Shown one piece after another: positions 1 to 61,829 of a stretch of DNA of 61,829 nt (the stretch's first letter is position 1; each line of letters starts with the position of its first letter). The stretch is from Rhodoplanes elegans. GTDB taxonomy: Bacteria > Pseudomonadota > Alphaproteobacteria > Rhizobiales > Xanthobacteraceae. The notes beneath the pieces were generated by a model. The model saw nothing but the letters and a program-made list of their open reading frames with translations. It was not told where the DNA came from and ran no database searches. Position numbers and translations under genes: made by a program. The stretch spans positions 1 to 61,829 of the forward strand of contig NZ_NHSK01000083.1 of the NCBI RefSeq assembly GCF_016653355.1. The letters run 5' to 3'.

Positions 1-342
1 GTCACAGCCCCGACCCCGAACCCCGGCAAGACAACGCCACCCGATGAACCGACCGGGTGCCAAAGCCCACACCAAAGTGAGGAACTCAGGGGATGCGCCA
101 TCGCGCCGAGGCGGCGGCGGCCCGTGATGACGCTTATATGCCCGCCCTCGGATCAGGAGTCAACACCCTCGGGGCGAATTCGTTCGTTTTTGTCCAAGCC
201 GTTGACAATACGAAGTCTTTCGTCCGGATCGCGGTCGGATCCGGGCCCGGGCCGGGAGCTCGGGCGATTTTTTTTGGCTAGACCGGCCTCTGGCCCGGCC
301 GAGCCGGCCGGCGCCTCCGGCGGGCCTTGAAGGGCCCGCGGA
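1..342. other. Intergenic region, no convincing gene
   Basis: I recognise no gene in this stretch. The open frame at 93-281 on the plus strand (62 codons) has no family resemblance and runs through a terminator-like T tract near its end, so I do not call it. The region lies downstream of ubiG, which is on the minus strand. A plus-strand terminator at about 244-275 suggests that a transcript from beyond the left edge, or from within this stretch, ends here. Confidence 0.5.
244..275 (+). terminator. Putative rho-independent terminator
   Basis: A short GC stem (GCCCG at 244-248 pairs with CGGGC at 261-265) is followed by eight T residues at 268-275. The T tract is conspicuous in this GC-rich sequence. 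The stem is short, so strength is uncertain. The gene or RNA it would terminate lies to the left, possibly outside the window. Confidence 0.45.
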
Positions 343-1095
343 TCAGGCCGGTTTCTCGGCCGAAATCATGTAGTTGACGTCCATGTCCCGGGTCAGCTGC
401 CAGCGATCGGCGAGAACGTTGTACATCACCCCGCTCTCGCCGGAGACCGACAGGCCGGCGGCCTGCATGGCAGCCTCCAGCTCCTGCGGGGTGACGAACT
501 TGTCCCACTGGTGGGTGCCGACCGGCAGCCACCGCAGCACGTATTCGGCCCCGACGATCGCCAGCGCCCAGCTCTTCAGGGTGCGATTGAGGGTCGCCGC
601 GACCATCAGGCCGCCGGGCTTCACCATGCCGGCGCAGACCGAGACGAACAACGGCACGTCGGTGACGTGCTCGACGACCTCCATGGCCAGCACGATGTCG
701 AAGGTCTCGCCGGCGGCGGCGAGCGATTCGGCCGTGGTGTTGCGATAGTCGATCGAAAGCCCGCTCTGCGCCGCGTGCAGCTTCGCCACCTCGATGTTGG
801 TGGTTGCCGGGTCGGCCCCGACGACCGAAGCGCCGAGCCGGGCGAGCGGCTCGGAGAGAATCCCGCCGCCGCAGCCGATGTCGAGGATGCGCAGGTCGGC
901 GAGGCAGTCGATCCGGAGCGGATCGCGGCCGAATCGCGCGCAGGCCGCCTCCTTCACCCAGCCGACCCGGACCGGATTGAACTTGTGCAGCGTGGCCATC
1001 TTGCCGCGCGGGTCCCACCAGGTGCGGGCGATCGCCTCGAATCGGGCGACCTCGGCCGCGTCGACCGTGGTGGATCTGTCCAGATCGATGCTCAT
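343..1095 (-). CDS. ubiG: Ubiquinone biosynthesis O-methyltransferase UbiG
   Basis: This is an SAM-dependent methyltransferase that performs the two O-methylations of ubiquinone biosynthesis. The 250-residue product has the UbiG N-terminus ([14 protein letters not shown], then LHKFNPVR) and the glycine-rich SAM motif LDIGCGGG followed by [11 protein letters not shown]. The ATG at 1095 is chosen because it gives the family's usual length. An open extension upstream to 1248 has no family resemblance. The gene is divergent from lysC across about 270 bp, an arrangement common in Hyphomicrobiales. Confidence 0.95.
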
Positions 1096-1363
1096 TCGGA
1101 ATTCCGTCTGCCTGTGTTCGGTCCGCCCATGGTCGTGGCGACCGGGGCGGGGGTGACGGCGCCTGCTCGGGCGGCGCCTGTTCGAAAAAAATCCGGCTCG
1201 ACGCAGCCCATTCGCCGGGGGGCTGCCCTGCGGTCGCCCCGTTGCCATCGCGGGGCACCGCCGTTATGTATACGCGCCTTTTTCGCGCCGGGATCAGGGC
1301 GATGCAAGCCTCGCGCAGCGAGCCACCCGGCGCCGTGCGATTTCGAAGGACGACCCACCCGTC

Positions 1364-2614
1364 ATGGCGCGCCTCGTGATGAAGTTCGGCGGCAGCTCCG
1401 TCGCCGATATCGACCGCATCCAGAATGTCGCCCGGCACGTCAAGCGCGAGGTCGACGCCGGCCACGAGGTCGCCGTCGTGGTCTCCGCCATGGCCGGGGC
1501 GACCAACCAGCTCGTCAAGTTCTGCCGCGACATCGCGGTGCTGCACGACCAGGCCGAATACGACGCCGTGGTCGCCTCGGGCGAGCAGGTGACCTCGGGG
1601 CTCCTCGCCATCGCCCTGCAGACGCTCGGGATTCCGGCGCGCTCCTGGCAGGGCTGGCAAATTCCGCTGGAGACCTCGGACCAGCACGGCTCGGCCCGCA
1701 TCGCCGCCATCGACGGCGCCCCGCTGATCGCCGGCTTCGCCAAGGGCCAGGTCGCCGTGATCGCCGGCTTCCAGGGCATCCATCGCGAGACCGGCCGGAT
1801 CACCACGCTCGGGCGCGGCGGCTCCGACACCTCGGCCGTGGCGCTCGCCGCCGCCGTCAAGGCCGACCGGTGCGACATCTACACCGACGTCGACGGCGTC
1901 TACACGACCGACCCGCGGGTGGTGCCCAAGGCCCGCCGCCTCGACAAGATCGCCTTCGAGGAGATGCTGGAGATGGCCTCGCTCGGGGCCAAGGTCATGC
2001 AGGTGCGCTCGATCGAGCTCGGCATGACCCACAATGTCCGCATCTTCGTGCGGTCGAGCTTCGACAAGCCGGAGGACATCGATCCGCACCGGCCCCCTCC
2101 CGGAACCCTGATTTGCGACGAGTCCGAGATCATGGAACACGAGGTCGTCACCGGCATCGCCTTCTCCAGGGACGAGGCGCAGATTTCGGTGCGCAGCGTC
2201 GAGGACAAGCCCGGCGTCGCCGCCGCCATCTTCGGCCCGCTGTCCGATGCCAACATCAACGTCGACATGATCGTCCAGAACGTGTCGGCCGACGGCAAGA
2301 CCACGGACCTCACCTTCACGGTCACGGCCGCCGACTTCGAGCGGGCCAAGGACACGATCGAGAAGGCGCGCGCCGCCATCGGCTTCGCCCGGCTCGACAC
2401 GGCGACCGACGTGTCGAAGGTTTCGGTCATCGGCATCGGCATGCGCAGCCATGCCGGCGTCGCCGCCTCGGCGTTCCGGGCGCTCGCCGACCGCGGCGTG
2501 AACATCCGGGCCATCACCACGTCCGAGATCAAGTTCTCGCTGCTGATCGACTCGGCCTTCACCGAGCTCGCGGTGCGCACCCTCCACACGCTCTACGGCC
2601 TCGACAAGGCCTGA
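1364..2614 (+). CDS. lysC: Aspartate kinase
   Basis: It phosphorylates aspartate, the first step toward lysine, threonine, methionine and diaminopimelate. The 416-residue protein opens with the kinase motif KFGGSSV (residues 7-13) and carries GRGGSDTSAV in the kinase core. The C-terminal third holds two ACT-type segments (near DEAQISVRSVEDKPG and VSKVSVIGIGMRSHAG), as in feedback-regulated monofunctional aspartokinases. It starts at the ATG just after a purine-rich stretch. A 9-bp GC hairpin without a T tract follows at 2639-2662. Confidence 0.96.
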   Translation: MARLVMKFGGSSVADIDRIQNVARHVKREVDAGHEVAVVVSAMAGATNQLVKFCRDIAVLHDQAEYDAVVASGEQVTSGLLAIALQTLGIPARSWQGWQIPLETSDQHGSARIAAIDGAPLIAGFAKGQVAVIAGFQGIHRETGRITTLGRGGSDTSAVALAAAVKADRCDIYTDVDGVYTTDPRVVPKARRLDKIAFEEMLEMASLGAKVMQVRSIELGMTHNVRIFVRSSFDKPEDIDPHRPPPGTLICDESEIMEHEVVTGIAFSRDEAQISVRSVEDKPGVAAAIFGPLSDANINVDMIVQNVSADGKTTDLTFTVTAADFERAKDTIEKARAAIGFARLDTATDVSKVSVIGIGMRSHAGVAASAFRALADRGVNIRAITTSEIKFSLLIDSAFTELAVRTLHTLYGLDKA

Positions 2615-2638
2615 GCCCGCGGCGCCGGCCCGGCCGGA

Positions 2639-2662
2639 GCCCGCCGGCCAGGCCCGGCGGGC
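2639..2662 (+). other. GC-rich hairpin after lysC
   Basis: A perfect 9-bp inverted repeat (GCCCGCCGG at 2639-2647, complement at 2654-2662) with a 6-nt loop lies 25 bp past the lysC stop. No T tract follows, so it may be a 3' stabilising structure or a weak terminator rather than an intrinsic terminator. Confidence 0.4.
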
Positions 2663-2880
2663 CGGGACACCGCTCGGAAATCCCGTCCCGGCAAGGCGTT
2701 GCACAACGGGCGCGCGGCCCGGGGCCGACACGCGCTTTCGCTTGCAGCGGCCGCGGCGCATTCGCTATGACCGTTGCCGGAATCGACCTTCCGGCCCGCC
2801 CCGGCGCGATTCCCGACCCGGACCCGGACGTTCCTCGTCCGGCCGGCCCTTGTGACGCGACCCTTTAAGGACCTCACGCG

Positions 2881-5148
2881 ATGCGCGGTGCGCTGGGCGG
2901 TCCACGCGTGCTGTTACGGCGCCTCCGCGAGGTCATGGCGGAGCCGGTCAGCGCGCAGGAACGCCTCGACAAGATCGTCGTGCTGATCGCCGCGAACATG
3001 GTCGCGGAGGTGTGCTCCGTCTATGTCCTGCGCGTCGACGGCACGCTCGAGCTGTACGCCACCGAGGGCCTGAACCGGCAGGCCGTCCACCTCACCGTGA
3101 TGCGCTCGGACGAAGGCCTGGTCGGCCTGGTCGCCACCGAGGCGAGCCCGATCAATCTCAACGACGCGCAGGCCCACCCGGCCTTCTCGTACCGGCCGGA
3201 GACCGGCGAGGAGATCTACCGCTCGTTCCTGGGCGTGCCGATTCTCCGCGCCGGCAACACGCTGGGCGTCCTGGTCGTCCAGAACCGTGCGCGCAGAACC
3301 TATTCCGAGGAAGAGGTCGAGGCGCTCCAGACCACCGCCATGGTGCTGGCCGAGATGATCGCCTCGGGCGAGCTCACCTCGCTGGCCCAGCCCGGCGCCG
3401 AGCCGGCGGTGCGCCGTCCCGTCCACGTGTCGGGCGCGGCCCTGACCGACGCGATCGCGCTCGGCCATGTGGTGCTGCACGAGCCGCGCGTCGTCATCAC
3501 CAACTTCATCGCCGACGACGTCCAGAAGGAGCTGCGCCGGCTCGGCGTCGCCATCGAGACGCTGCGGGCCGAGCTCGACCTGATGCTGGAGAGCGGCGAG
3601 GTGGCGGAGGGCGGCGAGCACCGCGACGTGCTCGAGGCCTATCGCATGTTCGCCCACGACCGCGGCTGGGTGCACAAGCTGGAGGAGGCGGTGCTCACCG
3701 GCCTCACCGCCGAGGCTGCGGTCGAGCGCGTGCAGTCCGACACCCGCGCCCGCATGCTGCGCCAGACCGACCCGTATCTGCGCGAGCGGCTGCACGATTT
3801 CGACGACCTCGCGCACCGGCTCCAGCGCCAGCTGCTCGGCTACGACCACGCGCCGACCCGCGACCGGCTGCCCGAGCACGCCATCATCGTGGCGCGCTCG
3901 ATGGGTCCGGCGGCGCTGCTCGACTACGACCGCAACCGCCTGCGCGGCCTCGTGCTGGAGGAAGGCGGCCCGAACTCGCACGTGGCGATCGTCGCCCGCG
4001 CGCTCGGGATCGCCGCGGTCGGCGAGGTGCCGAACGCGACCGGTCTCGCCGATCCGGGCGACGCCGTCATCGTCGATGGCGTCACCGGCGACGTCCACAT
4101 CCGCCCGACCCCCGACATGGAGGCGGCCTATGTGGAGCGGGTGCGGCTGCGCGCCCGCCGCCAGCTCCAGTATCTCAGCCTGCGCGACAAGCCGGCCGTC
4201 ACCAAGGACGGCCAGCCGGTCACGCTGATGATCAATGCCGGCCTGCCGATCGACCTGCCGCATCTCGCCGAGACGGGCGCGGTCGGCATCGGCCTGTTCC
4301 GCACCGAGCTGCAGTTCATGGTGGCGGCGCAGTTCCCGCGCACCAGCGAGCAGCTCGCCCTCTATCGCAACGTGCTCGACGCCGCCGGCGGCAAGCCGGT
4401 GGTGTTCCGCACGCTCGACATCGGCGGCGACAAGGTGCTGCCCTACATGCGCAACTACGAGGAGGAGAACCCGGCGCTGGGCTGGCGGGCGATCCGCCTC
4501 GGCCTCGATCGCCCCGGCCTCCTGCGCAGCCAGGTCCGCGCCATGCTGCGCGCCGCCTCGGGCCGCGAGCTGCGCATCATGTTCCCGATGATCGCCGCCG
4601 TGCACGAGTTCGACGAGGCGAAGGGCCTGGTCGAGCGCGAGCTGACCCATCTGCGCCGGCACGGCCACCGCCTGCCCGAGCGCGTCGAGGTCGGCACAAT
4701 GCTGGAGGTGCCGGCGCTGCTCTTCCAGCTCGACGAGCTCCTGGAGCGCGTCGACTTCCTGTCGGTCGGCTCCAACGATCTCCTGCAGTTCCTGTTCGCG
4801 GCCGATCGCGGCAATGCCCGCGTCGCCAACCGCTTCGATCCGTTGTCCGTGCCGGTGCTGCGCGTCCTCAAGCTGATCGTCGACCGTGCCAATGCGCACG
4901 GCAAGTCGGTCACGCTGTGCGGCGAGCTCGCCTCCAAGCCGATCGGCGCGCTCGCGCTCATCGCCATCGGCTTTCGCGCCTTCTCGCTGCTGCCCTCCGC
5001 GGTCGGTCCCGTGAAGGCGATGCTGCTCGATCTCGACGCCGGCAAGGTCGAGCGCCTGGTCGCCGCGCTGATGGCGCTGCCGCTCGGCAGCGCCTCGGTG
5101 CGCGCCAAGCTCACCGCCTTCGCCGAGGCCGAAGGCCTGTCCCTCTGA
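2881..5148 (+). CDS. ptsP: Phosphoenolpyruvate-protein phosphotransferase PtsP (enzyme I-Ntr)
   Basis: This is the first enzyme of the nitrogen-related PTS: it takes phosphate from PEP and passes it to NPr. The 755-residue layout is an N-terminal GAF sensor (about 20-165), an NPr-binding helical domain, the phosphohistidine domain with [12 protein letters not shown] (His367 is the expected phospho-accepting histidine), and the C-terminal PEP-binding TIM barrel ([20 protein letters not shown]). The first ATG is used; a second, at 2935, would still leave the GAF domain intact. prfA follows after 10 bp, so they are probably co-transcribed. Confidence 0.95.
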
Positions 5149-5158
5149 GGCTTTCCCC

Positions 5159-6238
5159 ATGCTGCCGCAAGCGAAGCTCGATGCCCTGGTGACGCGCCAC
5201 GCCGCGCTCCAGGCGGAGCTCGCCGGCAAGCTCGCGCCCGACGCCTTCGCCAAGCTGTCGCGCGAGCTGTCCGAGCTCGATCCGATCGTCGAGGCGATCA
5301 CCCGCTACAAGGAGCTGCTGCGCGAGATCGACGACGTCGTCGCGATCGCCGACGATCCCGGCAGCGACGCCGAGATGCGCAGCATCGCGGCCGACGAGAA
5401 GGCATCGCTCGACGCCGCGAAGCAGCAGCTCGAGGACGACATCCGCCTGGCGCTCATCCCCAAGGACGTGATGGACGAGCGCAACGTCATCCTCGAGATC
5501 CGCGCCGGCACGGGCGGTGACGAGGCGGCGCTGTTCGCCGGCGACCTGTTCCGCATGTACGAGCGCTACGCCGCGCTGCGCGGCTGGAAGACCGAGATCC
5601 TGTCGGCGAGCGACGGCACCATGGGCGGCTACAAGGAGATCGTCGCCGAGATCCGCGGCGCCGGCGCCTTCGCGCGGCTGAAGTTCGAATCGGGCGTCCA
5701 CCGGGTGCAGCGCGTGCCCGACACCGAGGCGTCCGGCCGCATCCACACCTCGGCCGCCACCGTCGCGGTGCTGCCCGAGGTCGAGGACGTCGACATCGCC
5801 ATCGACGACAAGGACCTCGAGATCGACACCATGCGATCGAGCGGCGCCGGCGGCCAGCACGTCAACAAGACCGAATCGGCGATCCGGGTGAAGCACGTGC
5901 CGAGCGGCATCGTCGTGTTCGTCCAGGAGGAGCGCTCGCAGCACCGCAACCGCGCCAAGGCGATGGCGATGCTGCGCGCGCGGCTCTACGACCAGGAGCA
6001 GCAGAAGCGCGACGCGGCGCGCGCCGCCGAGCGGCGCGGCCAGGTCGGCTCCGGCGACCGCTCCGAGCGCATCCGCACCTACAATTTCCCGCAAGGCCGC
6101 GTCACCGACCATCGCATCAACCTGACTCTCTACAAGCTGCCCCAGGTGATGGAAGGCGAGGCGCTCGGCGAGATCGTCGACGCGCTCGTGACCGAGCACA
6201 ATGCGGCGCTGCTCGCCGCCGAGGCCGGCGCGGCGTGA
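5159..6238 (+). CDS. prfA: Peptide chain release factor 1
   Basis: RF1 recognises UAA and UAG stop codons and triggers peptide release on the ribosome. The 359-residue protein has the GGQ loop (residues 231-233, in [15 protein letters not shown]) that is methylated on glutamine by PrmC. It also has the codon-recognition region with [21 protein letters not shown] and the usual [17 protein letters not shown] ending. It lies between ptsP and the short membrane-protein gene that precedes prmC. Confidence 0.97.
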
Positions 6239-6266
6239 CGCTCCGGCGAACGACAGGGAGACGGTC

Positions 6267-6452
6267 GTGACTCTGCACAAGCCGCGCTTTCCGCTCCGCT
6301 GGCGGCACCGGCTCATGCGGATGATGAAGCCGCGGACCCTGCAGGGCCTGTCGATCCAGCTCGTGCTGGCGACCGGCCTCCTCATCGCGGCGCTCTCCTG
6401 GTCCGGATATCTCGAACGACTCTACGCGCTGCTCGCCGGATGGCTCGGGTGA
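6267..6452 (+). CDS. Small single-pass membrane protein between prfA and prmC
   Basis: This is an open frame of 61 codons starting at GTG 6267, with an AGGGAG ribosome site at 6254-6259 spaced 7 bp before it. The product has a basic N-terminus (RFPLRWRHRLMRMMKPR) followed by one hydrophobic segment (about residues 28-45, LSIQLVLATGLLIAALSW) and a short tail, so positive-inside insertion is expected. It overlaps the prmC start by 13 bp, which suggests translational coupling. I do not recognise a family. The basic-then-hydrophobic pattern, ribosome site and position favour a real gene, though it could be chance. Confidence 0.5.
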   Translation: MTLHKPRFPLRWRHRLMRMMKPRTLQGLSIQLVLATGLLIAALSWSGYLERLYALLAGWLG

Positions 6453-7327
6453 TCGTCGCCGCCGGCTGCACGGTCGCGGCGGCGCGCCGGGCCGTGGCGG
6501 CGGCGCTGCGGGCCGGATCGCTCGACACGCCGGACCTCGATGCGCGGCTGCTCGTCGGCCATGCGCTCGGCCTCGATCACGCCGGCCTCGCGCGTGTCGC
6601 CGACCGCATCCTGACCGACGCAGAGGCCGATCACGTGAATGTGCTCGCGGCGCGCCGGGTCGCCCGCGAGCCGGTGGCGCGGATCCTCGGCCGGACGGAG
6701 TTCTGGAGCCTGCCGCTCGTCGTGACGCCCGACGTGCTCGATCCGCGTCCCGATACCGAGACGGTGGTGACGGCGGCGCTCGCCGCAATCGACGCACGCG
6801 GCGACCGGCGGGCGGTGCACCGCATCGCCGATCTCGGCACCGGCTCCGGCGCGTTGTTGCTCGCGCTGCTGCGCGAGCTTCCCGGCGCGTTCGGCATCGG
6901 CACCGATACCAGCGTCGCGGCACTGACGGTCGCGCGCGAGAATGCCGGCCGGCTCGGGCTGTCGGAGCGCGCGCGCTTCGTCGGCTGCGACTACGGCAGC
7001 GCGCTCGCCGGCGGGCTCGATCTCGTCGTCTCCAATCCGCCCTACATCCGAACCGCCGACATCGCCGCGCTCGATCCGGAGGTGCGCGACTTCGATCCGC
7101 GCGCCGCGCTCGACGGCGGCGAGGACGGGCTCGCGGCATACCGGACGATCGCGGGCGACGCCATACGCCTGCTCGCCCCCGGCGGCACGCTCGTGGTGGA
7201 GGTCGGGCATGATCAGGCGGTAGCCGTCGCGGCCCTGTTCGACACCGCGGGCCTAGTCCGGAGCGGTGGTCCATATCAGGACTTTTCCGGACACTTTCGT
7301 GCCGTCATGGCACATCGGCAAACCTGA
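6440..7327 (+). CDS. prmC: Release factor glutamine methyltransferase PrmC
   Basis: It methylates the glutamine of the GGQ motif in RF1 and RF2. The 295-residue protein has an N-terminal helical domain, the SAM-binding motif DLGTGSGALLLALL, and the diagnostic NPPY at residues 199-202 (VVSNPPYIRTADI) that contacts the target glutamine. It follows prfA, its substrate's gene, as in many bacteria. Its start overlaps the end of the small membrane-protein gene. Confidence 0.95.
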   Translation: MARVIVAAGCTVAAARRAVAAALRAGSLDTPDLDARLLVGHALGLDHAGLARVADRILTDAEADHVNVLAARRVAREPVARILGRTEFWSLPLVVTPDVLDPRPDTETVVTAALAAIDARGDRRAVHRIADLGTGSGALLLALLRELPGAFGIGTDTSVAALTVARENAGRLGLSERARFVGCDYGSALAGGLDLVVSNPPYIRTADIAALDPEVRDFDPRAALDGGEDGLAAYRTIAGDAIRLLAPGGTLVVEVGHDQAVAVAALFDTAGLVRSGGPYQDFSGHFRAVMAHRQT

Positions 7328-7795
7328 TATACAAATTTGAAAGTCTTTCCCAAACGCCGACAAAAAAGAGCTTGATTCCGCAGCGAGAACGACTAGGTTC
7401 CGCTTACGGAATCGACCTGGGTCGGTTTGAGCTGCTGCATAGGACGCCCGGAGCATAGGCTCGGCGAGGCACGCAGCAGACGCAGTCACCAAAATCCGTC
7501 TGAACAGGGTTGGTGCTGCGCCACTCGGGATCGAACACTTCAGCGGCTTGGACGCGGGCTTCGATCGCACTACGGGAGCCCCGCGAGCATCGTGAGAGGT
7601 TGGCAGCGCCGCAGACGTGCTGCGGTCACAAGCTGAGCCATCGGAAGGACTTGCGGCGTGACCCCCGTCGGCACGCCGAAAGCATCGGCTGCGCGCGGTT
7701 GCAGTCCGGTGAAGATCGGCCGTGGGCCGATGCATGCAACCATTGATCTAACCGGCGGTGGACCCGCCGCAATCAGAGGTGGCCATAAGCCGATC
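7328..7795 (+). promoter_or_regulatory. Long structured leader region upstream of the DUF4167 gene
   Basis: These 468 bp hold no recognisable gene. They hold several perfect short hairpins on the plus strand: TTCCG-CTTA-CGGAA (7398-7411), nested in a larger GATTCCG/CGGAATC pair (7374-7380 with 7407-7413), so the two can exclude each other; and ATCGGCC-GTG-GGCCGAT (7715-7731). The ribosome site for the next gene is the GAGGTGG near 7775. The left part (7328-7375) is AT-richer and is the likeliest promoter location. I do not recognise a known riboswitch. Confidence 0.4.
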
Positions 7796-8479
7796 ATGAG
7801 AAACGGTCAGAACAAGCGCATGCGGGGCCGCAACCGCAAGAGCCACAATCCCCTCACCCGGGTCTACGAGTCCAACGGCCCGGACGTGAAGATCCGCGGC
7901 ACCGCTTCGCACATCGCCGAGAAGTACATGCAGCTCGCGCGCGACGCGCAGTCCTCCGGCGATCCGGTTTCGGCCGAGAACTATTTCCAGCATGCCGAGC
8001 ATTATTTCCGTCTGATCGCGACGGCGAACGAGCAGTTCCGCCCCGAGCGGCCGTTCTTCCGCGGCGAGGGCGCCGCCGACTCGCGCGACGACATGTACGA
8101 CGACGAGGGCGACGACCAGTCGGGCCTGCCGGGCACCGGCGAGCAGCCGACCTTCGGCACCCGCGATCCGCAGCCTTATCTGCCGCGCGACGCGCAGTTC
8201 TTCACGCCGCGCGAGCAGCCCTATTCGCGGCAGCCGCAGCCGGCGACCGCCGACGAGGGCATCGATCGTCTGCCGTCCTTCGTGACCGGCGCGCCGGCGC
8301 CCCAGCAGCAGGCGGCGCAGGGCTTCGCCCAGAACGGCTTCGAGGGTCAGCCGGGCGGCCAGGGTGGCGCCGACCGCTTCCCGCTGCATCGCCGGCGCCG
8401 GCGCCATCGTGGCGCGCGCGGCGAGGGCGCGGCGGGCAGCGAGTCGAGCGACGAGGGCTCCGCGCCGTCGCAGGAGTGA
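7796..8479 (+). CDS. DUF4167 domain protein
   Basis: This 227-residue protein has a strongly basic N-terminus (KRMRGRNRK) followed by the conserved DUF4167 block (RVYESNGPDVKIRGTASHIAEKY, then NYFQHAEHYFRLI). The rest is low-complexity and rich in Q, P and G, ending in a basic RRRRRHRGARGEG stretch. Both arginine-rich ends suggest nucleic-acid binding. The family is widespread in Hyphomicrobiales and its role is unknown to me. ATG 7796 is chosen because it directly precedes the conserved block and has a ribosome site. It is closed by a strong terminator. Confidence 0.85.
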   Translation: MRNGQNKRMRGRNRKSHNPLTRVYESNGPDVKIRGTASHIAEKYMQLARDAQSSGDPVSAENYFQHAEHYFRLIATANEQFRPERPFFRGEGAADSRDDMYDDEGDDQSGLPGTGEQPTFGTRDPQPYLPRDAQFFTPREQPYSRQPQPATADEGIDRLPSFVTGAPAPQQQAAQGFAQNGFEGQPGGQGGADRFPLHRRRRRHRGARGEGAAGSESSDEGSAPSQE

Positions 8480-8522
8480 GCCGCACGCTCCATCGGGCGC
8501 GCCGCGCGGGTTTTCCGACGAG

Positions 8523-8554
8523 AACGCCGTCACCCTCGGGTGACGGCGTTTTTT
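8523..8554 (+). terminator. Strong rho-independent terminator after the DUF4167 gene
   Basis: A perfect 12-bp stem (8523-8534 with 8539-8550), a CTCG loop, and a run of six T residues (8549-8554). This is the clearest intrinsic terminator in the window. It separates the plus-strand housekeeping block from the convergent glgX. Confidence 0.92.
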
Positions 8555-8613
8555 CATGAGGCCTCTCGTCGAAGGGACGGGCACGCGCGGAGCACCGCCG
8601 CGGCGCCCTGCCC

Positions 8614-10809
<2,196 letters not shown>

Positions 10810-11131
10810 CGCTTTCGGTCTCCACCGGAGGATCGAGGGCGTCCGGCGGCTCGGCGACGCACCGCCCTCCGCGGCCCCGATCGGGGCGCGAGAGCGCTTC
10901 GCGTCTGAACGCCGGGAAGTTCGGACGACGGCCACGGAGGAGCATGATGATGCTCCCCGGCCGGCGACTCTCAACCGGCCCGCTCCCGGAAAGTTCCATC
11001 CGGCGATCTCGCGGCGCAGCGACCTCCCCTTGCGCACGACCGCACGGCACGGCGGCACCGTTTCGGCCTCGGTGCGTTGTCTTGCGCGACGCCCTCCGGT
11101 CCTCCGGCCGCGGGCCACCCAGGAGCGAGAC
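10810..11131. promoter_or_regulatory. Divergent promoter region between glgX and the PerM-like gene
   Basis: A 322-bp spacer between divergently transcribed genes. It contains an inverted repeat with 7-bp arms (GGAGCAT at 10939-10945 and ATGCTCC at 10950-10956) that could be an operator. I see no other recognisable element and no gene. Confidence 0.4.
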
Positions 11132-13156
11132 ATGGCCGACCGTGTGGCCGACAACGGGCGCGGCGCTGCGCAGATCCCCTCGGCCGACAGCCCGACGCTG
11201 GCGGAGCTTCTGACCCTCGCGGTCGGCGTCGTGGTGGTCGCCGCGCTCTATCTCGGCCGCGACGTGCTGGTGCCGATCACGCTCGCGGTGCTGCTCACTT
11301 TCGTGCTGGCGCCGCTGGTGCGGGCGCTGCGCTGGCTGCGCCTCGGGCGGGTGCCGGCCGTCATCGTCGCCGTCATCGTCGCGCTCGCCGTGCTGTCGGC
11401 GATCGGCGCCGTGATCGCCAGCCAGATCGCGAGCTTCGCCCAGGATCTGCCGCGCTACGAGACGACGATCCGGGACAAGGTCGAGGTGGTGCGCGAGCAG
11501 ACGCTCGGGCGCGTGACGCGGCTGATCGCGCAGCTCGAGCACATGCGCCCCGACGCGGCCGGCGAGCCCGCCGGCGCGCCCACGCCCGCGCCGCAGGAGC
11601 AGAGCGGCCAGAAGCCCGCACAGAACGGCGGTCAGAACGGCGGGGAGTCGGCCCGGCAATCGCCGCTGGCCCTCGCGCAGCAGTGGGTGTCGCCGGTGCT
11701 CAGCCCGCTCGCGACGCTCGGCATCGTGCTCGTCTTCGCCACCTTCATCCTGCTGCAGAAGGAGGATCTGCGCGATCGCTTCATCCGGCTGTTCGGCTCG
11801 CGCGATCTCCACCGGACCACGGTGGCGCTCAACGATGCGGGACGGCGGCTCAGCAAGTTCTTTCTCACACAGCTCGCGCTCAACACCGGCTTCGGCGTGC
11901 TGGTGACGATCGGGCTCTGGTTCATCGGCCTGCCGAGCCCGGTCCTGTGGGGCATCGTCGCCGCCCTGTGCCGCTTCGTCCCCTATGTCGGCGCCTGGAT
12001 CTCGACCCTGCTGCCGCTCGCGGTCGCGGCCGCGGTCGATCCCGGCTGGACCATGTTCTTCTGGGTGCTGGCGCTGTTCCTCGCCACCGAGCCGTTGCTG
12101 GGCCAGGTCGTCGAGCCGGTCGCCTACGGCCACTCGACCGGCCTGTCGCCCGTGTCGGTGCTGATCGCGACCGTGTTCTGGACCTGGCTGTGGGGTCCGA
12201 TCGGCCTCGTGCTGGCGACGCCGCTGACGCTCTGCCTCGTCGTGCTCGGCCGTCACGTCGAGCGGCTCGAGTTTCTCGAGGTGCTGCTCGGCGACCGGCC
12301 GGCCCTCACCGCGACCGAGACGTTCTACCAGCGCATGCTCGCCGCCGATCCCGACGAGGTTCAGGATCAGGCCGAGATCCTGCTGAAGACACGATCGCTG
12401 TCCGCCTATTACGACGAGGTGGCGTTGCGCGGCCTCGCGCTCGCCGCCGAGGATTCGTCACGCGGCGTGCTCGGACCGGCACGCATCCGCGCCATCGCCG
12501 ACGCCGTGACCGAGCTGGTCGAGGAGCTCGACGACTATCAGGATCGCGCACCGGCCCCCGCCGTCGAGGGCGCGAGCCCGGTCCCCGTCGAGCCGGAGGG
12601 CGAGGACGACGCGCCGCCCGGTCGGTTCGCCCCGCCCCCGGAAGAACGCACCGGCGCCTGGGCCTGCCCGTCGCCCGTATTGTGCATCGCCGGCGCGACG
12701 CCGCTCGACGAGGCGGCGACCGCCATGCTGATGCAGCTCCTCGGCAAGCACGGGCTCGGCGCGCGCCCGCTGGCGAGCGACCGCCTGTCACGCACCCACG
12801 TCGCCGCCCTGAACCCGGACGGGATCGCGTTCGTCTGCATCTCGCTCGTCGACTCGACCGGCCATCTCGCCCGGACCCGCTATCTGATCCGGCGGCTGCG
12901 GCGACAGCTCCCCGGCGTGCCGATCCTGGTCGGCCTGTGGCCGGAGCGCGACGATTCCGCCGAAGGCGAGAGCATCCGCGCCACCATGGGCGCCGATTTC
13001 TACGCCGACTCGCTCACCGACGCCGTGAACGCGTGTGTCGACGCCGCAGCGGCGTCCGCGTCGACGCGGTCCGACGAGGCCGCAGACCGTCCACAGCCCG
13101 ATGCGGAACGGCCCGTCACGCCGGCCTTGTCGATGGCGCCGGCCGCACCGGCGTGA
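11132..13156 (+). CDS. AI-2E/PerM-family permease with a long C-terminal extension
   Basis: The N-terminal ~370 residues match the PerM/AI-2E exporter family: hydrophobic segments near the start (TLAELLTLAVGVVVVAALYL; PITLAVLLTFVLAPLVRAL), a soluble loop rich in Q and G at about 145-180, then further membrane segments (GFGVLVTIGLWFIGLPSPVL; FFWVLALFLATEPLLGQVVE). A cytosolic extension of roughly 290 residues follows. Its last part (VLCIAGATPLDEAATAMLMQ; LPGVPILVGLWPE) resembles the Rossmann-like fold of cobalamin-binding domains but lacks the DxHxxG motif. Substrate is unknown. ATG 11132 follows an AGGAG site. It converges on dctM with 3 bp between stops. Confidence 0.8.
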   Translation: MADRVADNGRGAAQIPSADSPTLAELLTLAVGVVVVAALYLGRDVLVPITLAVLLTFVLAPLVRALRWLRLGRVPAVIVAVIVALAVLSAIGAVIASQIASFAQDLPRYETTIRDKVEVVREQTLGRVTRLIAQLEHMRPDAAGEPAGAPTPAPQEQSGQKPAQNGGQNGGESARQSPLALAQQWVSPVLSPLATLGIVLVFATFILLQKEDLRDRFIRLFGSRDLHRTTVALNDAGRRLSKFFLTQLALNTGFGVLVTIGLWFIGLPSPVLWGIVAALCRFVPYVGAWISTLLPLAVAAAVDPGWTMFFWVLALFLATEPLLGQVVEPVAYGHSTGLSPVSVLIATVFWTWLWGPIGLVLATPLTLCLVVLGRHVERLEFLEVLLGDRPALTATETFYQRMLAADPDEVQDQAEILLKTRSLSAYYDEVALRGLALAAEDSSRGVLGPARIRAIADAVTELVEELDDYQDRAPAPAVEGASPVPVEPEGEDDAPPGRFAPPPEERTGAWACPSPVLCIAGATPLDEAATAMLMQLLGKHGLGARPLASDRLSRTHVAALNPDGIAFVCISLVDSTGHLARTRYLIRRLRRQLPGVPILVGLWPERDDSAEGESIRATMGADFYADSLTDAVNACVDAAAASASTRSDEAADRPQPDAERPVTPALSMAPAAPA

Positions 13157-13159
13157 AGC

Positions 13160-14728
13160 TCAGCCGGGATAGAGGATCCCGGGCAGCCAGGTCGCGAGGC
13201 CGGGCACGAGCCACAGGCCGACGAGCGCGAGGAGCTGGATCAGCACGAACGGGATCGCGCCGACATAGATGTGGGCCGTGGTGATCTCCTTCGGCGCGAC
13301 GCCGCGCAAGAAGAACAAGGTGGGGCCGAGCGGCGGGTGGATGTAGGAGGTCTGCAGGTTCAGCGCGATCATCACGGCGAGCCACACCGGGTCGACGCCG
13401 GGCAGCTGCAGCAGCGCCGGGGCGACGATCGGCACGACGACAAAGATGATCTCGAAGGCGTCCATCACGAAGCCGAGCAGGAAGATCGCCAGCATCACGG
13501 TGAGCAGCGCTCCGGCCGTACCGCCCGGCAGGTCGGCGAGCGCGCGGTGGACGAGATCGTCGCCGCCGAGCCCGCGGAAGACCAGGCTGAACAGCGTCGC
13601 GCCGATCAGGATGAGAAAGATCATGCTGGTCACCTCGGCCGTGCGGGCCAGCACCGGCACGAGATAGTTTTCACGATGGACCCGCAGCACGGGCTGCAGC
13701 AGCAAGGCTGCCGCGACGACGAGCAGCGCAGCCGGCACGAGAGCCACGGGGTCGCCGGCGAGTAGCCCGCGCGGATCGAAGCCGCTCTCCGAGACGAACC
13801 GCAACGCGGCAATCACGACCGCGATCAGGACGAGCCACGGCACCCAGGCGCGCGGATCGGGCCGCGCCGCGAGCAGCATCGCGCCGAAGGCACCGACCGC
13901 GGCCGCCTCGGTCGGCGTCGCGAGACCGCCGAGGATCGAGCCCAGCACGGCGACGATCAGCAGGATCGGCGCGACCAGCACGGCGAGCGTCCGGCGCGCC
14001 AGCGCGAGGCCGCGCGGCGCATCGGGATCGGGCGGGATGGCCGGCGAGGATTTCGGCGCGACGATCGCGACGCCGATCAGGAAGACGAGATAGAGCGCGA
14101 CGAGCCCGAAGGCGGGCACGATGGCGCCGGCGAACAGATCCGCGACCGTGACGGACTGCGGCGCGAAGTTGCCCTGCGCGAGCTGGGCCGCCTGATAGGC
14201 GTTGCTCATCTGGTCGCCGAGCAGCACCAGCACGGTCGCGGGCGGGAAGATCTGGGCGAGCGTCGCGGTCGCCGCCACGGTGCCGGCCGCGAGGCGCTTG
14301 TCGTAGCCGTGCCGCAGCATGGTCGGCAACACGATCAGGCCCATCGTCACCGTGGTGGCGCCGACGATGCCCTTGGCGGCGGCGAGCAGCACGCCGACGA
14401 TCACGACCGCGACGGCGAGCCCACCGCGCACGGCGCCGAACAGCCGGCCCATCGCTTCGAGGAGATCTTCGGCGACGCGCGAGCGCTCCAGCATCACGCC
14501 CATGAAGACGAACAGCGGGATGGCCAGCAGCACCTCGTTGGTCATCACGCCGAAGATGCGCTGGGGCAGCGCGCCGAGCAGGCTCGGCGCCATCACGCCG
14601 AGAGCATCGCCGATGGCGACGAAGATCAGCGCGACGCCGGCGAGCGTCAGCGCCACCGGGAAGCCGATCATCAGCAACGCGACGGCGGTGACGACCATGG
14701 CGATCGCGACGAGGCTCTGGAGGTCCAT
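13160..14728 (-). CDS. dctM: TRAP transporter large permease DctM
   Basis: This is the channel-forming subunit of a tripartite ATP-independent periplasmic transporter. The 522-residue, very hydrophobic protein shows the family signature (IPLFVFMGVMLERS, later AAAKGIVGATTVTMGLIVLP) and the C-terminal YIHPPLGPTLFFLRG. It is translated with dctQ: a GTG at 14734 would overlap the dctQ stop as GTGA, and the ATG at 14728 is two codons further in, so either may be used. No DctP receptor gene is adjacent, so the substrate cannot be inferred. Confidence 0.9.
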   Translation of the reverse strand: MDLQSLVAIAMVVTAVALLMIGFPVALTLAGVALIFVAIGDALGVMAPSLLGALPQRIFGVMTNEVLLAIPLFVFMGVMLERSRVAEDLLEAMGRLFGAVRGGLAVAVVIVGVLLAAAKGIVGATTVTMGLIVLPTMLRHGYDKRLAAGTVAATATLAQIFPPATVLVLLGDQMSNAYQAAQLAQGNFAPQSVTVADLFAGAIVPAFGLVALYLVFLIGVAIVAPKSSPAIPPDPDAPRGLALARRTLAVLVAPILLIVAVLGSILGGLATPTEAAAVGAFGAMLLAARPDPRAWVPWLVLIAVVIAALRFVSESGFDPRGLLAGDPVALVPAALLVVAAALLLQPVLRVHRENYLVPVLARTAEVTSMIFLILIGATLFSLVFRGLGGDDLVHRALADLPGGTAGALLTVMLAIFLLGFVMDAFEIIFVVVPIVAPALLQLPGVDPVWLAVMIALNLQTSYIHPPLGPTLFFLRGVAPKEITTAHIYVGAIPFVLIQLLALVGLWLVPGLATWLPGILYPG

Positions 14729-14730
14729 GG

Positions 14731-15324
14731 TCACGCATCCACCGCCGCGACGGTGTCGCCGCGCAGCACCGCGAGCGCGCGGCAGAGCTGGGCGACGCCC
14801 TGACAGAACATCAGCACGGCGAAGAGCGGGATCAGCGTCTTGAGCAGAAACACCAGCGGCAGGCCGCTCGCCTCGCGCGAGCGTTCCATTAACGCCCAGG
14901 AGCGCGCCGCATAAGGCACTGACAGCCACAACAGCACGATCGCGAACGGCATCAGGAATACGAGCGTGCCGAGCGCGTCGACCCAGGCTTTCGGCCGCGG
15001 CGCCATGGTCGCGTAGAAGATGTCGACCCGGACATGACCGCCGCGGGCGAGCGTGAAGGCGGCGGCCAGCAGGAACAGTCCGGCGTGGGCGTAGACGGCC
15101 GTCTCCTGCAGCCACAGCGAGCCGAGGCCGAGGGCGTAGCGCAGCAGCACGACGGCGAGCTGGACGAGCACGACGACGAGCGCGCCCCAGGCGGCGAGCC
15201 GGAACACGCCGCCGGTGACCCGGTCGATCACGTCGGCGACCGCGATCAGGCGGCCGCCCGCCGGCGCGCCGCGCGGCGCGGGCGGCGGAAACAGAACGGG
15301 TGAAACGAAACCGGGGCCGGACAT
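14731..15324 (-). CDS. dctQ: TRAP transporter small permease DctQ
   Basis: This 197-residue membrane protein has four hydrophobic segments and the DctQ features around LWLQETAVYAHAGLFLLAAAF and RGGHVRVDIFYATMAPR. It pairs with DctM, encoded immediately downstream with overlapping or abutting codons. The N-terminus has a proline/alanine-rich stretch before the first segment. A GC-rich hairpin (about 15359-15382) separates this pair from the amidohydrolase gene. Confidence 0.88.
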   Translation of the reverse strand: MSGPGFVSPVLFPPPAPRGAPAGGRLIAVADVIDRVTGGVFRLAAWGALVVVLVQLAVVLLRYALGLGSLWLQETAVYAHAGLFLLAAAFTLARGGHVRVDIFYATMAPRPKAWVDALGTLVFLMPFAIVLLWLSVPYAARSWALMERSREASGLPLVFLLKTLIPLFAVLMFCQGVAQLCRALAVLRGDTVAAVDA

Positions 15325-15358
15325 GGCGCCTTATACGCCGGTCCGGCCCCGGGACAGA

Positions 15359-15382
15359 AGGGCCGCGCCGCGTGGCGCGGCC
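15359..15382. terminator. GC hairpin between amidohydrolase gene and dctQ
   Basis: An inverted repeat GGCCGCGCC / GGCGCGGCC with a 4-nt loop lies between the amidohydrolase stop and the dctQ start. There is no T tract, so it may work only as a weak or factor-assisted terminator for the minus-strand amidohydrolase transcript. Confidence 0.4.
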
Positions 15383-15392
15383 CTGCGTCGCG

Positions 15393-17399
15393 TCAGAGCA
15401 GCCCGCAGCCGCAGCCGAGCGTCCAGCTGCGGCCGTCCTCGCCGACCACGGTCGGCATCGCGTCGGCGATCATGGCGGCGGCGAGTGCGCGGCCGTCGTC
15501 GGGTCCCGACCCGAGCCCCGCGAAGCGCGGCCCGAAGTCCACCGACGCCTGCCTGCCGTAGCCCGCATAGTGCTTGATCGGCAGCCAGTCGGGGGCGACC
15601 GCGAGCGCCGTCGGCGCGAGGCTCGCGAACGCGCCTTCGCCGTGGACGATCTTGCCACCCACCATGGTCATGGCCGCGCTCATCTGCGAGATGCGGCTCT
15701 CCGGCACCGCGAAGTAGTCCTCGTTGAGCACCGCGATATCGGCCCACTTGCCTACCGAGATCGTGCCCTTCTTGTCCTCCTCGCGGGTGATCCAGGCGCC
15801 GTTCGCCGTGTAGGCCTTCAGCGCCTCCTCGCGGCTGAGCAGATTGCGGTCCGAGGCGTGGCGCAGCCCGCCGACCGTCTTGCCGGTGACCAGCCACTCG
15901 ATGCCGACCCACGGGTTGTGGCTCGCGGCGCGGTTGCCGTCGGTGCCGAGGGCGTAGGGGATGCCCATCTCGCGGATGCGGGCGAAGGCCGGCGCGTCGG
16001 CGGCGGCGTCCATGCCCCACTTCTCGACATAGGCCTCGCCGTCCAGCGACATGCGATTCTGGATGCCGAGGCTGCCGCCGAGCGCCTGCAGGCGCTCGAG
16101 CGAGCGCGCCGAGATGCCCTCGCAGTGCTCGAGGCCCCAGCGCAGCTTGTCGACCGGCACCTCCTTGTGGACCTTCTCGACCACGCCGAGGATGCGCTGC
16201 GCCGTGAAGTCGAACGAGGCGTGCATGCGGAACGGCCAGCCGTTCTGCGCCACGAAGGTGAGAACCTCGGCGAGCTTCTCCTCCATGATCGGCGGCTGGC
16301 GGATCGGATCCTTGGCGAAGTTGGTGTTGTCGCCGGCCGCCCACACCGTGTACTCGCCGGCGCCGGAGAGCCGGAAGTAGTCGTCGCCCTCGTAGAGCTT
16401 GGCGGTGGCGAGCCAGCCTTTGTAGTCCTCGATCTCGCGGCCCGGGCGCTGCGCCATCAGCGTGTAGCCGATGCGCACCGTGAGCGCCTTGTCGGCGGCG
16501 AGCTTGGCGATCGCCTGATAGTGCTCGGGATAGTTCTGACCGCCGCCGCCGGCGTCGATCAGGCTGGTCATGCCGAGCCGGTTCAGCTCACGCATCATGT
16601 GGCGCGTCGAGGTGACCTGATCCTCGGGCGACAGTTTCGGGATCTTGCCGAACACCGACAAGAGGCTGACGAGGCTCGTCGTGGCGATCACGAGCCCGGT
16701 CGGCATGCCGCTGCCGTCGCGGGCGATCACGCCGCCGAACGGATCGGGCGTGTCGCGATTCCAGCCGAGCGCCCGCAGGCCCGCCTTGTTGACGAAGCCG
16801 CGGTCGTAGAGATGCATCACGTAGCACGGCACGTCGCCGGTCGCCGCGTTGATCTCGGCCAGCGTCGGCAGCCGCTTCTCCTTGAACTGGTGCGGCGTCC
16901 AGCCGCCCATCACCTGCACCCAGTGCGGCGCCGGCGTGCGGGCCGCCTGCTCCTTCAGCATCTGCAGGGCGAGCGCCAGCGAGGGCACGCCGTCCCAGCG
17001 GACCTCCTGCGAGTAGGTGAGCCCGCCGCGGATGAAGTGCGTGTGGGCGTCGTTGAGGCCCGGGATCACGGTGCGGCCGCCGGCGTCGACGATCTTCGTC
17101 GCGGGCCCGCGGAACTGCTCGAGGTCACGCCGCGGCCCGACCCCGACGATCTTGTCGCCGGCGACCGCGATCGCTTCCGCACGCGGCGTCTTCGGGTCGA
17201 GCGTCACGACCTTGGCGTTCTCGATGATGATGTCGGCCTTGCCGCCCTGCCCGCCGCTCTGCGCGACGGCGGCGACCGGCTCGATCACCTTGGCGGCCGC
17301 ATAGAGGCCGCCCATCGCGGCCGCGCCGCCCATGAAATGGCGTCGCGACAGCGAGGCCGCCGAGAATCCAAACGGTTTTGTTCCGCAGAACAGGCACAT
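15393..17399 (-). CDS. Tat-exported amidohydrolase (family 3, YtcJ/AepA-like)
   Basis: This 668-residue metal-dependent hydrolase has a twin-arginine signal (SLSRRHFMGGAAAMG, residues 17-31) with a hydrophobic stretch, so it is probably exported folded. The catalytic domain starts at about residue 55 with the urease-type frame (IIIENAKVVTLDPKTP; VIPGLNDAHTHFIRGG, giving the HxH ligands). Later metal-site candidates are HASFDF and the ALGTDGNRAASHNPW region. Substrate is unknown. Oddly, both ends are cysteine-rich (MCLFCGTKP; LGCGCGLL). A good ribosome site (GGAGAGGAAAC) supports ATG 17399. Confidence 0.82.
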   Translation of the reverse strand: MCLFCGTKPFGFSAASLSRRHFMGGAAAMGGLYAAAKVIEPVAAVAQSGGQGGKADIIIENAKVVTLDPKTPRAEAIAVAGDKIVGVGPRRDLEQFRGPATKIVDAGGRTVIPGLNDAHTHFIRGGLTYSQEVRWDGVPSLALALQMLKEQAARTPAPHWVQVMGGWTPHQFKEKRLPTLAEINAATGDVPCYVMHLYDRGFVNKAGLRALGWNRDTPDPFGGVIARDGSGMPTGLVIATTSLVSLLSVFGKIPKLSPEDQVTSTRHMMRELNRLGMTSLIDAGGGGQNYPEHYQAIAKLAADKALTVRIGYTLMAQRPGREIEDYKGWLATAKLYEGDDYFRLSGAGEYTVWAAGDNTNFAKDPIRQPPIMEEKLAEVLTFVAQNGWPFRMHASFDFTAQRILGVVEKVHKEVPVDKLRWGLEHCEGISARSLERLQALGGSLGIQNRMSLDGEAYVEKWGMDAAADAPAFARIREMGIPYALGTDGNRAASHNPWVGIEWLVTGKTVGGLRHASDRNLLSREEALKAYTANGAWITREEDKKGTISVGKWADIAVLNEDYFAVPESRISQMSAAMTMVGGKIVHGEGAFASLAPTALAVAPDWLPIKHYAGYGRQASVDFGPRFAGLGSGPDDGRALAAAMIADAMPTVVGEDGRSWTLGCGCGLL

Positions 17400-17572
17400 G
17401 TTTCCTCTCCGATCAGTCTTCGTTGCACGGACGCGAATGCGGGGCGCGTCCGAATACGTTTGTTGGCGCGGAGAGTGCGTGAGCGCGGCGGCGCGGTCAA
17501 CAGCGAGAATGCCGCGACGTGACAGATCACGTCACGGCGGGAACGACAGGTCTGGATCGTGAAATAACGAAA

Positions 17573-17598
17573 GGCCCGCCGCGCGGACGCGACGGGCC
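17573..17598 (-). terminator. Possible terminator of the deacetylase-fold gene
   Basis: On the minus strand a GGCCCG...CGGGCC stem (arms 17593-17598 and 17573-17578) is followed by a T-rich tail (TTTCGTTATTT). It lies about 36 bp past the stop of the gene ending at 17635. Confidence 0.5.
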
Positions 17599-17634
17599 GG
17601 AAAGGCACGCGAGGGACTGCGGGTGAAACGCCGC

Positions 17635-18516
17635 TCAGCCGGCGGTCTTCAGCACGTGGTCGGCGATCTCCTCGCGCGTCGCGACATAGACGTCGTCGCG
17701 CTCCATCACGGTCTTGACGATCGCCTCGTAGGCCCAGGCGCCCGACGGGCGGCCGAAGACGTGACAATGTGCCGTCACGTCGATCACCAACGCCTGATCC
17801 TCGCTCGCGAGAACATTCGCGAGCAGGTCGTCGAACATTGTAACAAAATCGCGCGGCGACCGGCCGAATCGCATGGCGTGCGGGAGGTCGTTGATCTCCA
17901 TGGTGAGCGGGATCGCGACGATGCGGCCGTTTTCGCAGGTTTGAATATAAGGCCGCTCGTCGTCGAAGACGTCGCCCTGCCACAGATAGCCGGCCTCGAT
18001 CAGCAGGCGCGAGCCGTCGCGCGACGGCGTGCCGCGCGGGCTGATCCAGCCGACCGGGCGCTTGCCGGAAACGCTCTCGATCGCCTGGGTGGTCTTGTCG
18101 ATGTCGGCCTTCGCCTGCTCGACCGTGAGGGTCGCCGGGATCACGTCCTGGGCCCAGGCATGGGCGACGATCTCGTGACCCTCGTCGACCATGCGCTTCA
18201 GCACGGCGGGCGTCCGCTCGGCGAGCACGCCGGACGTCATCACGCTGGCGCGGGCCTTGTGGCGGCCGAGGTTGCGCAGCAGCCGGTCGATGCCGCGGGC
18301 GACGCCGTAATGTCCCCAGGAGAGCGCATTGGTGTCGAAGGCGCCGGCCGGCAGCGGATTGCCCATCGGGCCGACGCCGGGCGCCTTGCCGTCCGACCAC
18401 GCCTCGTAGGCGAGGTTGAGGATGACGGCGACGTGCCGGCCGCCCGGCCAGCGGAACGCAGTGTCGAGACGGGTGACGCGCGTGTCGCGCGCGACGAAGT
18501 CGAGCTCGGCGGACAT
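17635..18516 (-). CDS. Polysaccharide deacetylase-fold hydrolase
   Basis: The 293-residue product has the NodB/carbohydrate-esterase-4 fold as used by cytoplasmic amidohydrolases such as PuuE-type allantoinase. Visible features are the strand HVAVILNLAYEAWS, the histidine motif EGHEIVAHAWAQD, GWISPRGTPSRDG, and a late histidine in VTAHCHVFGRPSGAW. The canonical first DD motif (usually TFDDG) is replaced by LAYEA, as in allantoinase-like members. There is no signal peptide, so it acts in the cytoplasm. Substrate is unknown. It stands alone between the amidohydrolase and egtD. Confidence 0.78.
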   Translation of the reverse strand: MSAELDFVARDTRVTRLDTAFRWPGGRHVAVILNLAYEAWSDGKAPGVGPMGNPLPAGAFDTNALSWGHYGVARGIDRLLRNLGRHKARASVMTSGVLAERTPAVLKRMVDEGHEIVAHAWAQDVIPATLTVEQAKADIDKTTQAIESVSGKRPVGWISPRGTPSRDGSRLLIEAGYLWQGDVFDDERPYIQTCENGRIVAIPLTMEINDLPHAMRFGRSPRDFVTMFDDLLANVLASEDQALVIDVTAHCHVFGRPSGAWAYEAIVKTVMERDDVYVATREEIADHVLKTAG

Positions 18517-18666
18517 GGGATCTCTTCGATGACGGGGAACGGGGGCGGCGGAACCAGGATGGCCGCGGGACTATAATGGCGCCCCGCCGCCCGTCCACCC
18601 CGCCCGCTGCATTGCTTCCGCGCCGTCCGGCCGCGCCGGTTCGTCATCCGAAACGGGCGAGCGCAG

Positions 18667-19635
18667 CTAGTCCCGCACCAGCGCGTGCACGGCGAACCAG
18701 CGCTGCGGGTCCGTCCAGGTCGTGGCGACGCGCCAACCGGCGCCGGTCGCCAGCGTGCGGAACAGTTCGGGCGTGTACTTGTAGCTGTTCTCGGTGTGGA
18801 TCGTCTCGCCGCGGCGGAAATCGAAGCAGCGGCCGTCGACCCGCACGCGCTGACGCGTCTTGCTGGCGAGGTGCATCTCGATCCGGTGCTGCTCGCGATT
18901 GTAGACGGCGCGATGCCAGAACGCCGAGAGATCGAAATTGGCACCCAGCTCGCGATTGATCCGCCGCAGCAAATTGAGGTTGAACTCGGCCGTGACGCCG
19001 GCCGCGTCGTTGTAGGCGGCGACGAGCACGTCCGGATCCTTCACGAGATCGACGCCGAGGATCAGCCGCGCCCCCGCGCCGAGCAGCGCGCCGGCGTGGC
19101 GCAGGAAGGCGGTCGCCTCGTGCGGCTCGAAGTTGCCGATGGTCGAGCCGGGAAAGAAGCCGACCTTGGGCAACGCCGCCACCTCGTCCGGCAGCGCGAA
19201 GGGCGCCGTGAAGTCGGCGACCACGGGCAGCACCTGCAGACCCGGCATCTCGCGCGAAAGGCGCGCCGCCTGGCCGCGCAGGAACGCCTCGGAGATGTCG
19301 ACCGGCACGAAGGCGCGCACCGGGGCGGCGTCGAGCAGGATGCGCACCTTGGTCAGGGCGCCGGCGCCGAACTCGACCAGCGCCGCGTCCTGCGGGATGA
19401 AGGCCGCGATGTCGGCCGCCCGCGCGGTCAGGATGCCCATCTCGGTGCGGGTCGGATAATACTCGGGCGTGCGGGTGATCGCCTCGAAGAGCTGCGAGCC
19501 GCGCTCGTCGTAGAAGTATTTCGGCGGAATGGTCTTCGGATCGGCCGAGAGGCCCGCGACAACGTCGGCCAGGAAGGCGCGGTGCGCTGCATCGTCGACG
19601 GGAAGCGTACGCGGCAGGCGAACATGGGCGGTCAT
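18667..19635 (-). CDS. egtD: L-histidine N-alpha-methyltransferase EgtD
   Basis: It trimethylates histidine to hercynine using SAM, the first step of ergothioneine biosynthesis. The 322-residue protein carries the DUF2260/EgtD hallmarks: PPKYFYDERGSQLFEAIT, YYPTRTE, VEFGAGALTKVRILL, FVPVDISEAFL, FFPGSTIGNFEP and LILGVDLVKD. It is downstream of egtB with a 44-bp gap, so the two probably form an operon. No egtA, egtC or egtE homologue is present in the window. Confidence 0.95.
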   Translation of the reverse strand: MTAHVRLPRTLPVDDAAHRAFLADVVAGLSADPKTIPPKYFYDERGSQLFEAITRTPEYYPTRTEMGILTARAADIAAFIPQDAALVEFGAGALTKVRILLDAAPVRAFVPVDISEAFLRGQAARLSREMPGLQVLPVVADFTAPFALPDEVAALPKVGFFPGSTIGNFEPHEATAFLRHAGALLGAGARLILGVDLVKDPDVLVAAYNDAAGVTAEFNLNLLRRINRELGANFDLSAFWHRAVYNREQHRIEMHLASKTRQRVRVDGRCFDFRRGETIHTENSYKYTPELFRTLATGAGWRVATTWTDPQRWFAVHALVRD

Positions 19636-19679
19636 CGGGGGTCCTCGATGGAGCCGGAGCGAGCGTCAGCGACGGCCGC

Positions 19680-20969
19680 TCAGGCCGGGAAGCTCGCCAG
19701 CCGCACGCCGGTGAACTGCCAGCGCGCCGACGGCGGGAAGAAGTTGCGATAGGTGGCGCGGGCGTGGCCCGGCGGCGTGGCGAGCGAGGAGCCGCGCAGC
19801 ACCATCTGGTTCACCATGAACTTGCCGTTGTACTCGCCGAGCGCGCCGTCCGCGGCCCGGTAGGCCGGATAGGGCGCGTAGGCGCTGCGGGTCCACTGCC
19901 AGACAACGCCGAACGCATCGGCGAGTTCGCCCGATCGCGCCGCGACCTCCCACTCGAACTCGCTCGGCAGGTGGCGTCCGGACCAGCGCGCGAAGGCCTC
20001 GGCCTCGTAGTAGCTGACGTGACAGACGGGGGCGGCGCGATCGACAGGGACGAGGCCGCCGAGCGTCATCACGTGCCAGCCTCCGTCCTGCTCGCGCCAA
20101 TGGCCCGGCGCGCGCCAGCCCTCGGCCTGCACGGCGGCGAAGCCGTCGGAGAGCCACAGGGCGGCGTTGTCGTAGCCACCGTCGCGCATGAAGGCGAGCC
20201 AGTCGTCGTTGGTAACGAGCCCGCGCGCGATCGCGACGGGGCCGACCAGCACGCGATGCGCCGGGCTCTCGTTGTCGTAGGCGAAGCCCCCGCCCTGGTG
20301 GCCGACCGTGTGGATCCCTTCCGGGATCATCACCGTGCCGGGCGCGCGCGCGGCGGCGCACCAGCGCCAGTCCGGATCGTAGGCCGGCAGGCAGGGGTTC
20401 TCGGAAAAGGCGTGCAGGATGTCGGTGAGCAGGAGCTCCTGGTGCTGCTGCTCATGGTTGAGGCCGATCTCGACGATGGTCGCGATCTCGCGCGGCAGCG
20501 CCGCCTCGTCGGCGAGGAGCGCGTCGACGGCGGCGTCCACATGCACCCGGTAGGCCCCGACGGTCGCGACGTCCGGCCTCGTCACCATGCCGCGGCGGGG
20601 ACGCGCATGGCGCGGACCGGCAGCGACGTAATAGGAGTTGAACAGGAACGGGAAGCGGTCGTCGAAACGCCGGTAGCCGGGCGCATGCGGCTCCAGCAGG
20701 AACTGCTCGAAGAACCAGGTCGTGTGCGCGCGATGCCACTTGGTCGGGCTCGCGTCCGGCATCGACTGGATCACCTGGTCCTCGGCCGACAGCGGCGCCG
20801 CGAGCCGCTCGGTGTGCGACCGCACGGCCCGGTAGGCGGCGCGCAGGCCGGCCGGACGCGGCCCGGCCGCCGCCGGCTCGTCGCGGGCCGTCGCGTCCGA
20901 GCGCAGGTCGAGGTCCGGGCGAGGTCGGGTCGAGGCGCCGCGTCGCGGCGTGACGGCCGTCGTGCTCAT
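19680..20969 (-). CDS. egtB: Hercynine sulfoxide synthase EgtB
   Basis: This iron enzyme forms the C-S bond between hercynine and a thiol donor. The 429-residue layout is an N-terminal DinB-like helical domain (MPDASPTKWHRAHTTWFFEQ) supplying iron ligands, including the HEQQHQE motif (HxxxHxE), followed by a C-terminal FGE-sulfatase-like domain (CHVSYYEAEAFARWSGRHLP; TRSAYAPYPAYR). The first ~45 residues are arginine- and alanine-rich and look disordered. Whether it uses gamma-glutamylcysteine or cysteine cannot be told from sequence alone. Confidence 0.94.
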   Translation of the reverse strand: MSTTAVTPRRGASTRPRPDLDLRSDATARDEPAAAGPRPAGLRAAYRAVRSHTERLAAPLSAEDQVIQSMPDASPTKWHRAHTTWFFEQFLLEPHAPGYRRFDDRFPFLFNSYYVAAGPRHARPRRGMVTRPDVATVGAYRVHVDAAVDALLADEAALPREIATIVEIGLNHEQQHQELLLTDILHAFSENPCLPAYDPDWRWCAAARAPGTVMIPEGIHTVGHQGGGFAYDNESPAHRVLVGPVAIARGLVTNDDWLAFMRDGGYDNAALWLSDGFAAVQAEGWRAPGHWREQDGGWHVMTLGGLVPVDRAAPVCHVSYYEAEAFARWSGRHLPSEFEWEVAARSGELADAFGVVWQWTRSAYAPYPAYRAADGALGEYNGKFMVNQMVLRGSSLATPPGHARATYRNFFPPSARWQFTGVRLASFPA

Positions 20970-21184
20970 GCTCGTGTCCGATCGCGATGGGCGGGTCGTT
21001 GCGCGGCCGGGAGGCTGCAGAGCGAGCCCGATCCCGGCCGTTCACCGAAAACCCGCGCGGCACGCACGGGTTCCCGCCCGGCGCCAGCCCGACGCCGGGT
21101 TCCCCTCCATCTAGGCTTGCGGCGCGCGTCCGTCACCGCACGCTGCGATCACCAGCGGACACGAGGCGGTGATCGAGCTGCCTT

Positions 21185-21949
21185 CTAGATGCCGGCGCCG
21201 CCGGCGACGTCCGCCTCCAGGTCGGCCCGCACGGCGCGGGCGATGTGCTGCAGGCCGTGGTCGGTCCGCAGCCGCGGGTGCGGCGCCGCGATCATATGGG
21301 TCGCGGCGATGCGGCCCGGCGTGCCGGCCAGTACCACGACCCGGTCGGCCAGATACGTCGCCTCCTCGATGTCGTGGGTGACGAACAGGATGGTCTTGCC
21401 GGTTTTCGCGCGGATGCGGATCAGCTCGTCCTGCAGGCTTTCGCGGGTGATCGCGTCGAGCGCCGAGAACGGCTCGTCCATCAGCAGCACCGCGGGATCG
21501 ACCGCGAGCGCCCGGGCGAGCGAGATGCGCTGGCGTTGCCCGCCGGAGAGCTGATGAGGCCAGCGCGCGGCCAGGTCGGACAGGCCGACGACGTCGAGCG
21601 CGGCCTCGGCGCGCGCCCTTCGGTCGGCGCGCGGAACATCGCGATGCTCGAGACCGAAGGCGACATTGTCGATGACGCGCCGCCACGGCATCAGCCGCGC
21701 GTCCTGGAAGACCAGTGCGACGGGCCGTCGTCCAGGACCGGCACCGGCGACCGTCACGGCGCCAGCCGACGGTTTCGCCAGATCGGCGATGACGCGCAGC
21801 AGAGTCGACTTGCCGACCCCCGAAGGACCGACAATGGCCAGAAACTCGCCGCGGCGGACGTCGAGATCGACGTCGTGCAGAACTTCCGTCTCGGCACCGT
21901 CGCGTGCAAAAGTGAGCGACAGGCCGCGCAGCGAAATCACGCTCTCCAT
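21185..21949 (-). CDS. ABC transporter ATP-binding protein (nitrate/sulfonate/taurine type)
   Basis: The 254-residue ATPase resembles SsuB/TauB. It has Walker A GPSGVGKST, the Q-loop FQDARLMPW, signature LSGGQRQRISLARAL, Walker B AVLLMDEPFSALD, and the H-loop FVTHDIEEA. It energises the adjacent permease and receives substrate from the binding protein encoded upstream. ATG 21949 is preferred; a GTG at 21961 is also open. Its start overlaps the permease stop by 13 bp, showing translational coupling. Confidence 0.9.
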   Translation of the reverse strand: MESVISLRGLSLTFARDGAETEVLHDVDLDVRRGEFLAIVGPSGVGKSTLLRVIADLAKPSAGAVTVAGAGPGRRPVALVFQDARLMPWRRVIDNVAFGLEHRDVPRADRRARAEAALDVVGLSDLAARWPHQLSGGQRQRISLARALAVDPAVLLMDEPFSALDAITRESLQDELIRIRAKTGKTILFVTHDIEEATYLADRVVVLAGTPGRIAATHMIAAPHPRLRTDHGLQHIARAVRADLEADVAGGAGI

Positions 21950-22686
21950 CGCAGCAACCATCCCTGAAGCGCCACGAAGGCCGAGTCGACCAGGCCGTAG
22001 AGGCCCGCCATGGTGAGCATGTAGACGACGACGATGTCGGTCGCGAGCAGGCTCGACGCCTGCATCATCCGCTGGCCGAGGCCGAACACGCCGAAGATCT
22101 CGGCCGCCACCACGGCCATCCAGGCCTGGCCGAGCGCGGTGCGGATGCCGACCAGGATGCCGGGCGTCGCGGCCGGCAGCAGCACCTTGACGAGACGCTG
22201 CAGGCCCGAGCGGAACCCGAAGGCGTCGGCGAGCTCGATCAGATCACGATCGACGGCCCGCACGGCGCCGTGCGCGGCGAAATAGACGATCCAGAATACC
22301 CCGACCGCGATGATGAACACGGCGGCCTGCGGCGCGACGCCGAACCAGATGATGGCGAACGGCACCCAGGCGAGGCCGGGCACCGGCCGCAGCACGCGCA
22401 CGATCCAGGCCGAGAAGCTCTCGGCGCCGCGATACATGCCGGTGAGCACGCCGAACGCGACGCCGAGCGCCGCGCCGACCGCGAGGCCGACCGCGTAATG
22501 GCCGAGGCTCGACGCAATGGCCGAGAGCCAGACGCCCGACGACACCTCGCGCATGAACGCGGCCGGGATGACGCTCGGCGGCGGCAGGAAGGCCGGGTTG
22601 ACGATCCCGAGCCGCGGCACGGCCTCCCACACCGCCAGGAAGACGGCGAGACCGAGCGGAGGGAGGAGATACTTTGAGAGAGGCAC
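21937..22686 (-). CDS. ABC transporter permease (SsuC-like)
   Basis: This 249-residue inner-membrane permease has about six hydrophobic segments and the BPD_transp signature region (LIELADAFGFRSGLQRLVKVLLPAATPGIL). It starts like SsuC proteins (PLSKYLLPPLGLAVFLAVWE) from a GTG at 22686. An in-frame GTG at 22722 would begin inside the intergenic repeat, so the shorter form is preferred, but no strong ribosome site settles it. It sits between the binding-protein and ATPase genes. Confidence 0.85.
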   Translation of the reverse strand: MPLSKYLLPPLGLAVFLAVWEAVPRLGIVNPAFLPPPSVIPAAFMREVSSGVWLSAIASSLGHYAVGLAVGAALGVAFGVLTGMYRGAESFSAWIVRVLRPVPGLAWVPFAIIWFGVAPQAAVFIIAVGVFWIVYFAAHGAVRAVDRDLIELADAFGFRSGLQRLVKVLLPAATPGILVGIRTALGQAWMAVVAAEIFGVFGLGQRMMQASSLLATDIVVVYMLTMAGLYGLVDSAFVALQGWLLRWRA

Positions 22687-22720
22687 AGGAGCGAGTCTTC
22701 GACACAAGACGACGACCGTC

Positions 22721-22813
22721 ACCCTGAGGTGGCCGCGAAGCGGCCCTCGAAGGGCGACGGCCCGGGCCGCATCCTTCGAGGCTCGCCCTGCGGGCGAGCA
22801 CCTCAGGATGACG
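22721..22813 (+). repeat. Intergenic palindromic repeat, copy 1 (family R1)
   Basis: The element is bounded by CCTGAGGTG and CACCTCAGG and built of two hairpins. Each hairpin is a variable arm (GCCGCGAAGCGGC and CTCGCCCTGCGGGCGAG), joined by CTCGAAGGGCGACGGCCC and CATCCTTCGAGG. A second copy lies in inverted orientation at 26754-26862. The conserved blocks match while the hairpin arms differ by compensating bases. It lies inside the transporter operon, between the binding-protein and permease genes, where it could tune relative mRNA stability. Confidence 0.85.
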
Positions 22814-22845
22814 GCGCTGGGGCAGTGCGCCGGGGCGCCGTCCCC

Positions 22846-23934
22846 CTACTGGCTTGCCGCCGCCTTAAGAAAGTATTTCGGCTCGAACAGGCCGTCGAGC
22901 GGCAGCTCCTTGTCGAGCGAGCCGAGCGTCACCTGATAACGTTGCATGGCTGCAGTCGGCCCGACGATGCTGCGCGGGTCGGCGACGAACTTCGAGGCCG
23001 GCGAGGCGAGCGCCTTGCGGATGGTCGCGACGTCGGTGATGCCTTTGCCGAGCGCCGCCTCGATGTGCGGCGCGACGCGGTCCGGCTCCTGCTGGATCAG
23101 CCGGGTCGCCCGGACGATCGCGTCGACCAGCGCCTGCGACTGCGCCGCATGCTTCTCCAGGAACGCCGACGTCACCGCCACCACGGTGCCGGGCTGGCCC
23201 GGGAACATCTCGCCGCCGAGCGCGACCAGCTTGATGCTCGGATCGCGGCCCTGGACGATGGTGACGGCGGGCTCGCGCACGGTCGCGCCCTCGACGGCGC
23301 CGACCAGCACGGCCTGCTGGGTCGCGTCGATGCCCATCGGCACGACCGTCACGTCCGCCTTGTCGACCTTGCCGACCTCCCACAGCCAGTGCTGCAGTGT
23401 CGTGTTTGGCACCGAGCCGGCCGGCTGGGTGGCGAGCCGCGCCGGCGCGCCGGCCGCCGCGCGATAGCGCTTGAACGCCTCGGCCGGCGCGACGCCGGGC
23501 GCGAAATGCCGCGCCAGCTTGCCGGTCGCGACGAAGGTCATCTCCTCGACGGCGGTCGCCGTGACGACCCGCACGTCGACGCCGCGGGCCCGCGCCACCG
23601 CGAGCGGCGCGACGCCGGCGATGTAGAAGTCGATCGTGCCGGAGGCGAGCGCCTGGATCATGTTGGGGCCCGACTCGAAGGTCGTGAAGCTCGCGTCGAG
23701 CCCGGCCTGCTTCAGCCAGCCCTCCTTGTCGGCGACGAAGATCGGCGCCGCGCCGAGGATCGGGATGACGCCGATGCGCAGCTTGACCGGCGCCACCTGG
23801 GCGAAAGCCGGACCGGGCAGACCGAGGTGCGCCGCCGCGGCCGCGGCGGACAGTCCGGCCAGCACGACGCGACGAGACAGGGCGCCGCGGCGAGACACGG
23901 CGCCGGACGGGAGGGCGAAGGAGGCTGACGACAT
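22846..23934 (-). CDS. ABC transporter substrate-binding protein with Tat signal
   Basis: The 362-residue periplasmic protein belongs to the NMT1/SsuA-like family (nitrate, sulfonate, taurine and similar ligands). It has a twin-arginine signal (SRRGALSRRVVLAGLSAAAA, residues 14-33) ending at GPAFAQ. The mature region begins KLRIGVIPILGAAPIFVADKEG, and TFESGPNMIQALASGTIDF is typical of the family. It is the first gene of the three-gene transporter. Ligand is not identifiable; the neighbouring metZ makes an organosulfur compound a reasonable guess only. Confidence 0.88.
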   Translation of the reverse strand: MSSASFALPSGAVSRRGALSRRVVLAGLSAAAAAAHLGLPGPAFAQVAPVKLRIGVIPILGAAPIFVADKEGWLKQAGLDASFTTFESGPNMIQALASGTIDFYIAGVAPLAVARARGVDVRVVTATAVEEMTFVATGKLARHFAPGVAPAEAFKRYRAAAGAPARLATQPAGSVPNTTLQHWLWEVGKVDKADVTVVPMGIDATQQAVLVGAVEGATVREPAVTIVQGRDPSIKLVALGGEMFPGQPGTVVAVTSAFLEKHAAQSQALVDAIVRATRLIQQEPDRVAPHIEAALGKGITDVATIRKALASPASKFVADPRSIVGPTAAMQRYQVTLGSLDKELPLDGLFEPKYFLKAAASQ

Positions 23935-24229
23935 GGCGGACTCCGCGAAAGGCAGGGCGATTTCCGCCTGGAGAAAGAATGTTTTTCTCTGCAGCGCAAT
24001 ATGACGAGCTCACTTTGCAACGCGGTTCCTCGCGTGAGCTTCCAGGAAGAATATTCTTGTTCGACGTTCGCGTCGCCGGAGAATGCCGCCGAGGCGCCGG
24101 CCGGCCGTTCCCCTGGTCGTGCCGGGCCGCTTGTGCTCTATGACCGTGAACCGGCCGTCGCGCCCCGCCGGGGCGGCCTCCTTCCTCCGGACCGTCCCGC
24201 CACGGTCCCGGCCAGACGAAATCCACGCA
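23935..24229. promoter_or_regulatory. Divergent control region between the ABC transporter and metZ
   Basis: No gene is seen here. It contains AT-rich inverted repeats that stand out: GAGAAA...TTTCTC (23971-23976 with 23984-23989) and a perfect 12-bp palindrome AAGAATATTCTT (24047-24058). Between them is a nested hairpin, AGCTCAC...GTGAGCT (24007-24013 with 24034-24040) enclosing ACGCG-GTTCCT-CGCGT. These are candidate operators for a shared regulator. I looked for a SAM-II riboswitch upstream of metZ and did not find its conserved blocks. Confidence 0.5.
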
Positions 24230-25450
24230 ATGCTCGATACCAAATCCCAGCCGCCCGGCCCGCCCGCGGCGGACGCCCATCTCCATCCCGAGACCCGCCT
24301 GGTGCACGGCGGCACGCTGCGCTCGCAGTTCGGCGAGACGTCGGAGGCGTTGTTCCTCACGCAGGGCTTCGTCTACGACCGCGCCGAGACCTGCGAGGCG
24401 CGCTTCAAGAACGAAGATCCGGGCTACCAGTACACGCGCTACAGCAACCCCACGACGACCATGTTCGAGGACCGGCTGGCGGCGCTGGAAGGCGCGGAGG
24501 CGTGCCGCGCCGTCGCGACCGGCATGGCGGCCGTCAACGGCGCCATCATGGGCCTCGTGAAGGCCGGCGACCACGTCGTGGCGCCGCGCGCCATGTTCGG
24601 CTCGTGCCGGTGGATCATCGAGGAGATGCTGCCGCGCTTCGGCGTGACCTCGACGCTGGTGGACGGCACCGATCTCGACCAGTGGCGGAAGGCCGCCGCG
24701 ACGCCGAGCACGACCGTGTTCTTCCTCGAGACGCCGTGCAACCCGACCCTCGAGGTGCTCGACATCGCGGCGATCGCCGCGATCGCGCACGAGGTCGGCG
24801 CGCTCCTGATCGTCGACAACGTGTTCGCGACGCCGCTCTATCAGCGCCCGCTGGCGCTCGGCGCCGACGTCGTCGTCTACTCGGCGACCAAGCACATCGA
24901 CGGCCAGGGCCGCTGCATGGGCGGCGCGATCCTCGCGTCCAAGGCGCTGATCGAGGAGCGCATCCAGCTCTATCTGCGGATGACCGGCCCGGCGATCTCG
25001 CCGTTCAACGCCTGGGTGCTGCTGAAGAGCTTGGAGCTGATGCCGGTGCGGCTCGCCCGCGAGACCGAGACTGCGGCCAAGCTCGCCGACGCGATGCTGT
25101 CGATCCCCGGCATCACCAAGGTGATCTTCCCGGGCCGCAAGGACCATCCGCAGGCCGAGGTGATCGCCCGACAGATGAGCGGCGCCTCGACCCTGATCGC
25201 CTTCGACGTGACGGGCGGCAAGGACGGCGCGTTCCGGTTCCAGAACGCGCTGAAGCTCGTCTCGATCTCCAACAATCTCGGCGACGTGAAGAGCCTGATC
25301 ACGCACCCGGCGACGACGACGCATTCGCGCTTCAAGCCGGAGGAGCGCGCCGCGCTCGGCATCGCCGACGGCACGCTGCGCCTCTCGGTCGGCCTCGAGC
25401 ACATCGACGACCTGGTGGCCGATCTGAAGCAGGCCGCCGCGGTGCTGTGA
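24230..25450 (+). CDS. metZ: O-succinylhomoserine sulfhydrylase
   Basis: This PLP enzyme makes homocysteine from O-succinylhomoserine and sulfide, giving direct sulfhydrylation in methionine synthesis. The 406-residue protein has the Cys/Met-metabolism fold: LVHGGTLRSQFGETSEALFLTQ, YTRYSNPTTTMFEDRL, the cofactor aspartate in LLIVDNVFATPLYQ, and the PLP lysine in VVYSATKHIDGQGRCMGG. ATG 24230 fits the family start; an upstream in-frame extension is proline- and arginine-rich with no homology. An inverted repeat array follows the stop. Confidence 0.92.
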   Translation: MLDTKSQPPGPPAADAHLHPETRLVHGGTLRSQFGETSEALFLTQGFVYDRAETCEARFKNEDPGYQYTRYSNPTTTMFEDRLAALEGAEACRAVATGMAAVNGAIMGLVKAGDHVVAPRAMFGSCRWIIEEMLPRFGVTSTLVDGTDLDQWRKAAATPSTTVFFLETPCNPTLEVLDIAAIAAIAHEVGALLIVDNVFATPLYQRPLALGADVVVYSATKHIDGQGRCMGGAILASKALIEERIQLYLRMTGPAISPFNAWVLLKSLELMPVRLARETETAAKLADAMLSIPGITKVIFPGRKDHPQAEVIARQMSGASTLIAFDVTGGKDGAFRFQNALKLVSISNNLGDVKSLITHPATTTHSRFKPEERAALGIADGTLRLSVGLEHIDDLVADLKQAAAVL

Positions 25451-25462
25451 TCAGATAGCCCT

Positions 25463-25494
25463 CGTCATGGCCGGGCTCGTCCCGGCCATCCACG
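25463..25494 (+). repeat. Intergenic repeat R2, copy 1
   Basis: A short palindromic element of the form TCATGGCCGGG-CTCGT-CCCGGCCATCCACG. Its spurious translation gives the well-known MAGLVPAIHG-type peptide common in Bradyrhizobium-like genomes. Related copies lie at 29174-29257. Confidence 0.85.
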
Positions 25495-25516
25495 GGTCCC
25501 TTGCCGCAGCGCCGGC

Positions 25517-25692
25517 GCACCCTCGCCCCGCGCAGCGGGGAGAGGGTGGCTCGCCGCGACGCGGCGAGACGGGTGAGGGGCAGCGGCGGTTCCGTCCCCC
25601 GCAGAGTCTCGACGACGCGGAGACGCCCCCTCACCCGGACTTCGCGCCTTCGGCGCGAACCCCGACCTCTCCCCGCACGCGGGGAGAGGTGA
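25517..25692. repeat. Paired inverted repeats (family R3)
   Basis: Two ~65-bp halves face each other. The left (25517-25582) reads ACCCTCGCCCCGCGCAGCGG onward to GGGTGAGGGGC; the right (25627-25692) begins CCCCTCACCCGGACTTCGCG and ends in GGGGAGAGGT. Each half contains two small hairpins of its own, and the halves can pair across a 44-nt centre. The pair lies between the convergent metZ and CobW-type genes and may serve as a bidirectional transcript end or stabiliser. Confidence 0.8.
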
Positions 25693-25704
25693 AAGAGAAG
25701 CCCC

Positions 25705-26709
25705 CTACCCCACCAGGCATCCGCGCAGGCCGGCCGTGACGGCGGCGCGGTCGAGCTTCTTGCCGATCAGCACGATGCGCGAGGAGCGCGGCTGCTTGCC
25801 CCACGGGTCGGCGGAGCGAATCTCCATCAGGCGATGGACGCCCTGGATGACGTGACGCCGGGTGTCGCCCTCCATCGCAACGATGCCCTTGAGCCGGAAC
25901 ACGTCGTCGCCGTGCTCGGCCAGGAACGCCCGCAGCCACGCCTCGAGCTTCTCGCGATCGAACGAGCCCGGGTCGACGAACGACATCGTCTCGATCCCGG
26001 GGTCGTGCTCGTGATGATGATGATGGACGTCGAGGAACTGCTCGTCGGCGGCGAGCGTCTTCGACAGGTCGAAGGCGCCGATGCCGAGAATCTTCTCCAA
26101 CTCGACCTTGGCGTAGCTCGACCGGATGATCTCGGCCGTCGCATTGAGGCCGCGCATGCGGCCCTCGATGAAGGCGAGCGCCGGCTCGTCGACGAGATCG
26201 ACCTTGTTGACGATCAGCCGGTCGGCCGCGACGATCTGATCGACCGCCTGGTTGTCGACGCCGTGCAGGTCGGGATCGTCGAGATGCTGCCCGATATGCT
26301 TGGCGTCGACCAGCGTGACGATGCCGTCGAGGCTCACCTGCCTCGCCACCTCGGCATCGACGAAGAACGCCGCCGCGACCGGGGTCGGATCGGCGATGCC
26401 GGTCGTCTCCACCAGGATGTGGTCGAACTTTTCGCGCCGTGCCATCAGCTTCTGCAGCACCTCGATGAGGTCCTGACGGACGCTCGCCGTGCAGCAGATG
26501 CAGCCGTTGGTCATCTCGTAGATCTCCTCCTCCGAGGTGAGGACGAGACCGGAGTCGATGTTCACCTCGCCGAACTCGTTCTCGATCACGGCGATGCGGT
26601 GGCCGTGGCGCTCGGTGAGGATGTAGTTCAGCAGCGTCGTCTTGCCGGCGCCGAGGAAGCCCGTGAGGATGGTGACGGGAACGGGAGTCTGGTTGCTGGT
26701 GTCGGTCAT
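25705..26709 (-). CDS. CobW/COG0523-family GTPase (metal chaperone type)
   Basis: The 334-residue G3E GTPase has Walker [10 protein letters not shown], the metal-binding CxCC motif in MTNGCICC, the base-specificity element NKVD, and a histidine-rich loop ([10 protein letters not shown]) before the C-terminal CobW_C domain ([20 protein letters not shown]). COG0523 proteins deliver zinc, cobalt or other metals to client enzymes. Which metal is used here is unknown. It follows the molybdenum-hydroxylase genes on the same strand, separated by an R1 repeat, so a client among the neighbouring metallo-amidohydrolases is possible but unproven. Confidence 0.88.
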
Positions 26710-26753
26710 TGTCTCACCCGGCGGGCTGGAAGGCGATCACGTCTGATTCAGAC

Positions 26754-26862
26754 CCTCATCCTGAGGTGCTCGACCGCAGGTCGAGCCTCGAAGGATGCGG
26801 CCCCGGTTCCACGGGCCGTCGCCCTTCGAGGCCGCGCTACGCGCGGCACCTCAGGGTGACGG
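26754..26862 (-). repeat. Intergenic palindromic repeat, copy 2 (family R1), inverted
   Basis: This matches copy 1 (22721-22813) when reversed: CCTGAGGTG, a hairpin arm (GCCGCGCGTAGCGCGGC), CTCGAAGGGCGACGGCCC, CATCCTTCGAGG, a second arm (CTCGACCTGCGGTCGAG) and CACCTCAGG. The arms differ from copy 1 yet remain self-complementary, so structure rather than sequence is conserved. It separates the CobW-type gene from the molybdopterin subunit gene. Confidence 0.85.
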
Positions 26863-26872
26863 AGAGAGGGCG

Positions 26873-29155
26873 TCACGCCGCCTGCGCGCCTTCGCGCTCG
26901 GCGAGCGCAGAGAGAATCTGCTCCGGCGGGATCGGATAGTGGCGGAAGCGCACCCCGATCGCATCGTAGATCGCATTCGCGATGGCGGGGCCGATGGCGA
27001 TGATCGGATCCTCGCCGACGCCCTTGGCGCCGAACGGCCCACCGTCGGACGGCGCCGTCTCCAGAATGATGGTCCGGATCGGCGGCATGTCCATGGCGAG
27101 CGGCATCTTGTAGTCGACGAAGCTCGCATTCAGCGGCCGCCCGTCGCGATGGTCGACGACGAAGTCTTCGGAAAGCGTGTGGCCGATGCCCTGCTGGATG
27201 CCGCCCTCGATCTGGCCGGCGGCCGCGATCGGATGGATGATCTTTCCGATCTCGTGCACGGGCACGACCTGCAGGACGGTCACCTGGCCGGTCTCGGTGT
27301 CGACCTCGACCTCGACGAAATGCGCCGCGAAGGAATACGACTTGGTGGGGTGATAGCTGCCCTCGCCGAGCAGCTGCGGCGCCGGGATGCCCTTCTCGGC
27401 CGCGATCGCGTCGCGCACCGTCATCGACAGGCCGGGCACGCCCTTCACGCTGATGACGCTGTCCTTCATCTCGAGGTCGGCAGCCGAGACTTCGAGCTTG
27501 TCTGCAGCGCGGGCCAGAACCTTGGCCTTCACCTCCGCGGCCGCCATCTGGCAGGCGCGGCCGGCCATGAAGGTGGTGTGGCTGGCGAAGGCGCCGATGT
27601 CCCACGGCACGACGTCGGTGTCGCCGTGCACCACGGCGACGTCCTCGAACTTGACGCCGAGCTCCTCGGCCGTGATCTGGGCGAGCGCCGTGTGGGCCCC
27701 GGTGCCGAGCCCGGTGGTGCCGGTCATCAGCGTCACCGAGCCGTCCTCGTTCATGCGGACGACCGCGTTGCCCTGCTCCTTGATGCCCGGATAGGCCGAC
27801 GAGCCGTGCATCTCGCAGCCCATGCCCCAGCCGCGCCGCAGCCGGGCCGCCTTCGGCGACGGCCGCTTCTCCGATCGCGAGGCCCAGCCGGTCTCCTCCA
27901 TGCCGCGGCGGATGCAATCCTCCAGGCCGTGGCCGGTGAGCGGATGATTGGAGGGCGCGACGTCGCCCTCGCGCACCGCATTCTTCAGCTTCAGCTCCGC
28001 CGGATCCAGGCCGAGCTTTTCGGCGGCCTCGTCCATCAGAATGTCGAGGGCGTAATAGGTCTGCACCACGCCGTAGCCCCGGAAGGCCCCGGCGATCGGC
28101 GTGTTGGTGTAGACGCAGCGGCCTTCCAGCCGCACGTTCTCGCAGCGATAGAGCGAGGTGAGCGCCGCGGTGCCGACCGCCGTGACGCCCGGCCCGTGCG
28201 AGCCGTAGGCGCCGCTGTTGAACACCACTTTGGCCTCGCGCGCCGTGATGGTGCCGTCGCGCTTGAAGCCCTGGCGGATCCAGACCGTTCCGGGATGGCG
28301 CGTGCGGCCGCCCAGGAAGGTTTCCTTCCGGGTGAACTCCATCCGCACGGGGCGGCGCGTCCGTTGCGCCAGCAGCGCGCACAGGAACTCGTGCTGGAAA
28401 AGATCCTGCTTGGCGCCGAAGCCGCCGCCCATGTGATCGACCAGCACCCGCACCTTGTTGAGCGGCAGGTCCAGGACCTCGGCGAGCGTGCCGCGCACCA
28501 TGAAGGGGCTCTGGGTCGAGGTCCAGACGGTGAGCTTGCCGAGCGGATCCCACTGGCAGACGCAGACATTCGGCTCCATGTAGGCCGGCGTCGGCCGGCC
28601 CATGCCGTACTCGCCCTCGACGATCAGATCGGCCTCGGCGAAGCCCTTCTCCACGTCGCCGCGGGTGACGACGAAGGGCGGCAGGACCAGGTTTCCGCCG
28701 GGGCCGACCTCGTGAATGGCGGGCGCGTCGGGCTTCAACGCGTCTTCCACGGTGAAAACTGCGGGCAACGGCTCGTACGTGACCTCGATCAGCTCGCAGG
28801 CGAGCTCCGCGATCTCCTCGGACGTGGCGGCGACCGCGGCGACGCCTTCGCCGTAGTAACGGACCTTGGTGTCGAGGATGTACTGGTCCTGCGTCACCGA
28901 GGCGGAGCGCGGATGCGGCGAGCCGTAGTGCAGCACGCGCGGCACGTCGACGTGGGTGAGGATCGCCTTCACGCCGGGTAGCGCCAGCGCCTTGCTGGTG
29001 TCGATCGACTTTATGCGGGCGTGCGCGACGGTGGCGCGCTTCGTCTTGCCGTGCAGCAGGCCGGGCAGCACCACGTCGCCGGCATAGACGGCGCCGCCCG
29101 TCACCTTGCCGAGCGTGTCGGTGCGCTTGACGCTCTTGCCGATCACTGAAGTCAT
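26873..29155 (-). CDS. Xanthine dehydrogenase-family molybdopterin-binding subunit
   Basis: The 760-residue large subunit of a molybdenum hydroxylase carries the molybdopterin-cytosine cofactor and active site. It starts IGKSVKRTDTLGKVTGGAVYAGD and has the family blocks DHMGGGFGAKQDLF, FRGYGVVQTYYALD, and the C-terminal active-site glutamate in AKGVGEDPIIAIGPAIANA. The partner FAD and 2Fe-2S subunits are encoded upstream, separated by a binding-protein gene. Such enzymes hydroxylate N-heterocycles, purines or aldehydes; substrate is unknown. ATG 29155 is preferred; an extension to 29254 merely translates repeat R2. Confidence 0.9.
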   Translation of the reverse strand: MTSVIGKSVKRTDTLGKVTGGAVYAGDVVLPGLLHGKTKRATVAHARIKSIDTSKALALPGVKAILTHVDVPRVLHYGSPHPRSASVTQDQYILDTKVRYYGEGVAAVAATSEEIAELACELIEVTYEPLPAVFTVEDALKPDAPAIHEVGPGGNLVLPPFVVTRGDVEKGFAEADLIVEGEYGMGRPTPAYMEPNVCVCQWDPLGKLTVWTSTQSPFMVRGTLAEVLDLPLNKVRVLVDHMGGGFGAKQDLFQHEFLCALLAQRTRRPVRMEFTRKETFLGGRTRHPGTVWIRQGFKRDGTITAREAKVVFNSGAYGSHGPGVTAVGTAALTSLYRCENVRLEGRCVYTNTPIAGAFRGYGVVQTYYALDILMDEAAEKLGLDPAELKLKNAVREGDVAPSNHPLTGHGLEDCIRRGMEETGWASRSEKRPSPKAARLRRGWGMGCEMHGSSAYPGIKEQGNAVVRMNEDGSVTLMTGTTGLGTGAHTALAQITAEELGVKFEDVAVVHGDTDVVPWDIGAFASHTTFMAGRACQMAAAEVKAKVLARAADKLEVSAADLEMKDSVISVKGVPGLSMTVRDAIAAEKGIPAPQLLGEGSYHPTKSYSFAAHFVEVEVDTETGQVTVLQVVPVHEIGKIIHPIAAAGQIEGGIQQGIGHTLSEDFVVDHRDGRPLNASFVDYKMPLAMDMPPIRTIILETAPSDGGPFGAKGVGEDPIIAIGPAIANAIYDAIGVRFRHYPIPPEQILSALAEREGAQAA

Positions 29156-29173
29156 GGTCGCCTCGATCTCCAG

Positions 29174-29257
29174 CGTGTCATGGCCGGGCTTGTCCCGGCC
29201 ATCCACGTCTTGCCGAGCCTCGAACACGTGGATGCCCGGGACGAGCCCGGGCATGAC
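29174..29257. repeat. Intergenic repeat R2, two facing copies
   Basis: One copy (29174-29209) reads TCATGGCCGGG-CTTGT-CCCGGCCATCCACG. A second, inverted copy (29225-29257) reads CGTGGATGCCCGGG-ACGAG-CCCGGGCATGACG. About 15 nt separate them, so the two can form either two small hairpins or one long one. They sit between the binding-protein and molybdopterin-subunit genes. Confidence 0.85.
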
Positions 29258-29283
29258 GCGTCAGAGGATGCGGCCGCCGTTGC

Positions 29284-30297
29284 TCACAGCTTCCGGTCCG
29301 CCGCCGGCGGCAGGTACTTGTTGGTGAACACGTCGATCGCGAACGGCTTGTTCTTGTACTCGTAGGTGACGCCGATCTGGTCGACCGACTTGGCGAGGCG
29401 GGCCGGGTCGACGTCGCCGACACCGTTCTGCTTCACCCACGGGGTGACGACGTGCTCCCGCAGCACCAGCTCGAGCCGCTCGCGCTCGGTCTTCTCGTCG
29501 CCGGTCTCGTAGCGCTTCATCACCGCCTTCACGGCGGTCGCCGGGTCCTTGACGGTATCCTGCAGGCCCTTGATGGTGGCCCGGATGAAGCCCTTCACGG
29601 CCTCCGGATTGTTCTTCAGGAAATCCGGATTGACGATGATGCCGTTGCCGTAGAGCGACAGGCCGTAGTCCGACATCACCAGCATCTGAATCTGGTCGGC
29701 CGGGATGCCCTTCTGCAGCAGGTTGAAGTGCATCGAGAAGGTGAAGCCGGTGATGGCGTCGACCTTGCCGTCGGCGAGCATCGGCTCGCGCACCGGGAAG
29801 CCGACATTCTCGATCTTCACCTTCGACTCGTCGATGCCGTTGGCCTGGACGAAGGCCTTCCACTGGGCGAACGCGCCGTCGGCGGCGGGGGCGCCGAGAA
29901 TGCGGCCTTCGAGATCCTTCGGCTTGGTGATGCCCGCCTTCTTCAGCGTCCCGATCGCGAAGGGCGGGCGATCGTACAGCATCATCACGACCTTGATATC
30001 CTTCTCGGGATTCTGGTCGCGGAAGCGGACGACGGAGTTGAGGTCGAAGAAACCGAGCTGATGGGTGCCGACCGCGACGCGCGGAATGCCCGACACCGAG
30101 CCGGCACCGGTGTCGATCGACACGTTGAGGCCCTCGGCCTTGTAGTAGCCCTTGTCGATGGCGACGAAATACGGCGCCGTCGGTCCCTCGAACTTCCAGT
30201 CGAGGGCGAACTTGATATCGGTGTCGGCCAGCGCCGGCACCGCCGCGACAGCGGCGACCAGCGAGGCAATGGTTCCGGCAAGAACTGATCTGATCAT
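29284..30297 (-). CDS. ABC-type substrate-binding protein (NMT1/THI5-like), no permease nearby
   Basis: The 337-residue protein has a Sec signal (RSVLAGTIASLVAAVAAVPALA) and the THI5/NMT1 family start IKFALDWKFEGPTAPYFVAIDKG, with GTGAGSVSGIPRVAVGTHQLG. Members bind small organic ligands such as pyrimidines, sulfonates and aromatics. It lies inside the molybdenum-hydroxylase cluster, between the small-subunit and large-subunit genes. No matching permease or ATPase is adjacent, so it must borrow one elsewhere or act as a sensor. ATG 30297 directly precedes the signal peptide. Confidence 0.85.
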   Translation of the reverse strand: MIRSVLAGTIASLVAAVAAVPALADTDIKFALDWKFEGPTAPYFVAIDKGYYKAEGLNVSIDTGAGSVSGIPRVAVGTHQLGFFDLNSVVRFRDQNPEKDIKVVMMLYDRPPFAIGTLKKAGITKPKDLEGRILGAPAADGAFAQWKAFVQANGIDESKVKIENVGFPVREPMLADGKVDAITGFTFSMHFNLLQKGIPADQIQMLVMSDYGLSLYGNGIIVNPDFLKNNPEAVKGFIRATIKGLQDTVKDPATAVKAVMKRYETGDEKTERERLELVLREHVVTPWVKQNGVGDVDPARLAKSVDQIGVTYEYKNKPFAIDVFTNKYLPPAADRKL

Positions 30298-30452
30298 GTC
30301 TGACGCTCCCGGGGACCCCGACGGGGATCCACTGCCGTCTTTGCAGGCAAACCACATGCCATTGCATAGGCCGTGGTTCGCCGTGATATCCGGACTTCGG
30401 CGCCGCGGCGTGCCGCGCCCCGCAGCAACGCCGTCGACGGCCTGCATGTTAT

Positions 30453-30968
30453 TCAGGCGCCGTCCGGGCCGGCCGCGGCCATCTGCCGCGCCGTCACCTG
30501 AATGGCCTCGACGATCTTGGTGTAGCCGGTGCAGCGGCAGATGTTCCCGGCCAGGCCGAAGCGGATCTCTTCCTCGGTCGGGTTCGGGTTCTTGTCGAGC
30601 AGCGCCTTGGCCATCACGATGATGCCGGGCGTGCAGAAGCCGCATTGCGAGGCGCCGAGCGCCATGAAGTTCTCCTGCAGCGGGTGCAGGCGGTCCGGAT
30701 CCGGGGCGATCCCCTCGATCGTCGTGACGCTGCACCCGTCGGCCTCGACGGCCAGCACGAGACAGGAATTCACCGGCACGTCGTCGAGCAGCACCGTGCA
30801 GGCGCCGCAGTCGCCGACGTCGCAGCCCTTCTTGGTGCCGGTGAGGCCGGCCTCGTTGCGCAGCACGTCGAGCAGCGTGCGCGACGGCGCGACCGCGAGA
30901 TCGCGCGCCTCGCCGTTGATCGTGACCGTGATCGGAATGCTCGCACCGGCCGCGTTCGTCGTGGTCAT
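30453..30968 (-). CDS. 2Fe-2S subunit of a xanthine dehydrogenase-family enzyme
   Basis: The 171-residue small subunit carries two 2Fe-2S clusters: an N-terminal ferredoxin-like one (GCDVGDCGACTVLL, with a later CLVLA) and a C-terminal one (ASQCGFCTPGIIVMA and GNICRCTGYTKIVEAI). These pass electrons from the molybdenum site to FAD. ATG 30968 shares a base with the TGA of the FAD-subunit gene, showing tight coupling. Confidence 0.94.
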   Translation of the reverse strand: MTTTNAAGASIPITVTINGEARDLAVAPSRTLLDVLRNEAGLTGTKKGCDVGDCGACTVLLDDVPVNSCLVLAVEADGCSVTTIEGIAPDPDRLHPLQENFMALGASQCGFCTPGIIVMAKALLDKNPNPTEEEIRFGLAGNICRCTGYTKIVEAIQVTARQMAAAGPDGA

Positions 30969-31843
30969 CACCGGGTCTCCCCGCAGGCCCGCGCCCATGC
31001 CGTCGCCACGGCGCGGCGCGTCAGCACCTCGACCATGGCACGGCGATAGTCGGCGCTCGCCCGCACATTGCTGATCGGCCGCGAGTCGTCTCGCGCCATG
31101 CGGCCTGCCGACGCCACAGTCGGCTCGTCGGGAACGGCGCCCTCCAGCGCGGCCTCGGCGGCGCGCGCCCGGATCGGAGTCGGCGCCACGGCGCCGAGCA
31201 CGATCCGCAGGTCGCGGCAGACGTCGCCGTCGCGGCGCAGCGACACCGCGACCCCGACGGTCGCGAGCTCCATGGCGCGGCGGCGGCCGTGCTTGATGTA
31301 GTCGGCGCCGCTCGCCGCTGCCGGCGGCGGCAGCACGATGGCGGTGACGATCTCGCTCGGGCCGAGCGCGGTCTTGCCCGGGCCGGTGAAGAAGTCTTCG
31401 AGCGGCAGGCGGCGCGGCCCGCCCGGACCCACCATCTCGATCGTCGCGCCATAGGCGACGAGCGGCGGCAGCGTGTCGGCCGACGGCGACGCGCGGCAGA
31501 CATTGCCGACGACGGTCGCCCGGTTCCTGATCTGGATCGATCCGATCTCTCGCGCGGCCTGCGCGAGCGCTGGATAGAGGCGCTGAACTTCGAGCGAGGT
31601 CTCGATGGCGCGGACCGTCACGAGCGCGCCGATGCGAAGCCCCCGGGTCGCGTCGCAGACGAGATCGCCGAGACCCGGCACCCTCTTGATGTCGACGACG
31701 ACGGCCGGCCGGCGGATGCTCTCCTTGATCTCGACCAGGAGATCGGTGCCGCCCGCCATCAGGTCGGCCGTGCGGCCGTGCTGCGACAGGAGCGCGATCG
31801 TCTCGTCGAGACTCTTCGGTTGGTGATAGGCAAACGGATGCAT
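30968..31843 (-). CDS. FAD-binding subunit of a xanthine dehydrogenase-family enzyme
   Basis: The 291-residue medium subunit of the CoxM/XdhB type begins FAYHQPKSLDETIALLSQHG and has the FAD motifs MAGGTDLLVEIKE and TVVGNVCRASPSADTLPPL, ending with the CO-dehydrogenase flavoprotein C-terminal domain. It receives electrons from the 2Fe-2S subunit. It is encoded just after the two tandem amidohydrolase genes (gap 67 bp), on the same strand. Confidence 0.93.
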   Translation of the reverse strand: MHPFAYHQPKSLDETIALLSQHGRTADLMAGGTDLLVEIKESIRRPAVVVDIKRVPGLGDLVCDATRGLRIGALVTVRAIETSLEVQRLYPALAQAAREIGSIQIRNRATVVGNVCRASPSADTLPPLVAYGATIEMVGPGGPRRLPLEDFFTGPGKTALGPSEIVTAIVLPPPAAASGADYIKHGRRRAMELATVGVAVSLRRDGDVCRDLRIVLGAVAPTPIRARAAEAALEGAVPDEPTVASAGRMARDDSRPISNVRASADYRRAMVEVLTRRAVATAWARACGETR

Positions 31844-31910
31844 GGACGCGGCGCCGGACAGAGGAACGGCGGGCGAGGATGCTCCCCGCCCGCCGTGATG
31901 AACGAAGTGA

Positions 31911-32846
31911 TCAGGCCGGAACCGTCGGACGCGGCTCGACCATGGCGTAGGTGTCCTTGAGACGGGCCAGGGCCTCCTCCTGCGTCCGCGGCGGCGGCGT
32001 CGTCGGGATGCCGCAGATGCGGGCGATGTTGTTGCCCATGTAGTCCTCGAGGCCGTCCTCGTCGAGATTGATCCCGTGGGGCGGCGGCGAGCACAGCACC
32101 TCGAGCTCGCGCAGCCACATGCCGGGCTCGTTCGGCGGCGAGTCGGTGCCGAACACGATCTTGTGGCGCGGCAGCTCGCGGGCGAACTCGACGATGCGCG
32201 ACTGGAAGCACCAGCCCGACTCGCAGACGACGTTCGGCGTGTCCATCGCCATCCAGAACGCCTCGAACGAGTAGTTGCCGCCGGTCTGGATGCCGAAGTG
32301 GCCGATGATGAAGTTCACCATCGGGAACTCGCGGATCACCGGATAGAACATGGTCGGGATCGTGTAGGGGCCGTCGCCCGTATGGATCAGCACGACGACA
32401 CCGAGCTCAGCACACTTCTTCATCGCCGGGCGCAGCCAGTCGAGCGCGCGGTCGGGCCGGTAGCCGTGCATGTTGGCGTGCAGCTTCAGCATCTTGAAGC
32501 CGTACTCCTTCACGTGGAACTCGAGCTCGGCGGCACCGTTCTCGGGGCCCCAGCGCGGGTTGAACGTGAAGTTGCCGATGAAGCGGTCCGGGTACTTCTG
32601 GCACAGCTCCGCGATGTAGCTCATGTAGTCGCGGATGCCCTCGCGACCCATGCGGTTGCCGTCGCGATAGCCGGTGTTGCCGGGCGGCGGCTGGATGAAG
32701 CCCATGTCGATCCGGCGCGGCTTGCCGTTGATCATGTAGGGGCCGTCCATCATCTTCAGCAGGCGTTCGCCCGTGAAGGGCGTGCCGGTGTGGCGCCACG
32801 CCTCGTCGACCAGATTGGTGGGGTGCAGATGGGTGTCGATGATCAT
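31911..32846 (-). CDS. Amidohydrolase (Amidohydro_2/ACMSD-like), intact metal site
   Basis: The 311-residue TIM-barrel protein belongs to the amidohydrolase_2 family (hydrolases and nonoxidative decarboxylases). It has the HxH ligands in IIDTHLHPTNLVDEAWRH, further candidates in LIHTGDGP and IIGHFGIQTGG, and the aspartate in VFGTDSPPNEPGMW. It is strikingly similar to the product of the next gene upstream (32867-33790), from which it is separated by 20 bp, so the pair arose by duplication. Context with a molybdenum hydroxylase suggests breakdown of a heteroaromatic compound; the reaction is unknown. Confidence 0.87.
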   Translation of the reverse strand: MIIDTHLHPTNLVDEAWRHTGTPFTGERLLKMMDGPYMINGKPRRIDMGFIQPPPGNTGYRDGNRMGREGIRDYMSYIAELCQKYPDRFIGNFTFNPRWGPENGAAELEFHVKEYGFKMLKLHANMHGYRPDRALDWLRPAMKKCAELGVVVLIHTGDGPYTIPTMFYPVIREFPMVNFIIGHFGIQTGGNYSFEAFWMAMDTPNVVCESGWCFQSRIVEFARELPRHKIVFGTDSPPNEPGMWLRELEVLCSPPPHGINLDEDGLEDYMGNNIARICGIPTTPPPRTQEEALARLKDTYAMVEPRPTVPA

Positions 32847-32866
32847 CGGGCTCTCTCCGAAATGCG

Positions 32867-33790
32867 TCAGGCCGCTTCGCGCTGCTTGCAGGCGGCGAGG
32901 TAGGCCTCGGCCTCCTCGCGGCTCTTCGGCGGGGCGGTCGGCTCGAGCCCGATCATCCGGGCGACGTTGTTGCCGAAGTAGTCCTCGAGCGTATCCTCGT
33001 CGAGGTTGAGGCCCTGCGGCGGCTCGGTGCACAGCACCTCGAGGTGGCGCAGCCACATGCCGGGCTCGTTCGGCGGCGTGTCGGTGCCGAACAGGATCTT
33101 GTTCTTGGGCAGATCCTTGGAGAACTCGACGATGCGCGACTGCAGGCACCAGCCGGACTCGCAGAAGACGTTCGGGTTGTCCATGGCGAGCTGGAACGGC
33201 TCGAAGCAGTAGACGCCGCCGGTCTGCACGCCGAAATGCGCCATGATGAAGTTCACGGTCTTGTACTTGTACATGATCGGCGTCCACTCGTTGGGGATCG
33301 AGTAGGGGCCGTCACCGGTGTGGAGCTTCACCAGCACGCCGAGCTCGGCGCACTTCTCCATCGCGGGCTGGAGCCAGTCCATGGCGCGGTCGGGCCGATA
33401 GCAGTGCATGTTCGCCTGGAACTGCACCATCTTGAAGCCGTGCTGCTTGACGTAACGCTCGATCGCTTCGACGCCGTTCTTCACGCCGTAACGCGGATTG
33501 TAGACGAAGCATCCGATGAACCGGTCCGGATACTTGCGCACCAGCTCGAGCGTGTAGGCCATGTACTCGTCGATGCCGTCGCGGCCGGCCTTCTCGAGCA
33601 CGCCGTCGGTGTAGAGCGTGTTGCCCTGGGGCGGCTGGATAAAGGCCTTGTCGACGCGTCGCGGCTTGCCGTTCACCCAGTAGGGGCCGTCCATCATCTT
33701 CAGCAGGCGCTCGCCCGTGAACGGCTCGCCGTCGTGCCGCCAGGCGAGGTCGACGATATTCGTCGGGTAGCAGCTGATATCGATGATCAT
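32867..33790 (-). CDS. Amidohydrolase paralogue lacking the HxH metal motif
   Basis: The 307-residue protein shares most blocks with its downstream neighbour (GERLLKMMDGPY, NGKPRR, PDRFIG, CAELGV, NEPGMWLR). The N-terminal DTHLHP of the intact copy is DISCYP here, so both histidine ligands are lost (to Ser6 and Tyr8). A further histidine is lost where LKLHANMH becomes VQFQANMH. The later HTGDGP, AHFGVQTGG and FGTDTPPNE are kept. It may be a non-catalytic partner of the intact copy, or have a single-metal or different chemistry. It is the first gene of the cluster. Confidence 0.86.
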   Translation of the reverse strand: MIIDISCYPTNIVDLAWRHDGEPFTGERLLKMMDGPYWVNGKPRRVDKAFIQPPQGNTLYTDGVLEKAGRDGIDEYMAYTLELVRKYPDRFIGCFVYNPRYGVKNGVEAIERYVKQHGFKMVQFQANMHCYRPDRAMDWLQPAMEKCAELGVLVKLHTGDGPYSIPNEWTPIMYKYKTVNFIMAHFGVQTGGVYCFEPFQLAMDNPNVFCESGWCLQSRIVEFSKDLPKNKILFGTDTPPNEPGMWLRHLEVLCTEPPQGLNLDEDTLEDYFGNNVARMIGLEPTAPPKSREEAEAYLAACKQREAA

Positions 33791-33913
33791 CAGATCACTC
33801 CTTGCGGATCGCAGGGGTCGCAGGCGGGACGGGACGCGGGCCGTGTCGAGACTGCGCCGCAGCCGGCCGTGCGAAGGCACGGCGGGCGCGGACGACCTGC
33901 ACGACAATCACGT

Positions 33914-33943
33914 ACGCGAAGATCACGCACGCGAAGATCACGA
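33914..33943. repeat. Tandem 15-bp repeat
   Basis: ACGCGAAGATCACG followed by C or A, twice in direct succession. It lies about 125 bp upstream of the amidohydrolase cluster, so it could be a binding site for its regulator. Confidence 0.7.
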
Positions 33944-34086
33944 AACCGGGTGGACGGCACGGTGAGCGTCCGGTCGAGACGAGTTGCGACGAGATCGAAA
34001 TTCGGCAGTGCCAACAAGCAGTGCGAACTTCACGTGTCTGTCAGCAATCTCCGACCGAACCGGCACTCGCACGCGGGTGGTGCAAG

Positions 34087-34095
34087 TGTTATAAT
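34087..34095 (+). promoter_or_regulatory. Extended -10 promoter (TGTTATAAT)
   Basis: A perfect extended -10 element: TG at 34087-34088, one base, then TATAAT at 34090-34095. The -35 region 17 bp upstream (TCGCAC) is weak, as is common with extended -10 promoters. A start of transcription near 34102 is expected. Confidence 0.6.
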
Positions 34096-34101
34096 GTTCG
34101 G

Positions 34102-34433
34102 CTGACCGCTTCTACCGACGTTCGCGTTGCATAGACGAACGCCCCGAAGCGGTCAAGAACAGGCGCCGGCCGAGGCCGCGTTCCGATTCGCTGCGGCGTG
34201 GCGCCCGCGAAATGATGAACATCTCGTTACGCGACGCGCGATCGTCTTCCTGCTACGACAGTGATCGATCTGATCGACAGACGCAGGACGGTCTCGCCCG
34301 CGATATCAGATTATGCGTCGCGCAGACCGTGACAATCATGTGTTGATCGACCTCGGTGGTCTCCCGGATACCGAGAGATACGTGTTTCCTGTATCTCGAC
34401 ACTCGCAGATGCTGTCGTGTCTGCGGATTTTTT
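34102..34433 (+). ncRNA. Candidate ~330-nt noncoding RNA
   Basis: The predicted transcript starts just after TGTTATAAT and immediately forms a long hairpin: GACCGCTTC (34104-34112) with GAAGCGGTC (34146-34154), enclosing GTTCG...CGAAC. It ends at an intrinsic terminator (stem CGCAGA/TCTGCG at 34404-34409 and 34420-34425, then six T at 34428-34433). No sizeable reading frame with a ribosome site is seen within it. It does not resemble any RNA family I know. It could instead be a terminated leader for the small gene at 34845. Confidence 0.45.
34404..34433 (+). terminator. Rho-independent terminator in the 34-kb intergenic region
   Basis: A 6-bp stem CGCAGA/TCTGCG with a 10-nt loop, followed by GATTTTTT. 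The T run is unusual for this GC-rich sequence and no coding gene ends just upstream, which supports a short noncoding transcript. Confidence 0.6.
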
Positions 34434-34844
34434 GTGCAGATCAGACGTGACCATGCGCTGCGGCAGAGCCGCGACGCATGTGCGGTCGAAAGGACCGCGG
34501 GACGATCGGTGCCGAGGGCGAGCGCGGTCCGGATGCGGATCGCCCGAGCCGCAGTCGAGCAGGACACGGCCGTCGTATCGGTTGCTGCACTGCGAGACGA
34601 GACGGCGCGGACCGACGGACCAGCAGGGCAAGAAGCCGGACCCCTGCGACGGTGGTGCGCGACGTGACGGACCGCGAGAGCGCCGTCGCCTCACGACATC
34701 GCCGCTCCGTGCCGCGTGCCGGAGTTGGTTCGGCGCGGCGCGCACCTATCGTGTCAGGGAGCGGGTGCCGCACTGCGGCGATCCGACCGGTCGGGCAGGG
34801 TCGCCGAGACCACGACCGCACCGCATGCCGATGGAGCAGAACAC

Positions 34845-35129
34845 GTGGAACATCTTCGTCCGAACTATCTGCGCGACGTCGCCTACATCTCCCGCGACTG
34901 GATCGAGCGGCACGGCCTGCATCCGGCCGTCGGCGTCGCCATCGAGGTCGCGGCCGAGATCGAGCTGCCCGAGGATCGCTCGCCGAGCCAGATCGTCGAA
35001 GGGCCGACGCCCGAGGAGCAGGTGATCATCGAGCGCCTGGTGCGCGCCTATATCGCGAGCGGCGTCTTCCCGCCGTCCGAGGAGAACACCTACGGCTTCG
35101 CGAACTGGGAGTTCACCATCGAGCGGTGA
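34845..35129 (+). CDS. Conserved-looking 94-residue hypothetical protein
   Basis: The open frame starts at GTG 34845, seven bases after a GGAGCAG ribosome site. It encodes an acidic soluble protein (LRPNYLRDVAYISRDWIERH; EEQVIIERLVRAYIASGVFP; ENTYGFANWEFTIE). Composition is protein-like, with amphipathic helices and no membrane segment. I do not recognise the family. It stands alone between the noncoding region and the convergent malic enzyme gene. Frames upstream of the GTG are arginine-rich and not protein-like. Confidence 0.65.
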   Translation: MEHLRPNYLRDVAYISRDWIERHGLHPAVGVAIEVAAEIELPEDRSPSQIVEGPTPEEQVIIERLVRAYIASGVFPPSEENTYGFANWEFTIER

Positions 35130-35257
35130 GGACGGGCGGCGGCATCCGCCGCACCGTCGTCGGAAGCGAAGCAGACCCGAAGCGAAGCAGATCGCGGGGT
35201 CGGGCGCGCCGGCAGAAGCCGGCGCACCCGCGATCGTGTCGTCGTGACCGTGATCAC

Positions 35258-35282
35258 GGGCGCTTCCGCGCGAGCGCGCCCG
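35258..35282. terminator. GC hairpin between the 94-residue gene and maeA
   Basis: CGGGCGC...GCGCGCCCG forms a strong stem between the two convergent genes, next to a CGTGATCACG palindrome. It lacks a T tract on either strand, so it is at best a factor-assisted bidirectional terminator. Confidence 0.35.
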
Positions 35283-35301
35283 TGTGGACTGTGCCCGGCG
35301 A

Positions 35302-36972
35302 TCAGCCGGCGCGCCGATACGACTCGTAGCGCGGCTCCCACATCTGCTCGCGCACCGCCTCCTCGGCCCGGGCCGGGTCGAAGCCGGGCGCCAGCCCCTC
35401 CTCGTAGGCCTGCAGCGCGACCGCGACGCCGACCTTCGCCGACACCTCGCGCAGCGCGCTCACCGGCGGCAGCAGCGTGCCGTTCGGATCGCTGCGGGCC
35501 GGCGACATGTCGGCGAGCGCCCGCGCGGCGGCCAGGAACATCGTGTCGGTGACGCGGCGGGCCCGCGCCGTCACGATGCCGAGCCCCATGCCCGGGAAGA
35601 TGTAGGAGTTGTTGACCTGGTCGATGTGGACGGCGCGGCCGTTCACCGGCACGGGCGCGAACGGGCTTCCGGTGCCGATCACGGCGCGACCCTCGGTCCA
35701 AGCCATCACGTCGGCCGGTACCGCCTCGCTCTGCGAGGTCGGGTTGGAGAGCGGGAACACCACGGGCCGCGCGACGTGCTTGGCCATCTCGCGCACCACC
35801 GTCTCGCTGAACAGACCGGTCTGCCCGCTGGTGCCGATCAGCATGGTCGGCTTCACGTGGCGGACCACCTCCTCGAGGCTGATCGCCTCGCGGCTCTCCA
35901 CGGTCCAGCCCATGACGTGCTCGCGCGTGTGGGCGAACGGGACCTGATAAGGCTGCAGCCGGTTGCTGCCCTCGAGCAGCAGGCCGCGGCTGCCGAGCAG
36001 ATAGAAGCGCCGGCACGCCTCCTCCTCCGACAGGCCATCCTGTACCATCGCCTTGACCAGCAGCGCGGCGATGCCGGAGCCGGCGCCGCCCGAGCCCGCC
36101 ATCACGATGCGCTGCTCCTTGAGGGTCTGGCCGGCGGCCCGCACGGCCGATAAGAGCGCGCCGCAGACCACCGCCGCGGTGCCCTGGATGTCGTCGTTGA
36201 ACGTGCACAGCCGGTCGCGATAGCGCTCGAGCAGGCGCGCCGCGTTGGGGCCGGCGAAGTCCTCGAACTGCAGCAGCACGTGCGGCCAGCGTTTTGCCAC
36301 CGCGTCGACGAAGGCCTCGACGAAGTCGTCGTAGTCGGGGCCGCGCAGGCGCTCGTGGCGCCAGCCGATGTAGAGCGGATCCTCGCGGCGGGCTTGGTTG
36401 TCGGTGCCGACGTCGAGCATGATCGGCAGCGTGCGCGACGGATCGATGCCGCCCGCCGCCGTGTAGAGCGACAGCTTGCCGATCGGGATGCCCATGCCGC
36501 CGGCGCCCTGATCGCCGAGGCCGAGGATGCGCTCGCCGTCCGTCACCACGATGACCTGGACGTTGTCGAAGCGGCGCTGGCCGAGGATCTTGGCGATCTG
36601 ATCCTTGTAGGGCGGGCTGAGGAAGAGGCCGCGCGGCCGCCGGAACACCTGGCTGAACTTCTGACAGCCGAGCCCGACGGTCGGCGTGTAGACGATCGGC
36701 AGCATCTCCTCGAGATGCCGGGTCAGCAGCGCGTAGTGCAGCGTCTCGTTGATGTCCTGCAGTCCGCGCAGGAAGACGTAGCGGGCGAGGTCGTCGGGCA
36801 GCTCGCGGAACGCCGTGATGCGGCGTTGGACCTGCTGGTCGAGGCTCGCGACATGCGGCGGCAGGAGGCCGTGCAGCTCGAACACGTCGCGCTCGTGCTC
36901 GGTGAACGCCGTCCCCTTGTTGAGGATCGGGTTCGTCAACAATTCGTATCCGGATCGGTCGACCATGCGCAT
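35302..36972 (-). CDS. maeA: NAD-dependent malic enzyme
   Basis: It oxidatively decarboxylates malate to pyruvate. The 556-residue protein matches the large SfcA/MaeA type: YELLTNPILNKGTAFTE at the start, YTPTVGLGCQKFS, the catalytic region VTDGERILGLGDQGAGGMGI, metal-binding LLQFEDFAGPNA and FNDDIQGTAAVV, and the dinucleotide motif MAGSGGAGSGIA. It could link C4 metabolism to the acetyl units produced from malonate, but it is not in the mad operon. It is a single gene flanked by intergenic regions on both sides. Confidence 0.94.
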   Translation of the reverse strand: MRMVDRSGYELLTNPILNKGTAFTEHERDVFELHGLLPPHVASLDQQVQRRITAFRELPDDLARYVFLRGLQDINETLHYALLTRHLEEMLPIVYTPTVGLGCQKFSQVFRRPRGLFLSPPYKDQIAKILGQRRFDNVQVIVVTDGERILGLGDQGAGGMGIPIGKLSLYTAAGGIDPSRTLPIMLDVGTDNQARREDPLYIGWRHERLRGPDYDDFVEAFVDAVAKRWPHVLLQFEDFAGPNAARLLERYRDRLCTFNDDIQGTAAVVCGALLSAVRAAGQTLKEQRIVMAGSGGAGSGIAALLVKAMVQDGLSEEEACRRFYLLGSRGLLLEGSNRLQPYQVPFAHTREHVMGWTVESREAISLEEVVRHVKPTMLIGTSGQTGLFSETVVREMAKHVARPVVFPLSNPTSQSEAVPADVMAWTEGRAVIGTGSPFAPVPVNGRAVHIDQVNNSYIFPGMGLGIVTARARRVTDTMFLAAARALADMSPARSDPNGTLLPPVSALREVSAKVGVAVALQAYEEGLAPGFDPARAEEAVREQMWEPRYESYRRAG

Positions 36973-37518
36973 GATGCCTCCTGCCCGCTCGCGTCTCGCC
37001 TTCGTGGGGGTGCGTCACGGCCGACGCAGGCTTGCCCGACCGTGAGCCGGCGCGGCGAACCTCGCGACGTGTCGCGATCGAACCGGCACCGAACAGCCGC
37101 CGCGAATCCCGCGTGGAACCGCGCCGACGCGCGTGTACGTCGCGCCGCCGCGGCGCCGTGTCAACTCTCCCGGTCTGGTCGCCGATATGAGTTTCGGGCA
37201 GAGGAACGCCTCGGCAAGGCCATGATCACGGTCCTGATCAGGACGTCTTCGGCCTCCGAGACGACGTGACCTCGTCGTGACGACGTCGCACAAGCGCCCG
37301 CGAATCCGAGCGATCCGCGATTCGCCCGGCGCGTCGGCGCACGCATGATCGCCGCGCCTTGGGTCACGGAACGCGTCGGCGTGGAGGCCGCGCGAAACGC
37401 CTGCATAGCGGCCATCACGTGTGCGGCGCCGGCGGCGATCCGCATCGACATCCGAAAATCCGTCCGGCTCCGCGGGCGATTTGCCGGATTCCCGGACGTG
37501 ATCAGTGCGGCGACGTGA
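36973..37518. promoter_or_regulatory. Intergenic region with TGATCA palindromes
   Basis: A 546-bp stretch without a credible gene. It contains a perfect 14-bp palindrome GTCCTGATCAGGAC (37231-37244) and several other TGATCA cores, including a direct repeat CTGATCACGTC right at the ubiD stop. The maeA promoter should lie in the left part. I recognise no other element. Confidence 0.4.
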
Positions 37519-38868
37519 TCAGCGCGCCTTCGAGATCACGTCACGGGCCCAGTCGAGCGCGTGCTGCGGCAGGCTGGTGCGCTCGCCCTCGAAGTTCATC
37601 GGCCGGGTCGCGTCGAGCGCGAGCTTCGCCGACATGCCCTCGACCGACGACGGGTCGAGGCGATTGCAGAATACCTTCGGCACCATGAACATGTCGGTGT
37701 CGGCCTGGAACCGGGTGGCGAGCGCCCACATCACCTCGGTCTCGTCGAAGACGTCGATGTCGTCGTCCACGGCGACCGCGAATTTGATGTAGCTGTCGAG
37801 CCCCATCAGCAACATCAGGGCCTGCCGCGCCTGGCCTTCCGCCGTCTTCTTGAACGACATGAAGGCGTGGAAATGCGTGCCGGACTTCGGGTAGTTCAGC
37901 GCCTTCAGGGTCGGCACCATCTCCTTGAGGCGATGGAACACGTGCGCCTCGCGGGTGCAGCGGCTGAGCAGCAGATGCTCGGCCGAGTAGCCCGGGATGA
38001 TGTCGAGGAAGATCGGCTTCGCCCGGCGGGTGATCGCCTTGACCTGGAACACGTTACGGGTCGACCGATAGGTCGAGTAGCCGGTGTACTCGCCGTACGG
38101 CCCCTCGTCCTCGTGGACGCCGGCGAGGATCTCGCCTTCGATCACGTACTCGGCGTTCGCCGGCACCTCGACGTCGATGGTCTTGCACTTCACCAGCTCG
38201 ACCGGCTGCTTCATCAGCGCGCCGGCGACCGCGAACTCGTCGACCTCCATGGCCACCTTGGCGCCGGCCGCGATGTAGATGGCCGGATGGCTGCCGATCA
38301 CGACCGCGACCTCGAGATTCTTGCCGCGCGCCTCGCAGCGCTGCAGATGATCCCAGATGTGGCCGCGGGAATGCAGGCTGACGCCGAACTTCTGCGGTCC
38401 CTTGAGCTGCATGCGCTGGAAGCTGAGATTGCGCACGCCGGTGTCGGGATCCTTGCAGACCAGGATGCCAGACCCGATGTAGCGCCCCGCGTCCGCCTGG
38501 AAGTGGCGCGAGATCGGCAGCGTGCCGGCATCCGCCTCGTTGCCGAGCGCGACGACGTCCTGCACGGGCGCCGGCCCGGACGTGACGACCGCCGGCACCA
38601 GGCCCGCCATCGCCTCGGTCCAGGCCTGGGCGAAACCGGTCGGCCCCACGCCGGCCATGCGGGCGATGCGGGCGCGGTCGGCGAACAGGTTCGACACCAC
38701 CGGCCCCGAAAACCCGTCCGGCTTCTCGATGATCACGACCGGGGCGCGCTTCTGCGCCTCGAGCTCCAGCACCAGCGCGGTCGGCAGGAAATCGAGGTCG
38801 GTCGGGGTGCTGATCACGAGCTTCTCGCTGTCGGGAAGCGCGTTGAGGAAGTCGGCGAGGCTCTGCAT
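37519..38868 (-). CDS. UbiD-family (prenylated-FMN) decarboxylase
   Basis: UbiD enzymes reversibly decarboxylate aromatic or alpha,beta-unsaturated acids using prenyl-FMN. The 449-residue protein shows the cofactor-binding segment DPDTGVRNLSFQRMQLKG and the catalytic acidic triad region HEDEGPYGEYTGY. It also has SHPAIYIAAGAK and the C-terminal DDDIDVFDETEVMWALATRF. No ubiX-type prenyltransferase gene is in the window. The single-gene setting gives no substrate clue. ATG 38868 fits the family start (LADFLNAL). Confidence 0.9.
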   Translation of the reverse strand: MQSLADFLNALPDSEKLVISTPTDLDFLPTALVLELEAQKRAPVVIIEKPDGFSGPVVSNLFADRARIARMAGVGPTGFAQAWTEAMAGLVPAVVTSGPAPVQDVVALGNEADAGTLPISRHFQADAGRYIGSGILVCKDPDTGVRNLSFQRMQLKGPQKFGVSLHSRGHIWDHLQRCEARGKNLEVAVVIGSHPAIYIAAGAKVAMEVDEFAVAGALMKQPVELVKCKTIDVEVPANAEYVIEGEILAGVHEDEGPYGEYTGYSTYRSTRNVFQVKAITRRAKPIFLDIIPGYSAEHLLLSRCTREAHVFHRLKEMVPTLKALNYPKSGTHFHAFMSFKKTAEGQARQALMLLMGLDSYIKFAVAVDDDIDVFDETEVMWALATRFQADTDMFMVPKVFCNRLDPSSVEGMSAKLALDATRPMNFEGERTSLPQHALDWARDVISKAR

Positions 38869-39202
38869 GGCGAATTCCGCGGGTTCGGGCACGGCGCCGC
38901 CTCTCTTACATGGAGACGGGCGCGGTTGCACGCGCGCGTGAGGCCCGTCACGCGGCGAAGTCGCACCGCACATGAAATGCAAACCGGATGTTAGGCAAAT
39001 CGTTGGATCCTGGGAGCGGAAGAGGCGATCGGCGCCGATCTCGGCACCGTCCGCAACCGTTCGACAAGGCGCAGGGAGGAAGACACTCGCATTCACCCGC
39101 CGACGGCTGTGCCCGCCAGAACGCATACCGGCCCGTCAGATGGCCCCGGATGCGCTTGCGTGGAACTTGCATAGCTATCGGAAAGACACCAGGAGACCCC
39201 CG
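38869..39202. other. Divergent spacer upstream of the zinc-ribbon gene
   Basis: A 334-bp region between divergent genes. An open frame runs through it in phase with the following gene, but it has no ribosome site and no family resemblance. The AT-richer stretch near 38970-39005 is the likeliest promoter area. I see nothing else. Confidence 0.4.
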
Positions 39203-39406
39203 ATGCTGACTGCCATCATCGTGAACGACCGGGAGCCGCGCGCCGAGCTCGACTGCAGCGTGTGCGGCAAGAAGATCGGCCAGGGCTACACCCGCGATCT
39301 CGGAACCCGCATCATGTACGACTGCTTCCGCTGCTTCAGCATCGACGAGGTGGCGACCGAGGCCGTGCTGGGCACCGGCGAAGCCAAGCGCGCCGCGCGG
39401 AGCTGA
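39203..39406 (+). CDS. Small zinc-ribbon protein
   Basis: A 67-residue protein from ATG 39203 with an AGGAG site at 39191-39195. Two CxxC pairs (LDCSVCGKK and YDCFRCF) spaced by about 20 residues predict a four-cysteine zinc ribbon. The C-terminus is short and basic. Such small ribbons bind nucleic acid or proteins; function is unknown. It is a single gene, and no partner is obvious. Confidence 0.75.
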   Translation: MLTAIIVNDREPRAELDCSVCGKKIGQGYTRDLGTRIMYDCFRCFSIDEVATEAVLGTGEAKRAARS

Positions 39407-39586
39407 GCGAAGCTGAACGTTGGGTTCGTCCGTTTTCGGACTCGCCGGGAACGGCAAAATCGTCACGGGTGGCCGGCCCCGCTCCCGGCTCGCCGCGGTC
39501 GTCGCGAGGCGGCTCGGCACAACCCGGCACAACCAGAGAGCGCGGATCTGTGGTAGTTTGATCCTCCCGCCGATGGGAGGGTGCAC

Positions 39587-39941
39587 TTGGTCTACGCTTT
39601 CGATACGCTCGGTTACGCCACCCGGCTGAGGGAAGCCGGGGGTGCCGCAGACACGAGCCGAGGCCCATGCCATGGCGGCGCGGGACTTCATCATGGCCGA
39701 GCTGGTCACCAAGGCGGATCTCGCGGCGACGGGCGAACTGCTTCGATCCGAAGCCGACGTCCTGCACAAGGAATCCCAGGTTTTGCGTGGCGAGCTGAAG
39801 ACCGTCCAAGTCCTGCTCGGAAGTCGAATCGACTTGCTCGAATCCCGCATCGACAAGCTCGGGCTGCAGCTCACCGTCCGGCTCGGCGCCATGCTGGCGG
39901 CCGCGGTGGCGATCCTGGCGGCCCTTCAGAAGCTCGGCTGA
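39587..39941 (+). pseudogene. Coiled-coil membrane-anchored protein (DUF1640/CCDC90-like), frameshifted
   Basis: Frame one from TTG 39587 (GGGAGG site 39575-39580) encodes VYAFDTLGYATRLREAG. Frame two continues VPQTRAEAHAMAARDFIMAE, then LVTKADLAATGELL, a coiled coil (SRIDLLESRIDKLGLQL) and a C-terminal hydrophobic anchor (LGAMLAAAVAILAAL). The two halves join as REAGVPQTRAEA if one G is removed from the five-G run at 39638-39642. The family normally reads F-DT...L..AG followed by this coil, so the break is a one-base indel. It may be a true mutation or a sequence error. Confidence 0.72.
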
Positions 39942-40020
39942 TCACAGGTCGGACGCCGGGGTTGCCGGCCGCGCCCACCGCGGCATAGTGGCGCGTCGAA
40001 ACTCATCGAAGGCAATCCTT

Positions 40021-40500
40021 GTGTCGTCGACCCCGCAAAAGCCCGCCGTCCTGTTCGTCTGCCTCGGCAACATCTGTCGCTCGCCGCTGGCGGAAGGCGC
40101 GTTCCGGGCCGAGGCAGCGCGTCTCGGGCTCGACGTCGCGGTCGATTCGGCCGGCACCGGCAGCTGGCATGTCGGCGAGCCGCCCGACCGGCGCGCCCAG
40201 GCGGTCGCGCGTCGCTACGGGGTCGACATCGGCCAATGCCGCGCCCGGCAGGTCACCCGCGACGACTTTTCCCGGTTCACCCATGTGGTCGCGCTGGACG
40301 AATCCGTGCTGGTGACACTCCAGCGCATTCGCCCGCGCGACGCGGCGGCCGAGGTGGCGCTGCTGCTGGACTATGTCGGAGACCGCGCCGGCCAGGGCGT
40401 CGCCGATCCCTATTACGGCGGCGACGACGGCTTCGAGATCACCTGGGCCGACGTGACGAGCGGCGCCGCGGCGCTGGCCCGGCGGATCGCCGGCGGATGA
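40021..40500 (+). CDS. Low-molecular-weight protein phosphatase family protein
   Basis: The 159-residue protein has the LMW-phosphatase P-loop CLGNICRS (Cys14 nucleophile, Arg20) directly after a hydrophobic strand and the general-acid loop DPYYGGDDGFE. GTG 40021 is preferred (GAAGG upstream, usual length); GTG 39988 is also open. It overlaps the fructosamine-kinase gene by four bases (ATGA). In several bacteria LMW-PTP homologues next to fructosamine-kinase homologues are thought to dephosphorylate ribulosamine 5-phosphates rather than tyrosine, which fits this pair. Confidence 0.9.
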   Translation: MSSTPQKPAVLFVCLGNICRSPLAEGAFRAEAARLGLDVAVDSAGTGSWHVGEPPDRRAQAVARRYGVDIGQCRARQVTRDDFSRFTHVVALDESVLVTLQRIRPRDAAAEVALLLDYVGDRAGQGVADPYYGGDDGFEITWADVTSGAAALARRIAGG

Positions 40501-41303
40501 GCGCGCTCGCGTTCACCGGCGCGGCCCTGCTCGGCGGCCGCCTCGTCGTGGCGCATTCGCTCGGCGGCGGCGACCTGTCCGAGATCGTCCGCATCACGCT
40601 CGAGGACGGGCGCACGGCCATCGTCAAGAGCGGCCCGGCGCCGCCGACCGAGGCGGCCATGCTGCGCGCGATCGCCGCGGCCGGCGCGACGGCCCCCGCC
40701 GTGTTGGCGGTGAGCGACGCCGCGCTGGTGATCGAGGTCCTGCCCGCCGCCGGCAGCGTCGACGCCGCGTGGGGCGATCTCGGCCGCGTCCTCGCCCGTC
40801 TGCACGCGACGACCGCCAGGCACTACGGCTGGCCGGTGGATTACGCCTTCGGCCCGGTCGCCATCGTCAGCGCCTTCGCCGACGACTGGCCGACCTTCTG
40901 GGGCGAGCGGCGGCTCCTGGTGAACGTGCCACACATCCCCGGCGCCCTCGCCCGCCGCATCGAGACGCTCGCCGTGGATCTGAGAAACCGTCTGCCGGCA
41001 CGGCCGCCGGCGGCCCTGCTGCACGGGGATCTGTGGACCGGCAACGTGCTGGTCGACGGGGATCGCATCACCGGGCTGATCGACCCGGCCTGCTACCACG
41101 GCCACGGCGAGGTCGACATCGCGATGCTGAGCCTGTTCGGCCGGCCGAGCCCCGCCTTCTTCGACGCCTATGGGCCCCTCGCGCCGGGTCACGCCGAGCG
41201 GCTGGCGATCTACAGCCTGTGGCCGGCGCTCGTGCATCTGCGCCTGTTCGGCGCCGGCTACCGATCGATGGTCGAGCGCTTCCTCGACGCCGCGGGCGCG
41301 TGA
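40497..41303 (+). CDS. Fructosamine/ketosamine 3-kinase family protein
   Basis: The 268-residue kinase of the FN3K/YniA family (aminoglycoside-phosphotransferase fold) has the catalytic loop ALLHGDLWTGNVLVDG and the metal-binding IDPACYHGHGEVDIAML. FN3K homologues phosphorylate sugars attached to protein amines at O-3, which destabilises and removes them. Translation is coupled to the phosphatase gene by an ATGA overlap. Bacterial members often prefer ribulosamines or erythrulosamines. It converges on bioA. Confidence 0.92.
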   Translation: MSALAFTGAALLGGRLVVAHSLGGGDLSEIVRITLEDGRTAIVKSGPAPPTEAAMLRAIAAAGATAPAVLAVSDAALVIEVLPAAGSVDAAWGDLGRVLARLHATTARHYGWPVDYAFGPVAIVSAFADDWPTFWGERRLLVNVPHIPGALARRIETLAVDLRNRLPARPPAALLHGDLWTGNVLVDGDRITGLIDPACYHGHGEVDIAMLSLFGRPSPAFFDAYGPLAPGHAERLAIYSLWPALVHLRLFGAGYRSMVERFLDAAGA

Positions 41304-41321
41304 GCGGGCCGCCGACAGGCG

Positions 41322-42650
41322 TCAGCGCGAGCTCAGCACCCGAAAGATCGCGCCGGTGAGACGCGCCAGATCGGCCTCGCCGATCGTGAAGGCCGGCGTG
41401 AGATAGACGATCCTGCCGAACGGCCGCACATAGACGCCGGCCTCGACGAAGTGCGCCTTGAGGGCCGGAATGTCGATCGCGTCGAGCTCGACCGCTCCGA
41501 TGGCGCCGCGCACCCGCACGTCGACGACGCCGGGCAGATCACGGCACGGCGCGAGCTGCTCGGTCAGCTGCGCCTCGATCGCCGCCACCTGGGCGAGCCG
41601 CGGCTCGCGCGCGAACAGATCGAGCGAGGCGTTCGCGGCCGCGCAGGCGAGGGGGTTGCCCATGAAGGTCGGCCCGTGCATCAGCGCGTGCATCGGATCA
41701 TCCGACCAGAACGCCTCGAACACGCGCTTGGACGCGACCGTCGCGGCGAGCGGCATCGTACCGCCGGTGAGTGCCTTCGACAGCGTGAGGATGTCGGGCA
41801 CCACACCGGCCTGCTCGCAGGCGAACATCGTCCCGGTGCGGCCGAAGCCCGTGAACACCTCGTCGAAGATCAGGAGCGTGCCGTGCTTGTCGGCGAGCGC
41901 CCGCAGGCGCTGCAGCACCGCGGCGTCGTGAAACAGCATGCCGCCGGCGCCCTGCACCAGCGGCTCGACGAGGATGCCGGCGATCTCGTCGGCGCGCTCG
42001 GCGAGGAGGCGGTCGAGCGCCGCCACCGTCTCCTCGTCGCGCGGCAGGTCGGCGATGATCTGCTCGGGCAGCAGCCCGTGGAACAGCCGGTGCATGCCCT
42101 CGTTGGGATCGCACACCGCCATGGTGCCGGTGGTGTCGCCGTGATAGCCGCCCCGGAACGCGACGAACCGCTTACGGCCGCACACGCCGGTGTTGATCCA
42201 GTACTGCACCGCCATCTTCATCGCGACCTCGACGGCGACCGAGCCGGAGTCGGTGAAGAAGACGCGGTCGAGGTCGCCGGGCAGCAGCGCGGCGAGTCGG
42301 GTCGCGAGCAGCGCGGCCGGCTCGTGCAGCAGGCCGCCCAGCATCACGTGCGGCATGGTGGCGAGCTGGCGCGCCACGGCCGAGGTGATGTGCGGATGAT
42401 TGTAGCCGTGACAGGCCGTCCACCACGAGGCGACGCCGTCGACCAGCTCGCGTCCGTCGGCCAGCACGATGCGGCTGCCGCGGGTCGCCGCGACCGGCAG
42501 CGGCGCCGGTGCGGTCTTCATCTGCGCGTAAGGCAGCCAGACATGGGCGAGGCCGTCCGCGTGCCAATCCGGCGCGCTCTGCTCGCGCTCGGTCACGGCG
42601 GCGAGACCGGTCCAGTGCGGCCGGCGGAGCGTGGCGGTTCGTCGTGACAT
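41322..42650 (-). CDS. bioA: Adenosylmethionine-8-amino-7-oxononanoate aminotransferase
   Basis: This PLP enzyme converts KAPA to DAPA in biotin synthesis, with SAM as amino donor. The 442-residue protein has the BioA-specific GVASWWTACHGYNHP, FRGGYHGDTTGTMAVCD, FDEVFTGFGRTGTMFACE, the PLP lysine in LTLSKALTGG and ALMHGPTFMGNPLACAAA. ATG 42650 has an excellent GGAGG site. It lies 14 bp after the AEC permease gene, as last gene of bioB-tctC-permease-bioA. bioF and bioD are not in the window. Confidence 0.95.
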   Translation of the reverse strand: MSRRTATLRRPHWTGLAAVTEREQSAPDWHADGLAHVWLPYAQMKTAPAPLPVAATRGSRIVLADGRELVDGVASWWTACHGYNHPHITSAVARQLATMPHVMLGGLLHEPAALLATRLAALLPGDLDRVFFTDSGSVAVEVAMKMAVQYWINTGVCGRKRFVAFRGGYHGDTTGTMAVCDPNEGMHRLFHGLLPEQIIADLPRDEETVAALDRLLAERADEIAGILVEPLVQGAGGMLFHDAAVLQRLRALADKHGTLLIFDEVFTGFGRTGTMFACEQAGVVPDILTLSKALTGGTMPLAATVASKRVFEAFWSDDPMHALMHGPTFMGNPLACAAANASLDLFAREPRLAQVAAIEAQLTEQLAPCRDLPGVVDVRVRGAIGAVELDAIDIPALKAHFVEAGVYVRPFGRIVYLTPAFTIGEADLARLTGAIFRVLSSR

Positions 42651-42664
42651 GGTCGTCCTCCGCG

Positions 42665-43648
42665 TCACAGGACGCCGAACTGCAGGAGCAGGAAATAGGC
42701 GGGAATCGTGAACAGGCCCATCACCGTGGTGAGCCCGGTCATCACCGCGATGTAGCCGGCGTCGGCGTTGTAGGCGCGCGCCGCGATCGACACCTGCGTC
42801 ATCACCGGCATGGCGGCCTCGATGACGTAGACCTTGCGCATCAGGTCCGGCACCTCGATCAGCGACGTGACCAGGAGCACGACGGCCGGCGCGATGAGGA
42901 ACCGCGCCGCGACCAGGATCCACATGTCGCGACTCATCCGCACCGACCTGAGATTCGACACGTAGATGGCGATGCCGAGGAACAGCATGGCGAGCGGCGT
43001 CGTCATGCCGCCGAGGTAGCCGAGCGTACTGGACAGGAAGGTCGGCAGCTTGATGCCGCCGAGGATCAGCACGACTGCGAGCACCGAGCCGATCAGCGGC
43101 GGCGTCACGACATTGCGCAGCGTCGAGAGGCCGAAGGCGGGACGCGGCACCACGACCGTCGATCCCTCACGCTGCGCGGCGAAGCGCGGCCCGTCGAGGC
43201 TCAGCCCGTAGACGCCGATCGTCCAGAACAGCAGCGTCTGCACGAGATAGTAGATCACGGCGTAGGGCAGCGCCGCCTCGCCGAACAGCGCGACGTTCAC
43301 CGGGAAGCCGATGAAGCCGCTGTTGGAGACGAAGAACATCGCCTGGAAGGCGCCGCGGCGCTGCGCCGGCACGCGCGCCAGGAACGACACGGCAACGCCG
43401 ATCGCCCAGACGGTCAGCATCACGACGAGCGGCACCGCCGCGGCCGTGCCGGCCTGCACGAGGTCCTGTCGCGTGTAGGACTTCGTCATGCTCACGATCA
43501 TGTAACAGGGGATCGCGATGGTCATCGCGAGCCGCGAGAACAGCCGTCCTGTCGCCTCGTCGAACCAGCCGCGATGCGTGAGCCAGGTGCCGAGCGCGAT
43601 CATCAGCATGCAGCTGAACACGCCGCTCAGGGATTCGAAGATGTCCAT
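42665..43648 (-). CDS. Auxin-efflux-carrier (AEC) family permease, MdcF-like
   Basis: The 327-residue membrane protein has about ten hydrophobic segments in two halves, with AEC-type blocks (AMFFVSNSGFIGFPVNVALFG; TPLAMLFLGIAIYVSNLR). The AEC family includes the malonate carrier MdcF, and location near a malonate operon supports malonate as a possible substrate. It is sandwiched between tctC and bioA in the biotin operon, so a biotin-precursor dicarboxylate is another option. ATG 43648 starts the first membrane segment. Confidence 0.82.
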   Translation of the reverse strand: MDIFESLSGVFSCMLMIALGTWLTHRGWFDEATGRLFSRLAMTIAIPCYMIVSMTKSYTRQDLVQAGTAAAVPLVVMLTVWAIGVAVSFLARVPAQRRGAFQAMFFVSNSGFIGFPVNVALFGEAALPYAVIYYLVQTLLFWTIGVYGLSLDGPRFAAQREGSTVVVPRPAFGLSTLRNVVTPPLIGSVLAVVLILGGIKLPTFLSSTLGYLGGMTTPLAMLFLGIAIYVSNLRSVRMSRDMWILVAARFLIAPAVVLLVTSLIEVPDLMRKVYVIEAAMPVMTQVSIAARAYNADAGYIAVMTGLTTVMGLFTIPAYFLLLQFGVL

Positions 43649-43690
43649 GATCGATGGTCGGCCGGGGGTGGCCGGGTGCAAGCGGGTGGT

Positions 43691-44689
43691 TCAGCCCGCC
43701 AGCCCGGCGATCCGGACCGTCTCCTTCCAGATCGGCCGCTCGCGGGCGGCCCGGGAGGCTACCTGCTCGGGCGTCGACGAGAGCGCGCGGGCGCCGACGA
43801 CGGCGAAGCGCCGCCGCACCGTCTCGTCGGCCGCGATGTCGCGCATCGCGTCGGCGAGGCGGTCGACGACCACGCGCGGCGTGCCGGCCGGAACCGCGAA
43901 AGCCGCCCACGAGGTCATGTCGAAGTCCGGCATGCCGGCCTCGGCCATGGTGGGAACGGCGGGCAAGGCCGGCCAGCGCTGCGTGCCGGTGAGGGCGAGC
44001 GGGCGGATCTGTCCGCTCTCGATATACGCCATGTAGGACGTGAGATTGTCGATGGCGAAGGCGACGTCGCCGGACAGCATGGCGGGAATCGTCTGGGCGG
44101 CACCGCGGAACGGCACATGCGTGGCGTCGATCCCGGTGCGGGCCGCGAACAGGGTGGGGAACAGATGCGTCGAGGTGCCCACCCCGGAGCTACCGAAGGC
44201 GAGCTTTCCCTTCTGCTTCGCCCAGGACACGAACTCGGCGACCGTCGTCGCCGGCACGCGCGCCGGGATGACCAGCGCATTGGGCAGCTCGTAGATCAGC
44301 GAGACCGGTGCGAAATCGCGGTCCGGATCGGCGGCCGCCGGGCCGTCGATGAACGGGTTGATGGCGAAGTGGCCGACCGTCGCGGCGGCGATCGTGTAGC
44401 CGTCCGGCCGGCTCGCCACCATGGCGGCGACGCCGATATTGCCGGCGGCACCCGGCCGGTTCTCGATCACGAAGGTCTGGCCGAACCGCGCCTCCAGCCG
44501 CTCCGCGACGATGCGGGTCAGGAGATCGACCGAGCCGCCCGCCGGATAGGGCACGATCACGTGGACCGGCCGGTCCGGCCATACGGTCGGACCGCTCGCC
44601 CGCACCGTCGCGGCGACGATACCGGCGGCGGCGGCGGCCAGGCCGCCGGCCATCACGGTGCGCCGCGTCAGCAGCGTTCTCGCGTCCAT
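43691..44689 (-). CDS. Tripartite tricarboxylate (Bug/TctC) family binding protein
   Basis: The 332-residue periplasmic protein has a Tat-like signal (LLTRRTVMAGGLAAAAAG) and the Bug family core: WPDRPVHVIVPYPAGGSVDLL, RFGQTFVIENRPGAAGNIG, THVPFRGAAQTIPAMLSGDV and RPLALTGTQRWPALP. These proteins bind carboxylates. No TctA/TctB permease is adjacent. It is placed between bioB and an AEC permease, so it may deliver ligand to that permease or act as a scavenging receptor. Confidence 0.88.
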   Translation of the reverse strand: MDARTLLTRRTVMAGGLAAAAAGIVAATVRASGPTVWPDRPVHVIVPYPAGGSVDLLTRIVAERLEARFGQTFVIENRPGAAGNIGVAAMVASRPDGYTIAAATVGHFAINPFIDGPAAADPDRDFAPVSLIYELPNALVIPARVPATTVAEFVSWAKQKGKLAFGSSGVGTSTHLFPTLFAARTGIDATHVPFRGAAQTIPAMLSGDVAFAIDNLTSYMAYIESGQIRPLALTGTQRWPALPAVPTMAEAGMPDFDMTSWAAFAVPAGTPRVVVDRLADAMRDIAADETVRRRFAVVGARALSSTPEQVASRAARERPIWKETVRIAGLAG

Positions 44690-44720
44690 CTCGTGCTCTC
44701 CCGCAGCCGGTCCGCTCGCC

Positions 44721-45821
44721 TCAGCCGTGGCAGGCCCGCCCGGTCAGCATCGGCTCGTCTCCGCACCCGCAGGCCCCGGCCTCCACCTCGGACGCCTCGG
44801 CATCCGCCGACAGGCCGCCCATCGGGCTCATGCCGAGCTTGCTCAGCAGCGCGAGGTCGTGATCGGGGCCGGGGTTCGGCGTGGTCAGGAGCTTCGGGCC
44901 GTAGAAGATCGAGTTGGCGCCAGCGAGGAAGCAAAGCGCTTGGATCTCCTCGCTCATCTTCTCGCGGCCGGCCGAGAGGCGCACGAACGACTTTGGCATC
45001 ACGATGCGGGCGACCGCGATGGTGCGGACGAACTCGAAGGCGTCGAAGTCCTTCTCGTCCTCCAGCGGCGTGCCCTTCACCTTCACCAGCATGTTGATCG
45101 GCACCGACTGCGGGTGCTCCGGCATGGTGGCGAGCGAGTGGATCATGCCGACCCGGTCCTCGCGCGCCTCGCCCATGCCGACGATACCGCCGGAGCAGAC
45201 GTTGATGCCGGCCTCGCGCACCGCTGCGAGCGTGTCGAGGCGATCCTGGAACGTGCGGGTGGTGATGATGTTGCCGTAGAATTCCGGCGAGGTGTCGATG
45301 TTGTGGTTGTAGTAGTCGAGGCCCGACTCCTTGAGCCGGAGCGCCTGCTCGGGAGACAGCATGCCGAGCGTCATGCAGGTCTCCATGCCGAGCTCCTTGA
45401 CGCCCTCGACCATGGCACAGACCACGTCGAGATCGCGGTCCTTGGGGCTGCGCCAGGCGGCGCCCATGCAGAACCGCGTCGAGCCGGCCGCCTTGGCGCG
45501 GCGCGCCTCGGTCAGCACCTTCTCGACCTCCATCAGCTTCTCGGCCGGGAGCTTGTCCTTGTGGCGGGCGCTCTGCGGACAGTAGCCGCAGTCCTCCGGG
45601 CAACCGCCGGTCTTGATCGACAGCAGCGACGAGACCTGGATCTCGTGCGGGTCGAAATTCTGCCGGTGGACCCGCTGCGCCTCGAACATCAGGCTGGGGA
45701 ACGGCAGGTCGAAGAGTGCGCGAATCTCGGCCCGCGTCCAGTCGTTGCGAACGATGCCGCCGGCGCCGGGCGCGACGCTCGTGGCGAGATCGGTGGGGAT
45801 GATGACAGTACGATCGTCCAT
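44721..45821 (-). CDS. bioB: Biotin synthase
   Basis: This radical-SAM enzyme inserts sulfur into dethiobiotin. The 366-residue protein has the radical-SAM cluster motif [13 protein letters not shown], the 2Fe-2S ligand area [34 protein letters not shown] and a C-terminal RLSAGREKM. The last ~25 residues add a cysteine-rich tail (GACGCGDEP). It is the first gene of the biotin/permease operon, 139 bp downstream of madM. Biotin is needed for MadF. Confidence 0.96.
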
Positions 45822-45960
45822 GGGTCGAGACCTGAGTTTGTCGTGTCGACGGCCGGGATACGGGGGTCGATCCCCCGGCCGCCGACGGGTTTTTACGGAT
45901 TTTCGATCCGCTACGCTATCCGAACGTGCCGGCGGGCGTCGGCACAGCTGCTTGGGCGGA
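45822..45960. promoter_or_regulatory. Spacer between madM and bioB with strong hairpins
   Basis: A 13-bp stem with one mismatch (GTCGACGGCCGGG pairing with CCCGGCCGCCGAC) encloses an inner GGGGG-TCGAT-CCCCC. A run of five T residues follows on the plus strand only. A second hairpin, GTGCCG...CGGCAC, lies nearer madM. I looked for the BioR operator core TTATCTATAA and did not find it. The region probably ends some mad transcripts and starts bioB. Confidence 0.5.
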
Positions 45961-46734
45961 TCACCCGAAGATCATCCGCATGATGATATAGCAGACCGAC
46001 GGGCAGACCAGACAGCCGAAACCCGTATAGAAGGTGGCCGTCAGGGCGCCGTAGGGCACGAGGCGGGCGTCAGTGGCGGCCAGGCCGGCGGCGGTGCCGC
46101 TGGTGGTGCCCATCAGCCCGCCGTAGACCATGGCGGCCGCCGGATTCGTCAGGCCGAACGGCTTGGCGAGCAGGGGCGTCAGGATCATCACGGCGATCGA
46201 CTTCACCACACCGGCCGCGATCGACAGGGCGATGATGTCGGAGCTCGCCCCGATCGCCGTGCCGGTGACCGGGCCGACGATGAAGGTGACGGCGCCGGCC
46301 CCGATGGTGGTGAGGTCGACGGTACCGCGGTAGCCGAACGCATAAGCGATGGCGACGCCGACCACGAAGGCCACGAAGGTGCCGATGACGAGCGACAGCA
46401 CGCCGGCGAGGCCGGCCTTCTTCAGCTCCTCCAGCCGCACGCCGTAGGCGGTCGAGATGATGCAGAAATCGCGCAGCATGGCGCCGCCCATCAAGGCGAA
46501 GCCGGCGAACAGCGGAACGTCGGCGATGCCGCGCTTGCCGTTGGTCAGCATGCCGCCCACGAAGGCGAGGATCAGGCCGATGACGATGGCGACGGCGGAG
46601 CCGTGCACCCGCCCGCGGGTGATCTTGTCGGAGAAGGCGTAGCACAGCCAGGTGAGCGCGCCGACGAACACGAAGGCGAAGATGAGCCCACGCGGCTTCG
46701 TCAGCTCCATCAGGAAGACGTTGATCTGGTCCAT
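45961..46734 (-). CDS. madM: Malonate transporter subunit MadM
   Basis: The 257-residue membrane protein has about eight hydrophobic segments and matches MadM, which with MadL forms the sodium-coupled malonate importer of mad operons. Features include [37 protein letters not shown] and [20 protein letters not shown]. It is encoded 10 bp after madL and is the last gene of the operon. Confidence 0.92.
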
Positions 46735-46744
46735 TGTCGCTTCC

Positions 46745-47158
46745 TCAGGCCTTCTTCGCCTGCGCGCCGGCCGGAACGTCTTCGTCGCCGAACGTCGAGG
46801 TCGCAGCCCCGGCCCAGGCCGACAGGATGCGGATGAACGGGAAGAGAACGACCACCGACACGATGCCGGCGAGCAGCGCTACCACGCCGCCGTTGAGCGC
46901 GGCGACGACATTCTGGGTCGCCGCCATCGCGATCACGACCGGAATGTACATGGCGTTCCAGAACAGGATGCCCTGCTCCGACGCCTTGGGCATCATGCCC
47001 TTCTGCTTCAGCCAGTTGGTCAGGAACACCAGGATCAGCATCGCGAAGCCGACGCCGCCGATGTCACCGTCGATCCCGAGCAGCTTGCCGAGGACGAGGC
47101 CGATCGCCGTGCCCACGAACATGCAGATGCCGAGAATCATTACCCCGTAGATGACCAT
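46745..47158 (-). CDS. madL: Malonate transporter subunit MadL
   Basis: The 137-residue membrane protein has four hydrophobic segments, starting YGVMILGICMFVGTAIGLVL, with DIGGVGFAMLILVFLTNWL and the MPKASEQGILFWNAMYIPVV block of MadL. It pairs with MadM. A 63-bp gap separates it from madF, and no separate promoter is obvious. Confidence 0.92.
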   Translation of the reverse strand: MVIYGVMILGICMFVGTAIGLVLGKLLGIDGDIGGVGFAMLILVFLTNWLKQKGMMPKASEQGILFWNAMYIPVVIAMAATQNVVAALNGGVVALLAGIVSVVVLFPFIRILSAWAGAATSTFGDEDVPAGAQAKKA

Positions 47159-47221
47159 TGTTACCCCCAGTGGCCGTTTCGAGGATCGTGGCCCGGAGCA
47201 CGGCTCCGGGCCGATCGCTTG

Positions 47222-47431
47222 TTATTCGATCACCATGATCAGCGCGCCGGGCTTCAGCCGGTCGCCGACCGCGACGCCGATCGACTTGACGGTGCCGTCG
47301 ACCGGCGACACCAGCGGCGTCTTCATCTTCATCGCCTCGAGCACGGCGACCTCGGTGCCCTTGGCGACCGTGTCGCCCACGGCGACCTTCACGGCATCCA
47401 CCTTCGACGGCATCTTGGCTTTCAGATCCAT
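47222..47431 (-). CDS. madF: Biotin carrier protein MadF
   Basis: The 69-residue protein consists of little more than a biotinyl domain. The canonical EAMKM places the biotinylated lysine at residue 35, and the second half mirrors the first (PVDGTVKSIGVAVGD). It accepts the carboxyl group from malonyl-ACP through MadC/MadD and presents it to MadB. BirA, encoded in the same operon, is its likely ligase. It starts 3 bp after madK. Confidence 0.95.
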   Translation of the reverse strand: MDLKAKMPSKVDAVKVAVGDTVAKGTEVAVLEAMKMKTPLVSPVDGTVKSIGVAVGDRLKPGALIMVIE

Positions 47432-47434
47432 GTG

Positions 47435-48181
47435 TCAGACTCCTGGTTGAAGTTCGAGTGCGGGGTTCGGAGCGCGGGACGTCGCCGGACACGGTCCGGA
47501 GCCGAGCGCCCGCAGCGCTTCGTCACGGTCGAGGAGACGCACATCGGCCAGGCCGCGGCCCAGCACGGTGCGCGTTCCCGAAAGCAGCTCGGCGAGCTTG
47601 ACGCCGTAGCCGTTGGCGAGATCGACCTCGGCGTCGAGCCGCAGCGCATGCCGCTGTGCGATCGCGGCCGCGGCCGCCGCGAAGCCGGCGAGCGCCGCGT
47701 CGTCGGGCGCCCGGACGACGAGGTCGAGATCGGAGCCCGTCTCGAGATAGGCGAGGCGGGTGGCGAGCTGGAGCGCGGTCGAGCCGAACACGCCGAGCGC
47801 GATGCCGTGATAACCAGCGGCGTCGAGAAGCGCGTCGAGCGCCGGACCGACCGGCAAGGTGCGGGGCCGCGGTGCCGCCAGTACCTCGTAGGGCGTCCAC
47901 GTCGTCGCGACGGCGGCGAGTGGCGCCGTGATCCGGGCGCGAACGCGCGATCCGTCGTGACGGAACGGGAAGGCGACGCCGAGCTGGACGTGGCCGGCCG
48001 GCACGTCGCCCTCGGCCCGGCAGGCGATGCCGGGAATGTCGTTGTCGGCGAAGGCGGCGGCCGCCCAGGTCGGCAGCGGGGCGCGGCGGAACTGCGACAG
48101 CACGCCGGCCGCGACCGCCTCGGCGAGATCCTCGCGCGCCTCGGCCGCGAGAAAGACCAGGGTGTGGCGGGGAAAGGTCAT
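47435..48181 (-). CDS. madK: Phosphoribosyl-dephospho-CoA transferase (MdcG/MadK)
   Basis: It attaches the 2'-(5''-phosphoribosyl)-3'-dephospho-CoA prosthetic group to the MadE serine. The 248-residue protein begins FPRHTLVFL, typical of MdcG, and carries the nucleotidyltransferase motif FGSTALQ with DLDLVVRAP, plus a later DAEVDLANG with further acidic ligands. ATG 48181 lies 7 bp after the madH stop. The prosthetic-group precursor comes from the madG product. Confidence 0.9.
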   Translation of the reverse strand: MTFPRHTLVFLAAEAREDLAEAVAAGVLSQFRRAPLPTWAAAAFADNDIPGIACRAEGDVPAGHVQLGVAFPFRHDGSRVRARITAPLAAVATTWTPYEVLAAPRPRTLPVGPALDALLDAAGYHGIALGVFGSTALQLATRLAYLETGSDLDLVVRAPDDAALAGFAAAAAAIAQRHALRLDAEVDLANGYGVKLAELLSGTRTVLGRGLADVRLLDRDEALRALGSGPCPATSRAPNPALELQPGV

Positions 48182-48188
48182 GGCCCCG

Positions 48189-49289
48189 TCACCGCGTCTT
48201 GCGCCAGACCGGATCGGTCTTGGCGGTCGCCTGGAGATCGATCTGGGCCTGCACCAAGTCGTCGAACAGTTTTGTCGCGACCGGCCCGACGATGCGGATG
48301 GGTGCGGCGGACGTGCCGTCCGCCGCGGGCAGGCTCGGCACCAGCTCGAGCGCGGTCGCGGCGGCACCGGTGACGAGACCGGGCGGCACCTTCACGACCC
48401 GGCCCTTGATCCGCAGGATGGTGCGGGCGGTGCGCTCCACCGTCTCGGCGGCGTGCGGCGTCGCGCGCACCAGCACCTCGTATTCGGGATGCGTGCGGCG
48501 CCGGCGATACGTGATGATGCGGCCCTTCGGATTGCAGACGTGGCCGCTCTCCGCATAGGGAAAGCTGTCCGCCGTCGGCAGGCCGCCGACGATCAGCTCG
48601 CGGAACCCCTCGCCGGCCGGCGAGGCGACGAGGCCGATGTCGTCGCGCAGCGGCACGCCGTCGAGCGTCAGCCAGCCGTACTCCTGACAGCCGTAGAGAT
48701 CGTGGACCTTGTAGCCGCGCCGCTCGGCGACCGGCAGCAGATCGAGGTTGAGGGGCGTGCCCGCGACCATGATGACGAGGTGCTCGGGAAGCCGGTCCGC
48801 GAGGCCGAGCCTGGAGGCCTCTTCCAGGCTGGCGCGGACGAACGACGACTCCCCGAGCACCAGGGCCGGCTGTTGCCGGCAGAGCGCGACGATGAACGCC
48901 TCGCGGCTGGAACGCTCCAGGAAGAACCAGTCGATCCCGGCGCGCTGCAGCCCCTCCCGCGAGAACACGTTCACGAGCGGCGGATAGGTGACCAGCATCC
49001 GCTGCCCCGCCGTCGCGCCGACCGTCTCGAGGACGCGGCGCGCGACGGCGCACCGCTCCTCGATCTCGCTGAACGTCACGCCGACGATGTTCTGGAACGC
49101 CGACGATCCGGTCGTGAAGGTCAGGTAGGCAAGGTTGAGAGGAGTGTGGACCTCCTCGATCACATGGGCCGCCGTCGGCCCCGCGATGCCCTTGTCGGCG
49201 AGCGTCCGGCGCGGCATCTCGCCGAGCGACGGCACCGTCGCGAAGGCGTTCGCCATCTCTTCCAGATCGTCGAAGGGATCGGACATCAC
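48189..49289 (-). CDS. madH: ACP-SH:acetate ligase MadH
   Basis: It acetylates the thiol of the prosthetic group on MadE at the cost of ATP, priming the enzyme for malonyl exchange. The 366-residue protein has adenylate-forming traits: a TTGSSAFQNIVGVTFSE loop near residue 60, VTYPPLVNVFSREGLQRAG, GCQEYGWLTLDG, and GRIITYRRRR. It is shorter than CoA ligases, consistent with the MadH type. Two start codons are adjacent (49289, 49286). Gap to madD is 22 bp. Confidence 0.87.
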   Translation of the reverse strand: MMSDPFDDLEEMANAFATVPSLGEMPRRTLADKGIAGPTAAHVIEEVHTPLNLAYLTFTTGSSAFQNIVGVTFSEIEERCAVARRVLETVGATAGQRMLVTYPPLVNVFSREGLQRAGIDWFFLERSSREAFIVALCRQQPALVLGESSFVRASLEEASRLGLADRLPEHLVIMVAGTPLNLDLLPVAERRGYKVHDLYGCQEYGWLTLDGVPLRDDIGLVASPAGEGFRELIVGGLPTADSFPYAESGHVCNPKGRIITYRRRRTHPEYEVLVRATPHAAETVERTARTILRIKGRVVKVPPGLVTGAAATALELVPSLPAADGTSAAPIRIVGPVATKLFDDLVQAQIDLQATAKTDPVWRKTR

Positions 49290-49311
49290 GGGGTCCTCCG
49301 GGACCTACGGA

Positions 49312-50193
49312 TCAGGCGGTCTGCGGCCGATACTTATCGGCGACGGCCGCGAACTCCGCCGCCATCTTGGCGACGACCTGCGGACGGGTGACGCGGCCGC
49401 CGCGGGCGGTGCCGAGCGCGGCGCGGCCCTGCGGACCGGTCGCCTCGCCCTTCGCCTTGGCGGCGCGCAGCTCGGCAACCTGCTTGACGACCACGCCGCG
49501 GAGGTCCGGAATCTCCGGAACCAGCGCCTCGACGCCACCGAGCTTGAAGAAGAACTGCGGGCCGGCCGCGAACACCGGGTTGCTCTTGGAGAGATCCTCG
49601 AGAATCTCGATGTCCTTCTTGATGATGCGCGAGACGCTGGTGAGCGGCATCACGTGGATCATGGTGCCGAACTTGGCGTCGAGCGCGACGATGCGGTCGG
49701 CCTGCAGGCCGTGGCACAGGAAGGCGCCCGAGATGGCGCGGCCGATGACGGCGGCGACGATCGGATGGCCGGCGAGGCGGGCCTCGGCGAGCGCCAGCTG
49801 ATAGGCGCCCGTCGACTTGTTCATGCCGAAGATCTCTTCGACCTTGCCGGGGCCGTTCCCGGGCGTGTCGACGACCAGCACCAGCGGCCGCTTCTTGTCC
49901 GCCGGCTTGTCGGCGTCGGCCGCGATGGAGGCGTAGACGGCGGATGCCATCTTGTACCCCTCCTCCATGCCGATGATGCCGGCATAGACGACCGGGAACT
50001 TCTCGTTGAAGGCGTCGGCGTCGGAGGCGATGACCGTGACGGTCTCGCCGGCGAGCTTGGCCGTGCCGACCACGGCGCCGGGGCCGTAGCTCTCGTCGGT
50101 GAACTGCTTGGCGCCGACGACGTCCCGCTCGAAGGAGCCGGGATCGACGATTATCTCGAGGGCGACCAGGCCTTGCCCGATCAGGGTGTCCAT
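49312..50193 (-). CDS. madD: Malonate decarboxylase carboxyltransferase subunit MadD (gamma)
   Basis: With MadC it transfers the carboxyl group of malonyl-S-ACP, here to biotin on MadF. The 293-residue crotonase-like carboxyltransferase C-half has RPLVLVVDTPGNGPGKVEE, AVIGRAISGAFLCHGLQADR and FGTMIHVMPLTSVSRI, matching MdcE/MadD. ATG 50193 has a GGAG site. It follows madC by 34 bp. Confidence 0.93.
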   Translation of the reverse strand: MDTLIGQGLVALEIIVDPGSFERDVVGAKQFTDESYGPGAVVGTAKLAGETVTVIASDADAFNEKFPVVYAGIIGMEEGYKMASAVYASIAADADKPADKKRPLVLVVDTPGNGPGKVEEIFGMNKSTGAYQLALAEARLAGHPIVAAVIGRAISGAFLCHGLQADRIVALDAKFGTMIHVMPLTSVSRIIKKDIEILEDLSKSNPVFAAGPQFFFKLGGVEALVPEIPDLRGVVVKQVAELRAAKAKGEATGPQGRAALGTARGGRVTRPQVVAKMAAEFAAVADKYRPQTA

Positions 50194-50227
50194 GGTGATC
50201 TCCTGATTGCTGCTGCGCGGCGCGGGC

Positions 50228-51184
50228 TCAGACCGAGAGCCGCTGCGCCTGCTTGCGGAAGTCGTCGACGGGCGCGTCGCCGAGCCCGGCCGGATCGTTG
50301 TTGCCGGCGCGGCGCCACACGTCGTAGGCGTCCTTCGGCTGCATCTCGGCGGCGAGCGCGACCAGACGCATCTGCTTCTCGACCAACGCGGCCGAGCCGA
50401 TGCGGCGGAACTGCTCGAAATCGGCGACCGGCAGCTTGCCGAGCTCGGCGAGCTGGGCCCGGAACGCGGCGATGCGGTCGTCGACCAGGAAGTTGCAGTC
50501 GCCCATGATGTACTTGTGACGGCCACCGGTGGTGCGATAGACGAGCGCGCGGTTGGACGCGTCGAACTCGTCCTTGCCCATCTCCTCCTCGATCACCTCG
50601 GGGCCGGTGAGGCCGAGGCGGCCGAACTCGCTCATCAGGATCACGTCGGTGGCGGCGGCGACGAAGCCCATGCCGCCGAAGCAGCCGATGCGCGAGCCGA
50701 TCAGCGCGACCACCGGCACCTTGCCGCGGGCGCGCTGGAAGGCGTCCATCACCTCGGCGTGCGCCAGCAGGCCGGCGTTCGACTCGTGCAGCCGCACGCC
50801 GCCGGTCTCGAACGAGATCACCACCATCGGCAGCAGCTCGGGCGCGATCGACGGAGTCTTCGCCTTCAGCTCGTCGGCAAAAGCGATCGCAAGATCGATC
50901 GTCGTCACCATCTTGGCGCCGCCGACCTCGCCGACCGCGCCGCCGATGAAGCGGCCTTCCTGCGAGATCACGAAGACCGGCCGCTTGCCGATCCGGCCGA
51001 CGCCGGTGACGACGCCGTCGTCGAACTCGACGGCCTCGCCCAGCGCGACCAGATGCGGGCTCGACATCCGATCGAACGGACCGGCGAGCTCGGTGAAGGT
51101 GCCCTCGTCGACGAGGCCGATGGCGCGGTCGCGCGCGCTCGACTCGAGGAAGCTCCGGGCCTGCAGTTTGCTCCAGTTCGGCAT
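50228..51184 (-). CDS. madC: Malonate decarboxylase carboxyltransferase subunit MadC (beta)
   Basis: This is the N-half of the carboxyltransferase. The 318-residue protein begins SFLESSARDRAIGLVDEGTF and shows GRIGKRPVFVISQEGRFIGG, VISFETGGVRLHESNAG, ALIGSRIGCFGGMGFVAAAT and LTGPEVIEEEMGKDEFDAS, all characteristic of MdcD/MadC. In the biotin-independent Mdc enzyme this subunit decarboxylates directly; here the carboxyl is passed to MadF. Confidence 0.93.
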   Translation of the reverse strand: MPNWSKLQARSFLESSARDRAIGLVDEGTFTELAGPFDRMSSPHLVALGEAVEFDDGVVTGVGRIGKRPVFVISQEGRFIGGAVGEVGGAKMVTTIDLAIAFADELKAKTPSIAPELLPMVVISFETGGVRLHESNAGLLAHAEVMDAFQRARGKVPVVALIGSRIGCFGGMGFVAAATDVILMSEFGRLGLTGPEVIEEEMGKDEFDASNRALVYRTTGGRHKYIMGDCNFLVDDRIAAFRAQLAELGKLPVADFEQFRRIGSAALVEKQMRLVALAAEMQPKDAYDVWRRAGNNDPAGLGDAPVDDFRKQAQRLSV

Positions 51185-51202
51185 GTCAGTTCTCCTCCGG
51201 CG

Positions 51203-51517
51203 TCACGCCGCGGTCTCGGCGAGCGCCTGCTGCAGCCGCATGGAGACGACGGCGGGCGAGGCGTTGTTGTCGTTGATGTCGATGGCGACGTCGGCGAGCT
51301 TGGCACGATTGACGAAGGCCTGGACGACCTTGCGCCAGACGGCGTCGAAGCCGCCGACCGGCGTCGTCACCTTCACCTTGACGCCGCCTTTGAGATCGCA
51401 CGGCTCGAGGATCACCTCGAGGTCGCCCGAGCCGACCACGCCGTAGTGCACGGGCGCCGCGAGCCGCACCGTGGCGGCCTCGGCCTTGCAATCGAATTCG
51501 AGAGTGTTGAGGGCCAT
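51203..51517 (-). CDS. madE: Malonate decarboxylase acyl-carrier protein MadE (delta)
   Basis: The 104-residue carrier protein has the MdcC/MadE attachment motif VVGSGDLEV, where Ser30 is the expected site of the phosphoribosyl-dephospho-CoA arm. It carries acetyl and then malonyl thioesters. It lies between madA and madC with gaps of 16 and 18 bp. Confidence 0.93.
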   Translation of the reverse strand: MALNTLEFDCKAEAATVRLAAPVHYGVVGSGDLEVILEPCDLKGGVKVKVTTPVGGFDAVWRKVVQAFVNRAKLADVAIDINDNNASPAVVSMRLQQALAETAA

Positions 51518-51533
51518 CGTGATTCTCCGTGGC

Positions 51534-53198
51534 TCACCAGTTCCGGAAACGGGCCGGCGGGTTGTAGAGGCCGCCCGACCAGTCGACGAGCTCGCGCATG
51601 TTGCGGGCGGCGAGCCGGTCGCGGGTGGCGGTGTCGGGATCGATGCCGAGATCCTCGGCCGTCTTGACGATGCCCTGGTCGCGCAGGCGGCGCGTCTCTT
51701 CGGGCTTCGCCTCGAGGCCGATCTCGGTGTAGCCGGCGACCGCGCGAATCGCCGCCATGCGGGTGTCGAGATTGCCGCAGCGGTTGAGGTAGGCGATGCC
51801 TTCCTCGGTGACGATGTGTGTCACGTCGTCGCCGTAGATCATCACAGGCGGCAGATCGAGCTTGGCGTTCTCGGCGAGCTTCCAGGCGTCGAGCTTGTCG
51901 ACGAAGGCCGGCGCGCGCGCCTCGCCGAACGTCTCCATGCCCTGCACGACGAGCCGCTTGCCGCGCGGCATGTCGCCGATCAGCTCGTGCATGTTGGGCA
52001 CCTCGCGGCCGCACTTGATCCACGAGTCGGTCGAGTGGCGGCGGCCCTTGGCATCGCAGCCCATGTTCGGCGCACCGCCGAAGCCGGCGACGCGGTTGGC
52101 GGTCGCGGTCGAGGAGTTGCCGAAGCGGTCGATCTGCAGGGTCGAGCCGATGAACATGTCGAGCGCATAGTGGCCGGCCGTCTGGGCGAGGGCGCGGTTG
52201 GAGCGCAGCGAGCCGTCCGGGCCGGTGAAGAACACGTCCGAGCGGGCGCGGACGTACTCTTCCATGCCGAGCTCGCCGCCGAAGCAGTAGATCGTGTCGA
52301 TCCATCCCGATTCGATCGCCGGGATCATGGTCGGGTGCGGGTTGAGCACCAGCTCGGTGCACGCCTTGCCCTTCAGCCCCAGCTCCTCGCCGTAGGTCGG
52401 CAGCAGGAGCTCGATCGCCGAGGTGAGGAATCCGATGCCGTGATTGATGCGCTTCACGCCGTACTCGCCGTAGATGCCCTTCAGGCACATCATGGCGAGC
52501 AGGACGTGACGCTCGGTCAGCAGGCCCGGGTCACGGGTGAACAGCGGCTCGATGAAGAACGGCTTCGGCGACTGCACGACCGCGTCGATCCAGTCGGCCG
52601 GGATGTCGACGCGCGGCAGCTTGTCGACGATCTTGTTCACCTGGGCGATGACGATGCCCTTGCGGAACTTGGTCGCCTCGACGATGACGGGCGTGTCCTC
52701 GGTGTTGAAGCCCGTGTAGAGGTTGCCCTCGCGGTCGGCCTCGTAGGCGCAGATCAGCGAGACGCGCGGCGTCAGATCGAGGCAGTAGCGGCCGAACAGC
52801 TCGAGATAGGTGTGGATCGCGCCGAGCTCGAGCTTGCCCTCGCGGATGAACTTGGCGACGCGGCCGGACTGCGGGCCGCCGAAGGCGAAGTCGAGCTTCT
52901 TGGCAATGCCCTTCTCGAACACGTCGAGATGGGCGGCGAGCGGCACCGACGACTGCACCATGTGCAGGTCGTGGATCTTCGCCGGATCGACCTTGCACAG
53001 CGCCTCGGCCAGGAAGTCGGCCTGCTTCTGGTTGTTGCCCTCGACATTGACCTTGTCGCCGGGCCGGATCACGGCCTCGAGCAGCGGGACGATGTCCTCG
53101 GGCTTCACCTGCTTGCCGGCTCCGATGAAACGGGCGGCGGCTTCCATCCGCTGCGCCGTGTCACGCGCCAGCGTGTTCCATTGACGTTCGACTTTCAT
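51534..53198 (-). CDS. madA: Acetyl-ACP:malonate ACP transferase MadA (alpha)
   Basis: It swaps acetate for malonate on the ACP. The 554-residue protein matches MdcA/MadA: GDKVNVEGNNQKQADFLAEA, VKRINHGIGFLTSAIELLLP, VLNPHPTMIPAIESGWIDTI, FGNSSTATANRVAGFGGAPN and PRGKRLVVQGMETFGEAR. ATG 53198 has a purine-rich AGGGGG site; an upstream frame start at 53225 would remove the gap to birA. Confidence 0.95.
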   Translation of the reverse strand: MKVERQWNTLARDTAQRMEAAARFIGAGKQVKPEDIVPLLEAVIRPGDKVNVEGNNQKQADFLAEALCKVDPAKIHDLHMVQSSVPLAAHLDVFEKGIAKKLDFAFGGPQSGRVAKFIREGKLELGAIHTYLELFGRYCLDLTPRVSLICAYEADREGNLYTGFNTEDTPVIVEATKFRKGIVIAQVNKIVDKLPRVDIPADWIDAVVQSPKPFFIEPLFTRDPGLLTERHVLLAMMCLKGIYGEYGVKRINHGIGFLTSAIELLLPTYGEELGLKGKACTELVLNPHPTMIPAIESGWIDTIYCFGGELGMEEYVRARSDVFFTGPDGSLRSNRALAQTAGHYALDMFIGSTLQIDRFGNSSTATANRVAGFGGAPNMGCDAKGRRHSTDSWIKCGREVPNMHELIGDMPRGKRLVVQGMETFGEARAPAFVDKLDAWKLAENAKLDLPPVMIYGDDVTHIVTEEGIAYLNRCGNLDTRMAAIRAVAGYTEIGLEAKPEETRRLRDQGIVKTAEDLGIDPDTATRDRLAARNMRELVDWSGGLYNPPARFRNW

Positions 53199-53221
53199 GT
53201 AGAACCCCCTTGAGGACGTGG

Positions 53222-54055
53222 TCATCGGCTCGCCGTGGCTACCGCGATCGGCGGCCGGGCGTGGCTGATGTCTCCGGAATGGACGAGGTGCTCGTGACCG
53301 GCGGCGTCGCGCAGCACGAGGGCGCCGTCGTCGGCGAGCGCGACCGCCGTGCCGGCGAGCGGCACGGCCGAATCAGAGACGACGACGCGGCGGCCCAGCG
53401 TGCTGGTGCCGCGCCGCCAAGCATCGGCGATCGGCGCGAAGCCGCGATCCTCGAGGACCGCGACCCAGGTCGAGAACGAGTCGAGGCAGGCGTCGAGGAC
53501 GGCCGCGCAGTCGAACGTCCGTCCGGTCGCCGCCGCGAGCGAGGTCGCGATCCCGCGCAGCTCGGGCGGAAACGTCTCGGCTACGATCGCGACGTTGAGG
53601 CCGAAGCCGACGACGACGAAGTCGACGTCGCCATCCGCCGTGGCCGCGGCCTCGGCGAGGATGCCGCAGACCTTGCGGTCGCCGATCAGGATGTCGTTCG
53701 GCCACTTGATCGCGGCCGGCACGCCGAGCCGCGTCACGGCCTCGTGCAGCGCGACGGCCGCCAGCAGGGTCGCCTTGGACAGATCGCGGCCGGGCGCCCG
53801 CCGCAGCAGGAGCGAGACGCAGAGGCTCTCGTCGCGACTCGAGAACCAGCTGCGCTCGCCCTTGCCGCGTCCGGCGACCTGCTCGTCGGCGACCAGAACG
53901 GTTCCGTCCACCGCGCCGGCACGCCCCAGCTCGATCAGCATCGCATTCGTCGAGTCGGCGACCGGGATGCGCAGGACGGTACGACCGATCCTGCGGTCCG
54001 GGCGATCGGCCGAGCAGAACGGCGCGACGAGCCTATCGTGAACCGGGGCGTGCAC
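53222..54055 (-). CDS. birA: Biotin-protein ligase BirA, in-operon
   Basis: It attaches biotin to carrier lysines. The 277-residue protein has the substrate-binding ADSTNAML, the nucleotide loop AGRGKGERSWFSS (a variant of the usual GRGRRGR), AIKWPNDILIGDRKVCGIL and GFGLNVAI, then a short C-terminal SH3-like domain. There is no N-terminal DNA-binding domain, so it is a ligase without repressor function. GTG 54055 follows an AGAGGA site. Gaps of 28 bp to madB and 23 bp to madA place it inside the mad transcript, presumably to biotinylate MadF. Confidence 0.92.
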   Translation of the reverse strand: MHAPVHDRLVAPFCSADRPDRRIGRTVLRIPVADSTNAMLIELGRAGAVDGTVLVADEQVAGRGKGERSWFSSRDESLCVSLLLRRAPGRDLSKATLLAAVALHEAVTRLGVPAAIKWPNDILIGDRKVCGILAEAAATADGDVDFVVVGFGLNVAIVAETFPPELRGIATSLAAATGRTFDCAAVLDACLDSFSTWVAVLEDRGFAPIADAWRRGTSTLGRRVVVSDSAVPLAGTAVALADDGALVLRDAAGHEHLVHSGDISHARPPIAVATASR

Positions 54056-54083
54056 GGCGCGGATCCTCTTCTGCCTCGTGGCC

Positions 54084-55298
54084 TCAGTGACCGGCGACCA
54101 GGCCGATCGTCGAGGCGAACACGCCGACCGCGATCGCCGAGACGATCAGGCCGCAGATGTTGGCGCCCATCGCGACCGGCAGGATCATGGCGTAGGGATT
54201 CGCCTCGCCGACGATCTTCTGGGCGATCTTCGCCGTGGTGGGCACGCAGGACACGCCGGCGATGCCGACGACCGGGTTGAAGTTGCCGCGCGACAGCGCC
54301 CAGATCAGCCAGCCGCCGAGCAGACCACCGATGCCGGAGAACAGGAGGGCCGTCATGCCGAGGACGAGCAGCAGCAGGACGCGGACGTCGAGCAGCGTCG
54401 AGGCCTCGCACAGCACGCCGAGCACCAGGCCGAGCAGCAGGGTCGACATGTAGGTGATGGTCTTCTCCAGGAGCTCCTGGTACGGCTCGATCTCGGCCTC
54501 CTTGATGGCGACGCCGAGGAAGAAGGAGAGCGTCAGCGGCGCGGCGACCGGGAGGAGCAGGCAGAGCAGCGCAGCGGCGACGATCGTGAAGATGAACTTC
54601 GACTTCTGCGAGACCTCGGGGAACTCCATCTCCACTTCGTTGCCGCGGTACTTCGCCGGCACCAGCAGCTTGATCAGGTAAGGATAGCCCGCATAGGTCA
54701 GGGACAGATACAGATAGGCGATGATCGAGATCGGAACGAAGAGATCCTTGGCCATCACCAGCGAGGCGAACAGCACCATCGGGCCGTCGGCGCCGCCGAT
54801 CGAGCCGACCGCCGCGGCCTGGCCGGGCGTCAGCCCGCAGTAGTAGCCGATCACGAGGGTCACGAAGGTGCCGAGCTCGGCGAAGATCGCGATTGTGATC
54901 GAGGCCCACGGACGGGCGAGAATGAAGGTGATGTCCGACATGGCGCCGATGCCGAAGAACAGCATGCAGGCGACCAGCGAGTTCGAGAAGGCGAAGTTGT
55001 AGACGGGCTGCAGGAAGTAGATCTGCATCGCGTCGACCAGCGCGGCCGGCTCGGCGACCAGCGGGGCCAGCATGAGGGTGCCGATCTTCTGGCCCTCGAG
55101 GAACATCACGCCGGCGTTGACGCACATCATCGCGAGGCCCATCGGCACCATGATGAGCGGCTCGAGCGTGCGCTTGAAGCCCAGATAGGCGAGCCCGAAC
55201 CCGATGACGATCAGGACGACGCGCATGACGGCGACGACCGGCTCCTGCGCGAACATGGTCGCGATGCCGGGGAAGATGGAGAGAAGCTGTTGCAGCAT
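54084..55298 (-). CDS. madB: Sodium-pumping carboxybiotin decarboxylase MadB
   Basis: This integral-membrane enzyme of the OadB/GcdB/MmdB family decarboxylates carboxybiotin-MadF and exports sodium. The 404-residue protein has about ten hydrophobic segments and the family's ion-site motif AAVGSIGGADGPMVLFAS, plus GIAGVSCVPTTAKIAQKIV and ANPYAMILPVAMGANICGLI near the C-terminus, which contribute to the sodium site in OadB. It places malonate catabolism on an energy-conserving footing. The 38-residue gene lies 55 bp upstream of its start. Confidence 0.95.
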   Translation of the reverse strand: MLQQLLSIFPGIATMFAQEPVVAVMRVVLIVIGFGLAYLGFKRTLEPLIMVPMGLAMMCVNAGVMFLEGQKIGTLMLAPLVAEPAALVDAMQIYFLQPVYNFAFSNSLVACMLFFGIGAMSDITFILARPWASITIAIFAELGTFVTLVIGYYCGLTPGQAAAVGSIGGADGPMVLFASLVMAKDLFVPISIIAYLYLSLTYAGYPYLIKLLVPAKYRGNEVEMEFPEVSQKSKFIFTIVAAALLCLLLPVAAPLTLSFFLGVAIKEAEIEPYQELLEKTITYMSTLLLGLVLGVLCEASTLLDVRVLLLLVLGMTALLFSGIGGLLGGWLIWALSRGNFNPVVGIAGVSCVPTTAKIAQKIVGEANPYAMILPVAMGANICGLIVSAIAVGVFASTIGLVAGH

Positions 55299-55353
55299 GG
55301 ATTTAGGTCCTCGTATCTCGGTCGGGCGGCCGCGCGTCGCGGGCCGCCTTGTC

Positions 55354-55470
55354 TCACTCGGCGCCGCTGCCGCTCATCAGCTTGTTCAGCAGGACGATCA
55401 CGCCCATCACCGCGTAGGCGATCACGGCCGTGATCGCGTAGGCGGCGATCGTGTAGACGATGACGTTCAT
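55354..55470 (-). CDS. 38-residue single-pass membrane peptide in the mad operon
   Basis: The start ATG overlaps the madG stop as ATGA and has a GGAG site nine bases upstream. The product is one hydrophobic helix (about residues 4-28, including TIAAYAITAVIAYAVMG), then LLNKLMSGSGAE. It lies between madG and madB on the same strand. Sodium-pumping decarboxylases such as oxaloacetate decarboxylase need a small single-helix gamma subunit (OadG) for assembly, so this is a candidate for that role. It is shorter than OadG and lacks its histidine-rich tail. Confidence 0.75.
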   Translation of the reverse strand: MNVIVYTIAAYAITAVIAYAVMGVIVLLNKLMSGSGAE

Positions 55471-56438
55471 GGTCGGTCTCCGATGGAATGAGTCTGGTGG
55501 TCGCCGCCGAGGCAGAACCTCCGCGTCGCGGTTTCGGGAAACGTGCCGTGCTCGATCAGATGCGCGCCGACCGTCACGGAGAGCAGATCCGCCGCGCCGC
55601 CGGGGCTGATGCGCCGGGCGACGCAGGCCGCGTCGAGCCGCTCGATCGCGGCGACGCCGGCGGGCGTCAGGGCGCCGCCGAGATCCATCACGCGACGGGC
55701 CTCGGCACGGATGAAGTCGAGCGCCTCCGGGCCGCCGCGCCACATCACGGTAGTGTCGTCGGCGACGGCGATCAACGCGATCAGCGCATGGACGAGGGCG
55801 CGATCGAGGCCGTGTCCGACGGCGAGCGCGGTGCGCAGCGCCGGCAGGCCGCAGTCGAGGACGGTCGGGAAGCCGGCCTCGACCTCGCCCCGGATGCCGA
55901 GCGTGCCGTGACGCTGGAACAGAATCTCGCCGGCCGTGTGCGGCGTGGCGGTGCGGCCGTGCAGCTCGCGCGCGCACAAGCCTTCGGTTATGGCGCCGAC
56001 CGTGCGCAGCACATCCTCGGCACGCAGCATGTCGGTGGTCCGGCTGACGCAGCCCGCCGCGGCGGCGAGCAGGCCGGCGCAGAACAGCGCGCCGCGCTGG
56101 GTGTTGACGCCGTTTGTCGCGCCGAGCAGCGCGGCGTCGTGATCACGTCCGACAGCGCGGACGGCCGGCAGCAGATCGACGAGCGCGCCGCGATGCGAGC
56201 GGCCGAGCGCCGCGCACTGGAACAGGCATGGCGCGATCGCGGCGGAGGAGAGCATGAAGGTGCGCACGTCCATGTCGGCGTGCGCGCCCATGGAGCGCGG
56301 CGTCACCAGTCCGGGTTTCGGGTGGGAGCAGACCTCGAGGAGCAGCCCGGCGAGCGCCGCCGAGCCGATCCGCCAGGCGACGGCGTCGAGCAGTGCGGGA
56401 CAGACGGGCGTGTCCGGACGGACGGGAGAGCAACCCAC
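55467..56438 (-). CDS. madG: Triphosphoribosyl-dephospho-CoA synthase (MdcB/MadG)
   Basis: It makes the prosthetic-group precursor from ATP and dephospho-CoA. The 323-residue protein has the CitG/MdcB blocks LEVCSHPKPGLVTPRSMGAHADMD, LGATNGVNTQRGALFCAGLL, RGEVEAGFPTVLDCGLPAL and the C-terminal ISPGGAADLLSVTVGAHLIE. It starts at GTG 56438 with an AGGAG site eight bases upstream and is the first gene of the mad operon. Its product acts with MadK to charge MadE. Confidence 0.94.
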   Translation of the reverse strand: MGCSPVRPDTPVCPALLDAVAWRIGSAALAGLLLEVCSHPKPGLVTPRSMGAHADMDVRTFMLSSAAIAPCLFQCAALGRSHRGALVDLLPAVRAVGRDHDAALLGATNGVNTQRGALFCAGLLAAAAGCVSRTTDMLRAEDVLRTVGAITEGLCARELHGRTATPHTAGEILFQRHGTLGIRGEVEAGFPTVLDCGLPALRTALAVGHGLDRALVHALIALIAVADDTTVMWRGGPEALDFIRAEARRVMDLGGALTPAGVAAIERLDAACVARRISPGGAADLLSVTVGAHLIEHGTFPETATRRFCLGGDHQTHSIGDRP

Positions 56439-56708
56439 GACGACACTCCTGTGCTCGCGGGTCCGGACGACGTCGTCGTCGGACGCACGGGGAGCACAGC
56501 GTGCGTGCCGGAAGGCACGTCACGGCTGGAGAAACACCGTCGCTAGGTTCGCGTGATCGCTCGGCGGGGATCGGATCGCCTCGGACGTCGCGTCGCCGGA
56601 CCAGGGGTCGTGGGACTCGCCGCTCGGAGGATCCGCAGGGACTGTCGTGGCCGATCTCTGACGTCTCGCGTGCTCTGTGACTGCGGCCACGCATCACAGG
56701 ACGGCGGC
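56439..56708 (-). promoter_or_regulatory. Long 5' leader of the mad operon
   Basis: About 264 nt separate the predicted transcription start (near 56702) from the madG GTG. Near the gene are a perfect palindrome GACGACGTCGTC (56466-56477) inside a wider imperfect one, and a CGTGCC-GGAA-GGCACG hairpin (56504-56519). Further upstream on the RNA lie several closely spaced NAG triplets (CAGTCACAGAG...GAGACGTCAGAG). HutP proteins bind spaced NAG triplets, but such triplets are easy to find by chance in GC-rich sequence. Confidence 0.45.
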
Positions 56709-56737
56709 AATCTGTTCCCGCCGGCCCGGGCTGTCAA
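56709..56737 (-). promoter_or_regulatory. Sigma-70-type promoter of the mad operon
   Basis: On the minus strand a perfect TTGACA (plus coordinates 56732-56737) is followed after exactly 17 bp by CAGATT (56709-56714). The -35 is consensus, and the -10 shares 3 of 6 bases with TATAAT. Transcription would start near 56702. Confidence 0.6.
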
Positions 56738-56942
56738 TCGGCGGCCGGGCAAGCAGAATCCCGGATGGGCCGTAGGCCGCCGCACTGATTTTCAAACGAG
56801 TTTCGACGAGCCCGGCGAAAAACGCACGGCGGAAATGATCAGCAGGAATGCGACTTCTTAGGCGCGCACCGGAGAGGTATCAATCGCGCTGCGCCGTCAC
56901 GGGAACGGCGTCCCCCCTCCCCCGATCCCGCAGGTGATCTCC

Positions 56943-57359
56943 ATGGACATCGCCACCGACCGCATCGGCAAGCTGGCCCTGATCACAGCCATGTCGAGCG
57001 ACGACGAGGAAATCAGAATCAAGGACTCGCTCAAGGGCGACCCGCACGTCCGACTGACCGTCACCTATGTGAGCGGCCGCAAGGGCGACATCGAGCGGGT
57101 GTTCGTCCGGTCGCTGATCGGCGCCGCCCTCAAGGCCGACACGGTGCCGGAGCGGGCCGGCCCGATCCACGCCATCATTCATGCCGGGCTCGAGGCGTGG
57201 CACGGGCTCACCCACGCCGTCGTCGACAGCTCAAGCCTGAAGATCAAGGTGGCCATCGTGTCGGACGGCAAGTGGCTGGTGATCGCCGCCTACGGCGACT
57301 CGGCCATGCATCAGCTCACCAATCACGAGCGCATCGGCTTCGGCGCCATGCATCTGTGA
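56943..57359 (+). CDS. HutP-like RNA-binding regulatory protein
   Basis: The 138-residue protein matches the layout of Bacillus HutP, an antiterminator activated by histidine and magnesium: start RIGKLALI (HutP has RIGRLSVL), the block PIHAIIHAGLEAWHGLTHAV, then KWLVIAAYG and the end NHERIGFGAMHL. His76, His80 and His128 line up with HutP His73, His77 and His138, which bind the metal. ATG 56943 has an AGGTGAT site. The gene is divergent from the mad operon by about 500 bp. No histidine-utilisation gene is in the window, so a different ligand, possibly malonate, is plausible. Confidence 0.72.
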   Translation: MDIATDRIGKLALITAMSSDDEEIRIKDSLKGDPHVRLTVTYVSGRKGDIERVFVRSLIGAALKADTVPERAGPIHAIIHAGLEAWHGLTHAVVDSSSLKIKVAIVSDGKWLVIAAYGDSAMHQLTNHERIGFGAMHL

Positions 57360-57556
57360 CCGGCGCCGCGTCGCCGCTTCCAGAACCGGGCGGGCGCCGC
57401 GACGCCACTTCGCGACGGCCTCCAACATCCTCCGCCAACCCTCTGTTAACGCTCTATTAACTACGCCTTGGGTTGCGCCCCGGTGTGGCAGAATTGACAC
57501 CAATTCTTCTCGGGTTCGAGTCAGATTGCATCCATCAAAGACGAGGGGATGGACCA

Positions 57557-58366
57557 ATGAAGAAGATCCTGATGGCGACGGTCGCGACCGTCATGTCGAT
57601 TGGCGTCGCCGGCGCCGCGGACCTCTCGGCCCGCATGCCCATGAAGGCCCCGCCGCCCGTGATGGCGCCGGTGTTCTCGTGGACCGGCTGCTACATCGGC
57701 GGCTATGTCGGTGGCGCGTGGTCGGGTGACACGACCGTCAGCACCTACAGCACGTCGAACGCGTTCGGGTCGTACGGCTACGGCTACAGCAACGACTCGA
57801 GCTTCATCGGCGGCGGCACGCTGGGCTGCAACTGGCAGCCGGTCGGCTCGCCGTTCGTGCTCGGCCTCGAGGGCGAAGTCGGCTATCTGAGCCTGTCGGG
57901 CTCGGCCTTCGATCCGACCCGCACCGCGGCCCTGCCGATCGTGTCGAACACGAAGATCGGCGACTGGTACGGCATGATCACCGGCCGTCTCGGCTACTCG
58001 TTCGGCCAGGCGCTCGTCTACGCCAAGGGCGGCGTGGCCTTCGTCGACGTCGAGAGCGGCATCGCCGGCACCGTGCTGGCCGGCCCGGGCGTCGTCGCCA
58101 ACGGCTCGTTCGCCGGCTCGACCTCCGACACCGTGGCGACCTGGACGGTCGGCGGCGGCGTCGAGTGGGCCTTCGACATGAACTGGAGCATCAAGGCCGA
58201 GTACATGTACATCGGCCTGAACGAGACCCAGACGCTCTGCGGCAGCGGCGTGGTCCTCGCCACGAGCACCTGCTTCTCGCACGAGTTCGACGGCATCCAC
58301 ACCGCCAAGGTCGGCCTCAACTACCGCTTCGGCGGGGCCAGCGCCCCGGTGATGGCGCGCTACTGA
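57557..58366 (+). CDS. Omp25/Omp31-type outer-membrane beta-barrel protein
   Basis: The 269-residue protein has a Sec signal (KKILMATVATVMSIGVAGAADL), a short linker (PMKAPPPVMAPVFSWTG), and an eight-strand barrel with alternating residues. Typical Rhizobiales features are CYIGGYVGGAWSG, LGYSFGQALVYAKGGVAF, WTVGGGVEWAFDMNWSIKAE and the terminal HTAKVGLNYRFG. Function is structural or transport. A GAGGGG site precedes ATG 57557, and a TTGACA lies at 57494-57499 without a clear -10. Confidence 0.9.
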   Translation: MKKILMATVATVMSIGVAGAADLSARMPMKAPPPVMAPVFSWTGCYIGGYVGGAWSGDTTVSTYSTSNAFGSYGYGYSNDSSFIGGGTLGCNWQPVGSPFVLGLEGEVGYLSLSGSAFDPTRTAALPIVSNTKIGDWYGMITGRLGYSFGQALVYAKGGVAFVDVESGIAGTVLAGPGVVANGSFAGSTSDTVATWTVGGGVEWAFDMNWSIKAEYMYIGLNETQTLCGSGVVLATSTCFSHEFDGIHTAKVGLNYRFGGASAPVMARY

Positions 58367-58430
58367 TCCGGCCGAAAGAGACTCCGACCCTCCGGGCCGA
58401 AGTCCCAGCAGAGGCCGCGTCGGGTGAATC

Positions 58431-58466
58431 GGCAAGGGCTCCGAGGTCTCCTCGGGGCCCTTTGCC
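58431..58466 (+). terminator. Terminator hairpin after the porin gene
   Basis: GGCAAGGGCTCCGAGG pairs with CCTCGGGGCCCTTTGCC around a TCT loop, with one bulge. Only weak T content follows. It lies 64 bp after the porin stop and before the ArsC-like gene. Confidence 0.6.
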
Positions 58467-58548
58467 GTTCGGGTTCCGGCGCGGCCGCGCGCGGCCCGTC
58501 GCTTGCTTCTCCTGTTACGGGCAGCGCCCGGATGGAGGGTTTGCGACA

Positions 58549-58992
58549 ATGGCGACGGTGATCTTCTGGGAGAAGCCCGGCTGCGGCGGCAATGCGCGCC
58601 AGAAGGCGCTGCTGCGCGCCTCCGGCCACGACGTCGACGTTCGTGATCTGCTGAGCGAAGCCTGGACGGCGGAGCGCCTGCGTCCCTTCTTCGGCGAACG
58701 CCCCGTGACGGCGTGGTTCAACGCGTCCTCGCCGCGGGTGAAATCCGGCACCGTGGTGCCGGCCCTGCAGACCGCCGAGACGGCGATCGCCCTGATGCTC
58801 GCCGATCCGCTGCTGATCCGCCGGCCGCTGATGCAGGTCGGCGAGCGCCGCGAGGCGGGCTTCGATCAGGCCCTCGTCGACGCCTGGATCGGCCTCGCGG
58901 AGAGCCGCCAGACCATCACGGACCAGTGCCCGAAGGACGATCCGCAGCACGCGGTCGCCTGCCGGGCCGCCGACGCGGCCGGCCCGTCCTGA
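58549..58992 (+). CDS. ArsC/Spx-family protein (nitrogenase-associated-protein type)
   Basis: The 147-residue thioredoxin-fold protein begins TVIFWEKPGCGGNARQK, in which a single cysteine replaces the CxxC of thioredoxins, followed by SGHDVDVRDLLSEAW and FNASSPRVKSG. This resembles the family often named nitrogenase-associated protein, which also occurs outside nif clusters. No nif gene is in the window. A GGAGGG site precedes ATG 58549. Its stop abuts the nirV stop directly (TGATCA). Confidence 0.82.
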   Translation: MATVIFWEKPGCGGNARQKALLRASGHDVDVRDLLSEAWTAERLRPFFGERPVTAWFNASSPRVKSGTVVPALQTAETAIALMLADPLLIRRPLMQVGERREAGFDQALVDAWIGLAESRQTITDQCPKDDPQHAVACRAADAAGPS

Positions 58993-59868
58993 TCAGCCCC
59001 CCACCAGCGTCCGCATCACGGTTCCGAGGCCGGCGAGCAGATCGGCCGGGCCGGTCTCCACCACCAGACGGAAGCCGAGATTTGCGGGCGGCACGCCGGC
59101 CGCGCAGCCGCCGGTGCGCGGATCGCGGATGAAGTCGGTCATGTAGGTGCGGTGCTGGCCCTGGACGACCCGCACCCCGCAATTGACGGTGGTCGGCCGC
59201 GTCTCGCCCGCAGGGTCGAGCGCGGCCCGCACGAAGCAGCTCGCGGTCCACTCCCACACGTTGCCGGCGATGTCGGTGAGCCCCTTCGCGTTGGTCCCGA
59301 AGCGACCGAGCGGCTGCGGCGCCGTCGGGCCCGTCTCGCGCGCCGCCTCGGTCTCGTAGCGGGCGAGCCAGGCCTTCGCCGGATCGGCGGTGTCGACCAC
59401 GGGCAGCACCTCGTCGCGGGCCCGCTCGGCGGCGGCGAACACCCACTCCGCGTCGGTCGGCAGCCGGTGAACGACGCCGGTCGCGCGGCTGATCCACGCC
59501 GCATAGGCGAGCGCGTCCCGGAAGCTGACGCCGACCATCGGTCGGCCGGCCGCCGTGCCGGCCTGCGGAATGCGCGGGCAGCCGCCGGCGGCGACGCAGG
59601 CGCCGTACTCGGCCGCCGTGACCTGCCGCGCCATGATCGCGAGCGGCCGCTCCTGTCGCCGCGCCTGCAGCGGCGCGACGACAGGGCGGCCGGCGACCGT
59701 GATGTCGCCGGCGGTGCGGTAGGAGAAGGGGCCGGGCGCCAGCACGACGATCTCGTGTGGCAGCACCGGCGGCGCCGCGGGGGCAAGAACCGCGACGCCA
59801 CCGGCCACCACGGGCCCGGCGAGGGCGGCCGCGACCGCGGTGAGCTTCAGTCCCGACGCGAGCAGCAT
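58993..59868 (-). CDS. nirV: NirV, formylglycine-generating-enzyme-like protein
   Basis: The 291-residue protein has an N-terminal hydrophobic signal and an FGE-sulfatase domain: ARQVTAAEYGACVAAGGCP, MVGVSFRDALAYAAWISRAT, HRLPTDAEWVFAAA, GLTDIAGNVWEWTASCF and a terminal NLGFRLV. Genes of this type directly after nirK are named nirV; their role in nitrite reduction is unclear. The gap to nirK is 87 bp. Its stop codon abuts that of the ArsC-like gene. Confidence 0.88.
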   Translation of the reverse strand: MLLASGLKLTAVAAALAGPVVAGGVAVLAPAAPPVLPHEIVVLAPGPFSYRTAGDITVAGRPVVAPLQARRQERPLAIMARQVTAAEYGACVAAGGCPRIPQAGTAAGRPMVGVSFRDALAYAAWISRATGVVHRLPTDAEWVFAAAERARDEVLPVVDTADPAKAWLARYETEAARETGPTAPQPLGRFGTNAKGLTDIAGNVWEWTASCFVRAALDPAGETRPTTVNCGVRVVQGQHRTYMTDFIRDPRTGGCAAGVPPANLGFRLVVETGPADLLAGLGTVMRTLVGG

Positions 59869-59955
59869 GGCCGATCCTCCGACCCCGGTCCTGCGGACCG
59901 GCGAGGCGACTGCGCCGGTCCGCGGGGAGGCGCGGACCGGCGCGACGTCACCGCC

Positions 59956-61068
59956 TCACTTCGTCACCGTCCGGGCGGCGGAGCCCACCTTGCCGGGCGT
60001 GATCGGGCCGGGCGGCGACACCTGCGTCATCAGATCGTCGTTCCAGGTGCCTTCGACCTTGAAATGCGCCGTGGCACCGAGCTCGACCGCCTCGATCAGA
60101 TTGTGGTTCACGTAGGCGTAGACGCCGGGCTGCAGAAACGTGTAGAGGGCCGCGCCTGCCGAGCCGCCGCGGATGAACCAGGTCTCGAGATCCGTCTGCG
60201 GAGGGTTGCTGAACTTGCCGGTCTCCCACACATGGTCGCCGTGGCCGCCGATCAGATGCGGGCGGGTGTCGCGATTGGCCTGCGAGTGGACGATCATCAC
60301 GGTCTCGCCGACCTTCGCGGTCATGGCGTTCTTGCCCGTGAGGGCACCGACCCGGCCGTTGAACACGACGTGCGAGGGGATCAGCTTGCGCATCACCTCG
60401 CTCGTGTCGCTGTAGGACTCGGCGAGCGACTCGTAGCTCTTGAACTTGCCGGTCTCGTCGCGCGGGACGTAGAGGTCGTTCTCGCCGACATAGTAGATGC
60501 GGTCGTAGCGCAGCGGCTTGCCGGCGCGGTCCTTCAGGCCGTCGCGCGGCAGCACCATCACGGTGCCGCTCATGCCGGAGACGACGTGCCAGGGGATCAT
60601 GCCCTCGGGGGCGCAGTGATAGACGAACACGCCGGTGCGGGTCGCCTTCCAGCGCAGCACCACCTGCTCGCCGGGGTTGACGTGGGTGAGCGCGCCGCCG
60701 CCGAGCGCACCGGTCGCCGAATGGAAGTCGATGTTGTGCGGCATCGTGTTGGTGTCGGGATTGACCAGCGTGAGCTCGACCTGGTCGCCCTCGTGCACCA
60801 CCATCATCGGCCCCGGCATGGTGCCGTTGAACGTCATGGCGCGGAACTTGGTCCCCGCCTCGTCGATCACCACCTCCTTCTCCTCGATGACCATCCGGAA
60901 CTGGACGATCGCCGGGCCGTCCTTGGTGGCCTGCTCGTGCGGATGAACGAAGGGCGGGGCGACGAGATCGACGGTCTTGCGCGGGAGATCGGGGCTCGCG
61001 GCGAGCGCCGGAGCGGCAGCCAGCAGGGCGGCCACGGCGGCGCCCATCAGTACGGACCTGCGGGTCAT
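59956..61068 (-). CDS. nirK: Copper-containing nitrite reductase
   Basis: It reduces nitrite to nitric oxide in the periplasm during denitrification. The 370-residue protein has a signal peptide ([21 protein letters not shown]) and two cupredoxin domains. Copper sites are seen in [38 protein letters not shown] (type 1 Cys and His) and [23 protein letters not shown] 61068 has a GGAGG site. An FNR/NnrR-type box lies about 125 bp upstream. nor genes are not in the window. Confidence 0.95.
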
Positions 61069-61185
61069 CGGACCCTCCTTTGTGCGTCGTTCCTTCGAAA
61101 CCGATGAACGGACGCTAGGAGCGCGACGGCCCAGCTTCGTTGTGAAACGGCAATCAGCGGGGACAGCACGGCGGCGACCGCGGCG

Positions 61186-61207
61186 CTGTTTGCCGAACCG
61201 CAAACAG
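61186..61207 (-). promoter_or_regulatory. FNR/NnrR-type operator upstream of nirK
   Basis: A perfect inverted repeat CTGTTTGC-CGAACC-GCAAACAG, containing the TTG-N8-CAA core of Crp/FNR-family sites. It is centred about 128 bp before the nirK start, which leaves room for a promoter with the site near -40. This fits control by oxygen limitation or nitric oxide. Confidence 0.8.
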
Positions 61208-61335
61208 GAAGGGCGGAGCAGAATCAACGGACGGCGTCGACCCTCGTGCCCCGGACAAGGCGCGTCAGGCCGCAGGCCTCATGCGCCGCAGAGCCGGGGC
61301 CCAGGGGCCACGGGGCAAACGCCTGTCCTGATCGC

Positions 61336-61380
61336 CCTGGGTCCCGGTTCGCGACGCTTCGCGCCGCGCCCGGGACAAGA
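61336..61380. repeat. Intergenic palindromic repeat (family R4)
   Basis: GGGTCCCGGTTCGCGACGC then TTCGCGCCGCGCCCGGGACA forms an imperfect hairpin. This type of element, with GTCCCGG and CCGGGAC ends around GCG-rich arms, is common in Bradyrhizobium-like intergenic regions. It lies just past the end of the partial gene at the right edge. Confidence 0.6.
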
Positions 61381-61387
61381 GACCTCC

Positions 61388-61828
61388 TCAGTCGGCGCGT
61401 CCGTCGATGTAGCGGACGAACAGCGGGCGGCCGGCGAGGCCGCGGCCGAAGGAGTCCGAGAACCGCAGCCGCTCGCAGCCGCCGAGGCTCTTCGTGATGG
61501 CACGACGGTAGGCGTCGCGTGTCTCCCTGGACGCGCCCTTGCTCGCGTAGGTGACGGAGGGGGGTCCCATCAGGCTGCCGTCGCGGGAGAGGCCGAACCG
61601 CACCGTCATCTCCATGCCGGGCTTGCGAGCGTCGTCCGGCGGCGGCGCCCAGCAGGCGCGCAGCGCCGCGAACAGCTTTTGAACCGTGTCGACCGGGCCG
61701 TCGGGCGGGGGCGCATCGGACGATGTCGCGGGACCGATGGTGAGCCGCAGGCTGCTCGGCAGGCATCCGCCGGTGCCGCAGTCCGGCGCGGCGCCGCCGA
61801 GCGCCGCCCCGGTGCCGACGGCCCCTGC
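61388..61828 (-). CDS. TonB-C-like secreted protein, 5' part outside the window
   Basis: About 146 C-terminal residues are visible; the start lies beyond the right edge. The visible part has a glycine- and alanine-rich stretch with Cys pairs (APDCGTGGCLP), then KLFAALRACWAPPPDDARKP and MEMTVRFGLSRDGSLMGPPS, which match the periplasmic TonB C-terminal-like domain seen in many Rhizobiales exported proteins. It ends SFGRGLAGRPLFVRYIDG. Function is unknown. Confidence 0.72.
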   Translation of the reverse strand, partial: AGAVGTGAALGGAAPDCGTGGCLPSSLRLTIGPATSSDAPPPDGPVDTVQKLFAALRACWAPPPDDARKPGMEMTVRFGLSRDGSLMGPPSVTYASKGASRETRDAYRRAITKSLGGCERLRFSDSFGRGLAGRPLFVRYIDGRAD

Positions 61829-61829
61829 C

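Follow-up and report, generated by a model that had tools for sequence, protein, structure and literature searches.

A HutP-family protein beside the malonate decarboxylase operon of Rhodoplanes elegans and a GUG-triplet element in mad leaders

The window, a stretch of 61,829 nucleotides from Rhodoplanes elegans, encodes a full-length member of the HutP family with the HutP fold, and its gene is divergent from a biotin-dependent malonate decarboxylase (mad) operon that includes MadL and MadM (Table 1). The genomic linkage of HutP to mad is recurrent and strict. The mad leaders carry an element of GUG(A) triplets that is new here. Judging from comparative sequence evidence, the window protein is probably a HutP-fold regulator dedicated to the mad operon and acting on its mRNA leader. 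In Bacillus, HutP is known as an antiterminator that serves one pathway and answers to one ligand. Our literature search, which left subscription journals mostly outside and so does not prove absence from print, found nothing on HutP with malonate genes.

The preliminary description of this DNA had proposed a HutP homologue that keeps the HutP histidines (His76, His80 and His128) and is encoded divergently from a mad operon; all of this holds. The profile PF09021 matches the protein at 96.5 bits over model positions 1-128 of 128 (query translated from 56946; curated cut-off 25 bits), and a whole-genome profile search gave this protein as the sole PF09021 match in its genome. The gene starts with the ATG at 56943, with an alternative in-frame GTG at 56934. 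Structural modelling, which had been suggested as a check, returned the HutP fold: the AlphaFold2 model has a mean pLDDT of 91.5 (input alignment of 17 proteins, the window protein and 16 relatives), and all 11 matches with E<=0.001 in a PDB fold search with this model are HutP chains, the best with a TM of 0.80. In a profile alignment the three histidines fall on histidines of the PDB HutP chains, and they are invariant in 17/17 proteins of alignment A7; we equate them with H73, H77 and H138, which bind the metal in B. subtilis HutP. Family, fold and histidine triad are thus common to the window protein and to HutP of B. subtilis and Geobacillus (PDB 1wmq, 1vea, 4h4l, 4ok9), with about 30-36% identity to Bacillus HutP over the aligned stretch. 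By the NCBI model NF002838, the Bacillus-type HutP equivalog, the window protein is not an orthologue of the HutP of histidine use (33.9 bits, under the cut-off of 155). Two insertions of Bacillus HutP, one of which presumably touches RNA in Bacillus, are absent from the window type in the alignment, which suits another RNA code in mad-linked HutP.

The identity of the divergent operon follows from matches to TIGR03132, TIGR03136, TIGR01110 and the Pfam families of MadL and MadM. With madG starting at 56438, the gap between madG and hutP is about 500 nt. The genes between madA and the transporter genes have tblastn matches in equal order at other mad loci, and they were named after their counterparts by position in the annotated cluster of R. 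capsulatus; the ORF of the AMP-binding-like ligase (48189-49289) has no Pfam match. A candidate madK reading frame in the window contains two stops and was rejected. Bundled with mad are a biotin synthase-like gene (44721-45821) and the biotin ligase gene (53222-54055), and the last genes of the R. capsulatus mad cluster encode biotin transport (ABC, EcfT and BioY). A gene for a TctC-type periplasmic receptor (43691-44689) lies downstream of the mad operon.

Table 1. Features of the mad region in the window, with strand and evidence.
Feature	Position	Strand	Evidence and remarks
madM + madL, malonate transporter	45961..47158	-	PF03818 385.8 bits, PF03817 148.6 bits
acyl carrier protein, two carboxyltransferase subunits, AMP-binding-like ligase	48189..51517	-	tblastn, gene order; starts approximate
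madA/mdcA, malonate decarboxylase alpha subunit	51534..53225	-	TIGR01110 935 bits
biotin--protein ligase	53222..54055	-	TIGR00121 156.3 bits, cut-off 83.1
madB, carboxybiotin decarboxylase subunit	54084..55298	-	TIGR03136 752 bits, cut-off 596.9
madG/mdcB, triphosphoribosyl-dephospho-CoA synthase	55467..56438	-	TIGR03132 297.9 bits, cut-off 282.35
presumed mad leader RNA	56439..56702	-	limits from the preliminary description; putative start
candidate HutP-binding element, altered copy	56535..56566	-	pattern match; position; R. tepidamans counterpart
TTGACA, possible -35 of mad promoter	56732..56737	-	hexamer at equal place in R. tepidamans
hutP-like gene, 138 aa	56943..57359	+	PF09021 match, fold match, R. 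tepidamans ortholog

Among 397 genomes sampled from the order, nine have a HutP over the cut-off and nine have a MadB over the cut-off, and these are the identical nine genomes; because they are related, they do not represent independent trials. The samples from the class (385 genomes) and the phylum (398 genomes), which overlap with the order sample, yielded no HutP over the cut-off besides that of the window; sub-cut-off matches occur in these two samples and in the spirochaete sample. Scanning genome contigs yielded 15 HutP loci, three of them in MAGs and one of these MAGs from the Spirochaetaceae; the hosts include Rhodoplanes tepidamans, four Rhodobacter, Azospirillum, Rhodobium, Breoghania, Roseospira, two Afifella and Pseudovibrio. 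A plasmid collection contributed two more, from R. capsulatus SB 1003 and K. pneumoniae. Since four of the 15 contig-scan loci, judging from the lengths of their contigs, repeat genomes of the order sample, the distinct HutP loci number 9 + 11 + 2 = 22, and 21 of them adjoin mad genes, so that the recurrent proteobacterial linkage for which a neighbourhood survey had been proposed was indeed found. Four arrangements occur: hutP upstream on the same strand (14 loci), divergent (3), downstream on the same strand (3), and downstream and convergent at a distance of about 2.4 kb (1). In R. capsulatus SB 1003, whose mad leader is at about 16630-16930 of L088, the gene (RCAP_RS18130) is annotated as 'HutP family protein'; the gene is therefore already annotated, but its role is not. 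MadB-like genes scoring 467-518 bits were considered as further HutP-linked cases and rejected, as the eight such loci examined (L078-L085) are without a HutP match: tblastn with the window proteins found MadB, weak MadC (29-32%) in three of them, and no match to madG, madA, the acyl carrier protein or HutP. One MadB-like biotin decarboxylase of this set is a second copy in R. tepidamans.

The repeat GTGA-N4-GTGA was first noticed across 15 hutP-madG gaps, some of them from close relatives; the mad strand of these leaders has 17 copies and the opposite strand none, against 0.21 in dinucleotide shuffles. When all triplets were scanned at pitches of 6-11 in 13 leaders (two near-duplicates of the 15 having been dropped), GTG at pitch 8 came out on top (13/13 leaders versus 3.3 expected) and GTG at pitch 9 second (11/13 versus 3.1); in the window leader the GTG pair counted here falls outside the element at 56535-56566. 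A later set of four leaders and two spirochaete gaps has nine copies of GTGA-N4-GTGA in sense and none in antisense, with 0.07 in shuffles; the Klebsiella leader, which belongs to the same phase and lacks the repeat, is excluded from this count. In its commonest form the element comprises three GUG triplets at a pitch of 8-9 nt, closed by a CRCC/GGYG stem. Over the 15 rows of A4, 96.7% of the stem cells pair, and pair 2 is A-U in 10 rows, G-C in four and G-U in one; because two of the four pairs are invariant and one varies only by unpaired cells, covariation support amounts to this one pair and is thin. In 14 of 17 loci, 125-148 nt separate the element from madG, with start codons chosen among the in-frame ones. 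GTGA-N4-GTGA also turns up elsewhere in several loci, within other genes or in the spacers separating them, and a single time in control locus L078. Many mad leaders also have, beside the three-triplet hairpin, GUGA pairs directly 3' of a GC-rich hairpin; in the leaders of L011, L029, L032 and L033 such an upstream hairpin is followed by GUGA-N4-GUGA, and the module as a whole seems to be closed by a short outer helix. Rfam searches gave three off-target matches in the window (44000-58500, to E 1), all below the gathering scores, and no match at gathering score in six loci. The triplet pitch in hut RNA is 7, versus 8-9 in the mad leaders. Hut-like NAG repeats were rejected for the mad leaders: three AGs at pitch 7 occur twice in sense and twice in antisense in the 15 leaders (0.82 in shuffles), and TAG-N4-TAG is absent from all 15.

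Model R1 was built from 15 element sequences, with Rhodoplanes left out. Over 14 loci it assigned 34.3 bits (E 1.2e-6) to the R. tepidamans site, with the next match at 14.1 bits, and on the eight MadB-like control loci it reached a maximum of 13.4 bits. Strong copies of at least 30.7 bits are present at 19 of the 20 alphaproteobacterial HutP-mad loci; 15 of these copies sit in R1 itself and three more are near copies. A genome-wide R1 search of the 20 HutP genomes found exactly one match at E<0.01, located at the mad leader, in 18 of them, and none at this threshold in the genome of the window and in the spirochaete. Among 150 genomes of the order searched with stricter filters, five of the six HutP genomes exceed 37 bits, all five being in R1 or near copies, and the remaining 144 genomes score 25.6 bits or less. 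When the genera were left out one at a time, nhmmer ranked the true site first in its locus in 16 of 17 cases, with E values per locus from 0.36 to 2.4e-6; the single failure is the window.

The preliminary description had assumed a leader of about 264 nt and control of mad through it. The TTGACA hexamer would fit a start near 56702 and hence that length, but a promoter scan of the window leader called nothing at this hexamer. Control through the leader gains indirect support from the GUG element conserved in mad leaders and present in a HutP operon that lacks mad, but the leader of the window holds a weak, altered copy, GCG-N5-GCG-N6-GCG (pitch 8 and 9) with the stem CGCC/GGUG, 128 nt before madG. 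R1 gives this candidate 12.0 bits (E 0.96), which places it sixth in the window, and it is not significant alone; it is identified by its position and by the sister species, not by its own score. In that species the strong R. tepidamans element lies at the equivalent place. Between the two species 25/32 positions of the element and 208/261 of the surrounding leader are conserved, so that the element is no more conserved than its surroundings. A GYG-widened pattern, widened after the window copy had been seen, matched in 6 of 20,000 leader shuffles, and has one further match in the window, at 10775.

The triplets of the window copy are now GCG, and either the specificity of HutP has shifted there or the site has weakened. 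The system of the window organism could be decaying, with HutP intact, a site without GUG triplets, and control weak or lost. This explanation, which we regard as somewhat unlikely, would account for the low score and rank of the copy and for the GCG in all three triplets; however, the window HutP is intact and is 87% identical to the R. tepidamans protein, and the three triplets share one change while pitch, stem and distance to madG are kept.

If the window protein is a leader-binding regulator of mad, its histidine triad would hold a divalent metal and, as chelating partner, most likely malonate. In Bacillus HutP the corresponding pair is Mg2+ and L-histidine, and malonate chelates Mg2+; it is from this chemistry and from the mad operon that we infer malonate as the ligand. 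Loaded HutP would bind the GUG(A) triplets that are clustered in the mad leader at intervals of 8-9 nt; by analogy with Bacillus HutP, the bound protein would let mad be expressed, i.e., turn mad on, either by preventing termination, perhaps Rho-dependent, or by opening the translation start of madG. A simple consensus scan of three leaders (two mad, one spirochaete) found no intrinsic terminator on the operon strand. The idea that the element commonly pairs with the madG start was dropped because the z-scores are too uneven (-4.5 to +1.3, median -1.3, 17 leaders). As a wider and more tentative proposal, this HutP branch, found in alphaproteobacteria and one spirochaete, may use a metal bound by the old triad to sense malonate or similar carboxylates, and may read a new RNA code of three GUG(A) triplets that follow each other every 8-9 nt within a small hairpin, with a drift towards GCG in the genus of the window.

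The ligand bound by such a leader-binding mad regulator could instead be histidine or another amino acid with metal, and malonate use would then be tied to nitrogen or amino acid supply. The triad kept in all 17 proteins is in line with this, but we consider it unlikely: all HutP loci but one adjoin mad, the exception adjoins MFS transporter, BKACE and CoA-transferase genes, nothing there was recognised as a hut gene (though without a dedicated hut search), and the RG residues after the second helix of Bacillus HutP, which we take to contact histidine, are replaced by other residues in mad-linked HutP.

The exceptional locus, without mad, is L034 of the Spirochaetaceae MAG, whose HutP is the only one over the cut-off in a sample of 198 genomes from the spirochaete phylum. 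HutP is followed there by a family III CoA-transferase, the BKACE enzyme and the MFS transporter. One copy of the repeat stands before hutP, right after a perfect TTGACA-N17-TATAAT, and a second before the CoA-transferase gene; none of 20,000 shuffles carries GTGA-N4-GTGA in both gaps. The region 9930-14537 of L034 probably serves another carboxylate pathway, controlled by a regulator of this kind. That the GUG element serves another factor or a ligand-binding RNA, with HutP acting elsewhere or on DNA, is quite improbable, for although the hairpins before the upstream GUGA pairs look structured and linkage alone cannot tell apart the mad-linked and HutP-linked sets, which are almost the same, this HutP operon carries the repeat twice without mad, the threefold HutP hexamer would fit three triplets of nearly equal spacing, and Rfam gave no match.

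MdcY and MdcR are DNA-binding regulators of biotin-independent malonate decarboxylase genes; they too regulate malonate decarboxylase genes, by binding DNA, whereas the operon in the window is neighboured by HutP. Bacillus HutP serves the hut genes, whereas the window type, with no intrinsic terminator found in the three leaders, goes with mad genes in alphaproteobacteria. PMC7430163 describes two clusters of three NAG repeats in the Bacillus hut leader. Both hut RNA and the mad leaders thus have three-repeat clusters in the leader of a catabolic operon, NAG in the former and GUG(A) in the latter. Protein-dependent control in catabolic leader RNA is likewise exerted by ANTAR and BglG/LicT antiterminators, which have folds other than that of HutP and structured RNA targets (PMC8934654). 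If the proposal for the window protein is true, a HutP-type switch would be operating beyond histidine catabolism, malonate catabolism would be controlled at the RNA level, and the control of Na+-pumping malonate decarboxylases would have an explanation. With another pathway, another triplet code and probably another class of ligand, the system would show how a protein that reads triplets can exchange its RNA target and its effector during evolution. It could also yield a malonate-responsive RNA part, and R. capsulatus SB 1003, a laboratory purple bacterium, makes a ready test system.

In K. pneumoniae the mad operon (L089 2315-13231) ends in a HutP-family gene beside a LysR gene. The protein has F, S and Q where the histidine triad stands elsewhere, and the repeat is absent from the 203-nt leader. 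This single case is what one should see if triad and repeat are kept together.

Elsewhere in the window, a multicopper oxidase gene (59956-61227, minus strand) adjoins a gene for an FGE-sulfatase-domain protein (58993-59868, minus strand); by their domains the two, spanning 58993-61227, look like a nirK-nirV pair.
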